A DNA stretch of 64,000 nucleotides from Selaginella tamariscina (lineage: Eukaryota; Streptophyta; Lycopodiopsida; Selaginellales; Selaginellaceae): assembly GCA_003024785.1 (NCBI GenBank), contig PUQB01000335.1, positions 173,480 to 237,479 of the forward strand, read 5' to 3'. The number at the start of each line of letters is the position of its first letter. Positions within the stretch are counted from its first letter, which is position 1. The notes below the pieces were generated by a model, which was not told the DNA's origin, searched no databases, and was given only the letters and a program-made list of their open reading frames with translations. This document shows positions 1 to 64,000 of the stretch, one piece after another. The position numbers were made by a program, and so were the translations under genes.

Positions 1-752
1 TTTAAATAAAGTACAACTTGAAACCTTAGTTAATTATAAGCGCGCACTTTGTGTTCAAATTAGCTAACTCAACTAACTTGATTATGAAGTTATCTCATGT
101 GGGATCATAAAAATGAGATAGAATAATAGATTTTGGCAGTAGATAGATTTAATGTTGCATCCCCAACAATGCAGCTTTTTGGTAGATGGCATGATCTACT
201 AGAAAGAGTAATGTTGGAAATATACATTTACATTTTTCAATTTACTGAGTAATGAAGGACTTGCATAGTGAAGGTGTTCAACGCACACTTGTGCATTTTC
301 ATTGTTAACTCTTTAATCTTGAAATTTGTAATGTTGTTTATAAGCTCTTGAACAAGGGTATTCCTTGATTAAGAAGAGCATGATTTGGGATTCTCCACTT
401 TGTTTAATGACTAAGTAAGAAAACTTGCTAAGTTTAATAACTTATGTTGAAACTATTAATGAATTAGTAACAATCGGATTTTCATTGGAGGTTTAAGTGC
501 ATCATGTGTACCTCCTCAGAGAGTCAATATTCAGTGAGAATTGGTATTAGAGGGGTCCCGGGTTCAATTCACACAAGGTATGAACTTTGAGTAAAGTTCA
601 CGCCATTAACATTTGTGCACTTGTCCTTGCCTAATTAAACCCTTGTTCATATGTGTACAGCCAAGCGGCTCTGGGATCGCCTCTGACCTGATTGACATGT
701 GATGCGAGTACAACCAAGCAGTCACACAATATGTGGGGATCGCCTCTAAGCT
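1..752 (+). mobile_element. Internal fragment of a non-autonomous LTR retroelement
   Basis: This stretch matches, in reverse complement, scattered blocks of the retroelement interior at 37738-41278: bases 1-120 match about 40375-40475, 480-540 match about 39960-40030, and 640-700 match about 38400-38470. It has no long reading frame. It stops at about 752, where sequence of gene A of unit 1 begins, so the junction truncates that gene. I see no LTR end here. The orientation is inferred from the full copy, which lies on the minus strand. Confidence 0.6.
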
Positions 753-2164
753 AGGCACTTTGGTGTTGCAACAAGCCTTTGAAATGCTGATCTTTAAATG
801 ATCCATCTTATCATGGATCAAGCACAGGTATTCTAATGGACATGAGACAAAAAGCATGCGATGTGCATAGTACTACGAATAGCAAGTTTGTTGTGCAATC
901 ATGTGAGCCTCCATCTTCTTTTGAATGGCAATGATCTCCACCAAGGTTTTTGCACAAGCCTCTGCAGCCTTCAATGATGTACAAATGTCACACTTGGAAA
1001 AGCTAAAGTGTTTTGCAATCTTCACATCTTTAAAATGAGGTACCAATGCAGATTGCTTGAAGCCCCATCAAATTGAGGCACTTGTTCACATGTTCACACA
1101 GCTTCAATTGAGTGTAGATTGAAGGCAAAACCTTGAGATTTTCCCTGACCCCTGCATTTGTGGTTCAGCATTTGTGAGGCATCCTGTATGCATTTGCTTC
1201 CACAAAAGCCTTGAGTATCTCTATGGCTACCATAATGTGAGAGCGGGTTTTGACCAGGTAAGTGTTCATATGTACTGAGGTTCGTGCTCCATCTAGCCAC
1301 TCATCTAGAACATGGTCTTTGGGATCCCGTATATAGTGTACCAAGCTTTGAAAGATGGCCACCTTATTAAATACCATAGATGTACTCTAATAACCTATGT
1401 CCAAGGCCATTCATCAATACACCCAGTTAGTGCAACATATACAAACTCATGCCTTTGCTTTTGGGTGAGCATACAAAAGACATGTATACATTGGGTAATT
1501 TCATTTTATGACACACTTCTTCTTACAGCAATCAATTGTGAAAATGCTAGTAACACTTGCTGAAGATGTAGGATCCATCTTGACCCTCTTGCCGAAACTT
1601 GTAGGGGAAGATCTACAACCCCATGAATCATCTTTTTCTCACTATAGGTCCAATGTAAGGAACCTCTTCAAATATGGGTTATCCTTCTGGGTTTAGGGTA
1701 TTGAAATTCAACCCATAATATGTTGAACCATCTTGCCATCTTAATTCAGATGTTCGCCATCTTATAAGGGATCCAAGATGCAATGTGCCATTAAGTAAAA
1801 CCTTTATCACAACTACACCCACAAAGTAGGCCCCTAGTTTCTCTTCTGATATGGCTTCCATTGGATTTATAACTATGATGATGCCTCTTCCAACCTCGAT
1901 CTCATGAAGAAAGAGAATCACCTCATCCATCATAGCAGGCAAGCCATCATCTGGTGAACTCATACTACTATTTGTTTGTGACTCTGCATATTCTGTGTCA
2001 GCCTTGACTTTCCATATTCCACAATATAAAAGAACCCTCTTCAAATTCCATTCCTGAACCTCAACATGCTTGCAAATGGTGTTCACCATACGTACACACA
2101 AGATCCTGGGCAATACTGTAACATGATGCATTATCATCTTGAACTTCCATAGTTTCAGTGCCAA
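753..2164 (-). pseudogene. Gene A of unit 1: DUF7869-type protein, 5' part only, broken
   Basis: Read on the minus strand, this is the N-terminal half of the protein seen more fully at 55117-58206. Recognisable parts are the leader, the segment ending EEVP-like, the helix region containing TQKQRHEF in other copies, and the CLIHDKMDH motif near 810. Several frameshifts and stops break the frame, and the Cys cluster is damaged. The gene ends abruptly at about 753 against retroelement DNA, so the part with the MDN..GEN and GHTHED motifs is missing. Upstream, at about 2180, it joins the AT-rich leader directly, and the palindrome array found there in units 2-4 is absent. It is a decayed copy. Confidence 0.75.
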
Positions 2165-2174
2165 CTATCATGTT

Positions 2175-2700
2175 GTTCCGACTGAATCTTTATAAGTATT
2201 TCTAAATTTGTTTATAATACTTACTTGTAAACAGCAATGAAGGCGCCGTGCTTTCTTATAAACAATAGCACGCAATTTAATGTTACTCATGAGATAATCA
2301 TTATTAAGAAAAAAGAAGATTTGAAGAGTGAAAATTACAAAAATGAAAAAACCCTACCGGAGAAAGAATCATATCTGAATTTGAATGGGAAATTAAATGC
2401 ATTTTCAAATTTACATGTCAAACCGACAATACTTATGTCAAAATTTCAAAAAATTTGAAAAGAAAAAAAAAATAAATTTAAGATGAGTTGACACAAATAA
2501 CTAACACTCTAATATATATACTCTCTAATTCTAATGATTTTTATAAATTGTATTTAATGTGATTTAAGTGATTCAAGCTGTTTAATATTACGAAATTTTA
2601 ATTATTCTACATTTATATTCTAGTATATATTTATTAAGTATATATTATAAATATATACTTATACAATAAATAAATTGATATATTATTATGTATCATTTAA
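2175..2700. other. Conserved leader block of the unit, no gene
   Basis: A block containing GAAGGCGCCGTGCTTTC and a purine-rich stretch, conserved at 17590-17890 and 59350-59640. No coding frame is shared between copies. Its place between gene A and the AT-rich block suggests a structural or transcribed non-coding part of the unit. Confidence 0.5.
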
Positions 2701-4640
2701 AATATATTCATAGTGTGTTTATTAATATTAATGTTAAACCTTATTATCAATATTAAATTAATATATATATTAAAACTATATATGACTATATATTAGATAA
2801 AATGATATTTTATTATGTATATTTAAAATATGTTCATAGTGTGTATATTAATGTTTTTTCTTAATTATTCGAGTAATTAATCTACATTTCTTTATATTAA
2901 TGGGATATTCTTTATTATTTTCTTATTATTCCAAGAATATTCCAATATTAAACATGATTTTCATAATTAAATTAGTTAATTATTCTACATTTGTATATAT
3001 TAATGGGATTTTCTCAATTAATTTCTTATTATTTCAAGAATATTTTAATGTTAAACCTTATTATCAATATTAAATTAATATATTATTAACTATAATATAT
3101 ATATTAGATAAAATATTATTATGTATAATTTAAAATATGTTTATAGTGTGTATATTAATATCATTTCTTAATTATTCGAGTAATTAATCTACATTTCTTT
3201 ATATTAATGGGATATTCTTTATTATTTTCTTATTATTTTCAAATTTCCAATATTAAACATGATTTTCATAATTAAATTAGTTAATTATTTCAGTAATTAT
3301 TCTACATTTGTATATTATCAATATTAAATTAATATATTATTAAAACTATATATGACTATATATTAGATAAAATATATTATTATGTAAATTTAAAATATGT
3401 TTATAGTGTGTATATTAATATCATTTTCTTAATTATTCGAGTAATTAATCTACATTTCTTTTATTAATGGGATATTCTTTATTATTTTCTTATTATTAAG
3501 AATATTTCAATATTAAACAATGATTTCATAATTAAATTATTAATTATTCTACATTTGTATATAATGGGATTCTCAATTAATTTCTTATTATTTCAAGAAT
3601 TTTAATGTTAAACCTTATTATCAATTAAATATATATTATTAAACTATATATGACTATATATTAGATAAAATGATATATTATTATGTATAATTAAAATATG
3701 TTATAGTGTGTATATTAATATCATTTTCTTAATTATTCGAGTAATTATCTACATTTCTTTAATTAATGGGATATTCTTTTATTATTTTCTTATTATTTCA
3801 AGAATATTCCAATATTAAACATGATTTTCATAATTAAATTAGTTAATTATTTCAGTAATTATTCTACATTTGTATATTATCAATATTAAATTAATATATA
3901 TTATTAAAACTATATAGACTATATATTAGATAAAATGGTATATTATTATGTATAATTTAAAATATGTTTATAGTGTGTATATTAATATCATTTTCTTAAT
4001 TATTCGAGTAATTAATCTACATTTCTTTATATTAATGAGATATTCTTTATTATTTTCTTATTATTAGAATATTTCAATATTAAAAATGATTTTCATAATT
4101 AAATTAATTAATATTGCAGTAATTATTCTACATTTGTATATATTAATGGGATTTTTAATTAATTTCTTACTATTTCAAGAAAATTCTAATGTTAAACCTT
4201 ATTATCAATATATATTATTAAAACTATATATGACTATATATTAGATAAAATGGTATATTATTATGTATAATTTAAAATATGTTTATAGTGTGTATATTAA
4301 TATCATTTTCTTAATTATTCGAGTAATTAATCTACATTTCTTTTTATTAATGAGATATTCTTTATATTTTTCTTATTATTAGAATATTCAATATTAAAAA
4401 TGATTTTCATAATTAAATTAATTAATTATTGCAGTAATTATTCTACATTTGTATATATTAATGGGATTTTTAATTAATTTCTTACTATTTCAAGAAAATT
4501 CTAATGTTAAACCTTATTATCAATATTAAATTAATATATATTATTAAAACTATATATGACTATATATTAGATAAAATGGTATATTATTATGTATAATTTA
4601 AAATATGTTCATATTGTGTATATTAATATCACTTTAATTC
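2700..4640. repeat. Tandem array of an AT-rich repeat of about 300 bp
   Basis: About six head-to-tail, imperfect copies share landmarks such as TTAATGGGATATTCTTTATT, ATAGTGTGTATATTAATATC and TTATTCGAGTAATTAATC. Units 2 and 4 have roughly one copy at the same place (18170-18400 and 59890-60240), so the block expanded in unit 1. No gene is visible. Confidence 0.85.
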
Positions 4641-5600
4641 AATGTTTTTTTGCACACATATATAACACAATAAAAAATTTATATATACATGTGCACACGC
4701 ATTAGAAGCACTTACAAAGACACATATGCACACACATGCACAAGCCAATGAGTATATCACGATATAAATAAAGCATTTACCTTTATATTACGATTTAGAG
4801 TTTAAATCCCAAACTAAACATTTATAATTACACACACTCTACACTGGAACTTACATATGTTTAGTGTTAGAGTAAATTTACATTAAATAATTAGAAAAAT
4901 GTGCATGGATTTAGTTTATATTAGTATAAAGATTTTATACTAATATATATATTATGTGCTATGATTGCTTTCAAATGTATTTTAATATCATTAGGTAGAA
5001 TTCAAATATATATATACAATTTTAAAAAATGAGCAAATTATAATTTGCATTTTAAAAAATGAAGTTTTTAAAATTAATTAACAAATTATTATCTACTTGA
5101 TTATCAACAATTCTTTATGCATGTTTTCTATAGACCTTTTATATAAATATTAAAATTTAATAATAAAATATTTACATTGGGTTTAAACCATAAACTAAAC
5201 TAGAGAGATATGTTGTTTCTTTATCAAAAACATCATGTTCAACGCATGTATGATCCATATGTACTCAGTCTGTGTGTATGTAACACATTGAATTTACACA
5301 TGTAATATGTATGTATGTCTGTGTGTATACACATGTGTATGTATATATGTGTACTAATATATGCAATGTGTATGAAATTAATTTTTAACACTCTCTCTCT
5401 TCTCTCATACATACACACTATGCATGATCCATAATATGTATTGACGTGACAATATTATGTACTATGTACGTATGTCTATATGTATTATATGTGTATATAT
5501 ACACAAACACACATATTTGCATGATTTATATTTTTGGGGTGTATGTGCACCCACACACGCACACAAATTTAAAATTATGATAATATAATGAAAGAATATT
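4640..5600. repeat. AT/TG-rich non-coding block of unit 1
   Basis: Alternating AT-rich and CACA/TGTG-rich sequence, including a copy of CATGCATGATCC-type minisatellite sequence near 5390-5450. It matches, in reverse, 26556-27446. I see no gene. Confidence 0.6.
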
Positions 5601-5765
5601 CATTTAGGGTCAATATATATTTTATTCTTTTTAGGATTTAGATATATTCTTAAAAGGAATATTTGATTAAGGTTAATATATATTTTATTCATTTTAGGGT
5701 TTAAGTATATTCTTAGGGTTTCAAGGCAACGAAGAAGAAAGGCGGCGGCGGCGGAGGAGTAAGAT
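5600..5765 (+). repeat. Telomere-like motifs and GGC triplet tract of unit 1
   Basis: Copies of TTTAGGGTTTAAGTATATTC spaced by about 55 bp are followed by a run of GGCGGC triplets near 5740. The same arrangement recurs at 19410-19550 and 61195-61345, and reversed at 13240-13440 and 34800-34970. It is a fixed component of the unit, not a telomere. Confidence 0.7.
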
Positions 5766-5879
5766 GTGGCGGTGGTGGAATGTGAGAGAAGCAGTGCCAT
5801 AAATTAATAAATCTCTCTCTCAGAAGGCGTGGTGGTGCAATCGAGTTTGAAGGTGCATTCACACATGTGAAATCTCTCT

Positions 5880-6227
5880 CTTTCACACACACACTCCTGT
5901 GTATATATATATGTGTGTGATAGAAAATTTATTTATTTATCTGTATTTACATATACATTTATGTGTGTGTGTCTATATAATAAAATTTATTTATCTATCT
6001 CTAGCACACACGCACACTCCTGTATATACATACACATACATATATCTGTATTTACATATATATATGTGTGTGTGTGCGTGTGTGTGTGTTTTTATCTAGA
6101 TAATTTAATTATTTATGTATCTCTCTCACACACACGCACACTCCTGTATATGTGTGTGTGTGTGTTTATCTGTATAATTTTATTTATTTATCTATCTCTC
6201 GCACACACACGCACACTCCTATACAAT

Positions 6228-6263
<36 letters not shown>

Positions 6264-6414
6264 CTATGTGTGTGTGTATCTATATAATTTTATTTATTTA
6301 TTTATCTCTGGCACACACATGCACATTCCTATATATACATATACATATATACATATATATATGTGTGTGTATTTGTATAATTTAATTTTCTTTAGCACAT
6401 ACATGATAACATAT

Positions 6415-6487
<73 letters not shown>

Positions 6488-6640
6488 TGTGTATCTGTAT
6501 AATCTTATTGATTTATCTATCTCTGACACACACATGCACACTCCTGTATATACATATACATATATATGTGTGTGTGCATCTCTCGCACATTCATGTATAT
6601 ACATATTACATATATATATGTGTGTGTGCGTGGGATTAAT
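5880..6640. repeat. Microsatellite/minisatellite block (TG, TA, CA)
   Basis: TG/CA and TA runs are arranged in a repeat of about 110 bp with the landmarks CTGTATAATTTTATTTATTT, CTATCTCTCGCACACACACG and CACTCCTGTATATACA. Frames rich in Cys-Val or Thr-His here are translations of dinucleotide repeats, not genes. Confidence 0.85.
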
Positions 6641-7240
6641 CAAAGGGCAGCGGGATTAATCCCGCCACTCTTTAGTTACAGGATTAATCTCGCCGCCCAT
6701 GAGGCTAACCAAAGACTTGCGTGAAGGGCAGTGGGATTAATCTCGCCGACCCTTCCATGCCTGGTGGGCGGGATTAATCCCGCCGACCATCTGAGGAGGC
6801 GTGGAGGTGGTGAGAGGATTAATCCCGTTCACCGAGCATGAAAGGGGTGGCTTAATCTCGCCCCACACTCATTGAGAGGATTAATCTCGCCCCACACTCA
6901 TTGAGACATAATCCTCCACCACACTCATTGAGACATAATCCTCCTACCACTTCTATCTAAGATGGAGAAGGGTGGCAGAATTACTACCGCACATCATTTC
7001 AGGGGACTGAGAAGGGTGGCGAGATTAATTCTGCCATCCCTTACATGGTGGGCGAGATTAATTCTGCCACCTTTTTGGGTCCCCTGAATGGGTGGGTCAA
7101 ATTAATCCCGCCCAGTTCTCTTTGAGACCGAGAAGGGTGGCAGGATTAATCCCACACACTCTTTCAAGGGACTGCAAAGGGTATCTCGCCCACCATTTCA
7201 GGAGGCATAAAAGGGGTGGCAAGATTAATTCTGTCACCCC
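6640..7240. repeat. Palindrome array (GGCGGGATTAATCCCGCC), degenerate copy, unit 1
   Basis: A series of imperfect copies of the 18-bp palindrome, many changed to GGCGAGATTAATCTCGCC-like, GGCAGG or CCCACC forms. It lies between the microsatellites and the leader of gene B1, the same place as the arrays at 20455-21400, 32709-33310 and 62070-63150. It is much more mutated than the A-side arrays of units 2 and 4. Confidence 0.8.
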
Positions 7241-7349
7241 TTCCATGTGAATGTATAGGTGTATTAGTATATATAAGTTGCTTATCTCATTTTATTACCT
7301 TTTATCATCTTATCATAATATTTTGAGTAAAACCACTAAACCATGTGAA

Positions 7350-7442
7350 ATTGTCCAAAGCTCACATTTGTGGTGGTTCTAAAACCAAATGTTATCAGGT
7401 TTTTGCACTATCATAAAGGTGAGTTTCAGACAATTAATCTCA
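7350..7442 (+). promoter_or_regulatory. Degenerate copy of the B1 upstream hairpin
   Basis: TTGTCCAAAGCTCACATTTG on the left is followed by a decayed partner (AAAGGTGAG...CAGACAATT) on the right. Units 2-4 keep a well-paired version here. The role is unknown. Confidence 0.5.
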
Positions 7443-7602
7443 TTCACTTCTCTTTGAGGCAAAGAAGGGTGTATCTTATATTCAGTATATTTTGTATATT
7501 TGGGTTTATACAAGTGTGTGTGCGTTTTTATATGAATTGTATTCATAATGTATTATTGCGCAGAAAGATGGTTTGATCAAACAAGGAGATTCAATCATTA
7601 GT

Positions 7603-10600
7603 ATAAAGTCGCCGTCAAATTCTAGGTAAGAATTAAAATAAAATCTATTATACTCAGATATGTGCTTGAAAAACTAATTATTTTTGTATTCAAATGTGGA
7701 ATTGAAGTGACATTAAAGACAAGAGGAGGAGATGAGATGGACATAGGGATTCTGGAATTAACTTGGCCATATTTTAAAATAAACGGAAAATGCATTGGAT
7801 CAACCATGGTTACTGTCAAACTACATCGTGTGGACAAGCAAAACAATGGAAACTAGATTTACTAGTCAAGCACTCGAAAGCAGTATGTGAACCTAGATTA
7901 GATGATGCTCGACATATGCCTTGTTCCATCCAATGTCACGTTCTCGGATCTAAAGGTCGCCAGTTACGACAAGAATCTTGGGTGGTTTTGTCAACTTGTG
8001 GATAATAATGTTCACATTTTCACTAATGATGTCGACTGTGGAGTTCTTCTTCAACTAAATGAAAGTTCATTTATGGAGGGGATTTAATTAGATGACTACT
8101 TCGAAGATCTCCATACTCATTGAGTAAGTGTATTCTCAGCAGATATTGCTTCACAATACAGAACATTCACAAGTGGAGCAATCGTCCCTCTTCTTATTAA
8201 AAAAGAGCATAGCGACATTATTATGGAGATTGAGAAGGGTGGCTCGGTCCTAGGTTCTTTTACAGATCATGTTCAATTTGTTTAGGAATCTTTAGGAGCT
8301 GGAAGAGTGTGCTAAGAATATTAGAACATCTGTAGTTGGGGCTCACTCATGTTGATTCCGATCGCAGAAGAAAATTATATGTCGTTTTGTCAGCTGCACC
8401 TGTGGCATCCCATGCTGCAATAAGCCACAAGGAAATGATGTTGAATGATCGGATTTACGAGTGTAGGGTTAAGTATTACAGTGTCAACCCAAACTTCAAT
8501 TACATGCCACTCAACCAGGAATGTGTAGCTAATGTCATGGAGAAGATGAAGGACGACAATTCTTACACCGTTCCCATACTATGAAAGAAAGAAAGACACT
8601 GAGATAGTGTGGGTGACAACACCAGAACAAATCACGAAGATTCAGACGGAGAATAAAAAATCAATTAGGTACTACTTATTAGTGGCAAGCACACGATAAC
8701 GGTAGCCCAACGACTTCTCAATGAAATAATAAAAGAACGATGGCAATAACACTTTTCGAGCATACCCATGAGAAACTGACAAAAAGATTAACGTTTTTAG
8801 CTAAGCCGAATCTCACAACTGAGTAATACCATAAGCTATCACAGAATGGGATGCTGCCGACACCAACCACTACAACAGCAAAATATGGTAGAAATTCAAA
8901 CACACGTAATCTATGTGGAAAAATCTTGGGCGACCACAAAGAGCTACTGTAGGGAGAGAACATGTGTGGACTATTGGGTAAGTAAATTGTCTTGGTGAGA
9001 TTTATCTCGCCAGTATATTAATTTGTTTCTTTATTTTTACAGAGAGCTGAAGAATTGTAGCAGTTGATTTTGCCCAGGTGGGTGGGAAGGAAACATCCTT
9101 TCTGATGATGTTGATTTCTTACCTAAAGGACAAAATCTTTGTCAAATGGGTGGGGATTATGGAATTGTTTGCAAAAGGAACACTAAAGAAGAAGCAGAGA
9201 AGTAAAGGGGAGCCCTCGGAGAAGTCTCTACAAAGAAACCTAATAAGACAGCAAAGGCTAAGTCTATTCAATTACAAAGGATGTAGACAACGATTTCAAG
9301 CTCATATGGTTGAAGCCTTTAAACAGAATAACGATGGGAAGATGGATGTCTTAGCGATTTGGTGATTGATGGCAAACTACAGATTAACAACAACAACCCC
9401 ACCTCTCCTTTTCATGTCAAGGCAATGGAGTGAAACGGTCAGGCACTTTAAGGAGTGGTTGGGAATACACTATCATAAACTGGGTTGGACTCGGCTTCAA
9501 CATACGAAGAGGTCAGCAAATATTTGCATGTGACAAACGATGATATGCTTGTCCAATGAGTAAACTAATCAAAAGATTTGGGCAAGAATCTATTGCACGC
9601 CAACACCAAAAGGAGAACATTGTGATGACGCCTTCTCTTATGGCAGTCCTGTTGCAGCGGAGAACCGAGTTGAACCTTATAAAGGAGGATGCTATGAATC
9701 ACGACAAGCCCTACAGATGTTTGTTGTCAGATTCGAGACTTTATGGGGTAACATCACTGCTTGCAAGAAACTATTCAAATGTTTGTGATGGATCGATAGG
9801 TGTTAAGAAATCCTTCACCAGATAGGGCACTAAAGGATTTGGTGGAGAAACTTAGCCATGCAAGCATGTATAGAGAAGGTATTTATTATTGAATTCATGC
9901 TTGCGCTCTTGACTGATATCTACGTTTTTCAGGTATTTATTTCTTATTCTTGCTCATGTCACCGATACTTTTGCCTTTGTCTTTGCCAAGAAGAATAGAC
10001 ATCATTGGACAGGATTTTATATGAATGATGATGATCCCAAGTGCATTGATATGGTTGTTCACTTAGTTATTAGGAATGCGCCAAATAATTTCAAACTTCC
10101 AAATGACTGGCTAGGCATCTGTTTACACTCCAACGAGCCTGAACCTCCATATAACTAATAACTGAGAGGGACGTATTTGGCAATGCAAACATTACAAGTC
10201 AAGCTACATGGAGCATCATTGACTTGATCAGGGGTCCTCACAGTGATGTATGGGTTTTTTACTAATGCACTAGGGGATCCTGTTGAAGGAGTGTTACCTT
10301 CAGGATACATGTGTGTTTGCTGTTGAAAAGGATAAGACCATGGTTGAGGACTTGAACAAGTGGATAGAGAGGTTCTTAACTCATACAAGAGTATTTCGGA
10401 AAGTTCCCTCTTGAGAAGTGCGATAGCTTGATGAGGAATTTGTTCAATGTCGGACTCTGAGGATGATCTTCAATCAGATATTAGACCAGAAGTTATCTCA
10501 AGGAGTACAGAACATTCACATACTCCATTCACCATGGAAACATCAACAGAAGAACGGAAGATCATGAACGATTTCTAAGCGGCTTAAACCTTCTTCGCCT

Positions 10601-10672
10601 CACTCAGAAGGTAATAGCGAAGAAGAATTGTTAATGAATTGTTAAAGTGACGAATAGTTGTAAATGAGTGTA
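7603..10672 (+). pseudogene. Gene B1 of unit 1: ParB-like/DNA-methyltransferase-like protein, broken
   Basis: This is a decayed copy of the gene described at 21735-24851. The start codon is ATA instead of ATG (7603-7605). The first intron (GTAAG... to ...TTCAG before 7690) is still recognisable. Frameshifts and stops occur throughout, for example near 8085. Pieces that can still be read include YMPLNQECVANVMEKMKDD (ParB-like N part, about 8510), AFAKK..HWTGFYMNDDDPKC (about 9985-10040) and the region before the C-terminal acidic tail. B2 follows in the same direction. It cannot encode a full protein. Confidence 0.7.
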
Positions 10673-10914
10673 ACATAAGGCATTTTTGTATATTTCATTT
10701 ATATTTGTACAGAAAATAAATTCTCAAGGATTAAAGAAGCTTTTAGTTTAAACATAGGTCACACATTAACAAGGTAAATAATATACCTTAATAATTATAA
10801 GGCCAGCTAACTATCATTTTGCAGATGTAATGAAACAGTTCAAAACATGAATTTTCAGCATTGACATGAGATAAGAGAGGGGTTTGACAAAAATTTCTTG
10901 TGCCACATGTCAAA

Positions 10915-11267
10915 ATGACAAAGTTCATGCAAGAAATGGATAATAATGCAGCTCAAAACATCCTTACCATGTGACCACTTCAGTTTTTGCATCACCATTT
11001 CTATTGTTTTTAATTCTTAAATAATGAAGAACGCACATATCTTAGTGGTAGACGACTCTCCTCAAAAGGCTATGCTCAACAAAAACATTGCTTGTATCCA
11101 TCTAATCACTTTCGACTCATATTCTAATATTAATACCATGGATGAGCTAGTGAACTACTTGGATACATGTTTCAAAAGAAGAATCTCGAAACTTTTGTGA
11201 GCAATATCCACTATATCAAACATTTCTGATGCTTTTCTTTCTCATGATTTTGAATTTTATAAATTGA
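10915..11267 (+). pseudogene. Gene B2 of unit 1: FCP1/HAD-like phosphatase, internally deleted
   Basis: The start region (MTKFMQEMDNNAAQNI-like) is followed by a direct jump near 11020 to the C-terminal part with ILVVDDS and the tail ending in FLMILNFIN-like residues. About 0.6 kb present in units 2 and 3 is missing, including the DVNGV catalytic motif, so this copy cannot be active. The match is to the FCP1 homology domain gene at 25098-26021. Confidence 0.7.
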
Positions 11268-11304
11268 AGGAGCAACCGGCGCTCTACAATATTATTTTAT
11301 CATA

Positions 11305-12729
11305 TGGACACTTTTCACTTCCACATTGGTCTAATGACTCTAATTTCACTATTGGGTCGTTGGCCTTGTGTTTTAGAAACCTTGAAGCCCACTCACAAAC
11401 AAGTCCTATGAGTGATCTCAAAGTGAAGAAATAACACCTTTACATAATGCTCTCATGAACACGTTTGCACTTGAGGCTACTTGAGAATATGAGAGGCATT
11501 GTCAATAGCCTGCCCAAAAATAAATAGCCATGTTGAGAGTTCTGGTTCAATGGAGGATAATTGTGCAAGCAAGAACAAAAATAAATAAATCATTTTACTT
11601 AAGGGTTTCTCAAGCTCATACTTACTTTTATTTTCTAGATATGTACAAGCATACTTGTCAATGCTTGTTGCCAAAGGTGTGTTTGAGACAAAATCACACT
11701 CAGTTTCCTTATGGTTGGTCACACTCATGAAGATATTGATGCGTTCTTCAGCAAGGTCTCCAACTTTAATAAAAAGAAACAAGTGCACTTACCTTACCGC
11801 ATATGATGAATCTTTTTTGAAAATTGCATCTCCAAAAAAGTTGTCTTTGCTTGTGACTAAGGTGCCAGACTTCAAAAAGTTTCTTAAGGAGTACATAAAA
11901 GAGGGTCACCTTGTGCGTTACAATTCTTTTCTCCATAAGAGATGGTATACCTATTATGCAGTATAAGTTACATCCATCAGAGCAAGATTGGTTATCAAAA
12001 GAGGCTCTTCAAAAGTGGAGAGGATGGAAAGCCACTTCTCCCATAAGGACAACCAAACCTTATTCTATTGGGTGCCTAGCTCAAGGAACAAGAGCTTATT
12101 ATTGATGGCATCAAAAATATGTGGCATGAGTTCAAAAATCAATGCCAAAGAATTCTGATAAGGCAACTAGTTACTCAGAACTATATAAGCATGTAATCAA
12201 CTATTTGGGAGATTATTGTTCAAGAGTTATAAGGGCCTACTATCACAAGTACATAATTACAACACACTTTTTGGCCTAAACAAGGTGGCAAGAGGAGATT
12301 GAAATGACATCAATAAGCACAAACGACATAGAAGCCAGTAGTGATGTGGAAGTGCAAACCCCACACTTTGTTGGACAAAGGAACCTAAAGCATACTTTGA
12401 TTGCTGCAAGATCTTCAAAAACTAATGATGGTCCTCATCTCCATATGTGTCATATAATCAGCCTATTTGGATGGATCAAATTATCGACACACCTGAAGTA
12501 ATCACAAAAATAATATAGTTAAGGTTGCATGGTTCAAACCACAAAAAAAGGTGACATGAGAAGGAGATCGAAAGATATAATGGATGCCTAAAGAAAATGG
12601 TCTCCCAATAAAAAAAACCCAGCATGTTTTATAAATGTTAAATCCATTCGTTATGGGTGGATGTCAAGAAGCATTGATAAAGTTACGATTAACAAAACTG
12701 CAAAAGAATGTATATTTTTTGAAGCTTAA
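11305..12729 (+). pseudogene. Gene A, 3' part, fused behind B2 of unit 1
   Basis: The sequence switches from the end of B2 to the middle of gene A at about 11305-11312 (CATATGGACACTTTTCACTT). It then continues through the IGSLALCFRNLEAHS segment, the A intron, the GHTHEDIDAFF region and the C-terminal part (QPIWMDQ, about 12465). The A intron donor, GTAAAT in other copies, is ATAAAT here (about 11580), and many frameshifts are present. The strand is opposite to gene A at the left side of unit 1. The joint is most simply a deletion or recombination between two units. Confidence 0.75.
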
Positions 12730-13229
12730 AGCAATTACAAAATTATAAAATATCGTATATTTAATATTCATAATTATAATAAACTCTTTAATAAGAGTAC
12801 CAAATTGTTTGTTTAACTATATAAATTTATAAAAAGATATGGACGATTGACTTTATTATATGGATTTATAAATTATATATATATTATTACTAGTACAAAT
12901 TTTTAATTAATGTTATATTTAAATATTAATATTTTAATAACAACATCAATATTTATATAATGTACCTCTTATGCTCTTCCTTAATTTTTATATTAGACCC
13001 ATACAATCTTATATAATATATTAATAACTTAATACCTTCTACTTTTATAATGTTATTAATTTTGGTCCACAAATGCTATAATTTTTAAAGGGTTGATTAC
13101 AAAATAGAATATTCTAAAGAATATTCTATCTTCAAACAAAGAATATTGCTTTAATATATAAAATGCTAATTAAATAATTAAAATTGTTAATTATTAAGAA
13201 ATAAGACTATAAACATCATTTTTGCACAA
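12730..13229 (+). other. A-side tail of a unit with a decayed terminal repeat
   Basis: AT-rich 3' sequence matches 46690-47188 and, reversed, 54616-55110. The end near 13200-13229 (GACTATAAACATCATTTTTG) resembles a mutated form of the terminal repeat. No gene is visible. Directly after it begins sequence of a reversed older unit. Confidence 0.5.
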
Positions 13230-13532
13230 CCACGCCTTGTGAGAGAGATCTTGCACTGCCGCTCTCACATTTCCACCCTAAGAATATACCTAAGCCCTAA
13301 AAGGAAAAAATATATATCAACCTAAACAAATATTCTTTTAAGAATATACATAAACCCTAAAAGTTAACCCTAAAGAAATATTCCTTCTAAATATACTTAA
13401 ACCTTAAAAAGAATAAAATATATTTAACCCTAAATGAATATTCTTTCATTATATTATCATAATTTTAAATTTGTGTGCGTATGTGTGTGTGGGTGTATCA
13501 CATACACCCCAAAAGATATAAATCGTAGGGAA
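13230..13532 (-). mobile_element. Left piece of an older, reversed unit split by unit 2
   Basis: The reverse complement of 5530-5880 matches this stretch, including the CCCTAAAAGG motifs and the block GGTGTATCACATACACCCCA. The same older unit resumes at 26556. Unit 2 therefore lies inside it. Confidence 0.7.
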
Positions 13533-13559
13533 TGCAAGTTGTAACTAAAATGGGCATGG
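13533..13559 (+). repeat. Left terminal inverted repeat of unit 2
   Basis: TGCAAGTTGTAACTAAAATG followed by GGCATGG. It matches the start of unit 4 (54616) and, inverted, the ends at 26529-26555 and 47163-47188. Confidence 0.8.
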
Positions 13560-13661
13560 CATAGTCCCATTTCCTAATAATTAGCAATTTAGCAATTTAA
13601 TTAGCATTTTATAATATTAAAGGAATATTCTTTAGAATAATATTTTGAAAATAGAATATCT

Positions 13662-16600
13662 TTAGAATAAATACATTCCCCTTGCAGTTTTGTTAATCGT
13701 GACTTTATCAACGCTTCTTGACATCCACCCATATCGAATGGATTTAACATTTATAAAACATGCTGGGTCTTTTTGATTGGGAGACCATGTTTTCTCTAGG
13801 CATCCATTATATCTTTCGCTCTCCTTCTCGTGTCGCCTTTTTTGTGGTTTGAACCATGCAACCTTAACAATACTATTTTTTGTGATTACTTCAGGTGTGT
13901 CGATAATTTGACCCATCCAAATAGGCTGATTATATGACGCATCTGGAGTAATGAGAACCATCATTAGTTTTTGAAGATCCTGCAGCAATCAAAGTATGCT
14001 TTAGGTTTTTGGTTCCTTTGTCCAACAAAGTGTGGGGTTTGCACTTCCACATCACTACTGGCTTCTATGTCGTCTGTGCTCAGTGATGTCATTTCAATCT
14101 CCTCTCGCCACCTTGTTTTAGGCCAAAAAGGGTGTTGCAATTCTGTACTTGTGACAGTAGGCCCTTCCAACTCTCGAACAACAGTCTCCCAATAGTCGAC
14201 CACATGCTTATATAGTTCTGAGTAACCAGTTGCCTTATCAGAATTCTTTGGCATCGATTTTTGAACCCATGCCACATATTTTTTGATGCCATCAATAATA
14301 ACCTCTTGTTCCTTGAGCTGGGCACTCAATGGAATAGGGTCTGGTTGTCCTTCTGGGAGAAGTGGCTTTCCATTCTCCACTTTTGAAGAGCATTAACCCT
14401 CTTTCGGTAACCACTCGCTCTGATGGCCGTAACTTGTACTGCATAATAGGTATACCATCTCGTATGGAGAAAAAGAATTGTAGCGGCACAAGGTGACCAA
14501 CTAAAGAATCACTCCCTCTTTTATATACTCCTTGAGAAATTTTTTGAAGTCTGGCACCTCAGTCACAAGCAAAGCACAACTTTTTTTGGAGATGCAATTT
14601 TCAAAAAGATTCATCATATGCGGTAAGGTAAGTGCACTTGTCCTTTTTGTAGAGTTGGAGACCTTGCTGAAGAACGCATCAATATCTTCATGAGTGTGAC
14701 CAACCATAAGAAAAATTGTTCAAACACACCTTTGGCAACAAGCATTGACAAGTATGCTAGCACATATCTAGAAAATAAAAGTAAGTATGAGCTTGAGAAA
14801 CCCTTAAGTAAAATGATTTACCTATTTTTGTTCTCGCCTGCACAATTATCCATCTGTAAAAGCAAATGACGAGGAAGCTTATTTGATGTTGAGGACACAT
14901 GTACACTATTTGAGCTAGATCCCTCCACTGAACCTGAACTCTCAACAGGGCCATCTGTTTTTTGTGCAGGCTGCTGACAATGCCTCTCATATTCCCAAGT
15001 AGCCTCAAGTGCAGACGTGTTCATGAGAGCATTATGTAAAGGTTGAAGGTGTTGTTTCTTCACTTTGAGATCACTGATAGGACTGTCTGTGAGTGGGCTT
15101 CAAGGTTTCTGAAACACATGGCCAACGACCCAATAGTGAAATTGGAGTCGCTAGACCAATGTGGAAGTGAAAAGTGTCCATATGACTCACAACCGTGTCC
15201 ATGTGTTAGCACACCTGTCAATGAAATCGGAAGTTTCATGACATTTCCAAGGCACTTTGGTGTTGCAACGAGCTTTGGAATGCTGGTCTTTGAATGATCC
15301 ATCTTGTCATGGATCAAGCACAGGTACTCTGATGGGTGACACAGAAAGCATGCGGTGTGCATAGTACTGAGACCGGCAAGTTTGTTGTGCAATCATGTGG
15401 GCCTCCATCTTCTTTGAATGGCAGTGATCTCCACCAAGGTTTTTGCACAAGCCTCTGCAGCCTTCAATGATGTACAAGTGTCACACTTGGAAAAGCTAGA
15501 GTGTTTTGCAATCTCCACATCCTTAAAATGAGTATTCCATATGTTGTTGAAGGTACCAGTGCAGATTGCTTGCAGCCCCATCAAACTGAGGCACTTGTTC
15601 ACATGTTCACACAGCTTCAATTGAGTGTAGATTGAAGGCAAAACCTTGAGATTTTCCCTGACCCCATTTGTGGTTATTTGTGAGGCATCCTGCTTCTTCC
15701 ACAAAAGCCTTGAGTATCTCTATGGCTGCCATAATGTGAGAGCGGGTTTTGACCAAGCGAGTGTTCCCATGTACTGAGGTTCGCGCTCCATCTAGCCACT
15801 CATCCCTCCGACGGTAGAACGTGGTCTTTGGGATCCCGTATATACTGTACCAAGCTTTGAAGCAGATGGCCACCTTATTAAATACCATGGATGTACTCTG
15901 ATAACCTGTGTCCGAGGCCATTCCATCAATACACCCAGTTAGTGCAGCATATACAAACTCATGCCTTTGCTTTTGGGTGAGCGTACGAAAGACATGTCTA
16001 CATTGGGTAATTTCATTCCGGTCTGCCATCTGACAACACTTCTTCTTGCAGCAGTCAATCGTGGAAATGCTCGTAACACTTTCGGAAGATGTAGGATCCA
16101 TCTTTACCCTCTTGCTGAAACTTGCAGGGGAAGATCTGCAACCCATGAATCGCCTTTTTCTTACAATAGGACCAATGCAAGGAACCTCTTCAAATATGAG
16201 TTGTTCTTCCGGGTTGTTATTATTGAAATCCAACCCAGAATATGTTGAACCATCTTCCGTCTTAATTCAGATGTTCGCCACCTCACGAGGGATCCAGGAT
16301 GCAAAGTGCCATTAGGTGAAACCTCTGTCACAACTACACCCACGAAGTCGGACCCTAGTTTCTCTTCTGACACTGCTTCCATTGGATTTATAGCTGTGAT
16401 GATGCCTCTCCCAACCTCAATCTCATGAAGAAAGAGAATCACCTCATCCATCACAGCAGGCAAGCCATCATCTGGAAAACTCGTGCTACTGTTTGTTTGT
16501 GACTCTATATTCTGTGTCAGCCTTGACTTCATCCAAATTCCACAATACAGGAGAACCCTCCTCAAATTCCATTCCCGAACCTCAACATGCTTGAAAATGG

Positions 16601-16732
16601 TGTTCACCCATACACACAAGATCCTTGGGCAATATTGTGACATGATGCATTATCATCTCGAACTTCCACAGTTCCAGTGCCAACTATCTCGTTGTTCCGA
16701 AGAAGACATACTTTATCTCCAGTATTATACAT
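13662..16732 (-). pseudogene. Gene A of unit 2: DUF7869-type protein, near full length but frameshifted
   Basis: On the minus strand the parts appear in order. First is an N-terminal leader (MYNTGDKVCLL). Next is a segment with VILFLHEIEVGRGI, then a basic stretch with VRKRRF, then a Cys cluster (CCKKKCC, about 16050). A helical region (TQKQRHEFVYAALTGC) follows, then CDTC (about 15480), CLIHDKMDHSKTSIP (about 15310) and LLLQMDNCAGENKNR (about 14840). After a 54-bp intron (14768-14821) come GHTHEDIDAFFSKVS (about 14690) and a C-terminal segment with QPIWMGQIIDTPEV. The Cys pairs, the HDKMD..KT.IP segment and the MDN..GENKN...GHTHED core are what I know from DUF7869 proteins. The spaced acidic residues could fit an RNase H-like core, which is inference. 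Frameshifts near 16560, 15690 and 14390 break it. The first ATG follows a CAG that could be an intron acceptor, so an upstream exon is possible. Confidence 0.8.
14768..14821 (-). other. Short intron in gene A of unit 2
   Basis: A 54-bp intron, GTAAATCATT...TTTTCTAG on the minus strand, splits the codon after GENKN. It is conserved at the same place in unit 4 (56237-56290) and unit 3 (near 45650-45706). Confidence 0.8.
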
Positions 16733-16876
16733 ATTGTCCTGCACATAAATAATTGTTATTTATGATATCTGTTTATGCAATATTTCTAAGAAATCATAAC
16801 TGCGGTTGCTTAATAATATGCATGTGCAATAATACATAATTATAAAAATATCTCATGCTTTATTAATACAACTGAT

Positions 16877-17470
16877 GGGCGGGATTAATCCCGCCCACGA
16901 CTCCATCCGACGAGGAACGATGGCGGGATTAATCCCGCCGATCTCCTCGGAGGACGCGGCGGGATTAATCCCGCCCGGACTCCTCTCGAGGAGAGCGGCG
17001 GGATTAATCCCGCCGTCTTCCTCCCGGAGGGAATCGGCGGGATTAATCCCGCCGCTCCCTCCGACGAGGAAGAGGGGCGGGATTAATCCCGCCCACAACC
17101 TGACGAGGAAAGGCGGCGGGATTAATCCCGCCCAAACTCTGACGACGGGGAATAAGCGGCGGGATTAATCCCGCCCACAATCTCTCCGAAATTATGATTT
17201 TAAAGAAATTCGGGATGAATCCTGCCACAAATATTTAAAACAGGAAGTGTGGCGAGATTAATCCCATAGATAACTCTTTTTAATAAATTCAAATATCTCT
17301 ATCAGTTGAGAGAGTTACGGCGGGATTAATCCCGCCGCTCTTCTTAAAAGGCGGAGAAGCATTGCCCGGACTAATTCTATCAAGCTATCAAAGAGATGGT
17401 GGCGGGATTAATCCCCACCTCTTCGAAAGAAAAAAAATGGCCGGATTAATCCCGCCGCCCATGCTAACCG
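16877..17470. repeat. A-side palindrome array of unit 2
   Basis: Perfect copies of GGCGGGATTAATCCCGCC start at about 16878, 16922, 16958, 16997, 17036, 17076, 17115 and 17158, a regular period of 36-44 bp. More mutated copies continue to about 17450. The spacers are of the CTCC-TCCGACGAGGAAG type and are themselves partly self-complementary. The array lies about 145 bp upstream of the gene A start. It is GC- and CpG-rich within AT-rich DNA. Confidence 0.95.
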
Positions 17471-17539
17471 AGAATATTAAATTAGAAGTATATTTAAACG
17501 GGATAAATCCTAAAAGAAATATTGTAATCCTAATACATT

Positions 17540-18410
17540 CCTAAATCCCTAAATTCTAAAATTTAAGAGAGAATGTAAGAGAGTGAATCTTTATAAATAT
17601 ATTTAAATTTGTTTATAATACTTACTTGTAAACAGCATTGAAGGCGCCGTGCTTTCCTATAAACAATAGCGCACCCAATTTAATGTCGCTCCTGAGCTGA
17701 TCACTAAGAAGAAAAAAGAAAATCTGAAGAGTGAAAAATAAAGAAATGAAGAAACCCTTGCCGAAGAAAGAACCAGATCTGAATTTGAGTGGGAAATTAA
17801 ATGCATTTTTAAATTTATATGTCAGACCGACAATACTTATGTCAGAAATTCAAAAATTTTGAAATAATAAAAAGAAAATTTAAGATGAGTTGAAACAAAT
17901 AACCGACAGTTTGACATATATATTCTTTAATTCCAATGAGTGTTTTAAAATTGCATTTAATGTCATTCAAGTGCTTCAAGCTGTTTAATATTACGAAATT
18001 TTTGTAATTATTCTACATTCTTAATATTCAAGTATATATTATTAAGTTTATATTATATATATATATACACTAATACAATAAATAAATTAATATTATTATG
18101 TATCATTTAAAATATATTCATAGTCTGTTTATTATTATTATTTTCTTAATTACTTGAGTAATTAATTTAAATTTCTACTATTAATGGGATATTCTTTATT
18201 ATTTTCTTAATATTCAAAGAATATTCCAATATTAAACCAGTCTTATTCTTAATTATCTCAGTAATTATTCTACATTTGTATATATTAATGGGATTTTCTC
18301 AATTAATTTGTTATTATTTCAAGAATATTCTAGTGTTAAACCTTATTATCAATATTAAATTAATATATATTATTAAAACTATATATGGCTATATATTAGA
18401 TAAATATAAA
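17540..18410. other. AT-rich leader block of unit 2
   Basis: Contains the conserved GAAGGCGCCGTGCTTTC block and about one copy of the 300-bp AT repeat that is amplified in unit 1. No gene is seen. Confidence 0.6.
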
Positions 18411-19385
18411 CACAATCATAAATTTATATATACACGTGCACACGCATTAGAAGCACTTACAGAGACACATATGCACACACATGCACATTACCCTAAGCCA
18501 AACTTGAGAAATTATATGTTGCTTTTTTATTGAAAAACATCATGTTCAACGCATGCATGATTTATATATACTCAGTGTGTGTGTATGTAACACATTGAAT
18601 TTACACATGTAATATATATGTATGTCTGTGTGTATACACATGTGTATGTATATATGTGTACTAATATATGCAATGTGTACGATTTTCATTTGTTAACACT
18701 CTATCTCTTCTCTCATACATACACAGTGTCACCATGCATAATCCCTTCTCTCATACATACACACCATGCATGATCATGATCCATAATATGTAGCCTGTCT
18801 CCTCTTATACATACACACAATGCATGATCCATAATATGTACTGATGTATGTAATATGTATAATGTATATCTGTGTATAACACTCACTCCTCTCATACATA
18901 AACACCATGCATGATCCATCCTAACCCTAAACCCTAAACCCTATGTAACACATTGAATTTACACATTTAATATGTATGTATGTCTGTGTGTATACACGTG
19001 TGTTGTATATGTGTGTACTAATATATGCAATGTGTATGAATTTAATTTGTTAACACTCTTTCTCTTCTCTCATACATACACACCATGCATGATCCATGTA
19101 AATATGTACTGTCTCTCTTCTCTCAAACATACACACCATGCATGATCCATAATATGTATTGTCACTCTTCTTTCATACATACACACCATACATGATCCTA
19201 TACTCTGTCTCTCTAATATTAATATGTACTAATATGTATGTATGTTTATGTGTATAATACTATGTGTGTATATATGTATCGCTACAAGTGAAACTTTAAC
19301 ACTCTCATGGACACACACGTGTTAAACCCCTGCATAATATTTATTCTTGGGGTGTATGTGATACACCCGCACACGCACACGCTGA
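18410..19385. repeat. Minisatellite with CATGCATGATCC motif, unit 2
   Basis: Several copies of a repeat of about 40-60 bp contain TCTCATACATACACACCATG, CATGATCC and ATAATATGTA. It is shared with 34980-36045 (reversed) and 60550-61150. The repeats have no meaningful reading frame. Confidence 0.85.
18929..18953. repeat. Short interstitial telomere-type repeat
   Basis: About three copies of CCCTAAA in a row within the minisatellite, also at 60779-60803. This is the plant-type telomere unit but far too short to be a telomere. Confidence 0.8.
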
Positions 19386-19409
19386 TAATATAATGAAAGA
19401 ATATTTGTT

Positions 19410-19550
19410 TAGGGCAAATCTATAGTTTATTCTTTTTAGGATTTAAGTATATTCTTAGAAGGAATATTCAATTAGGGTTAATATATATTTTATTCCTTTT
19501 AGGATTTAAGTATATTCCTAGGGTTTGTAAGGCGGTGGCGGCGGCGCAGT
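19410..19550 (+). repeat. TTTAGGATTTAAG motifs and GGCGGC tract, unit 2
   Basis: The same block as 5600-5765 and 61195-61345. Short TTTAGG motifs about 60 bp apart lead into GGCGGTGGCGGCGGCG. Confidence 0.65.
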
Positions 19551-19559
19551 GAAATCTCC

Positions 19560-19882
19560 TTCTCTCTCTCACACAGGTGAGATCTCTCTCTCTCACACGC
19601 ACACTCCTCTAAGTTTATTTATTTATTTTTATTCACATATATATTTATATGTGTGTATCTTAATAATATAATTTAGATCTCTATCTCTCGCACACACACC
19701 ATCGTATACATATACACACACACAACAACACACACACACACACAACACACACATATATATATATATACACACACAACAGATATATAATATATATATATAT
19801 ATTCCTTCTCTCTCTCGCTTCTCTATAGATCTCTATCTCTCGCACACACACGCACACTCGTATACATATACACACACAACAC

Positions 19883-19952
<70 letters not shown>

Positions 19953-20410
19953 TGTGTGTTTGTGTTATGTATCTGTATAATTTTATTAATTTATTAATTT
20001 TATCTCTTGCACACGCACGCACACTCCTGTTTATCTGTATGATTTTATTTGTTTCGCTCACACACGCATACTCACGATATACACACACACACACACACAT
20101 ATATATATAACAACATATATATATATATGTGTGTGTGTGTATCTGTATAATTTTATTGATTTGTTAATTGTATCTCTCGCACACACACGCACACTCCTGT
20201 ATATATGTGTGTGTGTGTGTGTGTTTGTTTATCTGTATGATTTTATTTGTTTCACACACACATACACACGATATACATATACACACACATATATATATAC
20301 CTATGTACATATATACATACATATATTATGTGTACCAGTATCTGTATAATTTTATTTATTTATCTATCTCTCGCACACACACGCACTCTCCTACACACAC
20401 ATATACACAC

Positions 20411-20450
<40 letters not shown>
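19560..20450. repeat. Microsatellite block of unit 2
   Basis: TG, CA and TA runs with the repeated landmarks CTATCTCTCGCACACACACG, CTGTATAATTTTATT and CTGTATGATTTTATTTGTTT. The last run abuts the palindrome array at 20455. Confidence 0.85.
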
Positions 20451-20454
<4 letters not shown>

Positions 20455-21400
20455 TGGCGGGATTAATCCCGTCGCTATATGGTGAGACGTGTATAGCGGC
20501 GGGATTAATCCCGCCGTTATATGGTGAGACGTGTGTCGGTGGGATTAATTCTGCCACTATATGGTTAGCCCCTCGGCGGCGGGATTAATTCTGCCGCTCT
20601 TCAGGCAGGCTAACCGAATAGCGGCGGGATTAATCCTGCCGGATGTCAATGCCCTGTGCGGAATCCGACGGGATTTATCCCGGCACCATTGGCCTGTTTG
20701 AAGGGCCTAGGCGGCGGGATTAATCCGCAGATTCTGCATAGGGCATTGGCATCCGGCGGATTAATCCCGCCGCGTACGCATGTCCTGCACGGAATTGGCA
20801 GGATTTATCCCGCCGCCAAAGGCCTGCCTGAAGGGCCTAGGCGGCGAGATTAATCACGCTGCCCTGTGCAGAATCGGGCGGGATTAATCCCACCGCCAAA
20901 GGCCTGCCTAAAGGGCCTAGGAGGCAGGATTAATGCCACCTGATTCCGTGCATGGAATTGGCGTCCGACGGAATTAATCCTGCCGCCTAGGGACCGAGTG
21001 AAGGGCCTGGGCCAGAATTAATCCGCCGAGCCTTCAATGCCTATTGGAAGGATGAATCCCCCACCCTTCCCTTTTTTCTTCATTGGCGAGTCGGACCAAT
21101 CCCAAACGTTTCTATCTAAGACGTAGAAGGTTTACAACATACCAATGGAGAGAACTGGGAAGGGTGGCGAGATTCATTTCACCATTCCTTACATGGTGGG
21201 CGAGATTAATCCCGCCTCTTTTTGGAGTCACTGAAGGGGTGTGCCAAATAAATCCTACCAAGTTCTCTTTAAGACCGAGAAGGGTGGCAAGATTAATTCC
21301 GCACTCCCGTTCAAGACCTCCAGAAAGGTGGCGAGATTAATCCCGCCCACTCTTTTAAGAGGCATTGAAGGGGTGGCGAGATTAATCCCGCCGCACCTTC
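20455..21400. repeat. B-side palindrome array of unit 2
   Basis: At least fifteen perfect to mutated copies of the 18-bp palindrome. The spacers differ from the A side: many are AAAGGCCTGCCTGAAGGGCC-like or carry TGCGGAAT. Mutations become frequent toward 21400 (GGCGAG, GGCAAG, CTGCC). The B1 leader follows. Confidence 0.9.
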
Positions 21401-21508
21401 CATGTATTCATATATGTGTATTAGTATATATAAGTTACATATCTTATTTTATTTACTTTTATCATCTTATCATAATATTTCGAGTAAAAGCTAGGAAACT
21501 ATGTAAAA

Positions 21509-21590
21509 ACTGTCCAGAGCTCACATTTGGGTGGTTCTAAATGAAATGTTATCTTCTTTTGCACTAGCACAAATGTGAGCTTTGGACAGT
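21509..21590 (+). promoter_or_regulatory. Inverted repeat (hairpin) upstream of B1, unit 2
   Basis: The arms ACTGTCCAGAGCTCACATTT (21509-) and AATGTGAGCTTTGGACAGT (to 21590) pair over about 21 bp with one G:T position and a loop of about 40 nt. The B1 start codon is 145 bp downstream. The hairpin is conserved at 32516-32600 and 63256-63339 and decayed at 7350. It could be a transcribed 5' leader structure or a protein site. Confidence 0.75.
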
Positions 21591-21734
21591 TAATTCCGTT
21601 CACTTCTCTCTGTGTATTATTTTTGTATATTCGGGTTTATACAAGTGTGTGTGCGTTTTTATATGATTTGTATTCATAGTGTAATTATTTTGCAGAAGGA
21701 CGATTTAATTAAATAAGGAGATCGAGTCATTAGT

Positions 21735-24700
21735 ATGGAGTCGTCGTTAAATTCTAGGTAAGAATTAAAATAAAATCTGTTATACTCAGATATGTGCTTG
21801 AACTAATCATTTTGTATTCAGATGTGGAATTAAGGTGATATTGAAGACGAGAGCAGGAGAAGAGATGGGCAGAGGGATTCTGGAATCAACTTGGCCATAT
21901 TTCAAATTAAACGGAAGCACATTGGAACAACCATGGTTGCTGTCAAACTAACCTCTGTCACATCGCATGGAAAAGCAAAACAATGGAAAGTGGGTGTGCT
22001 AGTCAAGTATCCGAAAGCATGGTGTGAACCCAGATTGAATGATGATCGACACATATGCCTTGTTCCATCCAATGTCACTTCTCGAATCCAGAGGTCGCCA
22101 GTTACAACATTAATTTCGGGTGGTCTTGTCGACTTGTGGAATAATGATGTTCACGTGTTCACTAATGATGTTGATCGTGGAGTTCTTCTTCAACTCAACG
22201 AAAGCCCATCTATGGAGGGGATCCAACTGGATGTCTACTTCGAAGATCTTCAGACTCATCGAGTAGGTGTATTCTCAGGAGATATTGCTTCACAATACAG
22301 AAAATCCACAAATGGAGCAATCGTCCCTCTTCACATTGAAGAAGAACACAGCGACATCATAAAGGAGATTGAGAGGGTGGCTTGGTCTCAGGTTCTTTAC
22401 AGATCACGTTTAATTTGCTTAGAAAATTTTGGGAGCTGGAAGAGTATGCCGAGAACATTAAAACAGCATCAATCGGGGATCACACATGTTGATTCGGATC
22501 GTAGAAGAAAATCCTCGGTCGTTTTGTCAGCTGCACCTATGGCATCCCATGCTGCAATAAGCCATAAGGAAATGATGTTGGATGATAGGATTTACGAGTG
22601 TAGGGTTAAGTATTGCAGCGTCAGCCCAAACTTCAATTACAGGCCACTCAACCAGGAACGTGTAGCTGAGCTCATGGAGAAGATGAAGGACGACAATTCT
22701 TACACCGTTCCACATAATGCTGTTTTGTGTGCATACTACGAGAGAAACAAAGGCGCTGACAAAGTGTGGATCACAACACCGGAACAAATGAGGAAGGTTC
22801 AGACGGAGAATAGAAAATCAGTTAAGTACTCATTAGTGGCCAGCACACAATAACGGCAGCCCAACGACTTCTCGACGAACACAACAAAGGAACGATGGCA
22901 ACAAAACTTTCCGAGCATACCCGTGAGAAGCTGACGAAAAGATCGGCGTTTTTAGCGAAGCCGAATCTCACAATCGAGCAGTACCATAAGTTATCGGCGG
23001 AATGGGACGCTGCAGACACCAACCACTACAACAGCAAAATATGGGAGAAGTTCAAACACACGCGAGCCGTGTGGGAATCTCTTCAGCGACCACAAAGAGC
23101 TACCGCAGGGAATACACAATCTGCGGACTACCGGGTAAGCAAATTGTTTGGGCGGGATTTATCTCGCCGGTATATTAATCTGTCTTTTTTTCAGAGAGTT
23201 GAAGAAATTGTAGCAGTTGATTTTGCCCAGGTGGGCGGGAAGGAAACATCCTTTTGATGATGTTGATTTCTTGTCCCGAGGATAGGATCTTTGCCAAATG
23301 GTTGGGGATTATGGAATCCTTTGCAAAAGGAACACTGAAGAAGAAGCAGACAAGTGAAGGGAGCCCTCAGAGAAGTCTGCAAAGAAACCCAGTAAGACGC
23401 CGAAGGCTAAGTCTGTTCAATCTATAAAGGATGTAGACAACGATTTCAAGCTCACATGGTTGAAGCCTTTAAATGGAACAACGATGGAGGAGATGGAAGT
23501 CTTGGCTGATTTGGTGATTGATGGCAAATTACAGATTAACAACAGCAGCCCCACCTCTCCTTTTCATCTCAAGGCAATGGAGTTGAAGACGGTCAGGCAC
23601 TTCAAGGAGTGGTTGGGAATACACTGCCACAAACTGGGTTGGACCTCGGCTTCAACATACGAAGAGGTCAGCAAATATTTGCATGTGACAAACGATGATA
23701 TGCTTGTCGAATGGGTGAATCAATCGGAAGATCTGGGCAAGAATCTATTGCACGCCAACGCCAAAAGGAGAACATTGCGATGACGCCTTCTCTTATGGCA
23801 GTCCTTCAGCAGCGGAGAACCGAGTTGAACCTTATAAAGGAGGATGCTACGAATCACGACAAGCCCTACAGATGTTTGTTGTTGGATTCGGAGACTTTAT
23901 GGGGTACCATCACTGCTTGTAGGAAACCGTTTCAATTGTTCGTGATGGATCGGCGGGTGTCAAAAAATCCTTCGACAGACAGGACATAGAGGATTTGGTG
24001 GAGAAACTTAGCCGTGCAAGCATGTACAAAGAAGGTATTTATTATTGAATTCATACTTGCACTCTTGACTGATATCTACGTTTTCAGGTATTTATTTCTT
24101 GATTCTTGCTCATGTCACCGATACCTTTGCCTTCGCCTTTGCCAAGAGGAATAAACATCGTTGGACAGGATTTTATATGAATGATGCTGATCCGAAGTGC
24201 ATTGATTCGGTTGTTCACTTGGTTGTTAGGAATGCGCCAAACAATTTCAAACTTCCAAATGACTGGCCAGGCATCTGTTTGCACTCCAACGGCCCTGAAC
24301 CTCCATCCGATACACCGATAGCTGAGAGTGACGTATTCGGCAATGTACGTTATCCAAACATTACAAGTCAAGCGGCACGGAGCATCGTCAACTTGATCAG
24401 GGGTCCTCACAGTGATGCGTGGGTTTTTGACTACTGCACTAGGGGGTCCGTCTTGAAGGAGTGTTACCTTCGGGATACATGTGTGTTTGCCGTTGAAAAG
24501 GATAAGACCATGGTTGAGGACCTGAACAAGTGGATAGATAGGTTCTCAACTGACTACCCCAACGAATCCATAAGGAGTATTTGAGAAAGTTCCCGATAAG
24601 TGCGATAGCTCTGAAGACGAATCTGGTTCAATGTCGGAGTCTGAGGACGAACTTCAATCAGATATTAGACCGGAAGTTATCTCGAGGAGTACAGAACATT

Positions 24701-24851
24701 CACACACTCCATTACCCATGGAAACATCAATAGAAGATACGAAGATCTTGAACCATCTCACAAGCGGCTTAGACCTTCTTCGCCTCACTCAGAAGGTAAT
24801 AGCGAAGAAGAATTGTTAATGAGTTTTAGAGTGACGAATAGTTGTAAATGA
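21735..24851 (+). pseudogene. Gene B1 of unit 2: ParB-like plus DNA-methyltransferase-like protein, frameshifted
   Basis: Four exons are visible (21735-21757, 21822-23134, 23195-24034, 24088-24851) with introns of 64, 60 and 53 bp. Exon 1 begins MESSLNSR. An N-terminal region of about 230 residues (WPYFKLNG, HVFTNDVDRGVLLQLNES) is not recognised. Then comes a ParB-like segment, YRPLNQERVAELMEKMKDD (about 22640) followed in another frame by SGQHTITAAQRLLDE (about 22835-22885). This resembles the ParB layout, although the usual Arg after G-x-H is Thr. A Lys-rich linker (KKPSKTPKAKS, about 23380) and a helical part follow. The C-terminal part has ILAHVTDTFAFAFAKRNKHR, then AWVFDYCTRGSVLKE and TCVFAVEKD. 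This order resembles motif I at the end of a beta-class DNA methyltransferase. Upstream, where a DPPY/DPPW motif would be expected, I see LLLDSETLWG instead, so catalysis is doubtful. The end is an acidic Ser-rich tail with KRLRPSS. Frameshifts near 21913, 22080, 22850, 23770 and 23955 break the gene. The family assignment is by eye only. Confidence 0.6.
23135..23194 (+). other. Intron 2 of B1 carrying a palindrome-like motif
   Basis: A GT...AG intron of 60 bp containing GGGCGGGATTTATCTCGCCG at 23150-23169, a variant of the array palindrome. Unit 3 has the same inside the corresponding intron (near 30959-30979), and unit 1 a decayed form near 8995. Confidence 0.75.
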
Positions 24852-25097
24852 GTGTAACATAAGGCATTTTTGTATATTTCGTTTATATTTGTACAGAAAA
24901 TAAATTCTCAAGGATTAATGAAGCTTTTAGTTCAAACATGGGTCACACATTAACAAGGTAAATAATATACCTTGATAATTTTAAGGTCAGCTAATTATCA
25001 TTTTGCAGATGTAATGAAACAATTGAGAACATGGATTTTCAGCATTGCATGAGGTAAGAGAGGGGTTTGGCGACAATTTCTTGTGCCACATGTCAGA

Positions 25098-26021
25098 ATG
25101 ACAGAGTTCATGCAGGAAATGGATAATAATGCAGCTCAAAACATCGTTACCATGGGGGCCACTTCAGTTTTTTCATCATCATTTTTATTGGCTTCAGTTC
25201 CGAAATCAATTTCTTCAGCGCATGCAATATCTGAATCTTGTAAGGATGATGTACAATTAAATGATGAAGGGATAGGCAACGAGATAGTGTCAACGGATAA
25301 ATGTGAAAGGGAGCAAACAAGTGATTTGCAAAGTATTCAAGAGGCAACGCTATCCATGTTACTCATGGCCATATTGTGTTGTTGGATGTCAATGGTGTTC
25401 TGCTTCATCGACAAAGGCCCGAGGATAGGAAAAAAGAAATCAAACAAGGAGATTTCATTCCTTGTCATGGTAAATTTCGATATGATATTATTTTTCGTCC
25501 AGGGTTGGATCGTCTCTTTCAAAAGCTTAAGGAGATGGGTGCGCTTGTGGGGATTTGGTCATGCATGCAGATTCATAAACTTAACACCGCTGTTGAATTT
25601 GCTTAAGAAACATTGTAGTGTTGCAGAAGAGGTGATTCGTAAAGATTGGATTTTTGACCAGCGAATGTGTTATAAACCTCTCGAATTTCACAATATAAGA
25701 AAGGAAAGCAAGCCATACTTCTTCAAGAATGAAAGAATAATTGGGACTCATGGGGAGATCAGTCGCTTAAGGATAATGAAGAATGCACATATCTTAGTAG
25801 TAGACGACTCTCCTCAGAAGGCTATGCTCAACCAAAACATTGCTTGTATTCATCCAATCACTTTCGATCCATATTCTGATACCGATATCATGGATGAGCT
25901 AGTGAACTACTTGGATACGTGCCTCAGAAAGAAGAATCTCGAAAATTTTTGTGAGCAGTATCCACCGTATCAACATTTCCTGAAGCTTTTCTTTCTCGTG
26001 ATTTTGAATTTTATAAAATGA
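25098..26021 (+). pseudogene. Gene B2 of unit 2: FCP1-like HAD phosphatase, two frame shifts
   Basis: After an N-terminal Ser- and acid-rich leader (MTEFMQEMDNNAAQN), the FCP1 homology domain appears. It includes IVLLDVNGVLLHR (about 25370, catalytic D-x-N/D motif), FRPGLDRLFQKLKEMGALVG then IWSCMQIHKLN (about 25495-25590), FDQRMC (about 25655), and HILVVDDSPQKAMLNQ (about 25790) with the invariant Asp pair and Lys. These fit HAD-type protein phosphatases that remove phosphate from Ser/Thr, as in RNA polymerase II CTD phosphatases. The substrate here is unknown. The second Asp of DxD is Asn, which I recall in a plant subgroup but did not verify. The middle part is read in a different frame from both ends, with switches near 25350 and 25600. 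It lies 246 bp after B1 in the same direction. Confidence 0.8.
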
Positions 26022-26529
26022 AGGATAGCAACCGGGCGCTTTATAATATTATTCTTAAGGAACGTCATTTTTAGATGAGCCTTTATGCAGACCTGGTCTT
26101 ATTACATCTTATGTATTAACAAGGATGGCAACTCCCAATTGCATTCGTGAGAGTGTTAAGGGGTGGCAACAACATCAAGATATTGACCAAAATGATTTGA
26201 TTAATCCGGAGAGTGATGATTTAGACAAAATGAGAAGATTTCTTATGTTAGGAAGAAAGTATTTATAAATAAATTAACATGTTGATAAGAAAATGATTTC
26301 ATTTGTAATTATGTTTGATAGTATTTTTAATTATTGTAAACTATTTTTAGAATAATATGAATATTCTAAGATATTTTAGGAATATTCCTTACTAAGTAAG
26401 GTTATTGAAGGATTAATTAATTAATTAATTAATATTTAAGGCTTAATTACATATTAATTAAATGATTAATTAATAATTAAAACTTAAGTATTAATTAGTA
26501 ATTTATTTTATATTCCCATTTTCACGTAT
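26022..26529. other. 3' region of unit 2, AT-rich
   Basis: Non-coding tail after B2, with runs of TTAATTAATTAATTAATTAA near 26413. The same tail is found reversed at 27600-28080. I see no gene. Confidence 0.6.
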
Positions 26530-26555
26530 CATGCCCACTTTAGTTACAACGTGCA
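26529..26555 (-). repeat. Right terminal inverted repeat of unit 2
   Basis: Read on the minus strand it is TGCACGTTGTAACTAAAGTG then GGCATGA, the inverted partner of 13533-13559. Confidence 0.8.
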
Positions 26556-27446
26556 TAGGGGTTAACATATGTGTGTCTATGAGAGTGTTAAATTTTCACG
26601 TGTAGCAATACATATATAGACACATATAATATATACATAAACATACGTACATAGTACATAATATTATCACGTCAGTACATATTATGAATCATGCATGGTT
26701 TGTATGTATGAGAAAAGAGAGTGTTAAAAAATTAATTTCGTACACATTGCATATATTAGTACACATATATACATATACAGGTGTATACACATAGACATAT
26801 ATACATATTACATATGTAAATTCAATGTGTTACATACACACAAACTGAGTACATAATCATATATGCGTTTCAATAAAGAAGCAACATATCTCTCCACTTT
26901 GGTTTAGGGTTTAAACCCAATGCAAGTATTTTATTATTACATATTAATATTGTATAAAAAGTCTATTATTTGTTATAAAAATATACAAGAAAACACGCAT
27001 AAAGAATTGTTGATAGTCAAGTAAATAAATAAAATCACAAATCATTTGCCGATTTATCAATTATTTTAAAAACTTCATTTTTAAAAATGCAAATTATAAT
27101 TTGCTCATACTTTAAAATTATGTATATATTTGAATTTTACCCAATTTTAACTTAAAATGACATAAGGATATTAAAAACACATTTAAAAGCAATCATAGCA
27201 CATAATATATATATTAATATAACATCTTTATACTAATGTAAACTAAATCCATGTACATTTTTCTAATTATTTAATATAAATTTACTCTAAACACTAAAAC
27301 ATATGTAAGTCCAAGTGTAGAGTGTGTGTAACTATAAATGTCCGGTTGGGATTTAAATTCTAAATCGCAAATACAAAGCTAAATGCTTTATTTATATCGT
27401 GATCCACTCATCGGCTTATGTATGTGTGTGCATATGTCTCTGTAAG
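26556..27446 (-). mobile_element. Right piece of the older reversed unit
   Basis: Reverse complement of sequence like 4690-5500 of unit 1, including GTTTAAACCCAATGCAAGTA and the CTCTGTAAGTG end. It continues the older unit interrupted at 13532 and stops against an LTR at 27447. There is no gene. Confidence 0.7.
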
Positions 27447-27581
27447 TGTCAGAGTCTTAACCCGAAGGGCCAACACGTGGCAACACGTGGTTGCCAAGTG
27501 GCCATTCGGCGTCATCACCATGTGTGAGCAACGCTAGTTCTTCCAAGATAACCCTAAGAGTCTGACTCAGAGGCCCAATTA
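27447..27581 (-). mobile_element. LTR fragment (135 bp) between the older unit and unit 3
   Basis: TGTCAGAGTCTTAACCCGAA matches the LTR edges at 36046 and 41294, and the following bases match about 130 bp of that LTR. Unit 3 starts directly after it, so unit 3 appears to have landed in or next to an LTR. Confidence 0.75.
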
Positions 27582-27600
27582 TGCACGTTGTAAACTAAAG
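27582..27600 (+). repeat. Left terminal inverted repeat of unit 3
   Basis: TGCACGTTGTAAACTAAAG, with one extra A compared with other copies. Confidence 0.75.
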
Positions 27601-28119
27601 TTTGCATGATACGTGAAAATGGGAATATAAAATAAATTACTAATTAATACTTAAGTTTTAATTATTAATTAATCATTTAATTAATATGTAATTAAGCCTT
27701 AAATATTAATTAATTAATTAATTAATTAATCCTTCAATAACCTTACTTAGTAAGGAATATTCCTAAAATATCTTAGAATATTCATATTATTCTAAAAATA
27801 GTTTACAATAATGAAGAAATACTATCAAACATAATTACAAATGAAATCATTTCTTATCAACATGTTAATTTTTTTATAAATACTTTCTTCCTAACATACA
27901 AGAAATCTTCTCATTTTGTCTAAATCATCACTCTCCGGATTAATCAAATCATTTTGGTCAATATCTTGATGTTGTTGCCACCACTTAACACTCTCACGAA
28001 TGCAATTGGGAGTTGCCATCCTTGTTAATACATAAGATGTGATAAGAGAAGGTCTGCATAAAGGCTCATCTAAAAATGACGTTCCTTAAGAATAATATTA
28101 TAAAGCGCCCGGTTGCTAT
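27601..28119. other. 3' region of unit 3, AT-rich
   Basis: Mirror of 26022-26529, with the TTAATTAA run near 27705-27728. No gene is seen. Confidence 0.55.
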
Positions 28120-28122
28120 CCT

Positions 28123-29037
28123 TCATTTTATAAAATTCAAAATCACGAGAAAGAAAAGCTTCAGGAAATGTTGATACGGTGGATACTGCTCACAAAAATT
28201 TTCGAGATTCTTCTTTCTGAGGCACGTATCCAAGTAGTTCACTAGCTCATCCATGATATCGGTATCAGAATATGGATCGAAAGTGATTGGATGAATACAA
28301 GCAATGTTTTGGTTGAGCATAGCCTTCTGAGGAGAGTCGTCTACTACTAACATCTGTGCATTCTTCATTATCCTTAAGCGACTGATCTCCCCATGAGTCC
28401 CAATTATTCTTTCATTCTTGAAGAAGTATGGCTTGCTTTCCTTTCTTATATTGTGAAATTCGAGAGGTTTATAACATTCGCTGGTCAAAAATCCAATCTT
28501 TACGAATCACCTCTTCTGCAACACTACAATGTTTCTTAAGCAAATTCAACAGCGGTGTTAAGTTATGAATCTGCATGCATGACCAAATCCCCACAAGCGC
28601 ACCCATCTCCTTAAGCTTTTGAAAGAGACGATCCAACCCTGGACGAAAAATAATATCATATCGAAATTTACCATGACAAGGAATGAAATCTCCTTGTTTG
28701 ATTTCTTTTTTCTATCCTCGGGCCTTTGTCGATGAAGCAGAACACCATTGACATCCAACAACACAATATGGCCATGAGTAACATGGATAGCGTTGCCTCT
28801 TGAATACTTTGCAAATCACTTGTTTGCTCCCTTTCACATTTATCTTGACACTATCTCGTTGCCTATCCCTTCATCATTTAATTGTACATCATCCTTACAA
28901 GATTCAGATATTGCATGCGCTGAAGAAATTGATTTCGGAACTGAAGCCAATAAAAATGATGAAAAAACTGAAGTGGCCCCCATGGTAACGATGTTTTGAG
29001 CTGCATTATTATCCATTTCCTGCATGAACTCTGTCAT
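28123..29037 (-). pseudogene. Gene B2 of unit 3: FCP1-like HAD phosphatase, frameshifted
   Basis: Same gene as 25098-26021, on the other strand. It starts MTEFMQEMDNN at 29037 and ends FFLVILNFIK at 28123. LLDVNGVLLHR lies near 28750 and LVVDDSPQKAMLNQ near 28330. The switch of frame near 28540, before KKHCSVAEEV, is at the same place as in unit 2. A further shift in the Lys run near 28705 is private to this copy. B1 lies upstream on the same strand. Confidence 0.8.
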
Positions 29038-29300
29038 TCTGACATGTGGCACAAGAAATTGTCGCCAAACCCCTCTCTTACCTCATGGCAATGCTGAAAA
29101 TCCATGTTCTCAATGTTTCATTACATCTGCAAAATGATAATTAGCTGACCTTAAAATTATCAAGGTATATTATTTACCTTGTTAATGTGTGACCCATGTT
29201 TGAACTAAAAGCTTCATTAATCCTTGAGAATTTATTTTCTGTACAAATATAAACGAAATATACAAAAATGCCTTATGTTACACTCATTTACAACTATTCG

Positions 29301-32300
29301 TCACTCTAAGAACATTAACAATTCTTCTTCGCTATTACCTTCTGAGTGAGGCGAAGAAGGTCTAAGCCGCTTGTGAGATGGTTCAAGATCTTCCGTATCT
29401 TCTATTGATGTTTCCATGGGTAATGGAGTGTGCGAATGTTCTGTACTCCTCGAGATAACTTCCGGTCTAATATCTGATTGATTGTTCGTCTCAGACTCCG
29501 ACATTGAACCAGATTCGTCTTCAGAGCTATCGCACTTATCGGAGGGAACTTTCTCAAATACTCCTTTATGGATTCGTTGGGGTAGTCAGTTGAGAACCTC
29601 TATCCACTTGTTCAGGTCCTCAACCATGGTCTTATCCTTTTCAACGGCAAACACATGTATCCGAAGGTAACACTCCTTCAAGACGGACCCCCTAGTGCAG
29701 TAGTCAAAAACCCACGCATCACTGTGAGGACCCCTGATCAAGTTGACGATGCTCCGTGCCGCTTGACTTGTAATGTTTGGATAACGTACATTGCCGAATA
29801 CGTCACTCTACTATCGGTGTATCGGATGGAGGTTCAGGGCCGTTGGAGTGCAAACAGATGCCTGGCCAGTCATTTGGAAGTTTGAAATTGTTTGGCGCAT
29901 TCCTAACAACCAAGTGAACAACGAATCAATGCACTTCGGATCAGCATCATTCATATAAAATCCTGTCCAACGATGTTTATTCCTCTTGGCAAAGGCGAAG
30001 GCAAAGTATCGGTGACATGAGCAAGAATCAAGAAATAAATACCTGAAAAAGTAGATATCAGTCAAGAGTGCAAGTATGAATTCAATAATAAATACCTTCT
30101 TTGTACATGCTTGCACGGCTAAGTTTCTCCACCAAATCCTCTAGTGTCTGTCTGTCGAAAGGATTTTTTGACACCCGCGATCCATCACGAACAATTGAAA
30201 CGGTTTCCTACAAGCAGTGATGGTACCCCATAAAGTCTCCGAATCCAACAACAAACATCTGTAGGGCTTGTCGTGATTCGTAGCATCCTCCTTTATAAGG
30301 TTCAATCGGTTCTCCGCTGCTGAAGGACTGCCATAAGAGAAGGCGTCATCCCAATGTTCTCCTTTTTGGCGTTGGCGTGCAATAGATTCTTGCCCAGATC
30401 TTCCGATTGATTCACCCATTCGACAAGCATATCATCGTTTTCACATGCAAATATTTGCTGACCTCTTCGTATGTTGAAGCCGAGGTCCAACCCAGTTTGT
30501 GGCAGTGTATTCCCAACCACTCCTTGAAGTGCCTGACCGTCTTCAACTCCATTGCCTTGAGATGAAAAGGAGAGGTGGGCTGCTGTTGTTAATCTGTAAT
30601 TTGCCATCAATCACCAAATCAGCCAAGACTTCCATCTCCTCCATCGTTGTTCCATTTAAAGGCTTCAACCATGTGAGCTTGAAATCGTTGTCTACATCCT
30701 TTATAGATTGAACAGACTTAGCCTTCGGCGTCTTACTGGGTTTCTTTGCAGACTTCTCTGAGGGCTCCCTTCACTTGTCTGCTTCTTCTTCAGTGTTCCT
30801 TTTGAAAAGGATTCCATAATCCCCAACCATTTGGCAAAGATCCTATCCTCGGGACAAGAAATCAACATCATCAAAAAGGATGTTTCCTTCCCGCCCACCT
30901 GGGCAAAATCAACTGCTACAATTTCTTCAACTCTCTGAGAAAAAAGACAGATTAATATACCGGCGAGATAAATCCCGCCCAAACAATTTGCTTACCCGGT
31001 AGTCCGCAGATTGTGTATTCCCTGCGGTAGCTCTTTGTGGTCGCTGAAGAGATTCCCACACGGCTCGCGTGTGTTTGAACTTCTCCCATATTTTGCTGTT
31101 GTAGTGGTTGGTGTCTGCAGCGTCCCATTCCGCCGATAACTTATGGTACTGCTCGATTGTGAGATTCGGCTTCTAAAAACGCCGATCTTTTCGTCAGCTT
31201 CTCACGGGTATGCTCGGAAAGTTTTGTTGCCATCGTTCCTTTGTTGTGTTTGTCGAGAAGTCGTTGGGCTGCCGTTATTGTGTGCTGGCCACTAATGATG
31301 TAGTACTTGATGATTTTCTATTCTCCGTCTGAATTTCCTCATTTGTTCCGGTGTTGTGATCCACACTTTGTCAGCGCCTTTGTTTCTCTCGTAGTATGGC
31401 ACAAAACAGCATTATGTGGAACGGTGTAAGAATTGTCGTCCTTCATCTTCTCCATGAGCTCAGCTACACGTTCCTGGTTGAGTGGCCTGTAATTGAAGTT
31501 TGGGTTGACGCTGCAATACCCTACACTCGTAAATCCTATCATCCAACATCATTTCCTTGTGGCTTATTGCAGCATGGATGCCACAGGTGCAGCTGACAAA
31601 ACGACGAGATTTTCTTCTTATCCGAATCAACATGTGTGATCCCCGATTGATGCTGTTCTAATGTTCTCGGCACACCTTCCAGCTCCCGAAATTTCTAAGC
31701 AAATTGAACGTGATCTGTAAAGAACCTGAGACCAAGCCACCCTCTCAATCTCCTTATGATGTCGCTGTGTTCTTCTTCAATGTGAAGAGGGAATTGCTCC
31801 ACTTGTGATTTTCTGTATTGTGAAGCAATCTCTCTGAGAATACACCTACTCGATGAGTCTGAAGATCTTCGAAGTAGACATCCAGTGGATCCCCTCCATA
31901 GATGGGCTTTCGTTGAGTTGAAGAAGAACTCCACGGTCAACATCATTAGTGAACACGTGAACGTCATTATCCACAAGTCGACAAAACCACCCGAAATTAA
32001 TGTTGTAACTGGCGACCTCTGGATCCGAGAACGTGACATTGGATGGAACAAGGCATATGTGTCGAGCATCGTCAATCTGGGTTCACAGCATGCTTTCGGA
32101 TGCTTGACTAGCACACCCACTTTCCATTGTTTTGCTTGTCCATGCGATGTGACAGAGGTTAATTTGACAGCAACCATGGTTGTCCAATGCGCTTCCCGTT
32201 TAGTTTGAAATATGGCCAAGTTGATTCCAGAATCCCCCTGCCCATCTCTTCTCCTGCTCTTTCTTTAATGTCACCTCAATTCCACATCTGAATACAAAAA

Positions 32301-32373
32301 TGATTAGTTCAAGCACATCCGAGTATAACAGATTTTATTTTAATTCTTACCCAGAATTTGACGACGACTCCAT
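29301..32373 (-). pseudogene. Gene B1 of unit 3: ParB-like plus methyltransferase-like protein, frameshifted
   Basis: This copy keeps the ATG (32371-32373; MESSSNSG) and the first intron (32288-32350). The ParB-like segment reads YRPLNQERVAELMEKMKDD (about 31450) and KYYIISGQHTITAAQRLLD (about 31290). The latter shows the hydrophobic strand plus G-x-H that made the ParB similarity apparent. A 2-base loss near 31172, damage near 30820 and others break the frame. The C-terminal tail (SDIRPEVISRSTEHSHTPLP...KRLRPSS...EEELL) is read openly from 29504 to 29301, which supports the stop chosen. The methyltransferase-like parts are as in unit 2. Confidence 0.6.
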
Positions 32374-32515
32374 ACTAATGACTCGATCTCCTTGTTTAAT
32401 TAAATCGTCCTTCTGCAAAATAATACACTATGAATACAAATCATATAAAAACGCACACACACTTGTATAAACCCGAATATACAAAAATAATACACAGAGA
32501 GAAGTGACGGAATTA

Positions 32516-32600
32516 ACTGTCCAAAGCTCACATTTGTGCTAGTGCAAAAGAAAGATAACATTTCGTTTTAGAACCACCACAAATGTGAGCTCTGGACAGT
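32516..32600 (-). promoter_or_regulatory. Inverted repeat upstream of B1, unit 3
   Basis: Arms 32516-32538 and 32578-32600 (ACTGTCCAAAGCTCACATTT / AAATGTGAGCTCTGGACAGT) pair over about 23 bp, with a loop of about 39 nt. It is the best-preserved copy. Confidence 0.8.
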
Positions 32601-32708
32601 TTTACATAGATTCCTAGCTTTTACTCGAAATATTATGATAAGATGATAAAAGTAAATAAAATGAGATATGCAACTTATATATACTAATACACATATATAT
32701 TCACATGG

Positions 32709-33310
32709 AAGGTGCGGCGGGATTAATCTCGCCACCCCTTCAATGCCTCCTGAAAGAGTGGGCGGGATTAATCTCGCCACCTTTCTGGAGGCCTGAACGG
32801 GAGTGCGGAATTAATCTTGCCACCCTTCTCGGTCTCAGAGAGAACTTGGCAGGATTTATTTGGCACACCCCTTCAGTGACTCCAGAAAGGGGCGGGATTA
32901 ATCTCGCCCACCATGTAAGGGATGGTGAAATGAATCTCGCCACCTTCTTCAGTCCCTCCATTGGTATGTTGTAAACCTTCTACGTCTCAGACAGAAACGT
33001 TTGGGATTGGTCCGACTCACCAATGGAGGAAAAAGGGAAGGGTGGCGGGATTCATCCTCCAACAGGCATTGAAGGCTCGGCGGGATTAATCGCCGCCCAG
33101 GGCCTTCACTCGGACCCTAGCGGCGGGATTAATCCCGCCGGACGCCAATGCCCTGTGCGGAATCCAACGAGATTAATCCCGCACCTAGGCCCTTCAAGCA
33201 GGCCTTTGGCGGCGGGATAAATCCTGCCCGATTCTGCACAGGGCATGCGTACGCGGCAGGATTAATCCCGCCGCCTAGGCCCAGCACGCAGCCATGGGTG
33301 GCAGGATTAT
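32709..33310. repeat. B-side palindrome array of unit 3
   Basis: About a dozen copies of the 18-bp palindrome, most with one to several changes, and with B-side spacers (GGCCTTTGG, TGTGCGGAATCC). It ends at a microsatellite block. It is shorter than the corresponding array of unit 2. Confidence 0.85.
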
Positions 33311-33451
33311 ATCGTGTGTATGCGTGTGTGAAACAAATAAAATCATACAGATAAACAACACACACACACATATATATATACAGGAGTGTGCGTGTGTGTG
33401 CAAGAGATACAATTAACAATCAATATAATTATACAGATACACACACACACA

Positions 33452-33495
<44 letters not shown>

Positions 33496-34294
33496 GTATA
33501 GAAGTGTGCGTGTGTGTGCGATAGATAGATAAATAAATAAAATCATACAGAAAATCAGGAGTGTGCGTGCGTGTGCAAGAGATAAAATTAATAAATTAAT
33601 AAAATTATACAGACACACACACACACACATATATATATATATGTGTATATATATGTATGTATGTATGTATGTATAGGAGTGTGCGTGTGTGTGCGAGAGA
33701 TAAATAAATAAATAGAATTATACAGATACTGGTACACATAAATATATATGTATATTATATGTATATAGGTATATATATGTGTGTGTGTGTGTGTATATGT
33801 ATATCGTGAGTATGTGTGTGTGAGCGAAACAAATAAAATCATACAGATAATCAGGAGTGTGCGTGCGTGTGCAAGAGATAAAATTAATAAATTAATAAAA
33901 TTATACAGATACACACACACACACATATATATATATATGTGTATATATGTATGTATGTATGTATGATTATAGGAGTGTGCGTGTGTGTGCGAGAGATAAA
34001 TAAATAAATAGAATTATACAGATACTGGTACACATAATATATATATGTATATTATATGTATATAGTATATATATATGTGTGTGTGTGTGTGTGTATGTAT
34101 ATCGTGAGTATGTGTGTGTGAGCGAAACAAATAAAATCATACAGATAATCAGGAGTGTGCGTGCGTGTGCAAGAGATAAAATTAATAAATTAATAAAATT
34201 ATATAGATACACACACACACACACATATATATATGTGTATATATGTATATATATATATATATTATATATAATATATATATATATATATATTATA

Positions 34295-34326
<32 letters not shown>

Positions 34327-34790
34327 AGGAGTGTGCGTGTGTGTGCGAGAGATAAATAAATAAATAGAATTATACAGATACTGGTACACAAATATATATG
34401 TATATTATATGTATATAGGTATATATATGTGTGTGTGTGTGTGTATATGTATATCGTGAGTATGTGTGTGTGAGCAAAACAAATAAAATCATACAGATAA
34501 TCAGGAGTGTGCGTGCGTGTGCAAGAGATAAAATTAATAAATTAATAAAATTATACAGATACACAAACACACACACACACACATACACATATATATTATA
34601 TATATATATATATATATATCTCTGTGTGTGTATATGTATACGAGTGTGCGTGTGTGTGCGAGAGATAGAGATCTAAATTATATTATTAAGATACACACAC
34701 ATATAAATATATATGTGAATAAAATAAATAAATAAACTCAGGAGTGTGCATGTGAGAGAGAGAGAGATCTCACATGTGTGTGAGAGAGGG
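33310..34790. repeat. Microsatellite block of unit 3 with higher-order repeats
   Basis: TG/CA/TA runs are organised into three to four longer copies of about 300-370 bp, starting near 33540, 33850, 34150 and 34500. Each holds CAGGAGTGTGCGTGCGTGTG, AAATTAATAAATTAATAAAA and GATACTGGTACACA landmarks. Confidence 0.8.
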
Positions 34791-34799
34791 ATCTGATCT

Positions 34800-34975
34800 C
34801 ACAGCCGCCGCCTTCGCTGCCTTACTTCTTGAAACCCTAGGAATATACCTAAACCCTAAAAGGATAGAATATATATTAACCCTAATCAAATATTCCTTCT
34901 AAGAATATACTTAAACCCTAAAAAGAATAAACTATAGATTCGCCCTAAACGAATATTCTTTCATTATATTATCAG
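34800..34975 (-). repeat. CCCTAAA-like motifs and GCCGCC tract, unit 3
   Basis: Reverse of the blocks at 5600-5765 and 19410-19550, including AAACCCTAGGAATATACC and AAACCCTAAAAGGAT. Confidence 0.7.
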
Positions 34976-36045
34976 CGTGTGTGTGTGCGTGTGCGTGGGT
35001 GTATCACATACACCCCAAGAATAAAAATCATGCAGGGTTTAACATGTGTGTGTCCATGAGAGTGTTAAAGTTTCACGTGCAGCGATCCATATATACACAC
35101 ATAGTATTATACACATAAACATACATACATATTAGTACATATTAATATTAGAGAGGTAGAGTACAGGATCATGCATGGTGTGTATGTATGAGAGAAGAGA
35201 GATAATACATATTATGGATCATGCATGGTGTGTATGTTTGAGAGAAGAGAGACAATACATATTAATATGGATCATGCATGGTGTGTATGTATAAGAGAAG
35301 AGAAAGAGTGTTAACAAATTAAATTCATACACATTGCATTATTAGTACACATATATACATACACATATTATACACAGATAATATACATTATACATATTAT
35401 ATAATATTGTAACATCAGTACATATTATGGATCATGCATGGTGTGTATGTTTGAGAGAAGAGAGACAATACATATTAATATGGATCATGCATGGTGTGTA
35501 TGTATAAGAGAAGAGAAAGAGTGTTAACAAATTAAATTCATACACATTGCATATATTAACACATATATACATACACATATTATACACAGATAATATACAT
35601 TATACATATTATAAATATTGTAACATCAGTACATATTATGGATCATGCATGGTGTGTATGTATGAGAGAAGAGACAGGCTACATATTATGGATCATGATC
35701 ATGCATGGTGTGTATGTATGAGAGAAGGGATTATGCATGGTGACACTGTGTATGTATGAGAGAAGAGAGAGAGTGTTAACAAATAAAAATCGTACACATT
35801 GCATATATTAGTACACATATATACATACACATATTATACACAGATATACATTATACATATTACATAATATTGTAATATCATTACATATTATGGATACACA
35901 CAGACATACATATATATTACATGTGTAAATTCAATGTGCTACATACACACAGATTGAGTACATATAAATCATACATGCGTTGAACATGATGTTTTTCAAT
36001 AAAGAAGCAACATATAATTTCTCAAGTTTGGTTTAGGGCAATGTG
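34976..36045. repeat. Minisatellite of unit 3, with an internal duplication
   Basis: GGATCATGCATGGTGTGTAT repeats, reverse of 18410-19385. A block of about 220 bp (35195-35340 region and 35417-35550 region) is duplicated in tandem. It ends at the LTR at 36046. Confidence 0.85.
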
Positions 36046-37737
36046 TGTTAGAGTTTTAACCCAAAGGGCCAACACGTGGCAACACGTGGCTACCAGGTGG
36101 CCATTCGGCGTCATCACCCTGTGTGAGCAACGCTAAGTTTCCCAGAACAACCCCAACGACCCCTAAGGTTAGACTCTAATGCCCAAGTGGACAGGAGACT
36201 TTAGGGTTTAGCCTAAGTCTCCTAGAATGTCTACCCCCAAAACCCTTGAGGGATAACCCTAGTTGACTTAGGGTCTTGCCCTAGAAGACCTAGACAGGCT
36301 CATGCCCTAACCCCCATTAAGGAGACGTGTGTTCCACACATACCCCCGTGACAGAGTTGAGACATCGTCACTTACCCTTGAAGAATCACCCTCATCTGGG
36401 AGTACAACCCGTTTAGGGCGACAAGGGGTACCCTGAACCACGACTAACCCCTAAGGGTTTGAGTGGCCAAGTCATACCCTAAACCTAGGGCTAATACTTA
36501 GTGAGGACACGAGTGTTTTGCTAAGCAAACTCTTTAAGGCTAGGTTTGGGATAACCCTAAGCACATGACCTTGCGAGTGCCTCACGAAAGGGTTCCTGCT
36601 AATACGCTTAGGTTGTTCAACCCTTGAATTCCAAGGAGAACACTCCCCTAGCCAAGTGTGCCAAAGCACACCTAATTATGAGACCTAACCTCCCTTGAGT
36701 GAATGCCCAAGGCTTAGCACCCTAGTGCAAGCACAAGCATGTTTGTTTGCTAAAGTATCCAACCCCTTGGCGACAAGCTTATAACATAACCCCAAAGGGC
36801 GTGCCTCGGGTGTTGTACCATGTGACGTTTAGCCCAGTGTCACATCTCCATGTGACACTGCCTTTCCCGATGTGGGCTATCATGCCATAGCCCTTAGATT
36901 CAAGAGTTGCACCAAGTGCCACAAACGTGGCTCATAAATGCCAACTCTAGAACCCCTTAGTGAACCCTCAGGAACTGGTAATGTGAACTTGTTAAACAAG
37001 ATCCCACGCCCACAGTTGGACAAGGACACGGATGTACCTTGCTTGGCCATGAGTGCTACACCTAGCTTGACGTGGAGGAGGAGGCTGGAGACAAGCCTCA
37101 ACCCCTGCCTCTTGGAACGTGCATTCCAACAAGACCTTCCATGCATGGATTCGCCAACGTTAAGGGTAAGTTACCCCAAAGGTGAGACGTACGCCTGGCA
37201 TCTGGAAGTTAGGGCGGCACAACAGAGGGTTGTGCCTTAACGACACAAGCTAGAGCTTGCACCGGGAGAAGAGTAACGAGCTCAGTCATGAACCCAGGAA
37301 CCCTCACTCCTATATACTTTATGTGACAAAGGCCCCCCCCCTTGTTTTCTTGTTTACATAAGTAGGCTAGCACTGAAATCTCATTCCCAGAGGGAATATA
37401 CTTGGTGAGTTATCCATCGACCCCTAAACCCTAACATGTCAAACCTAGGAGTATTTCTAAGCATATTCGACACGCCGAACTCACCGGAACTAACCATTAA
37501 CCCAACTGGGACACGGAAAATGAGGGTAAGAGTTTTCTAGAAGGTAAGTGCTACCTTCGCTTAGAGTTTCTTGCGATATCTAAGGGCAGTCGGCCAGACT
37601 ACCCTTAAACACTTAAGTGCACTAAGTGGGGTTGTTTCTCACTACATCTAGGGCTTGCCAACATAGTACAGTAGGTAACAACAGTCAACGTCCAAAGTAA
37701 AGAAGAGTCATAATAAAACCTATGACACACTCCCCGC
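36046..37737 (-). mobile_element. 3' LTR of a non-autonomous retroelement (about 1.7 kb)
   Basis: On the minus strand the LTR starts TGTCATAGG at 37737 and ends CTCTAACA at 36046. A purine tract (AAAGGCGGGGAGTG) lies just outside at 37738-37753. The other LTR (41294-41708) carries only the 3' quarter. Telomere-like CCCTAA words are frequent inside by chance or composition. No coding frame is recognised. Confidence 0.8.
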
Positions 37738-40700
37738 CTTTGAAAATGTCAACGTCCTCATTGACGTCCAACTCCAAGACTAGATAATGTTAGAGAAAAT
37801 TAACCAAAACTAACATATCACTCTATGCGGAGTCAGCCAAAAGTTCACATAAGTTTTATTACCCCCCTTGCATTATGCAAACCAAGTACTTCAGAACCGT
37901 CGTTCACTGAGTTGTAAACCCAGCTGCCGGAGGCACCACCTACGACATGAAGTCACTTGGAGACCTTTTGCACGTCTGCAAAGTCTGTCACCCGACGCAC
38001 ACAACACTGGTTAATTTCTTTACTTAACTAGAATTTATATTGGAGGCCTCTAGTTAGTGTTGTTGCCGGCCCTTAGTTAACAAAAATAAAGGCTTGCTTT
38101 ATTCCTTAATATCCAATGCTGTTGACGACCTCTGTCATCTAGCGCACAACAAGCACTTCTCAAATACTTGACCAAAACACCTTCGCATTTCTTTGATTTT
38201 TCAATGGTCCCACATGTCCACATGTTACGATATTATAGCTTACATCTATGCATCCCTTGGTGTTTCTCATTACCCCTTTTCATAAGGGTCTGCTACTATA
38301 CCTATCTCTTATTAGTATATAGCTATGCCAGACTAAGTATGAGACTTTTATCGGAAGATCAAGCTCTTTTCCAATACAAGAGTACAATTCGTAAAACCCT
38401 GTTCTTTGTAAACATGTCAATCTGGTCAGAGGCGATCACAGAGCCACATGGCTGTACACATGTATACAACAAGGTCTTGCCAACCTGCCAATTACCATCC
38501 ACTTGGTGTGTTATTAACATAAGTTTATTTCGGATAGGAATCAAATTCAGTCAAATCTGTGACCAAGTGTGATAGCACTACCATTTGTCTTTCGCAATCA
38601 ACTTTGTACTCTTTTATAACATCGACCAGTTCAGGGATCAGATAAGTTAACATATCTTTCTTATAAACCAATGTGGAAACCAAGAAATTCAACCCATCTC
38701 TAGTGCTTTCAAACAGCAATCTTTAGATAGCACTTGTCTTAACTAACACTCTCATTGTACTCATTCCCCAAAGAGCACAACATACTAGATGCATTCAATA
38801 ATTCCTAACTCTTAATCTCACTAAGGCCACATAACTTAATCCTACAATTAAGTTAAGAGACTCCAGCTTTATGATAAGAGTCTCCCTAAACTCGAATACC
38901 AAATCATTATAATATTATACTTTTCCAACTCATAAATCAATAAGCTAATATTGAAACACAATAGTGTCACTTATTTGAATCATTCAATTGAAATAACTTA
39001 CTTTTGAATTTATCAAAAGTAATGCTTTATCGTTTGATTCAATTAGTGTTCGTGAAATACCTTCAAACAACCCTATTTCATATAACCTTTGCATTATTGA
39101 TATTGATAATATTTTGTTCCTGTGATCATCGACTAATCTTGAAGTTCAGAATTTAACAAGTGATGAGTTTGTTAAATACTTCGCATACTCAAGTGCTTTG
39201 AACGCATATAGTTACATTATCAAACATAACTACATGAACTATTAAAATATCAAAATGCGGTAGTTATTATGGAATGAGACTTAGTTCTTAATATTACATG
39301 AACTTCAGTTTCAAGACGGAATATAATGCTATAATGTATCAAGCAAACAGTTCAGGGACCAAGAGGAATCACTAAGGTAGTGCCTTACTAAAGTGTTAAA
39401 CTCAAGTCTGCTTGAGTCTTTTTATTATATGATTATGGCCACCTTATGTGATCATAACCAAGTTTCGATATTGAGCACTCCCAAACTCAATATTAAAGAG
39501 ATATCATACTATACTTTGACAAGTCATTTATAATCAATCTTAAAAGACTGTCATAAATACTTTCAAAGTCTAAGATATGAATATCTCAATGAATGAGGTG
39601 ATAGGAAACCTCATATTTTCGAATTGGATATTGAACCATATGTTAAGAACCTTGAACTACGATCAACAAGAAGGGACACCATCTTCTTGAGCTAATCCCG
39701 CTACTTCACTTTCAAGAATATTGAACCAAGGTTAAGGAACACCATCAAACCTTAAGATAGAAACCAAAGACTAACCCAAGGAATACAATTAAACCTTGAG
39801 TCAAGAATAGTTCTAATTTTCAATATTCTAAAAAAAAATAAATTGAAGATACATACTTTGTTTGTTCTTTAAGTGCCCACATTTGTGACCATGATGTAAC
39901 ATCAAGAAACCGTCTTTTGAATAATCGTATTCGACTCTAAAATGAAATCGTTATTAAAAAACAATACCAACTTCTGATTCTCATCGAATATCGACTCTCT
40001 CTGAGGAGGTATATGCACTTAAACCTCCAATGGAAATCTGACTGTTCTCAAATATAAGTTATCAAACTTAGCAAGTTTCCTTATTTAGTTGATAAATAAA
40101 GTGGAGAATCCCAAATCATGCTCTTCTTAACCAAGGTCACCCTTGTTCAAGAGTTCATCCCCACATTCCAAACAATGTTACAGATTCCAAGATTAAAGAG
40201 TTAACAATGAAATGCACAAGTGTGTGCCGAACACCTTCACTATGCAAGTCCTTCATTACTCAGTAAACTAAAAAATGTAAACCTATGTTTCCAACATTAC
40301 TCTTTATGATAGATCATGCCATCTATCCTAAAACTGTACGATAAGCAGAATCCTTAAATTGTTATTGCAATCTTTCTCATGATCCCATATGAGATACAAC
40401 TTTAAACGAGTTAGCTAAGTTAACCAACCTGAATATAAAGTTTACAACTAACTAAGGTTTCGCGTTATCTTTATTCAAATCAAGGGACTTGAACTTAGTA
40501 ATTATTCCACCTAAAGTTATTTGTAGCTAGCGTCATCAAAATATTGCGAACATCAGACAATACTTTGATTGCATTGGATCTTCAACCCACTACTTAACAT
40601 ATTCATCATATGTTAATATTCGACATTATGTTGTATTACAAGTTCAACACCATAGTCTGCTTCTAGAGTTACACTCTCGGAAACATGTACTTATAATGAG

Positions 40701-41293
40701 AGCTTATTTTACACTTTAAGTGTTCCCTCTTATGTTTGAATATGCCCCTTCTCCCGAAGCCAAAGATGCACATTTAACATAACTTTTCCCTGTTTGAACA
40801 CTTTAGTTGGACTCAATATTGAATCTTGACCTAAGCCAAAACTCAATCGACATAGTCACGTTCTCAAATCATGTGTTATCTCCAAGTCCAAACACCTTAA
40901 AGAAAAAGAAAAATTTTCAATATGTGTAAAATAAGATATCATAAGGCCCATCTCACAAGACTTAGTTTGTAAGCCAGAACAAACTAACATGTTAACGTCT
41001 TGTGGAAGTATATCCTAAAGTAACCTGAACATCCATTAAGGTAAGTAACCTAGCATATAATTTGGAAGTTGCCTTCCGTGTGCTACCGCCAACAATGGAG
41101 TCCATAACCACACCCACTTATGAAGTAAGTGTTCTCTTAACGAGTTATAGATCTTAGGACCAACTCTTCGCATAGAATTCAGACGTTAGCCGAAAGTGAT
41201 AGAGTACTTTAGAATTTAAAACTAAATAAACCCTAAAATACACTACACTTTAGGTAGTCCTATTGACCGCAGTGAATAGGCTCCGCTACCAAT
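37738..41293 (-). mobile_element. Interior of the non-autonomous LTR retroelement
   Basis: About 3.5 kb between a purine tract at 37738-37753 and a primer-binding-like site (ATTGGTAGCGGAGCC, minus strand, 41279-41293) next to the 5' LTR. I find no gag, protease, reverse transcriptase or integrase frame. The longest frames are under 140 codons and unrecognised. It therefore resembles a large non-autonomous LTR element. A fragment of the same interior lies at 1-752. Confidence 0.75.
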
Positions 41294-41708
41294 TGTCAGA
41301 GTTTTAACCCAAAGGGCCAACACGTGCTGCCAGGTGGCCATTTGGCGTCATCACCCTGTGTGAGCAACGCTAAGTTTCCCAGAACAACCCCAACGACCCT
41401 AGGGTTAACTCTAATGCCCAAGTGGACAGGAGACTTTAGGGTTTAGCCTAAGTCTCCCTAGAATGTCTACCCCTAAAACCCTTGAGGGATAACCCTAGTT
41501 GACTTAGGGTCTTGCCTAGAAGACCTAGACAGGCTCATGCCTAACCCCCATCAACGAGACGTGTGTTCCACACATACCCCCGTGACAGCTGAGGCTCATC
41601 ACTTTACCCCTTGAGGAATCACCCTCATCCGGGAGTACAACCCGTTTAGGGCGATAAGGGTACCCTGAACCACGACTAACCCCTAAGGGTTTGAGTGGCC
41701 AAGTCATA
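41294..41708 (-). mobile_element. Truncated 5' LTR
   Basis: 415 bp matching 36046-36475. It stops at AAGTCATA and is followed by leader sequence of unit 3 that matches 17600-17640. The rest of the LTR and about 0.8 kb of unit sequence are missing. Confidence 0.8.
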
Positions 41709-42133
41709 TAAGTAAGTACTATAAACAAATAGTACTTTACAAGTAAGTATTATAAACAAATTTAGATATATTTAATAAGATTCACTCTTTCATTCTCTCT
41801 TAAATTTTAGAATTTAAGGATTTAGGAATGCATTAGAATTATAATATATTCTGTTAGGGATTTATCCCATTTAAATATACTTCTAACTTAATATTTCTCA
41901 GTTAGCTAGGGCGAAGGGATTAATCCGGCCATTTTTTTTTTGCATTTTCGAAGAGGTGGCGGGATTAATCCCGCCACCATCTTTTTGATAGATATGGCAT
42001 AATTAGTCCGGGCAATGCTTCTCCGCTTCTTAAAAGAGCGGCGAGATTAATCCCACCGATAACTCTCTCAACTAATAAAGAATTAATTGAATTTATTAGA
42101 AAGAGTTATCTACGGGATTAATCTCGCCAACTG
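41709..42133. repeat. Unit 3 leader and first part of the A-side palindrome array
   Basis: Sequence matching 17450-17630 in reverse, then four to five palindrome copies from about 41910 (for example GGCGGGATTAATCCCGCC at about 41957). It is cut by the insertion at 42134. Confidence 0.75.
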
Positions 42134-43479
42134 TTGAACAAGAAAAATCCTACAGTCTAAAACGTAGCAGTGGTCGCTACCGACAAACTCGTATTAAGAG
42201 TCTATTGGAATATGAAAGAACAGATATAGAGTATAGATCAGACTTCAAAGGTTGGGAAAGGGTTAAGGATGGCAAGGATGTAGTAGGTAAAACTACGGAT
42301 CCATCACAGTAGAAATAAAAGGAAAAGACTAAGATAACACGTAATATGGGTATAGCACTAAACATACTCGTAATAAGGGTATAGCATATAAACAGACTCG
42401 TATAAGGGTAACAGACTCACAGACAAACACCGTAATAAGGGTATAGATTCACAGACAAACCCGTAATAAAGGGTTTACCTTTATATTCAAGAATATACTA
42501 ATGACATGTGTACATTAGATCTTGAAGTCCCATTAAAGGTACACAGTCCATAAATAGAGAGTCCATAAATAAAAAGGATATAGGCCTATGATATAAAAAG
42601 GGACAAGAGTGTTTAGGGTGATCACGGTCCTTAGACGAGCTGGGTACTAGTGAAAAGTACTGTACTAGTGTGTTAAGCACACGATATTGCAAGTCTGCAT
42701 ATTGCTCGGGGGAACACCACGTGTTCTTTGGTTGGGAGGTTTGAGTTTGGCAGATCTTGTGTGCATGTCCATACACATGTGTTAGGAGCGTTACAATCGA
42801 CCCTCACAAACAAGGGTGTATAGCAGAAATATGAAAGACCGACACAAGTCTAGAAACCAATCCTCAGATGGTCAAATGGGAGTGATAAGAGAAAAGAAAT
42901 AGCAAGTAGTACTGCAATCTCGATGCAGTAGAAAGGAGAAGTAGAAATCAAAGAATCAAGTAAGATACACAGAGAAAGTAAGAAGAGTAAAGATATAGCA
43001 TATAGTACTGCAGATCTCGATGCAGTAGAAATCAAAGAATCAAATAAGATACCAAAGATAGTAGAAGAGAATAGATATAACAAGTAGTACTGCGGATTCC
43101 CAAATGCAGTAGAAATGAGAGAATAGAATTCAAGTAAGATACTGAAGAGTGAGAGTAAGAGGAGAGTATATATTGTCAAACCATAGTACAATATTCAGTA
43201 TACCCGGGATGCTTTCCTACCCCTAACTTCATCTATTTATACCCACACTTCCAGTCCAATACATTCAGTTATCATAACTTCCTTTGAATCTTATCCAGTT
43301 GGTTGTGTAACTTCCTTAATGTCGTTATGATAACTACTCCCTTTGACATAATACGCTGAAATCTGGAACTGCTGTATTCTGGTTCTCTCTGGAACTGCCG
43401 TATTTCGGTTCTCTCTGGAACTGCCATATTTGGTTCTCTCTGGAACTGCTGTATTCCGGTTCCCTGGAACTACCGTATT
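42134..43479 (-). mobile_element. LTR-like insertion in the palindrome array
   Basis: About 1.35 kb that, on the minus strand, starts TGGAATACGG and ends TTGTTCAACA (TG...CA). It contains a TATA-type GGGTATAAATAG at about 43230. It also holds a 95-bp tandem repeat (three copies, 42898-43150) and a 30-bp repeat with TCTCTCTGGAACTG (43370-43465). There is no coding frame. The replaced host bases and the absence of a clear flanking duplication leave the solo-LTR reading uncertain. Confidence 0.5.
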
Positions 43480-43499
43480 CCACTAATATAATCTCGTCA

Positions 43500-43852
43500 C
43501 CACTTCCCTGTTTTAAATATTTGTGGGCAGGATTCATCCCGAGATCTCTTTGAAATCATAGCTTCGGAGAAAGTGTGGGCGGGATTAATCCCGTCGTTAG
43601 AGTTGGGCGGGATTAATCCCGCCCCTCTTCCTCGTTGGAGGGATTTGCGACGGAATTAATCCCGTTGCCTCTTTCCGATGAGGAAGATCCGGTAGCGGGA
43701 TTAATCCCGCTGATTCTTCCTTGCGGGAGGGAATCGGCGGCAGGATTACTCCCGCCGGCTCACTCCGAAGGGGTACAGTTAGCGGCCGGATTAATGCCGG
43801 CCATTGTTCCTCGTCGGAGGGAGTCGTGGGCGGGATTAATTCGCCCATCAGT
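43500..43852. repeat. Second part of the A-side palindrome array of unit 3
   Basis: About seven palindrome copies (for example near 43576, 43605, 43692), several mutated, with the A-side spacer type TTCCTCGTCGGAGGGA. Gene A begins 148 bp further on. Confidence 0.85.
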
Positions 43853-43999
43853 TGTATTAATAAAGCATGAGATATTATCTCTATACATAATTATGTATTA
43901 TTGCACATGCATCTTATTAAGCAATCGCAGTTTTGATTTCTTAGAAATATTGCATAAACAGATATCATAAATAACACAATTATTTATGTGCAGGACAAT

Positions 44000-46685
44000 A
44001 TGTATAATACTGGAGATAAAGTATGTCTTCTTCAGAACAACGAGATAGTTGGCACTGGAACTGTGAAAGTTCGAGATGATAATGCATCATGTCATAATAT
44101 TACCCAAGGATCTTGTGTGTACGTATGGGTGAACACCATTTTCAAGCATTTGAGGTTTCGGGAATGGAATTTGAGGAGGGTTCTCCTGTATTGTGGAATT
44201 TGGATGAAGTCAAGGCTTATACAGAGTCACAAACAAACAGTAGCACGAGTTTTTCAGATGATGGCTTGCCTGCTGTGATGGATGAGGTGATTCTCTTTCT
44301 TCATGAGATTGAGGTTGGGAGAGGCATCATCACAGCTATAAATCCAATGGAAGCAGTGTCAGAAGAGAAATTAGGGTTCGACTTCGTGGGTGTAGTTGTG
44401 ACAGAGGGAAGAACAACTCATATTTGAAGAGGTTCCTTGCATTGGTCCTATTGTAAGAAAAGGTGATTAATGGGTTGCAGATCTTTCCCTGCAAGTTTCA
44501 GCAAGAGGGTGAAGATGGATCCTACATCTTCCGAAAGTGTTACGAGCATTTCCACGATTGACTGCTGCAAGAAAAAGTGTTGTCAGATGGCAGACATGAA
44601 TAAAATTACCCAATGTAGACATGTCTTTCGTATGCTCACCCAAAAGCAAAGGCATGAGTTTGTATATGCTGCACTAACTGGGTGTATTGATGGAATGACC
44701 TCGGACACAGGTTATGAGAGTACATCCATGGTATTTAATAAGGTGGCCATCTGCTTCAAAGCTTGGTACAGTATATATGGGATCCCAAAGACCACGTTCT
44801 ACCGTCGGAGGGATGAGTAGCTAGATGGAGCACGAACCTTAGTACATGGGAACACTCGCTTGGTCAAAACCCGCTCTCACATTATGGCAGCCATAGAGAT
44901 ACTCAAGGCTTTTGTGGAAGCAAATGCAGACAGGATGCCTCACAAATGCCGAACCACAAATGCAGGGGTCAAGGAAAATCTCAAGGTTTTACCTTCGATC
45001 TACACTCAATTGAAGTTGTGTGAACATGTGAACAAGTGCCTCAGCTTGATGGATCAAAAGAAGATGGAGGCCCACATGATTGCACAACAAACTTGCTGGT
45101 CTCAATACTATGCACACCGCATGCTTTCTGTGTTACGCCCATCAGAGTACATGTGCTTGATTCATGACAAGATGGATCATTCAAAGACCAGCATTCTAAA
45201 CCTTGTTACAACACCAAAGTGCCTTGGAAATGTCATGAAACTTTCGATTTTATTGACAAGTGTGTTAACACATAGACACGGTTGTGAGCCATATGGACAC
45301 TTTTCACTTCCACATTGGTCTAGCGACTCCAATTTCACTATTGGGTCATTGGCCATGTGTTTCAGAAACCTTGAAGCCCACTAATAGACAAGTCCTATCA
45401 GTGATTTCAAAGTGAAGAATCAACACTTTCAACCTTTACATAATGCTCTCATGAACACGTCTGCACTTGAGGCTACTTAGGAATATGAGAGGCATTGTCA
45501 GTAGCCTGCACAAAAAAACAGATGGCCTTGTTGAGAGTTTAGGTTTAGTGGAGGGATCTAGCTCAAAGATGTACATGTGTCCTCAACATCAAATAAGCTT
45601 CCTCGTCATTTGCTTTTACAAATGGATAATTCTGCAGGCGAGAACAAAAATAAGTAAATCATTTTACTTAAGGGTTTCTCAAGTCATACTTACTTTTATT
45701 TTCTAGATATGTGTTAGCATACTTGTCAATGCTTATTGCCAAAGGTGTGTTTGAGACAATCACATTCCTTATGGTTAGTCACACTCATAAAGATATTGAT
45801 GCGTTCTTCAACAAGGTCTCCAACTCTACAAAAAGGACAAGTGCACTTACCTTACCGCATATGATGAATCTTTTTGAAAACTGCATCTCCAAAAAAAGTT
45901 GTGCTATGCTTGTTACTAAGGTGCCAGACTTCAAAAAATTTCTCAAGGAGTATATAAAAGAGGGGAGTGATTCTTTAGTTGGTCACCTTGTGCCGCTACA
46001 ATTCTTTTTCTCCATAAGAGATGGTATACCTATTATGCAGTACAAGTTATGGCCATCAGAGCATGAGTGGTTACCGAAAGAGGGGTTAATGCTCTTCAAA
46101 AGTGGAGAGAATGAAAAGCCATTTCTCCCAGAAGGACAACCAAACCCTATTCCATTAAGTGCCCAGCTCAAGGAACAAGAGGTTATTATTGATGGCATTA
46201 AAAAATATGTGGCATGGGTTCAAAAATCGATGCCAAAGAATTTTGATAAGGCAATTGGTTACTCAGAACTATATAAGTATGTGGTCGACTATTGAGAGAT
46301 TATTGTTCGAGAGTTGGAAGGGCCTACTATCACAAGTATAGAATTACAACACCCTTTTTAGCTTAAAATAAGGTGGGGAGAGAAGATTGAAATGACATCA
46401 CTGAGCACAAACGACATAGAAGCCAATAGTGATGTGGAAGTGCAAACCCCACACTTTGTTGGACAAAGGAACCAAAACCTAAAACATATTTTGATTGCTG
46501 CAAGGATCTTCAAAAACTAATGATGGTTTTCATTACTCTAAATGTGTCATATAATCAACCTATTTGGATGGGTCAAATTATCGACACACTTGAAGTAATC
46601 ACAAAAAATAATATGGTTAAGGTTGCATGGTTCAAACCATAAAAAGGCGACATAAGAAGGAGAGCGAAAATATAATGGATGCCTA
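44000..46685 (+). pseudogene. Gene A of unit 3: DUF7869-type protein with deletions
   Basis: Starts MYNTGDKVCLLQNN and follows the same order as unit 2. A deletion of about 135 bp near 44403 joins VVVTE to the region before LIFEEVP. An in-frame loss of about 150 bp near 45055 removes the CDTC segment, and the codon at 44818 is a stop. Preserved parts are the Cys cluster (about 44560), CLIHDKMDHSKTSI (about 45155), the MDN..GENKN core (about 45622), the intron after it and GHTHED-like SHTHKDIDAFFNKV (about 45776). The last about 60 codons are missing, with a jump near 46685. Confidence 0.75.
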
Positions 46686-47162
46686 TAAAATGTCGTATAT
46701 TTAATATTCATAATTATTATAAACTCTTTAATAATAGTACCAAATTGTTTACTTAACTATATAAATTTAAAAAACGATATGGAAGATTGACTATATTATT
46801 ATAGGATTTTGTATATATATATATATATATATATAATTACTACTACAAATTTTAATTAATAATGTTATATTTAAATATTAATATTTTATTAATAACATCA
46901 ATATTTATATAGTGTACCTCTTATGCTCTTCTTTAATTGTTATATTAAACAATATATTATATAATTTAATACCTTCTACTTTTATAATGTTATTAATTTT
47001 TGTTCAATGAATGCTATAATTTATTAAAGGGTCGATTACAAAATAGAATATTTTAAAGAATATTCTATTTTCAAACATATATTCTAAAGAATATTCCGTA
47101 AATATTAGAAAATGCTAATTAAATAGATAAAATTGCTAATTATTAAGAAATGGGATTATAGC
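46686..47162. other. A-side AT-rich tail of unit 3
   Basis: Non-coding tail with TA runs near 46813-46835. It matches 12740-13200 and, reversed, 54640-55110. No gene is seen. Confidence 0.6.
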
Positions 47163-47188
47163 CATGCCCATTTTAGTTACAACATGCA
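47163..47188 (-). repeat. Right terminal inverted repeat of unit 3
   Basis: On the minus strand: TGCATGTTGTAACTAAAATG then GGCATG. Confidence 0.8.
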
Positions 47189-48700
47189 TATATGTTAGCC
47201 ATTCAAGTTAAAACTCTAACAAACTTAGTGCACTTAAGTATTTAGTGATAGTTTAAATTAAGTGTCATTAAGTATTATGTATTTATAAGTGGGTGAAGCT
47301 AAAAAGAACTTAGTGAAAGTTTGTTGTTAAAGTGGCAAAATATGGGTTATATTGACAACACAAGCTTAAGCTTGCACTCCAATGCATAGAGGTACATCAT
47401 ACCCTAAGAGTTGTCCAACCCTATGTGATCACGTACACCTCATCTAGGGAGTTCACTAACTCCCTCCACTTGGTAATTCATTAACATGTTTGGGAGGTCT
47501 TGTCAGAGTATGTGTCTCATTAGTCTAAAGATTGAGACTTATCTCCAAGCTCCTCCTTTATGTTAAGTTAAGAGAAACACTTGTAATAAGTATGGTACAC
47601 ATCCTAACTCACAATGTAAGCATCGTTCGTGCCTTTATCCAACTATAAGTGTAGGATCTTGGCAAATGGTTCTCTTTACTATGTTTCCAAGTTCACAAAG
47701 AGGGTGGTAGGGTTGACATTTATGAACCACATTTGTTTTAGGGGTTATGACAAGATAGTCTATGTATTGTGAAATGGTGTCACATAAATATGTGGCACTA
47801 GGTTGGATGACACTATGGCACATGGTACAACTTATGTCATAAGTTTAATACTAAGGGGTTTGGATATCTTGGTAAATAATTGTACTTGACTTTAACACAT
47901 TGATGGGTTTGAAACCCTTGGCTCTAAGAGGCTATGATGATAGTCTGTCCTAAGAAAATAATGTCGCATGTACACTAGGTTGGATGTTGCACAATACAAT
48001 CACCAAAGGCAGGACCTTTAGAATTGTGTTATGAGTTTAATTCCGAGGGGTTGGCACATCTAGCAAGCACATGTATGTGTTTCAAATGAGCGTGGTAAGC
48101 CATGGGCATCTGCTCAAGGGAGTTTAGGTCTTCTGGCCAAGTGTGTCTATCAGAATGTGTGGCTAGGGGGTTTGACCTAAGGGTATGTGTGCAAAGTTGT
48201 TGAAATGCCTAGTCTCCTTCAATAGGGCCTTCATAGACACATGCATGCTCCCTTATGGTAGATGCATGCTTGGGGTTGCCCAACCTTGCCTTTGGGGTTT
48301 CACTTTTGAGGGAACACTTGTATCTACCAGCGGTGTACACTCATGTGTTCATTAAGTATTAGCCCTAGGGTTAGGGTATGGCTTGGCTACACTAACCCTA
48401 GGAGTTAACTATGGATCATGTACCCCTTGTTGGCCCATAGGGGTTGTGGGTTGTACTCTTGAGTGAGGTTGTTTCCTCATGGTGTGGACAATGATGCCTT
48501 AGCTTCAACATGGGGTATGTGTCTAGCACATATCTCCTTAAAGGGGTTATGGCATGAGCTTGTCTCATCGAATAGGATTCCAAGTTTATTATGGTTACTC
48601 TAGGGTTCAAAGGGTACACTTCAAGGAGACTTAGGTTGAGACCCTAAGTCTCTTGCTTGCTCAAGTATGGGAGTCTAACCCTAAGGGTCCTTAGGGTTAT
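47189..48700 (+). mobile_element. LTR-derived sequence, opposite orientation to 36046-37737
   Basis: A tip ending GTTAAAACTCTAACA (about 47207-47221) is followed by ACTTAGTGCACTTAAG. This matches the interior of the 1.7-kb LTR in reverse complement and runs on through CCTAGGGTTAGGGTATGGC (about 48363) toward 48700. It is a decayed, rearranged LTR with no gene. Confidence 0.6.
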
Positions 48701-49727
48701 CCTAATTGGACCACTAGGAAAACTAACAGCTGAACTTGGATGCGAGTTCATCTTCCATTTCCCCTATGTACAGGTGGTTCCTGATGGTTTTGGGGAGTTT
48801 GGGGGGGGGGGGGCTATCCTATCGAGTTCAGTAGGATACCCCAATGGGGGAAGCTTTAACAACTATCTGCATGGAGAGGTATTCTATTAGCTTTGATGTA
48901 AGGGTGTTTCACTAACCATGCCCAATCTTAAGTTTGTGTTGTCAACGAGGATGTTGACTATTCGGGAGAGAGTGTCATAGTTCTACTTTTCACTTTACAC
49001 AATTTCTGACTTTACACTTAGTTACATGCACAGGGAATGGTTGAGGGGTAGACATAATCTTTGTAATGCACTTATGAATTGAGGGTCTAGGTTCAACCAG
49101 TCTAAGTCATTAGAGTTGGAATAGACTTTACTTAGGTCAGCATTCACTTGTTGTCAAACTTACCCCTTTAAGGAGTTCTAAGTAAATGGCATTTGGCACA
49201 GAGATTTTGTGTCAATCCACTTTTACTAAGATCATGGGCTTGGCCTAATGCCTAGTTGTGACATACCCCTAAAACTAGAAGTTGAGGTGGCCAAAAATGG
49301 GTAAGAAGGGGAGATAAAGCTAATGTGCAAGTACATAGAGTTGATATCTCAACAGTGTCCCAAAGAGACATTGTCTAGTGCCTTCAATTGTAAGTTCAAG
49401 ACATTAAATTACACTATAATTATGTAGTAGTTGCCAAAGCTTCCCCTATTGGGTATCCTACCAAACCCAATAGGAATAGCCTCGTCCAAACTCCCAGAGT
49501 CATCGCCCTTGTAACATGGTAGGGGAACCATCCATACCAGAGGGAAAATGGGAGATGAATTCACATCTAAGTTCATTTGCTAGTTGTCCTAGTAGTCCAT
49601 TAGATGTTTCATTAGCTATGACTACTTAACAACCTAAATGGTTAAAACAACTTTTCTACTTTGTTAGCAAAATAGTTCCTAATTAGAACTTTGAATCTTT
49701 AAATATCATGTGTCTCAATTGACATGC
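48700..49727. repeat. Unassigned repeat-derived sequence with an inverted repeat
   Basis: Sequence at 48700-48880 recurs inverted at about 49430-49590 (TTCCATTTCCCCTATGTACA against the strand of CCAGAGGGAAAATGGGAGAT). A G run of more than ten lies at about 48795. A purine stretch followed by TGTCATAG at 48973 may be an LTR start. No coding sequence is recognised. Confidence 0.4.
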
Positions 49728-49734
49728 TCACATT

Positions 49735-50242
49735 ATGCCTCCACAAAATCCTTTAGTATCTCTATGGCTACCATAATGTGAGAGTGAGTTTTGACCAAGT
49801 AGTGTTCCACATTCATCCCTTCGATGGTAGAATATAGTCTTCGAGATCCCGTATATGGTGTACCAAGCTTTGAAGTAAATGGCCACCTTATTAAATACCA
49901 TGGATGTACTATGATAGTCTATGTTCAAGGCCATTCCATCAATACACCCAGCTAGTGTAGCATATTACAAACTCATGCTTGTACTTTTGGGTGTGTCTAC
50001 ATTGGGTAATTTCATTTTGTTTTGCCATCTGACATCACTTCTTCTTTGTAATAATCAATTGTGGAGGATGTTAACAACACTTACCAAAGATGTGGGATCC
50101 ATCTTGACCCTCTTGCTGGAACTTGTGGGGGTTGATTGTGCAGCCAATGAATCTCATTTTCCTTATTATACAGTCAATAACAAGGAACCTTTGCAAATAT
50201 GGGTTGCCCATATTGTAATCCAACCCTAGATATGTTGAACCA
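49735..50242 (-). pseudogene. Fragment of gene A (DUF7869-type), 5' middle part
   Basis: The minus strand matches gene A from the GSTYSGLDF segment (about 50230) through the Cys cluster region to the SHIMAAIEILKAF segment (about 49760). Many changes and deletions break it. It is not part of a full unit: retroelement debris lies on one side and a hairpin on the other. This shows that gene A fragments travel or survive alone. Confidence 0.7.
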
Positions 50243-50279
50243 GCCAAATGGTTCAACATATCTAGGGTTGGATTACAAT
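50212..50279. repeat. Near-perfect hairpin, 31-bp arms and 6-base loop
   Basis: The left arm 50212-50242 and right arm 50249-50279 are exact reverse complements around GCCAAA. The left arm is the end of the gene A fragment, so the fragment's edge was copied back on itself. Confidence 0.9.
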
Positions 50280-50289
50280 AATAGATTTT

Positions 50290-50640
50290 TAATAGATAGA
50301 TAGGCTCATGCCCTAACCTTATCAAGGAGATGTGCCTTACAATTATCCCCGTGACTGAGCTAAGGCATTGTCACTTTATCCCTTGAGGAATCACCCTCAT
50401 CCGGGCATACAACCCCTTTAGGCGGTACCATGAACCATGACTAACCCTTGAAGGTTTGAGTGGCCAAGTTATACCCTAGACTTAGAGCTTAGTACTTAGT
50501 GAAGACACGAGTGTGCGCCATAGGTGAACACGAGTGTTTTGTTAAGCAAACTCCCCAAGGCTAGGTTTGGACAATCCTAAGTACATGACCTTGCAAGTGC
50601 CTCATGAAAGGGTTTCTACTAATGAGCCCCGTGTGCAGAA
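50290..50640 (-). mobile_element. LTR fragment
   Basis: Matches about 36290-36620 of the 1.7-kb LTR in the same orientation (GAGGAATCACCCTCATCCGG, GACACGAGTGTTTTG). It is degenerate, with no gene. Confidence 0.7.
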
Positions 50641-50784
50641 CCAAGAGAATAGGGAGGCACCTGAGAAGAAACATGTGGCAAAAACCCTTAGTGTCGAAGT
50701 ATGAGTAATTAAAGCAAACTAACGTACTAACTGCTATAGGACCGACAGAGCCCAACTAGGGCCGAGGATCAAGGGGAGCAGAAG

Positions 50785-51240
50785 ATGGAAACGTCCTGCC
50801 TTCAACATAAGAGAGGTCTCAACAAGACAAGTGCCACCCGTTCCAGCACAACGCATACGAGGCTCGACCATGAGGATCATCTGGCCTCGGCCCAGAGGCA
50901 CCACAACCACAATAGACTTGTGGATGACGTGTCAACTAATCTAGTTTGGATGGCAAGACGCACAATCAACAATGTGATTATAAACGGTGGGTTGGCAGTG
51001 AACATCATGTTAACAAAACTTCATCGTGAGCTAAATATGCCAACCCCGAGCCGACTCCCTTCCAGGTACGGATGGGAAACAAGTCAAGTAACACCCAAGG
51101 GTATCCTAAGGGCAGTAGAAATTGAGATTCAAAAGGTCAAATTTTGGGTAAACATTGTCGTCCTCAATATGCACATAGGGGGATTCGATTTGCTTCTTGG
51201 TCACCTATGGCTTAGGGGCATGAAGGTACAGCATGACTGA
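50785..51240 (+). pseudogene. LTR retrotransposon aspartic-protease fragment
   Basis: An open frame of 151 codons. Residues about 60-151 look like the gag-protease joint of plant Ty3-type elements: VIINGGLAVNIM in place of the usual D-G/S-G-x-x-N site, then LLLGHLWLRGMKVQHD matching the LLGRPWL-like C-terminal strand. The first catalytic Asp appears replaced by Asn. There is no reverse transcriptase in frame downstream, so it is an isolated fragment. Confidence 0.65.
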
Positions 51241-52240
51241 GAGCACTAACACAAATAAACTTTTTGCACTAGGAGGGACTAAGGTTTGTTGGCCGCAAAG
51301 CAGTTCGGGCACATGTGCAACAATTCAAAGCGCTAGGACACTTTGTGCTAGGCAGGCATGAAGGAGTGGACAATGGTGAAATGGTGGTCCCTGCACACGC
51401 CATCAGCTCAAGATGCATAGGGCGAAAGCACACCCACTAGGGAAGGTACCGCACGAATAGACCAAGGGTCGCAGGGGAGCACCCAAAAAACCGAACAATA
51501 CGAACCCAAAGCAAGAGCACAAGGACTGATCCACTGACTGCCTTTGCAACTTCGGAGGCCACATGGATCACCACAACTGGATGATAGCACCATCTGAGTG
51601 GGCCCAATTTAAGCCCAGTAGTAGACCCGATAACAACCCCATTTCAGCCCTTGGCTTTAACCAAGTATACCCACAGCTACAGCTAATTGGAGATCGGCTA
51701 TGAAAGCGAGGGAGGGGAAAGCCCTGGTAGAGACACTCCCTGATAGAAGTGAGGCATGAAGTCCCAGGGTGGGATGGGGGACTAGTGACAGAGCCCCCGA
51801 TGGGGAGGAGCAAACCAGAAAGGCCCTACAGATAAGACCAGGGTGGGCTTCACCCGACATTATTAGGGTCACAACGAGCGCAATGACGAACAAGCACTAC
51901 AAAGACAACCGACAATAACCACATGGGCAGACGGAGTTCATTCAAGACACCCCGATAAAAGTAGCCACTATGGCAAGGAAACCCAGTGTAGGAAGGACAG
52001 GCGGGGGAGGACGACTTCATGAAGATGGACCGCACACATGAGGCACGTACTACAAAGGCAATGATGGTCAAGAGGTGCCATCATTGAGTATCTAGGTGCA
52101 GGGATAGTCGCGCCAGTCACCTCAAAGGATGTCATGAGGACTGCCACATCGGCAGTACCTAGAAAGGAGATATACAATGCAAATACTTGAACCACCATGA
52201 TGACACATTGGACGGAGTGGAATAGGCTAGTGGTCATCTA
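51241..52240. other. Moderately GC-rich stretch, nothing recognised
   Basis: Open frames of 60-90 codons occur on the minus strand, but they overlap each other and none resembles a known protein. It is probably degraded retroelement interior between the protease and integrase fragments. Confidence 0.35.
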
Positions 52241-52249
52241 CGAGGTTTG

Positions 52250-53298
52250 CATGCCATCACCCAGGTATTCCAGGTTCAAGGAGTTGATAGTCTGATCCGA
52301 CGTTTGGCAGGTCAGAAGGCATTTCCTACCATGTAACAAGACTGCTACATACCAACAACTGCTGAGTTGGTGATTCGCGAAGTGTTCCGACACTATGGTC
52401 TTCCTGAGAGCATTGTTTCTGATCAAGGTCTACAATTCATATCCAATTTTGGCGAGAGCTTCTCCGAAGTTACAGGTTAAAACTGATCTTTTCAGGATAT
52501 CATTCGCAAATTGATAGGCAGTCAGAACGCACAATTCAGACCTTAGAACAGTCTTCGTTACTTCATCAGTTACCAACAGGATTAATTGGTTGGACCTTCT
52601 TCCTATGACGGAGTTTGCCACAACAACTCCGTTACGCATCTATAGGCCAGACACATTTCTTCGCTCTTATAGGTTACCATCCACATTTGACTTTGCTCCT
52701 CCTGCCCTCATGCTTCTTTCTTCTGCTCCTGCAGTACAGGATCGTCTCCAGCATCTTCGTCAGGTATAGGATGATCTCAAGTGCTGGCTGACGATGAGCA
52801 TCAGCATGATGCTTGTACTGTTCCTATGCCTGTTGAAGATTAGTGATCTCGTGTGACTTCTTCGTCAGCATATTCGCACCAACAGGCCTTCTTCTAAGTT
52901 GGATTTTTAACGATTGAGCCCTTACAAGGTTGCGGCAAAGGTCAATCCTTTAGCTTTTCGACTCGAGTTGCCGTCTACGGTGAAACTTCATCCTGTGTTT
53001 CACACCTCTTTGTTGGAGCCGTATCATCCTTCTTCTCTTCCTAGTCGTGCTTCTTCTCCTCCCCTCCTGTGGTCATGACCATGAACCTGAGTACGAAATT
53101 GCAGCCATCTTTGATTCTCGTCTTCATCATTACCCTTCAATACTTGGTGGATTGAAAAGGTTATTTGCCTACTGATGGCACTTGGGAACCTGCATCTAAC
53201 TTACTCCATGCTTCTTCCAAAGTTGCTGCTTTCCATCGGCGTTATTCTGCTAAACCAGGTCCCAAGACTCGTGGAACTCGTCCTTAGGGAGGAGGTGC
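52250..53298 (+). pseudogene. Chromovirus (Ty3-type) integrase end and chromodomain, broken
   Basis: In shifting frames: TAELVIREVFRHYGLPESIV then SDQGLQF (integrase core, second catalytic Asp, about 52360-52440); LLPMTEFA-like; LSPYKVAAKVNPLAFRLELP and KLHPVFHTSLLEPYHPSS (about 52915-53040); then a chromodomain-like end with GTWEPASNL and SSKVAAFHRRYSAKP (about 53180-53270). Stops and frameshifts are many. A purine tract GGGAGGAGG precedes the LTR at 53299. The reverse transcriptase part is not visible. Confidence 0.75.
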
Positions 53299-54011
53299 TG
53301 TCACGACCCGATACAAGATGCAGGATTCTGATTACAGGATATAGGATACAGGATACGGGATCACATGATATGCTTATAGGATATGCCTACAGGATATGCC
53401 TACAGGATATACCTATAGGATATGTCTACAGGATATGCCTACGGGATATGCTATGGATATACCTTCAAGATATACCTTCAGGATAAGGGTCACTAATTTT
53501 AGCTCATGACTAGATTAGCGTCATGACTAGATTAGCTTGGAGTTGTGAGCATAAAAGCTCTGACCTAATTGTTGTACAATCAGTTACTATCAACACCAGT
53601 CATTCTACAGTCATTCTACAATCATTCTTGTTCCTTGTTCTTGTCTTGCTCCTTGCCTTATGCTTTGTCTTGTTCCTAGTTCCTGTTCTCTCCTTGCCTC
53701 GCTCTTGGATCATGTCCTACTCCAGGTCCTATCCTGCTCCTTGTCCTACTATCCTACTCCTTGTCTTGCTATCCTGCTCCAATTCCTATTTTGCTCCTTG
53801 TCCTACTATCCTGCTCCAATTCCTATCATGCTCCTTGTCTCGCTATCCTGCTCCAGTTCCTATCTTGTTCCTAAGTTCTTAGTTCCTGTCATGTTCCTTG
53901 TCTTACTCCTGAGTTCCTAATTCCTGTCTTGCTCCTTGTTCTGCTCCTGAGTCAAGCTTCCTCGTCCTACTCATGAGTCAAGTTTCCTTGTTCCTAGATC
54001 GTGGCTTGACA
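53299..54011 (+). mobile_element. 3' LTR of the chromovirus, with minisatellites
   Basis: Starts TGTCACGACCCGATACAAG immediately after the purine tract and ends about GGCTTGACA at 54011. It contains a GGATATGCCTACA-type repeat (53370-53490) and a pyrimidine-rich TCCTGCTCC/TTGTCCTACT repeat (53625-53960). I see no second LTR in the window. Confidence 0.7.
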
Positions 54012-54020
54012 GCAACACAC

Positions 54021-54248
54021 ATGGAAAATCCATTCTTGATTATTGCACTTTACAACACACCAAAAGAGTTGTGGACATGTAAAAAACTTGACAGTGGATA
54101 CTTACAAATGTTTAGATACACAACATTTAAGCATTTTTCTAATCAACTTTGGAAGGCTTACAAACTTTGGGATCTTGTGAAGAAGAAGAAGGTGACAAGT
54201 ATTATTGTTGTATTTTTCAAAGATGATTTTCAACATGATGATTTATGA
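54021..54248 (+). CDS. Small unrecognised open frame after the LTR
   Basis: 75 codons beginning MENPFLIIALYN and ending FKDDFQHDDL, with a KKKK stretch. It starts about 10 bp after the LTR end and has no obvious partner or homology that I recognise. It may be the edge of another retroelement interior or chance. Confidence 0.2.
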   Translation: MENPFLIIALYNTPKELWTCKKLDSGYLQMFRYTTFKHFSNQLWKAYKLWDLVKKKKVTSIIVVFFKDDFQHDDL

Positions 54249-54615
54249 ATTCAAGTTTGAGTTGAATTCATAAGTTAAAAAATAATTTAGTTGTTGTTCA
54301 TGACAAATCTAAAGAATGAAGAGGAAAATTTAAAATTTCTAATTTTATAATTAATAATTTAAAAAATAAATGAAACACTATACTTAAGGTTCTTGGCGAA
54401 TGACATTAAATATAGTAAGAATTTATATTCATAAATCAGTAACAAGTGGGTTTTATTAATAAGGTTTATCATAAACAAGTGCATTAGTAAGCTTAACTTG
54501 TCTTTTTGCTTCTTCCTTAGCATAGTTTGACAACTTGAAATGTTTATTTAACAAACTCTGACTTATTGTTAAAGATGGTGAAAATGTTTGCCAAATTCTT
54601 TTTAGCATGGAAAAA
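54249..54615. other. AT-rich flank left of unit 4
   Basis: No gene, repeat or structure recognised. It ends GCATGGAAAAA directly before the terminal repeat of unit 4. Confidence 0.4.
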
Positions 54616-54642
54616 TGCAAGTTGTAACTAAAATGGGCATGG
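54616..54642 (+). repeat. Left terminal inverted repeat of unit 4
   Basis: Nearly identical to 13533-13559; they differ by one base after the GGCATGG. Confidence 0.8.
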
Positions 54643-55116
54643 CTATAGTCCCATTTCCTAATAATTAGCAATTTTAACTATTTAATTAGCATTTTCTAAT
54701 ATTAAAGGAATATTCTTTAGAATATATGTTTGAAAATAGAATATTCTTTAGAATATTCTATTTTGTATTCTACCCTTTAATAAATTATAGCATTCATTGA
54801 AAAAAATTAATAACATTATAAAAGTAGAAGGTATTAAATTATATAATATATTAATATAACAATTAAGGAAGAGCATAAGAGGTACATTATATAAATATTG
54901 ATTGTTATTAAAATATTAATATTTAAATATAACATTATTAATTAAAAATTTGTAGTAGTAATAATATATATATAAAATCCTATAATAATATAGTCAATCT
55001 TCCATATCATTTTTTAAATTTATATAGTTAAGTAAATACAATTTGGTACTATTATTAAAGAGTTTATAATAATTATGAATATTAAATATATGATATTTTA
55101 TAATTTTGTAATTGCT

Positions 55117-58100
55117 TTAAGCTTCAGAAAACATACATTCCCTTGCAGTTTTGTTAATCGTGACTTTATCAACGCTTCTTGACATCCACCCATATCGAAT
55201 GGATTTAACATTTATAAAACATGCTGGGTCTTTTTGATTGGGAGACCATGTTTTCTCTAGGCATCCATTATATCTTTCGCTCTCCTTCTCGTGTGCCTTT
55301 TTTGTGGTTTGAACCATGCAACCTTAACAATACTATTTTTTGTGATTACTTCAGGTGTGTCGATAATTTGACCCATCCAAATAGGCTGATTATATGACGC
55401 ATCTGGAGTAATGAGAACCATCATTAGTTTTTGAAGATCCTTGCAGCAATCAAAGTATGCTTTAGGTTTTTGGTTCCTTTGTCAACAAAGTGTGGGGTTT
55501 GCACTTCCACATCACTACTGGCTTCTATATCGTCTGTGCTCAGTGATGTCATTTCAATCTCCTCTCGCCACCTTGTTTTAGGCCAAAAAGGGTGTTGCAA
55601 TTCTGTACTTGTGACAGTAGGCCCTTCCAACTCTCGAACAACAGTCTCCCAATAGTCAACCACATGCTTATATAGTTCTGAGTAACCAGTTGCCTTATCA
55701 GAATTCTTTGGCATCGATTTTTGAACCCATGCCACATATTTTTTGATGCCATCAATAATAACCTCTTGTTCCTTGAGCTGGCACTCAATGGAATAGGGTC
55801 TGGTTGTCCTTCTGGGAGAAGTGGCTTTCCATCTCTCCACTTTTGAAGAGCATTAACCCCTCTTTCGGTAACCACTCCTGCTCTGATGGCCGTAACTTGT
55901 ACTGCATAATAGGTATACCATCTCGTATGGAGAAAAAGAATTGTAGCGGCACAAGGTGACCAACTAAAGAATCACTCCCTCTTTTATATACTCCTTGAGA
56001 AATTTTTTGAAGTCTGGCACCTCAGTCACAAGCAAAGCACAACTTTTTTTGGAGATGCAATTTTCAAAGATTCATCATATGCGGTAAGGTAAGTGCACTT
56101 GTCCTTTTTGTAGAGTTGGAGACCTTGCTGAAGAACGCATCAATATCTTCATGAGTGTGACCAACCATAAGAAACTGAGCGTGATTTTTCAAACACACCT
56201 TTGGCAACAAGCATTGACAAGTATGCTAGCACATATCTAGAAAATAAAAGTAAGTATGAGCTTGAGAAACCCTTAAGTAAAATGATTTACCTATTTTTGT
56301 TCTCGCCTGCACAATTATCCATCTGTAAAAGCAAATGACGAGGAAGCTTATTTGATGTTGAGGACACATGTACACTATTTGAGCTAGATCCCTCCACTGA
56401 ACCTGAACTCTCAACAGGGCCATCTGTTTTTTGTGTAGTCTGACAATGCCTCTCATATTCCCAAGTAGCCTCAAGTGCAGACGTGTTCATGAGAGCATTA
56501 TGTAAAGGTTGAAGGTGTTGTTTCTTCACTTTGAGATCACTGATAGGACTTGTCTGTGAGTGGGCTTCAAGGTTTCTGAAACACATGGCCAACGACCCAA
56601 TAGTGAAATTGGAGTCGCTAGACCAATGTGGAAGTGAAAAGTGTCCATATGACTCACAACCGTGTCCATGTGTTAGCACACCTGTCAATGAAATCGGAAG
56701 TTTCATGACATTTCCAAGGCACTTTGGTGTTGCAACGAGCTTTGGAATGCTGGTCTTTGAATGATCCATCTTGTCATGGATCAAGCACAGGTACTCTGAT
56801 GGGCGTGACACAGAAAGCATGCGGTGTGCATAGTACTGAGACCGGCAAGTTTGTTGTGCAATCATGTGGGCCTCCATCTTCTTTTGAATGGCAGTGATCT
56901 CCACCAAGGTTTTTGCACAAGCCTCTGCAGCCTTCAATGATGTACAAGTGTCACACTTGGAAAAGCTAGAGTGTTTTGCAATCTCCACATCCTTAAAATG
57001 AGTATTCCATATGTTGTTGAAGGTACCAGTGCAGATTGCTTGCAGCCCCATCAAACTGAGGCACTTGTTCACATGTTCACACAGCTTCAAATTGAGTGTA
57101 GATTGAAGGCAAAACCTTGAGATTTTCCCTGACCCCTGCATTTGTGGTTCGGCATTTGTGAGGCATCCTGTCTGCATTTGCTTCCACAAAAGCCTTGAGT
57201 ATCTCTATGGCTGCCATAATGTGAGAGCGGGTTTTGACCAAGCCAGTGTTCCCATGTACTGAGGTTCGCGCTCCATCTAGCCACTCATCCCTCCGACGGT
57301 AGAACGTGGTCTTTGGGATCCCGTATATACTGTACCAAGCTTTGAAGCAGATGGCCACCTTATTAAATACCATGGATGTACTCTGATAACCTGTGTCCGA
57401 GGCCATTCCATCAATACACCCAGTTAGTGCAGCATATACAAACTCATGCCTTTGCTTTTGGGTGAGCGTACGAAAGACATGTCTACATTGGGTAATTTCA
57501 TTCCGGTCTGCCATCTGACAACACTTCTTCTTGCAGCAGTCAATCGTGGAAATGCTCGTAACACTTTCGGAAGATGTAGGATCCATCTTCACCCTCTTGC
57601 TGAAACTTGCAGGGGAAGATCTGCAACCCATGAATCGCCTTTTTCTTACAATAGGACCAATGCAAGGAACCTCTTCAAATATGAGTTGTTCTTCCGGGTT
57701 GTTATTATTGAAATCCAACCCAGAATATGTTGAACCATCTTGCCGTCTTAATTCAGATGTTCGCCACCTCACGAGGGATCCAGGATGAAACCTTGTCACA
57801 ACTACACCCACGAAGTCGGACCCTAGTTTCTCTTCTGACACTGCTTCCATTGGATTTATAGCTGTGATGATGCCTCTCCCAACCTCAATCTCATGAAGAA
57901 AGAGAATCACCTCATCCATCACAGCAGGCAAGCCATCATCTGGAAACTCGTGCTACTGTTTGTTTGTGACTCTGTATATTCTGTGTCAGCCTTGACTTCA
58001 TCCAAATTCCACAATACAGGAGAACCCTCCTCAAATTCCATTCCAGGAACCTCAACATGCTTGAAAATGGTGTTCACCCATACGTACACACAAGATCCTT

Positions 58101-58206
58101 GGGCAATATTGTGACATGATGCATTATCATCTCGAACTTCCACAGTTCCAGTGCCAACTATCTCGTTGTTCCGAAGAAGACATACTTTATCTCCAGTATT
58201 ATACAT
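55117..58206 (-). pseudogene. Gene A of unit 4: DUF7869-type protein, longest open parts
   Basis: This copy has the longest open parts: 284 codons (57931-57077, from PAVMDEVILFLHEIEVGRGI through CCKKKCC and TQKQRHEF) and 300 codons (57189-56287, through CDTC and CLIHDKMDHSKTSIP to LLLQMDNCAGENKNR). After the 54-bp intron (56237-56290) come the GHTHEDIDAFFSKVS segment (about 56150) and the C-terminal end to 55117. The 284- and 300-codon parts overlap in different frames near 57090-57180, where one base has been gained in the FEAV/LKLCEH region. Another shift lies near 57940 and small losses are near 55790 and 56065. The full protein would be about 970 residues. Array and leader lie upstream, as in units 2 and 3. 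Confidence 0.8.
56237..56290 (-). other. Short intron in gene A of unit 4
   Basis: 54 bp, GTAAATC...TTCTAG on the minus strand, at the same codon as in unit 2. Confidence 0.8.
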
Positions 58207-58355
58207 ATTGTCCTGCACATAAATAATTGTGTTATTTATGATATCTGTTTATGCAATATTTAAGAAATCATAACTGCGTTGCTTAATAATATGCATGTGC
58301 AATAATACATAATTATTATAAAATAATATCTCATGCTTTATTAATATAACTGATG

Positions 58356-59225
58356 GGCGGGATTAATCCCGCCGCAGACTCTACCCCTTCAGAGAGTCGG
58401 CGGGATTAATCCCGCCGCCGACTCTACGGAGAGAGTCGGCGGGATTAATCCGCCGCCGACTCTACCCCGTCGGAGAGAGGCGGCGGGATTAATCCCGCCG
58501 CCGACTCTCCCGTCGGAAGAGCGGCGGGATTAATCCCGCCGATCTCCCTCGCGAGAAGCGCGATTAATCGCCGCGGGCTCCCTCCGACGAGGAAGTACGG
58601 CGGGATTAATCCCGCCGGGCTCCCTCCGACGAGGAAGTAGCGGCGGGATTAATCCCGCCGCGGGCTCCTCCGACTAGGAAGTACCGGCGGGATTAATCCC
58701 GCCGCGGATCTTCCTCGTCTGTGAGAGTCGGCGGGATTAATCCCGCCGCAAATTCCTCCGACGAGGAAGAGGGGGCGGGATTAATCCCGCCCACAACACT
58801 GACGACGGAGAATAGGCGGCGGGATTAATCCCGCCCACAACTCTGACGACGGGGAATAAGCGGCGGGATTAATCCCGCCCACAACTCTCTCCGAAACTAT
58901 GATTTCAAAGAGATTCGGGATGAATTCTGCCCACAAATATTTAAAACAGGGAAGTAGTGGCGAGATTAATCCCGCCACCCCTTCTCTGCCTCCTAAAATG
59001 GTTGGCGAGATTAATCCCGCCGACAACTCTTTCTAATAAATTCAAGTAAATCATTATCAGTTGAGAGAGTTATCGGCGGGATTAATCTCGCCGCTCTTTT
59101 TAAGAGGCGGAGAAGCATTGCCCGAACTAATTCTGCCATAGCTATGAAAGAGATGGTGGCGGGATTAATCCCGCCACCTCTTCAAAGAGGCGAAAAAAAA
59201 TGGCCGGATTAATCCCGCCGCCCCG
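58356..59225. repeat. A-side palindrome array of unit 4
   Basis: About 13 copies from 58356 to 58880, most of them perfect GGCGGGATTAATCCCGCC, at a period of 39-46 bp (starts include 58356, 58399, 58438, 58482, 58522). More degenerate copies continue to about 59215. The spacers are GACTCTACCCC or CTCCCTCCGACGAGGAAG types. It is the cleanest array in the window and lies about 150 bp upstream of gene A. Confidence 0.95.
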
Positions 59226-60240
59226 GCTAACCGAGAATATTAAGTTAAAAGTATATTTAAACGGGATAAATCCCTAACAGAATATATTGTAATCCTAATG
59301 CATTCCTAAATCCCTAAATTCTAAAATTTAAGAGAGAATGTAAGAGAGTGAATCTTTATAAATATATCTAAATTTGTTTATAATACTTACTTGTAAACAG
59401 CACTGAAGGCGCCGTGCTTTCCTATAAACAATAGCGCACCCAATTTAATGTCGCTCAGCTGATCACTAAAAGAAAAAAGAAAATCTGAAGAGTGAAAATG
59501 AAGAAACCCTTGCCGGAGAAAGAACCAGATCTGAATTTGAGTGGGAAATTAAATGTATTTTCAAATTTACATGTCAGACTGATAATACTTATGTCAGAAA
59601 TTCAAAATTTTTGAAATAACAGAAAAGAAAATTTAAGATGAGTTGAAACAAATAACCGACAGTCTGACATATATACTCTCCAATTCCAATGAGTGTTTTA
59701 AAATTGCATTTAATGTCATTCAAGTGCTTCAAGCTGTTTAATATTACGAAATTTTTAATTATTCTACATTCTTAATATTCAAGTATATATTATTAAGTTT
59801 ATATTATATATATATATATACACTAATACAATAAATAAATTGATATATTATGTATCATTTAAAATATATTTATTATTATTATTTTTTAATTACTCGAGTA
59901 ATTAATTTACATTTCCTACTATTAATGGGATATTCTTTGTTATTTTCTTAATATTCAAAGAATATTCCAATATTAAACATGATTATCATAATTAAATTAG
60001 TCTTATTCTTAATTATCTCAGTAATTATTCTACATTTGTATATATTAATGGGATTTTCTCAATTAATTTGTTATTATTTCAAGAATATTCTAGTGTTAAA
60101 CCTTATTATCAATATTAAATTAATATATATTAAAAACTATATATGGCTATATATTAGATAAAATCATATATTATTATGTATAATTTAAAATATGTTCATA
60201 GTGTGTATATTAATATTATTTTCTTAATTATTCGATGTTT
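59226..60240. other. AT-rich leader block of unit 4
   Basis: Matches 17450-18410, including GAAGGCGCCGTGCTTTCC (about 59405) and about one copy of the 300-bp AT repeat. No gene is seen. Confidence 0.6.
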
Positions 60241-61165
60241 GTTTTGCACATATTATATATAAACACAATCATAAATTTATATATACATGTGCACACGCAT
60301 TAGAAGCACTTACAGAGACACATATGCACACACATGCACATTGCCCTAAACCAAACTTGAGAAATTATATGTTGCTTCATTTCATCATGTTCAACGCATG
60401 TATGATCTATATGTACTCAGTGTGTGTGTATGTAACACATTGAATTTACACATGTAATATATATGTATGTCTGTGTGTATACACGTGTGTATGTATATAT
60501 GTGTACTAATATAATATGCAATGTGTACGATTTTCATTTGTTAACACTCTTCTCTTCTCTCATACATACACAGTGTCACCATGCATAATCCCTTCTCTCA
60601 TACATACACACCATGCATGATCATGATCCATAATATGTAGCCTGTCTCTTCTCTCATACATACACACCATGCATGATCCATAATATGTACTGATGTTACA
60701 ATATTATGTAATATGTATAATGTATATCTGTGTATAACACTCACTCCTCTCATACATAAACACCATGCATGATCCATCCTAACCCTAAACCCTAAACCCT
60801 ACATTGAATTTACACATGTAATATGTATGTATGTATGTGTGTATACACGTGTGTATGTATATGTGTGTACTAATATATCCAATGTGTATGAATTTAATTT
60901 GTTAACACTCTCACTCTTCTCTCATACATACACACCATGCATGATCCATGTAAATATGTACTGTCTCTCTTCTTTAAACATACACACCATGCATGATCCA
61001 TAATATGTATTGTCACTCTTCTCTCATACATACACACCATACATGATCCTGTACTCTGTCTCTCTAATATTAATATGTACTAATATATGTGTCTATGTGT
61101 ATAATACTATGTGTGTATATATGTATCGCTGCACGTGAAACTTTAACACTCTCATGGACACACAT
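60241..61165. repeat. Minisatellite of unit 4 with telomere-type motif
   Basis: Repeats with ACCATGCATGATCCATAATA, and about three CCCTAAA copies at 60779-60803. It matches 18410-19385. Confidence 0.85.
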
Positions 61166-61169
61166 GCAC

Positions 61170-61345
61170 ACGCTGATAATATAATGAAAGAATATTCGTT
61201 TAGGGCGAATCTATAGTTTATTCTTTTTAGGGTTTAAGTATATTCTTAGAAGGAATATTCGATTAGGGTTAATATATATTCTATTCCTTTTAGGGTTTAA
61301 GTATATTCCTAGGTTTGTAAGGCGGCGGCGGCGGCGGCGTGGAAA
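61170..61345 (+). repeat. TTTAGGG-like motifs and GGC triplets, unit 4
   Basis: TTTAGGGTTTAAGTATATTC is followed by six GGC triplets near 61320-61340. It is the best triplet run among the copies. Confidence 0.75.
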
Positions 61346-61349
61346 TCTC

Positions 61350-62068
61350 CTTCTCTCTCTCACACAGGTGAGATCTCTCTCTCTCTCTCTCTCACACGCA
61401 CACTCCTCTGAGTTTATTTATTTATTTTATATTCACATATATATTTATATGTGTGTGTATCTTAATAATATAATTTAAATCTCTATCTCTCGCACACACA
61501 CGCACACTCGTATACATATATACACACACACAATATATATAATATATATATATAATATATATATATATCCTTCTCTCTCTCTCTTCTCTATAGATCTCTA
61601 TCTCTCGCACACATGCACACTCGTATACATATACACACAGATATATATATATATATATATTCTATTTATTTATCTATATATATGTGTGTGTGTGTGTATC
61701 TGTATAATTTATTGATTTGTTAATTGTATCTCTTGCACACACACGCACACTCCTGTATATATATATATGTGTGTGTGTATGTTTGTTTATCTGTATGATT
61801 TTATTTGTTTCACACATGCATACACACGATATACATATACACACACATATATATACCTATGTATACATACATATATTATGTGTACCAGTATCTGTATAAT
61901 TTTATTCATTTATCTATCTCTTGCACACACACGCGTATATACATATACATATACATATAATGTGTGTGTGTGTATCTGTATAATTTTATCTGATTTGACT
62001 ATTTTCTAGCACACACACACACACTCTTCTACACACACATATACATATATATATCTGTGTGTGTGTGT
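61350..62068. repeat. Microsatellite block of unit 4
   Basis: CT, CA, TG and TA runs with the same landmarks as 19560-20450 but fewer copies. Confidence 0.85.
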
Positions 62069-62069
62069 G

Positions 62070-63150
62070 TAGCGGCGGGATTAACCCGCTACTATATGGT
62101 GAGATGTGTTAGCGGCGGGATTAATCCCGCCGCTATATAATTAGCCACTCGGCGGCGGATTAATCCCGCCACTATTTTAGGCTCGAGTGAAGGGCCTGGG
62201 CGGCAGAATTAATCCCTCCGCTTATAATTAGCCACTCGGTGGTGGGATTAATCCCACCGCTCATTCGTTACCCTCATGACGGCGGGATTAATCCCGCCGT
62301 CATTTCAGGCCCGAGTGAAGGGCCTGGGCGGCAGGATAATCCCTCCGCCTACGCATGCCCTGCGCGGAATTGGGCGGATTAATCCCACCGCCTACACATG
62401 CCTACGCGGAATCGGGCGGATTTATCCCGTCGCCATTGGCCCGCCTGAAGGGCCTAGGCGGCGGGATTAATCTCGCCGGATTCCGCACAGGGCATTGGCG
62501 TCCGGCGGGATTAATCCCGCTCGATTCTGCGCAGGGCATTCGCGTCCAGCGGGATTAATCCCGCCGCCTAGGGCCCAAGTGAAGGGCTGGGGCAGCGGGA
62601 TTAATTCCGCTGCCCTGGGCGAAATCGGGCGGGATTAATCCCGCCGCCAAAGGCCTGCTAAAGGGCCTAGGCGGCGGGATTAATCCTGCCGATTTCGAGC
62701 AGGGAATTGGGCGTCCGGCGGATTAATCCCGCCGCATAGGAACCGAGTGAAAGCCCTGGGTGGCGGGATTAATCCCGCCGAGCCTTCAATGCCTGTTGGA
62801 GGAATGAATCCCGCCACCCTTCCTTTTTTTCTCCATTGGTGAGTCAGATCAATCCCAAACGTTTCTGTCTGAGACGTAAAAGGTTTACAACATACCAATG
62901 GAGAGAACGGGGAAGGGTGAGGAAATTCATTTAACCATCCCTTACATGGTGGGCGAGATTAATCCCGCCTTCTTTCTGGAGTGACTGAAGGGGTGCCAAA
63001 TAAATCCTGCCCAGTTCTCTCTGAGACCGAGAAGGGTGGCAAGATTAATTCCGCACTCCCGTTCAAGGCCTCTAGAAAGGTGGCGAGATTAATCCCGCCC
63101 ACTCTTTCAGGAGGCATTGAAGGGGTGGCGAGATTAATCCGCCGCACCTT
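62070..63150. repeat. B-side palindrome array of unit 4
   Basis: More than twenty palindrome copies, perfect to degenerate, with B-side spacers (GGCCTGCCTGAAGGGCCTAG-like, GAAGGGCCTGGGCGG). As in unit 2, copies toward the B1 side (after about 62800) are mostly GGCGAGATTAATCCCGCC or worse. Confidence 0.9.
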
Positions 63151-63255
63151 CCATTGTGATATATATGTGTATATATATATAAGTTGCATATCTCATTTAT
63201 TTACTTTTATCATCTATCATAATATTTCGAATAAAAGCTAGGAAAACTATGTAAA

Positions 63256-63339
63256 ACTGTCCAGAGCTCACATTTGTGGTGGTTTAAAACGAAATGTTAT
63301 CTTTCCTTTGAACTAGCATAAAGATGAGCTTTGGACAGT
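63256..63339 (+). promoter_or_regulatory. Inverted repeat upstream of B1, unit 4
   Basis: Left arm ACTGTCCAGAGCTCACATTT from 63256, right arm ATGAGCTTTGGACAGT to 63339, with two to three mismatches. Confidence 0.7.
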
Positions 63340-63481
63340 TAATTCCGTCTACTTCTCTCTGTGTATTATTTTTGTATATTCGGGTTTATACAAGTGTGTG
63401 TGCGTTTTTATATGATTTGTATTCATAGTGTATTATTTTGCAGAAGGACGATTTAATTAAACAAGGAGATCGAGTCATTAA

Positions 63482-64000
63482 TAGGAGTCGTCGTCAAATT
63501 CTGGGTAAGAATTAAAATAAACTCTGTTACTCGGATATGTGCTTGAACTAATCATTTTGTATTCAGATGTGGAATTGAGGTGACATTGAAGACGAGAGCA
63601 GGAGAAAGATGGGCAGGGGGATTCTAGAATCAACTTGGCCATATTTCAAACTAAACGGGAAGCGCATTGGAACAATCATGGTTGCTGTCAAACTAACCTC
63701 TGTCACATCGCATGGACAAGCAAAACAATGGAAAGTGGGTGTGCTAGTCAAGCATCCGAAAGCAGCTGTGAACCCAGATTGAACGATGCTCGACACATAT
63801 GCCTCGTTCCATCCAATATCACGTTCGGATCCAGAGGTCGCCAGTTACAACATTAATTCGGGTGGTTTTGTCGACTTGTGGATAATGACGTTCACGTGTT
63901 CACTAATGATGTTGACCTTGGAGTTCTTCTTCAACTCAATGGAAAGCCCATCTATGGAGGGGATCCATCTGGATGTCTACTTCGAAGATCTTCAGACTCA
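63482..64000 (+). pseudogene. Gene B1 of unit 4, 5' part
   Basis: The exon 1 region lacks the start codon (TTAATAGGAGTCGTC where unit 3 has ATGGAGTCGTC). Intron 1 is about 63505-63566. Exon 2 continues with WPYFKLNGKRIGTIMVAVKL and QAKQWKVGVLVKHPK, with small losses near 63606 and 63765. The gene runs off the window. Confidence 0.65.

Follow-up and report, generated by a model that had tools for sequence, protein, structure and literature searches.

Four related units lie within a 64,000-nucleotide stretch of Selaginella tamariscina contig PUQB01000335.1 (positions 173,480 to 237,479; hereafter the window), raising the question of whether they are copies of a mobile element and, if so, which of its genes moves it. 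A sequence-only reading had proposed four copies of one giant element with the same divergent gene arrangement, and the gene order indeed agrees in all four, with the DUF7869 gene on the minus strand relative to the element and gene 2 and the FCP1-like gene, where reached, on the plus strand. The units are nevertheless unequal in state. Unit 2 (13532..26556, plus strand) is a complete transposon copy from terminal A to terminal T and is the only one with both ends well preserved. Unit 1 (753..13222, plus strand) is more diverged and has been rearranged: half of its DUF7869 gene, on the 3' side, lies inverted at 11300-12726. A search for its ends allowing up to 6 errors found none. Unit 3 (27582..47188, minus strand) is reversed, has a mutated right end and is interrupted by a pair of direct repeats (36046-36476 and 41294-41708, 92% identical) that look like LTRs, while unit 4 (54615..64000, plus strand) runs past the end of the window.

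The inverted ends of the element read ATGCAnGTTGTAACTAAA, and in unit 2 they are present as a left terminal inverted repeat (TIR), TGCAAGTTGTAACTAAAATGGGCATG (13533..13558, plus strand), and a right one, TGCACGTTGTAACTAAAGTGGGCATG (26530..26555, minus strand). As a pattern for both ends, the exact 26-bp end has 2,675 matches genome-wide vs 0 for a reversed control, and 33-mers from the left and right ends have 901 and 1,018 exact matches, respectively. Within the window, GTTGTAACTAAA occurs at 4 sites with at most 1 mismatch, against a chance expectation of 0.53, and 4 sites were reached in 1 of 100 shuffles. The inverted TGCA ends first noted for complete copies are real but start one base further out, at ATGCA...TGCAT, the outermost base in contig orientation being A in 41 of 42 cases on the left and T in 40 of 42 on the right. 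Nine complete copies have lengths of 11.9-15.0 kb, the two most alike being 98% identical, and a 42-mer of the DUF7869 gene and a 39-mer of the FCP1-like gene occur 1,500 and 1,588 times in the genome. The early description of a giant element with TIRs and many copies is thus borne out.

Fixed-length duplications at independent copies, the support that the same reading had looked for, are also found. An exact 4-bp target-site duplication (TSD) lies outside ATGCA...TGCAT in 19 of 42 end pairs, against a mean of 0.85 and a maximum of 5 for shuffled partners (5,000 shuffles), and the 19 TSDs are diverse in sequence. End pairs were picked by eye among the matches listed, leaving out pairs more than ~22 kb apart and ends with no listed partner, and loci L116-L118 were excluded from the pair statistics. 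The other 23 pairs, unit 2 among them, lack an exact TSD at the set offset, and some of these may have recombined ends. Unit 2 is flanked by AGGG on the left (13527..13530) and on the right (26557..26560), and it fails the strict test because an extra A sits between the left AGGG and ATGCA; what had been taken for a TAGGG repeat on both flanks is this 4-bp TSD together with adjoining bases. Two other readings of the junctions were discarded: TGCA is not itself the TSD, because empty sites lack it, and insertion without a TSD, as the first 10 pairs had been read, was overturned by the offset analysis of end pairs. Empty sites, which had likewise been proposed as a check, were clear for 5 of the 19 joined flanks, with the best match (~99% over 388 bp) present in the window too, at 27632-28021 (97%).

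The shared ends could in principle be part of larger segmental duplications or of a tandem array containing no mobile element, as might be thought from four units inside 64 kb, from one nested copy that travels with its host repeat and from one flank pair that stays 98.6% alike as far as the junction. When 78 outer flanks, from 37 end pairs and from units 2 and 3, were compared, however, 4 pairs proved similar, of which 1 reaches the junction (148 bp, from opposite sides), and homology therefore generally stops at the element ends instead of continuing past TGCA at all copies, the outcome that would have refuted the sequence-only reading. Set beside the diverse TSDs, the empty sites and 100 listed ends spread over dozens of contigs, this makes duplication without mobility very improbable. 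Unit 2, with the TIRs, fixed-length TSD and empty sites of class II TIR DNA transposons all found for its family, is one copy of a ~14-kb TIR DNA transposon that has been recently mobile and is present in many hundreds of copies. We consider it highly probable that the best overall account is a cut-and-paste TIR DNA transposon with a DUF7869 transposase and accessory genes. No earlier description of the element was found in the open-licence literature, bioRxiv not being covered.

The candidate transposase gene has two exons on the minus strand. Exon 1 (14821..16772, start codon provisional) encodes the first and second conserved Asp, exon 2 (13660..14766) encodes the motif GHTHEDID and the third conserved acidic residue, and the inferred 54-nt GT-AG intron between them (14767..14820, minus strand) is identical in 9 of 10 copies inspected, its exact anchor missing in the tenth. 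Both exons are open in copy C84, and the spliced 1,021-residue protein matches Pfam DUF7869 (E 9e-47), as the sequence-only reading had recognised, with DUF7869 the sole Pfam match at E up to 1. Residues D192, D353 and E392 of protein P0003 are invariant in 25 homologues and have their counterparts in D484, D637 and E676 of the element protein. An AF2 model of DUF7869 (pLDDT 76, pTM 0.69) predicts an RNase H-like fold bearing this acidic triad, the hallmark of DDE/D transposases. In a structure search, the top 12 rows by Z (7.3-7.7) comprised one Argonaute besides retroviral integrases, Mos1 and Metnase/SETMAR, IstA ranking 14th and TnsB further down; all Z scores were below 8, a range that according to the tool may reflect shared arrangement only. 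Foldseek with the same model gave no match at E 0.001 (best Tn5, 5.7e-3), and a PDB sequence search with DUF7869 returned nothing useful. Because the predicted fold resembles integrases and transposases and carries a conserved D-D-E, we take the DUF7869 protein to be most likely the element's transposase.

Among homologues whose organism is named, the best-scoring one, at 31% identity, comes from the liverwort Riccia sorocarpa, and DUF7869 also occurs in a mussel, a sea urchin and a sea cucumber. A pattern search of viral contigs gave 87 matches and 0 confirmed cases, and no papers on DUF7869 were found in the open-licence literature outside bioRxiv. A rival idea, which we regard as improbable, is that some other transposase acts in trans and that all three genes, the DUF7869 gene included, are cargo: the D-D-E core is invariant in homologues of which several come from named liverwort and animal species, and the element ORFs tested contain no other transposition enzyme above the Pfam cut-off. 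Substitution counts for the DUF7869 gene are raw and, like all our constraint counts, uneven across pieces and copies; for exon 1, synonymous to non-synonymous changes number 27:19 in C1b, 22:14 in C69, 18:14 in W2 and 19:14 in W4, which speaks for constraint, but 53:96 in W1, 32:48 in W3 and 14:21 in L059, and for exon 2 of C29 the count is 9:21.

Gene 2 (21769..24822, plus strand, with at least one inferred intron) had been read as ParB/methyltransferase-like, a label that is not supported here. Pfam at E up to 10 shows no ParB or methyltransferase match, three pieces of the gene have no NCBIfam match at E up to 1, 0 homologues at E 0.001 were found among 508 and 6,521 candidates drawn from ~5.8 billion proteins, and the AF2 model (pLDDT 29.9) has an uninformative fold, leaving an orphan protein. 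It is a single open frame in 0 of 10 copies scanned, for which assembly error is one likely cause; between copies C87 and C7 there are 36 substitutions vs 61 one-base indels, 22 of these in homopolymers. Its synonymous to non-synonymous counts are 37:31 (C69) and 33:23 (W2) in the ParB piece and 23:12 (C69) and 18:7 (W3) in the middle piece, with the opposite leaning in the first (45:54) and last (10:18) pieces of C69.

Gene 3 (25130..26265, plus strand) does encode the expected FCP1/NIF-like protein, which in copy C65 matches PF03031 above cut-off (E 1.5e-12, 47.9 bits, cut-off 21.8). Phosphatases of the NIF/FCP1 family share the catalytic motif DxDx(T/V), but all 10 copies searched read DVNGV, with the second Asp replaced by Asn. 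Counts for this gene are 6:8 in C69 and 9:20 in C1b, and a PDB sequence search with the protein gave nothing useful.

Beyond the features reported in the sequence-only reading, the element carries two arrays of an 18-base palindrome, GGCGGGATTAATCCCGCC, placed close to the starts of the two divergent genes, one array per gene, with sites ~44 bp apart and variable spacers that share little information. In unit 2, array 1 (16878..17456), close to where the DUF7869 gene starts, has 11 sites with at most 3 mismatches, array 2 (20456..21392) has 15 near the gene 2 start, and a single further site lies at 23151 inside gene 2. Better copies have 34-46 sites over both arrays, including 42 in C87 and 35 in C69 (median spacing 44), against 0 in 20 shuffles of C87. 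A search of the open-licence literature, bioRxiv not covered, with the 10-base palindrome centre gave no paper that concerns a repeat, as judged from titles and the opening of abstracts.

A close parallel is with VANDAL (MULE) elements of Arabidopsis, described in PMC5735166 as multi-gene transposons whose VANC anti-silencing proteins are associated with a short motif in noncoding tandem arrays. Like those elements as that source presents them, ours is a multi-gene DNA transposon with noncoding tandem arrays of an element-enriched short motif that vary in size between copies, its specificity being judged from 100 listed sites. It differs in its putative DUF7869 transposase, with no MULE match by Pfam on the 1,021-residue protein, in its 4-bp TSD, and in having an 18-bp palindrome instead of YAGTATTAY, with VANC homology judged by Pfam. 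By this analogy, our best guess is that the palindromes may be operator or anti-silencing sites, bound by a dimeric DNA-binding protein that is perhaps element-made, with gene 2 as the first candidate.

Two other origins of the arrays have to be weighed against an element-encoded binding system. Plain minisatellites, multiplied by slippage and recognised by no protein, would be tandem and variable in number, as these arrays are (10 exact cores in W2, 28 in C65), and they also show longer periods, 79 and 118 bp. Slippage, however, would copy spacers along with cores, whereas the spacers here are dissimilar (core conservation, and with it this contrast, is inflated because sites were chosen by likeness to the core), and one core is common to two separated arrays; we think a minisatellite origin unlikely, if far from outlandish. 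E2F-type sites resemble GGCGGGA, and the half site of the palindrome has this form, so that host transcription factors could use the arrays to activate the element in certain cells or at some stage of the cell cycle. Against such a host role, all 100 listed sites, of 27,128 genome-wide, are no more than 12 kb away from an element landmark, and we hold it possible but somewhat doubtful. Plasmid sopC iterons act in partition and bridging, which offers a further comparison for an element-made protein. A tentative combined proposal is that DUF7869 defines an unrecognised DDE transposase superfamily with 4-bp TSDs and that the gene 2 protein binds the palindromes, ~40 in each copy and tens of thousands across the genome, either keeping both divergent promoters open, which would mean that VANC-type anti-silencing was invented twice, or serving in partition or bridging like sopC.

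In the mechanism that we propose, the DUF7869 protein would bind the ends, excise the element and insert it at staggered 4-bp cuts, the other two genes, gene 2 and FCP1-like gene 3, being presumed accessory. One 4.0-kb copy that lacks the arrays as well as genes 2 and 3 carries a TSD, and its junction occurs at 4 loci. This copy is no proof that the accessory parts are dispensable, because internal deletion after insertion would look alike and the 4 loci share TSD and near flank; a separately spreading 4.0-kb family is ruled out, all 4 loci having the same TSD and near flank.

Among other transposon classes, Sola superfamily elements have a 4-bp TSD, and we know of no such accessory genes or arrays in them. 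By description, the present element resembles Sola in its 4-bp TSD, its TIRs and its predicted RNase H-like transposase, Sola having been placed in an RNase H-like clade (PMC3985635). It is, like CACTA/EnSpm elements, a plant DNA transposon with several genes, and a weak Transposase_23 match lies near the N-terminus (E 0.044, below cut-off), but those elements have CAC...GTG termini and a 3-bp TSD as given in PMC12730594, unlike the ATGCA...TGCAT ends, 4-bp TSD and DUF7869 core found here. The same source describes fungal DNA transposons with TET/JBP that likewise combine a transposase with an extra gene possibly countering host silencing, although these belong, as described there, to other superfamilies with other cargo and to fungi. 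The TSD and TIRs of the element set it apart from a further class. Helitrons have neither.

In conclusion, this transposon is unusually large and may form ~7% of the genome (~1,500 copies x 14 kb / 300.7 Mb), a rough share that presumes near full-length copies and no redundant contigs. If its DUF7869 protein is the transposase, a domain of unknown function gains a role in transposition, and if an element protein binds the arrays, sequence-specific transposon anti-silencing would become testable outside Arabidopsis.

Comparison of the window (C655:173480-237479, in an assembly of 300.7 Mb and 1,391 contigs) with itself returned four related units: a rearranged copy (unit 1, 753-13222), a copy with both ends present (unit 2, 13533-26555), a reversed copy broken up by an LTR-like repeat pair (unit 3, 27582-47188), and a copy truncated by the window end (unit 4, from 54615). 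The direct repeats inside unit 3 (36046-36476 and 41294-41708) are 92% alike and are likely the LTRs of a retrotransposon inserted into the transposon. Between units 3 and 4, an ORF at 50740-51240 matches a retroviral-type aspartyl protease (PF08284, E 1.7e-05) and is probably a retrotransposon fragment; a more diverged DUF7869 gene fragment (49731-50242, ~75% identity) is a remnant of an older or related family.

Our results identify the element as a terminal inverted repeat (TIR) DNA transposon. A genome search with the TGCANGTTGTAACTAAARTGGGCATG pattern of its ends gave 1,361 + 1,314 exact matches, vs 0 for the control. Two end types recur, TGCAA on the left (33-mer in 901 copies) and TGCAC on the right (33-mer in 1,018 copies), and there is also a TGCAT variant. 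Across 42 end pairs (37 retrieved as pairs, with another 5 drawn from the window and elsewhere), the base outside TGCA is A on the left in 41 and T on the right in 40, and just beyond this A/T the same 4 bases occur on both sides in 19 pairs; 5,000 shuffles of partners averaged 0.85 such pairs and never exceeded 5. These duplicated words vary in sequence among pairs. Unit 2, which is outside the 19, is flanked left and right by AGGG, but its left flank has an additional A.

For 5 of the 19 pairs, the joined flanks match a clear unoccupied paralogous site: L062/063 (several copies at ~99% across 388 bp, and 97% at window 27632-28021), L115 (93%), L072/073 (~90%), L079/080 (88%), and L052/L005 (~82%). 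Two more (L105/106 and L077/078) gave microsatellite-like or partial matches only, and for 12 no empty site was found among the sequences compared. The sequence-only reading had named larger segmental duplications, with homology continuing past TGCA at all copies, as the finding that would count against its transposon; the transposon held up, as the 78 outer flanks include 4 similar pairs, of which one is similar up to the junction. This pair (148 bp, 98.6%), the right flank of L064/L065 and the left flank of L089/L090, lies on opposite sides and reflects either nearby insertions in one host repeat or a redundant contig.

Nine whole copies span 11.9-15.0 kb, the shortest including 2,500 N. A 42-base DUF7869 motif has 1,500 exact matches in the genome and a 39-base motif from the FCP1-like gene occurs 1,588 times, so the element's two halves are similar in abundance. 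Contigs C426 and C913 (L119, L120) carry identical flanks around the 4.0-kb derivative described below, suggesting that they are redundant; some copy counts may therefore be doubled. In the pair C87 and C7, 36 substitutions over 14.7 kb are outnumbered by 61 one-base indels (22 in homopolymers), an excess that makes misassembly one likely reason for the broken frames.

Derivatives also occur. A 4,016-bp copy, L115, joins the left 3.8 kb (end and DUF7869 gene, its frames broken) to the right 220 bp, lacks the palindrome arrays, gene 2 and gene 3, and is flanked by the duplication ACAG at the site whose empty form was found. Its internal junction recurs at four loci, all with the same duplication and near flank, and thus represents one insertion duplicated along with a host repeat; the shortening happened either before insertion or afterwards. 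L059 (C84:1164-8233), a 6.7-kb element, has left-type ends of the TGCAT variant at both sides, the second inverted, enclosing the DUF7869 half.

Gene 3 matches the NIF/FCP1 profile. NIF/FCP1 proteins usually carry DxDx(T/V), and gene 3 has DVNGV at that place. For gene 2, a protein database search found no homologue, a 920-residue composite had no Pfam match at E up to 10, and the AF2 model was without confidence; judged by sequence, it is an orphan protein. Its earlier ParB/methyltransferase label traced to short look-alike strings only and is not supported. Synonymous change exceeds non-synonymous change between subfamilies in the middle parts of gene 2, and does not at either end.

Two arrays of GGCGGGATTAATCCCGCC lie upstream of the DUF7869 gene and of gene 2, respectively, at a median spacing of 44-45, and in most copies one site falls within gene 2. 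At ≤3 mismatches, C87, C84, C65, C29, C7, C14, C3, C69, and the truncated unit 4 hold 34-46 sites each, unit 2 holds 27, unit 3 18, unit 1 6, and C1b, which includes 2,500 N, 16. None of the window's 85 sites lies outside the four units, and no site turned up in 20 mononucleotide shuffles of C87. Exact matches to the word number 27,128 genome-wide; among the matches listed, all on contig C1, 100 of 100 lie ≤12 kb from an element landmark, vs 14% of random positions. Per column, the cores carry 1.5-2.0 bits (C87) and 0.9-2.0 bits (C69), values inflated by choosing sites at ≤4 mismatches to the core; the low flanking values (0-0.6 and 0-0.8) are unaffected. The arrays look like binding sites; they may instead serve a host factor or have arisen by plain minisatellite growth. 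The nearest described parallel is VANDAL21, whose VANC protein binds a short motif tandemly repeated in noncoding parts and causes DNA methylation to be lost (PMC5735166).

Most probably, the DUF7869 protein, the putative transposase, cuts at the ATGCA ends and inserts at 4-bp staggered targets, with the arrays as putative binding sites close to the two divergent promoters. CACTA and MULE were excluded by the tests run. Sola elements likewise make a 4-bp duplication. The element may belong to a new superfamily.
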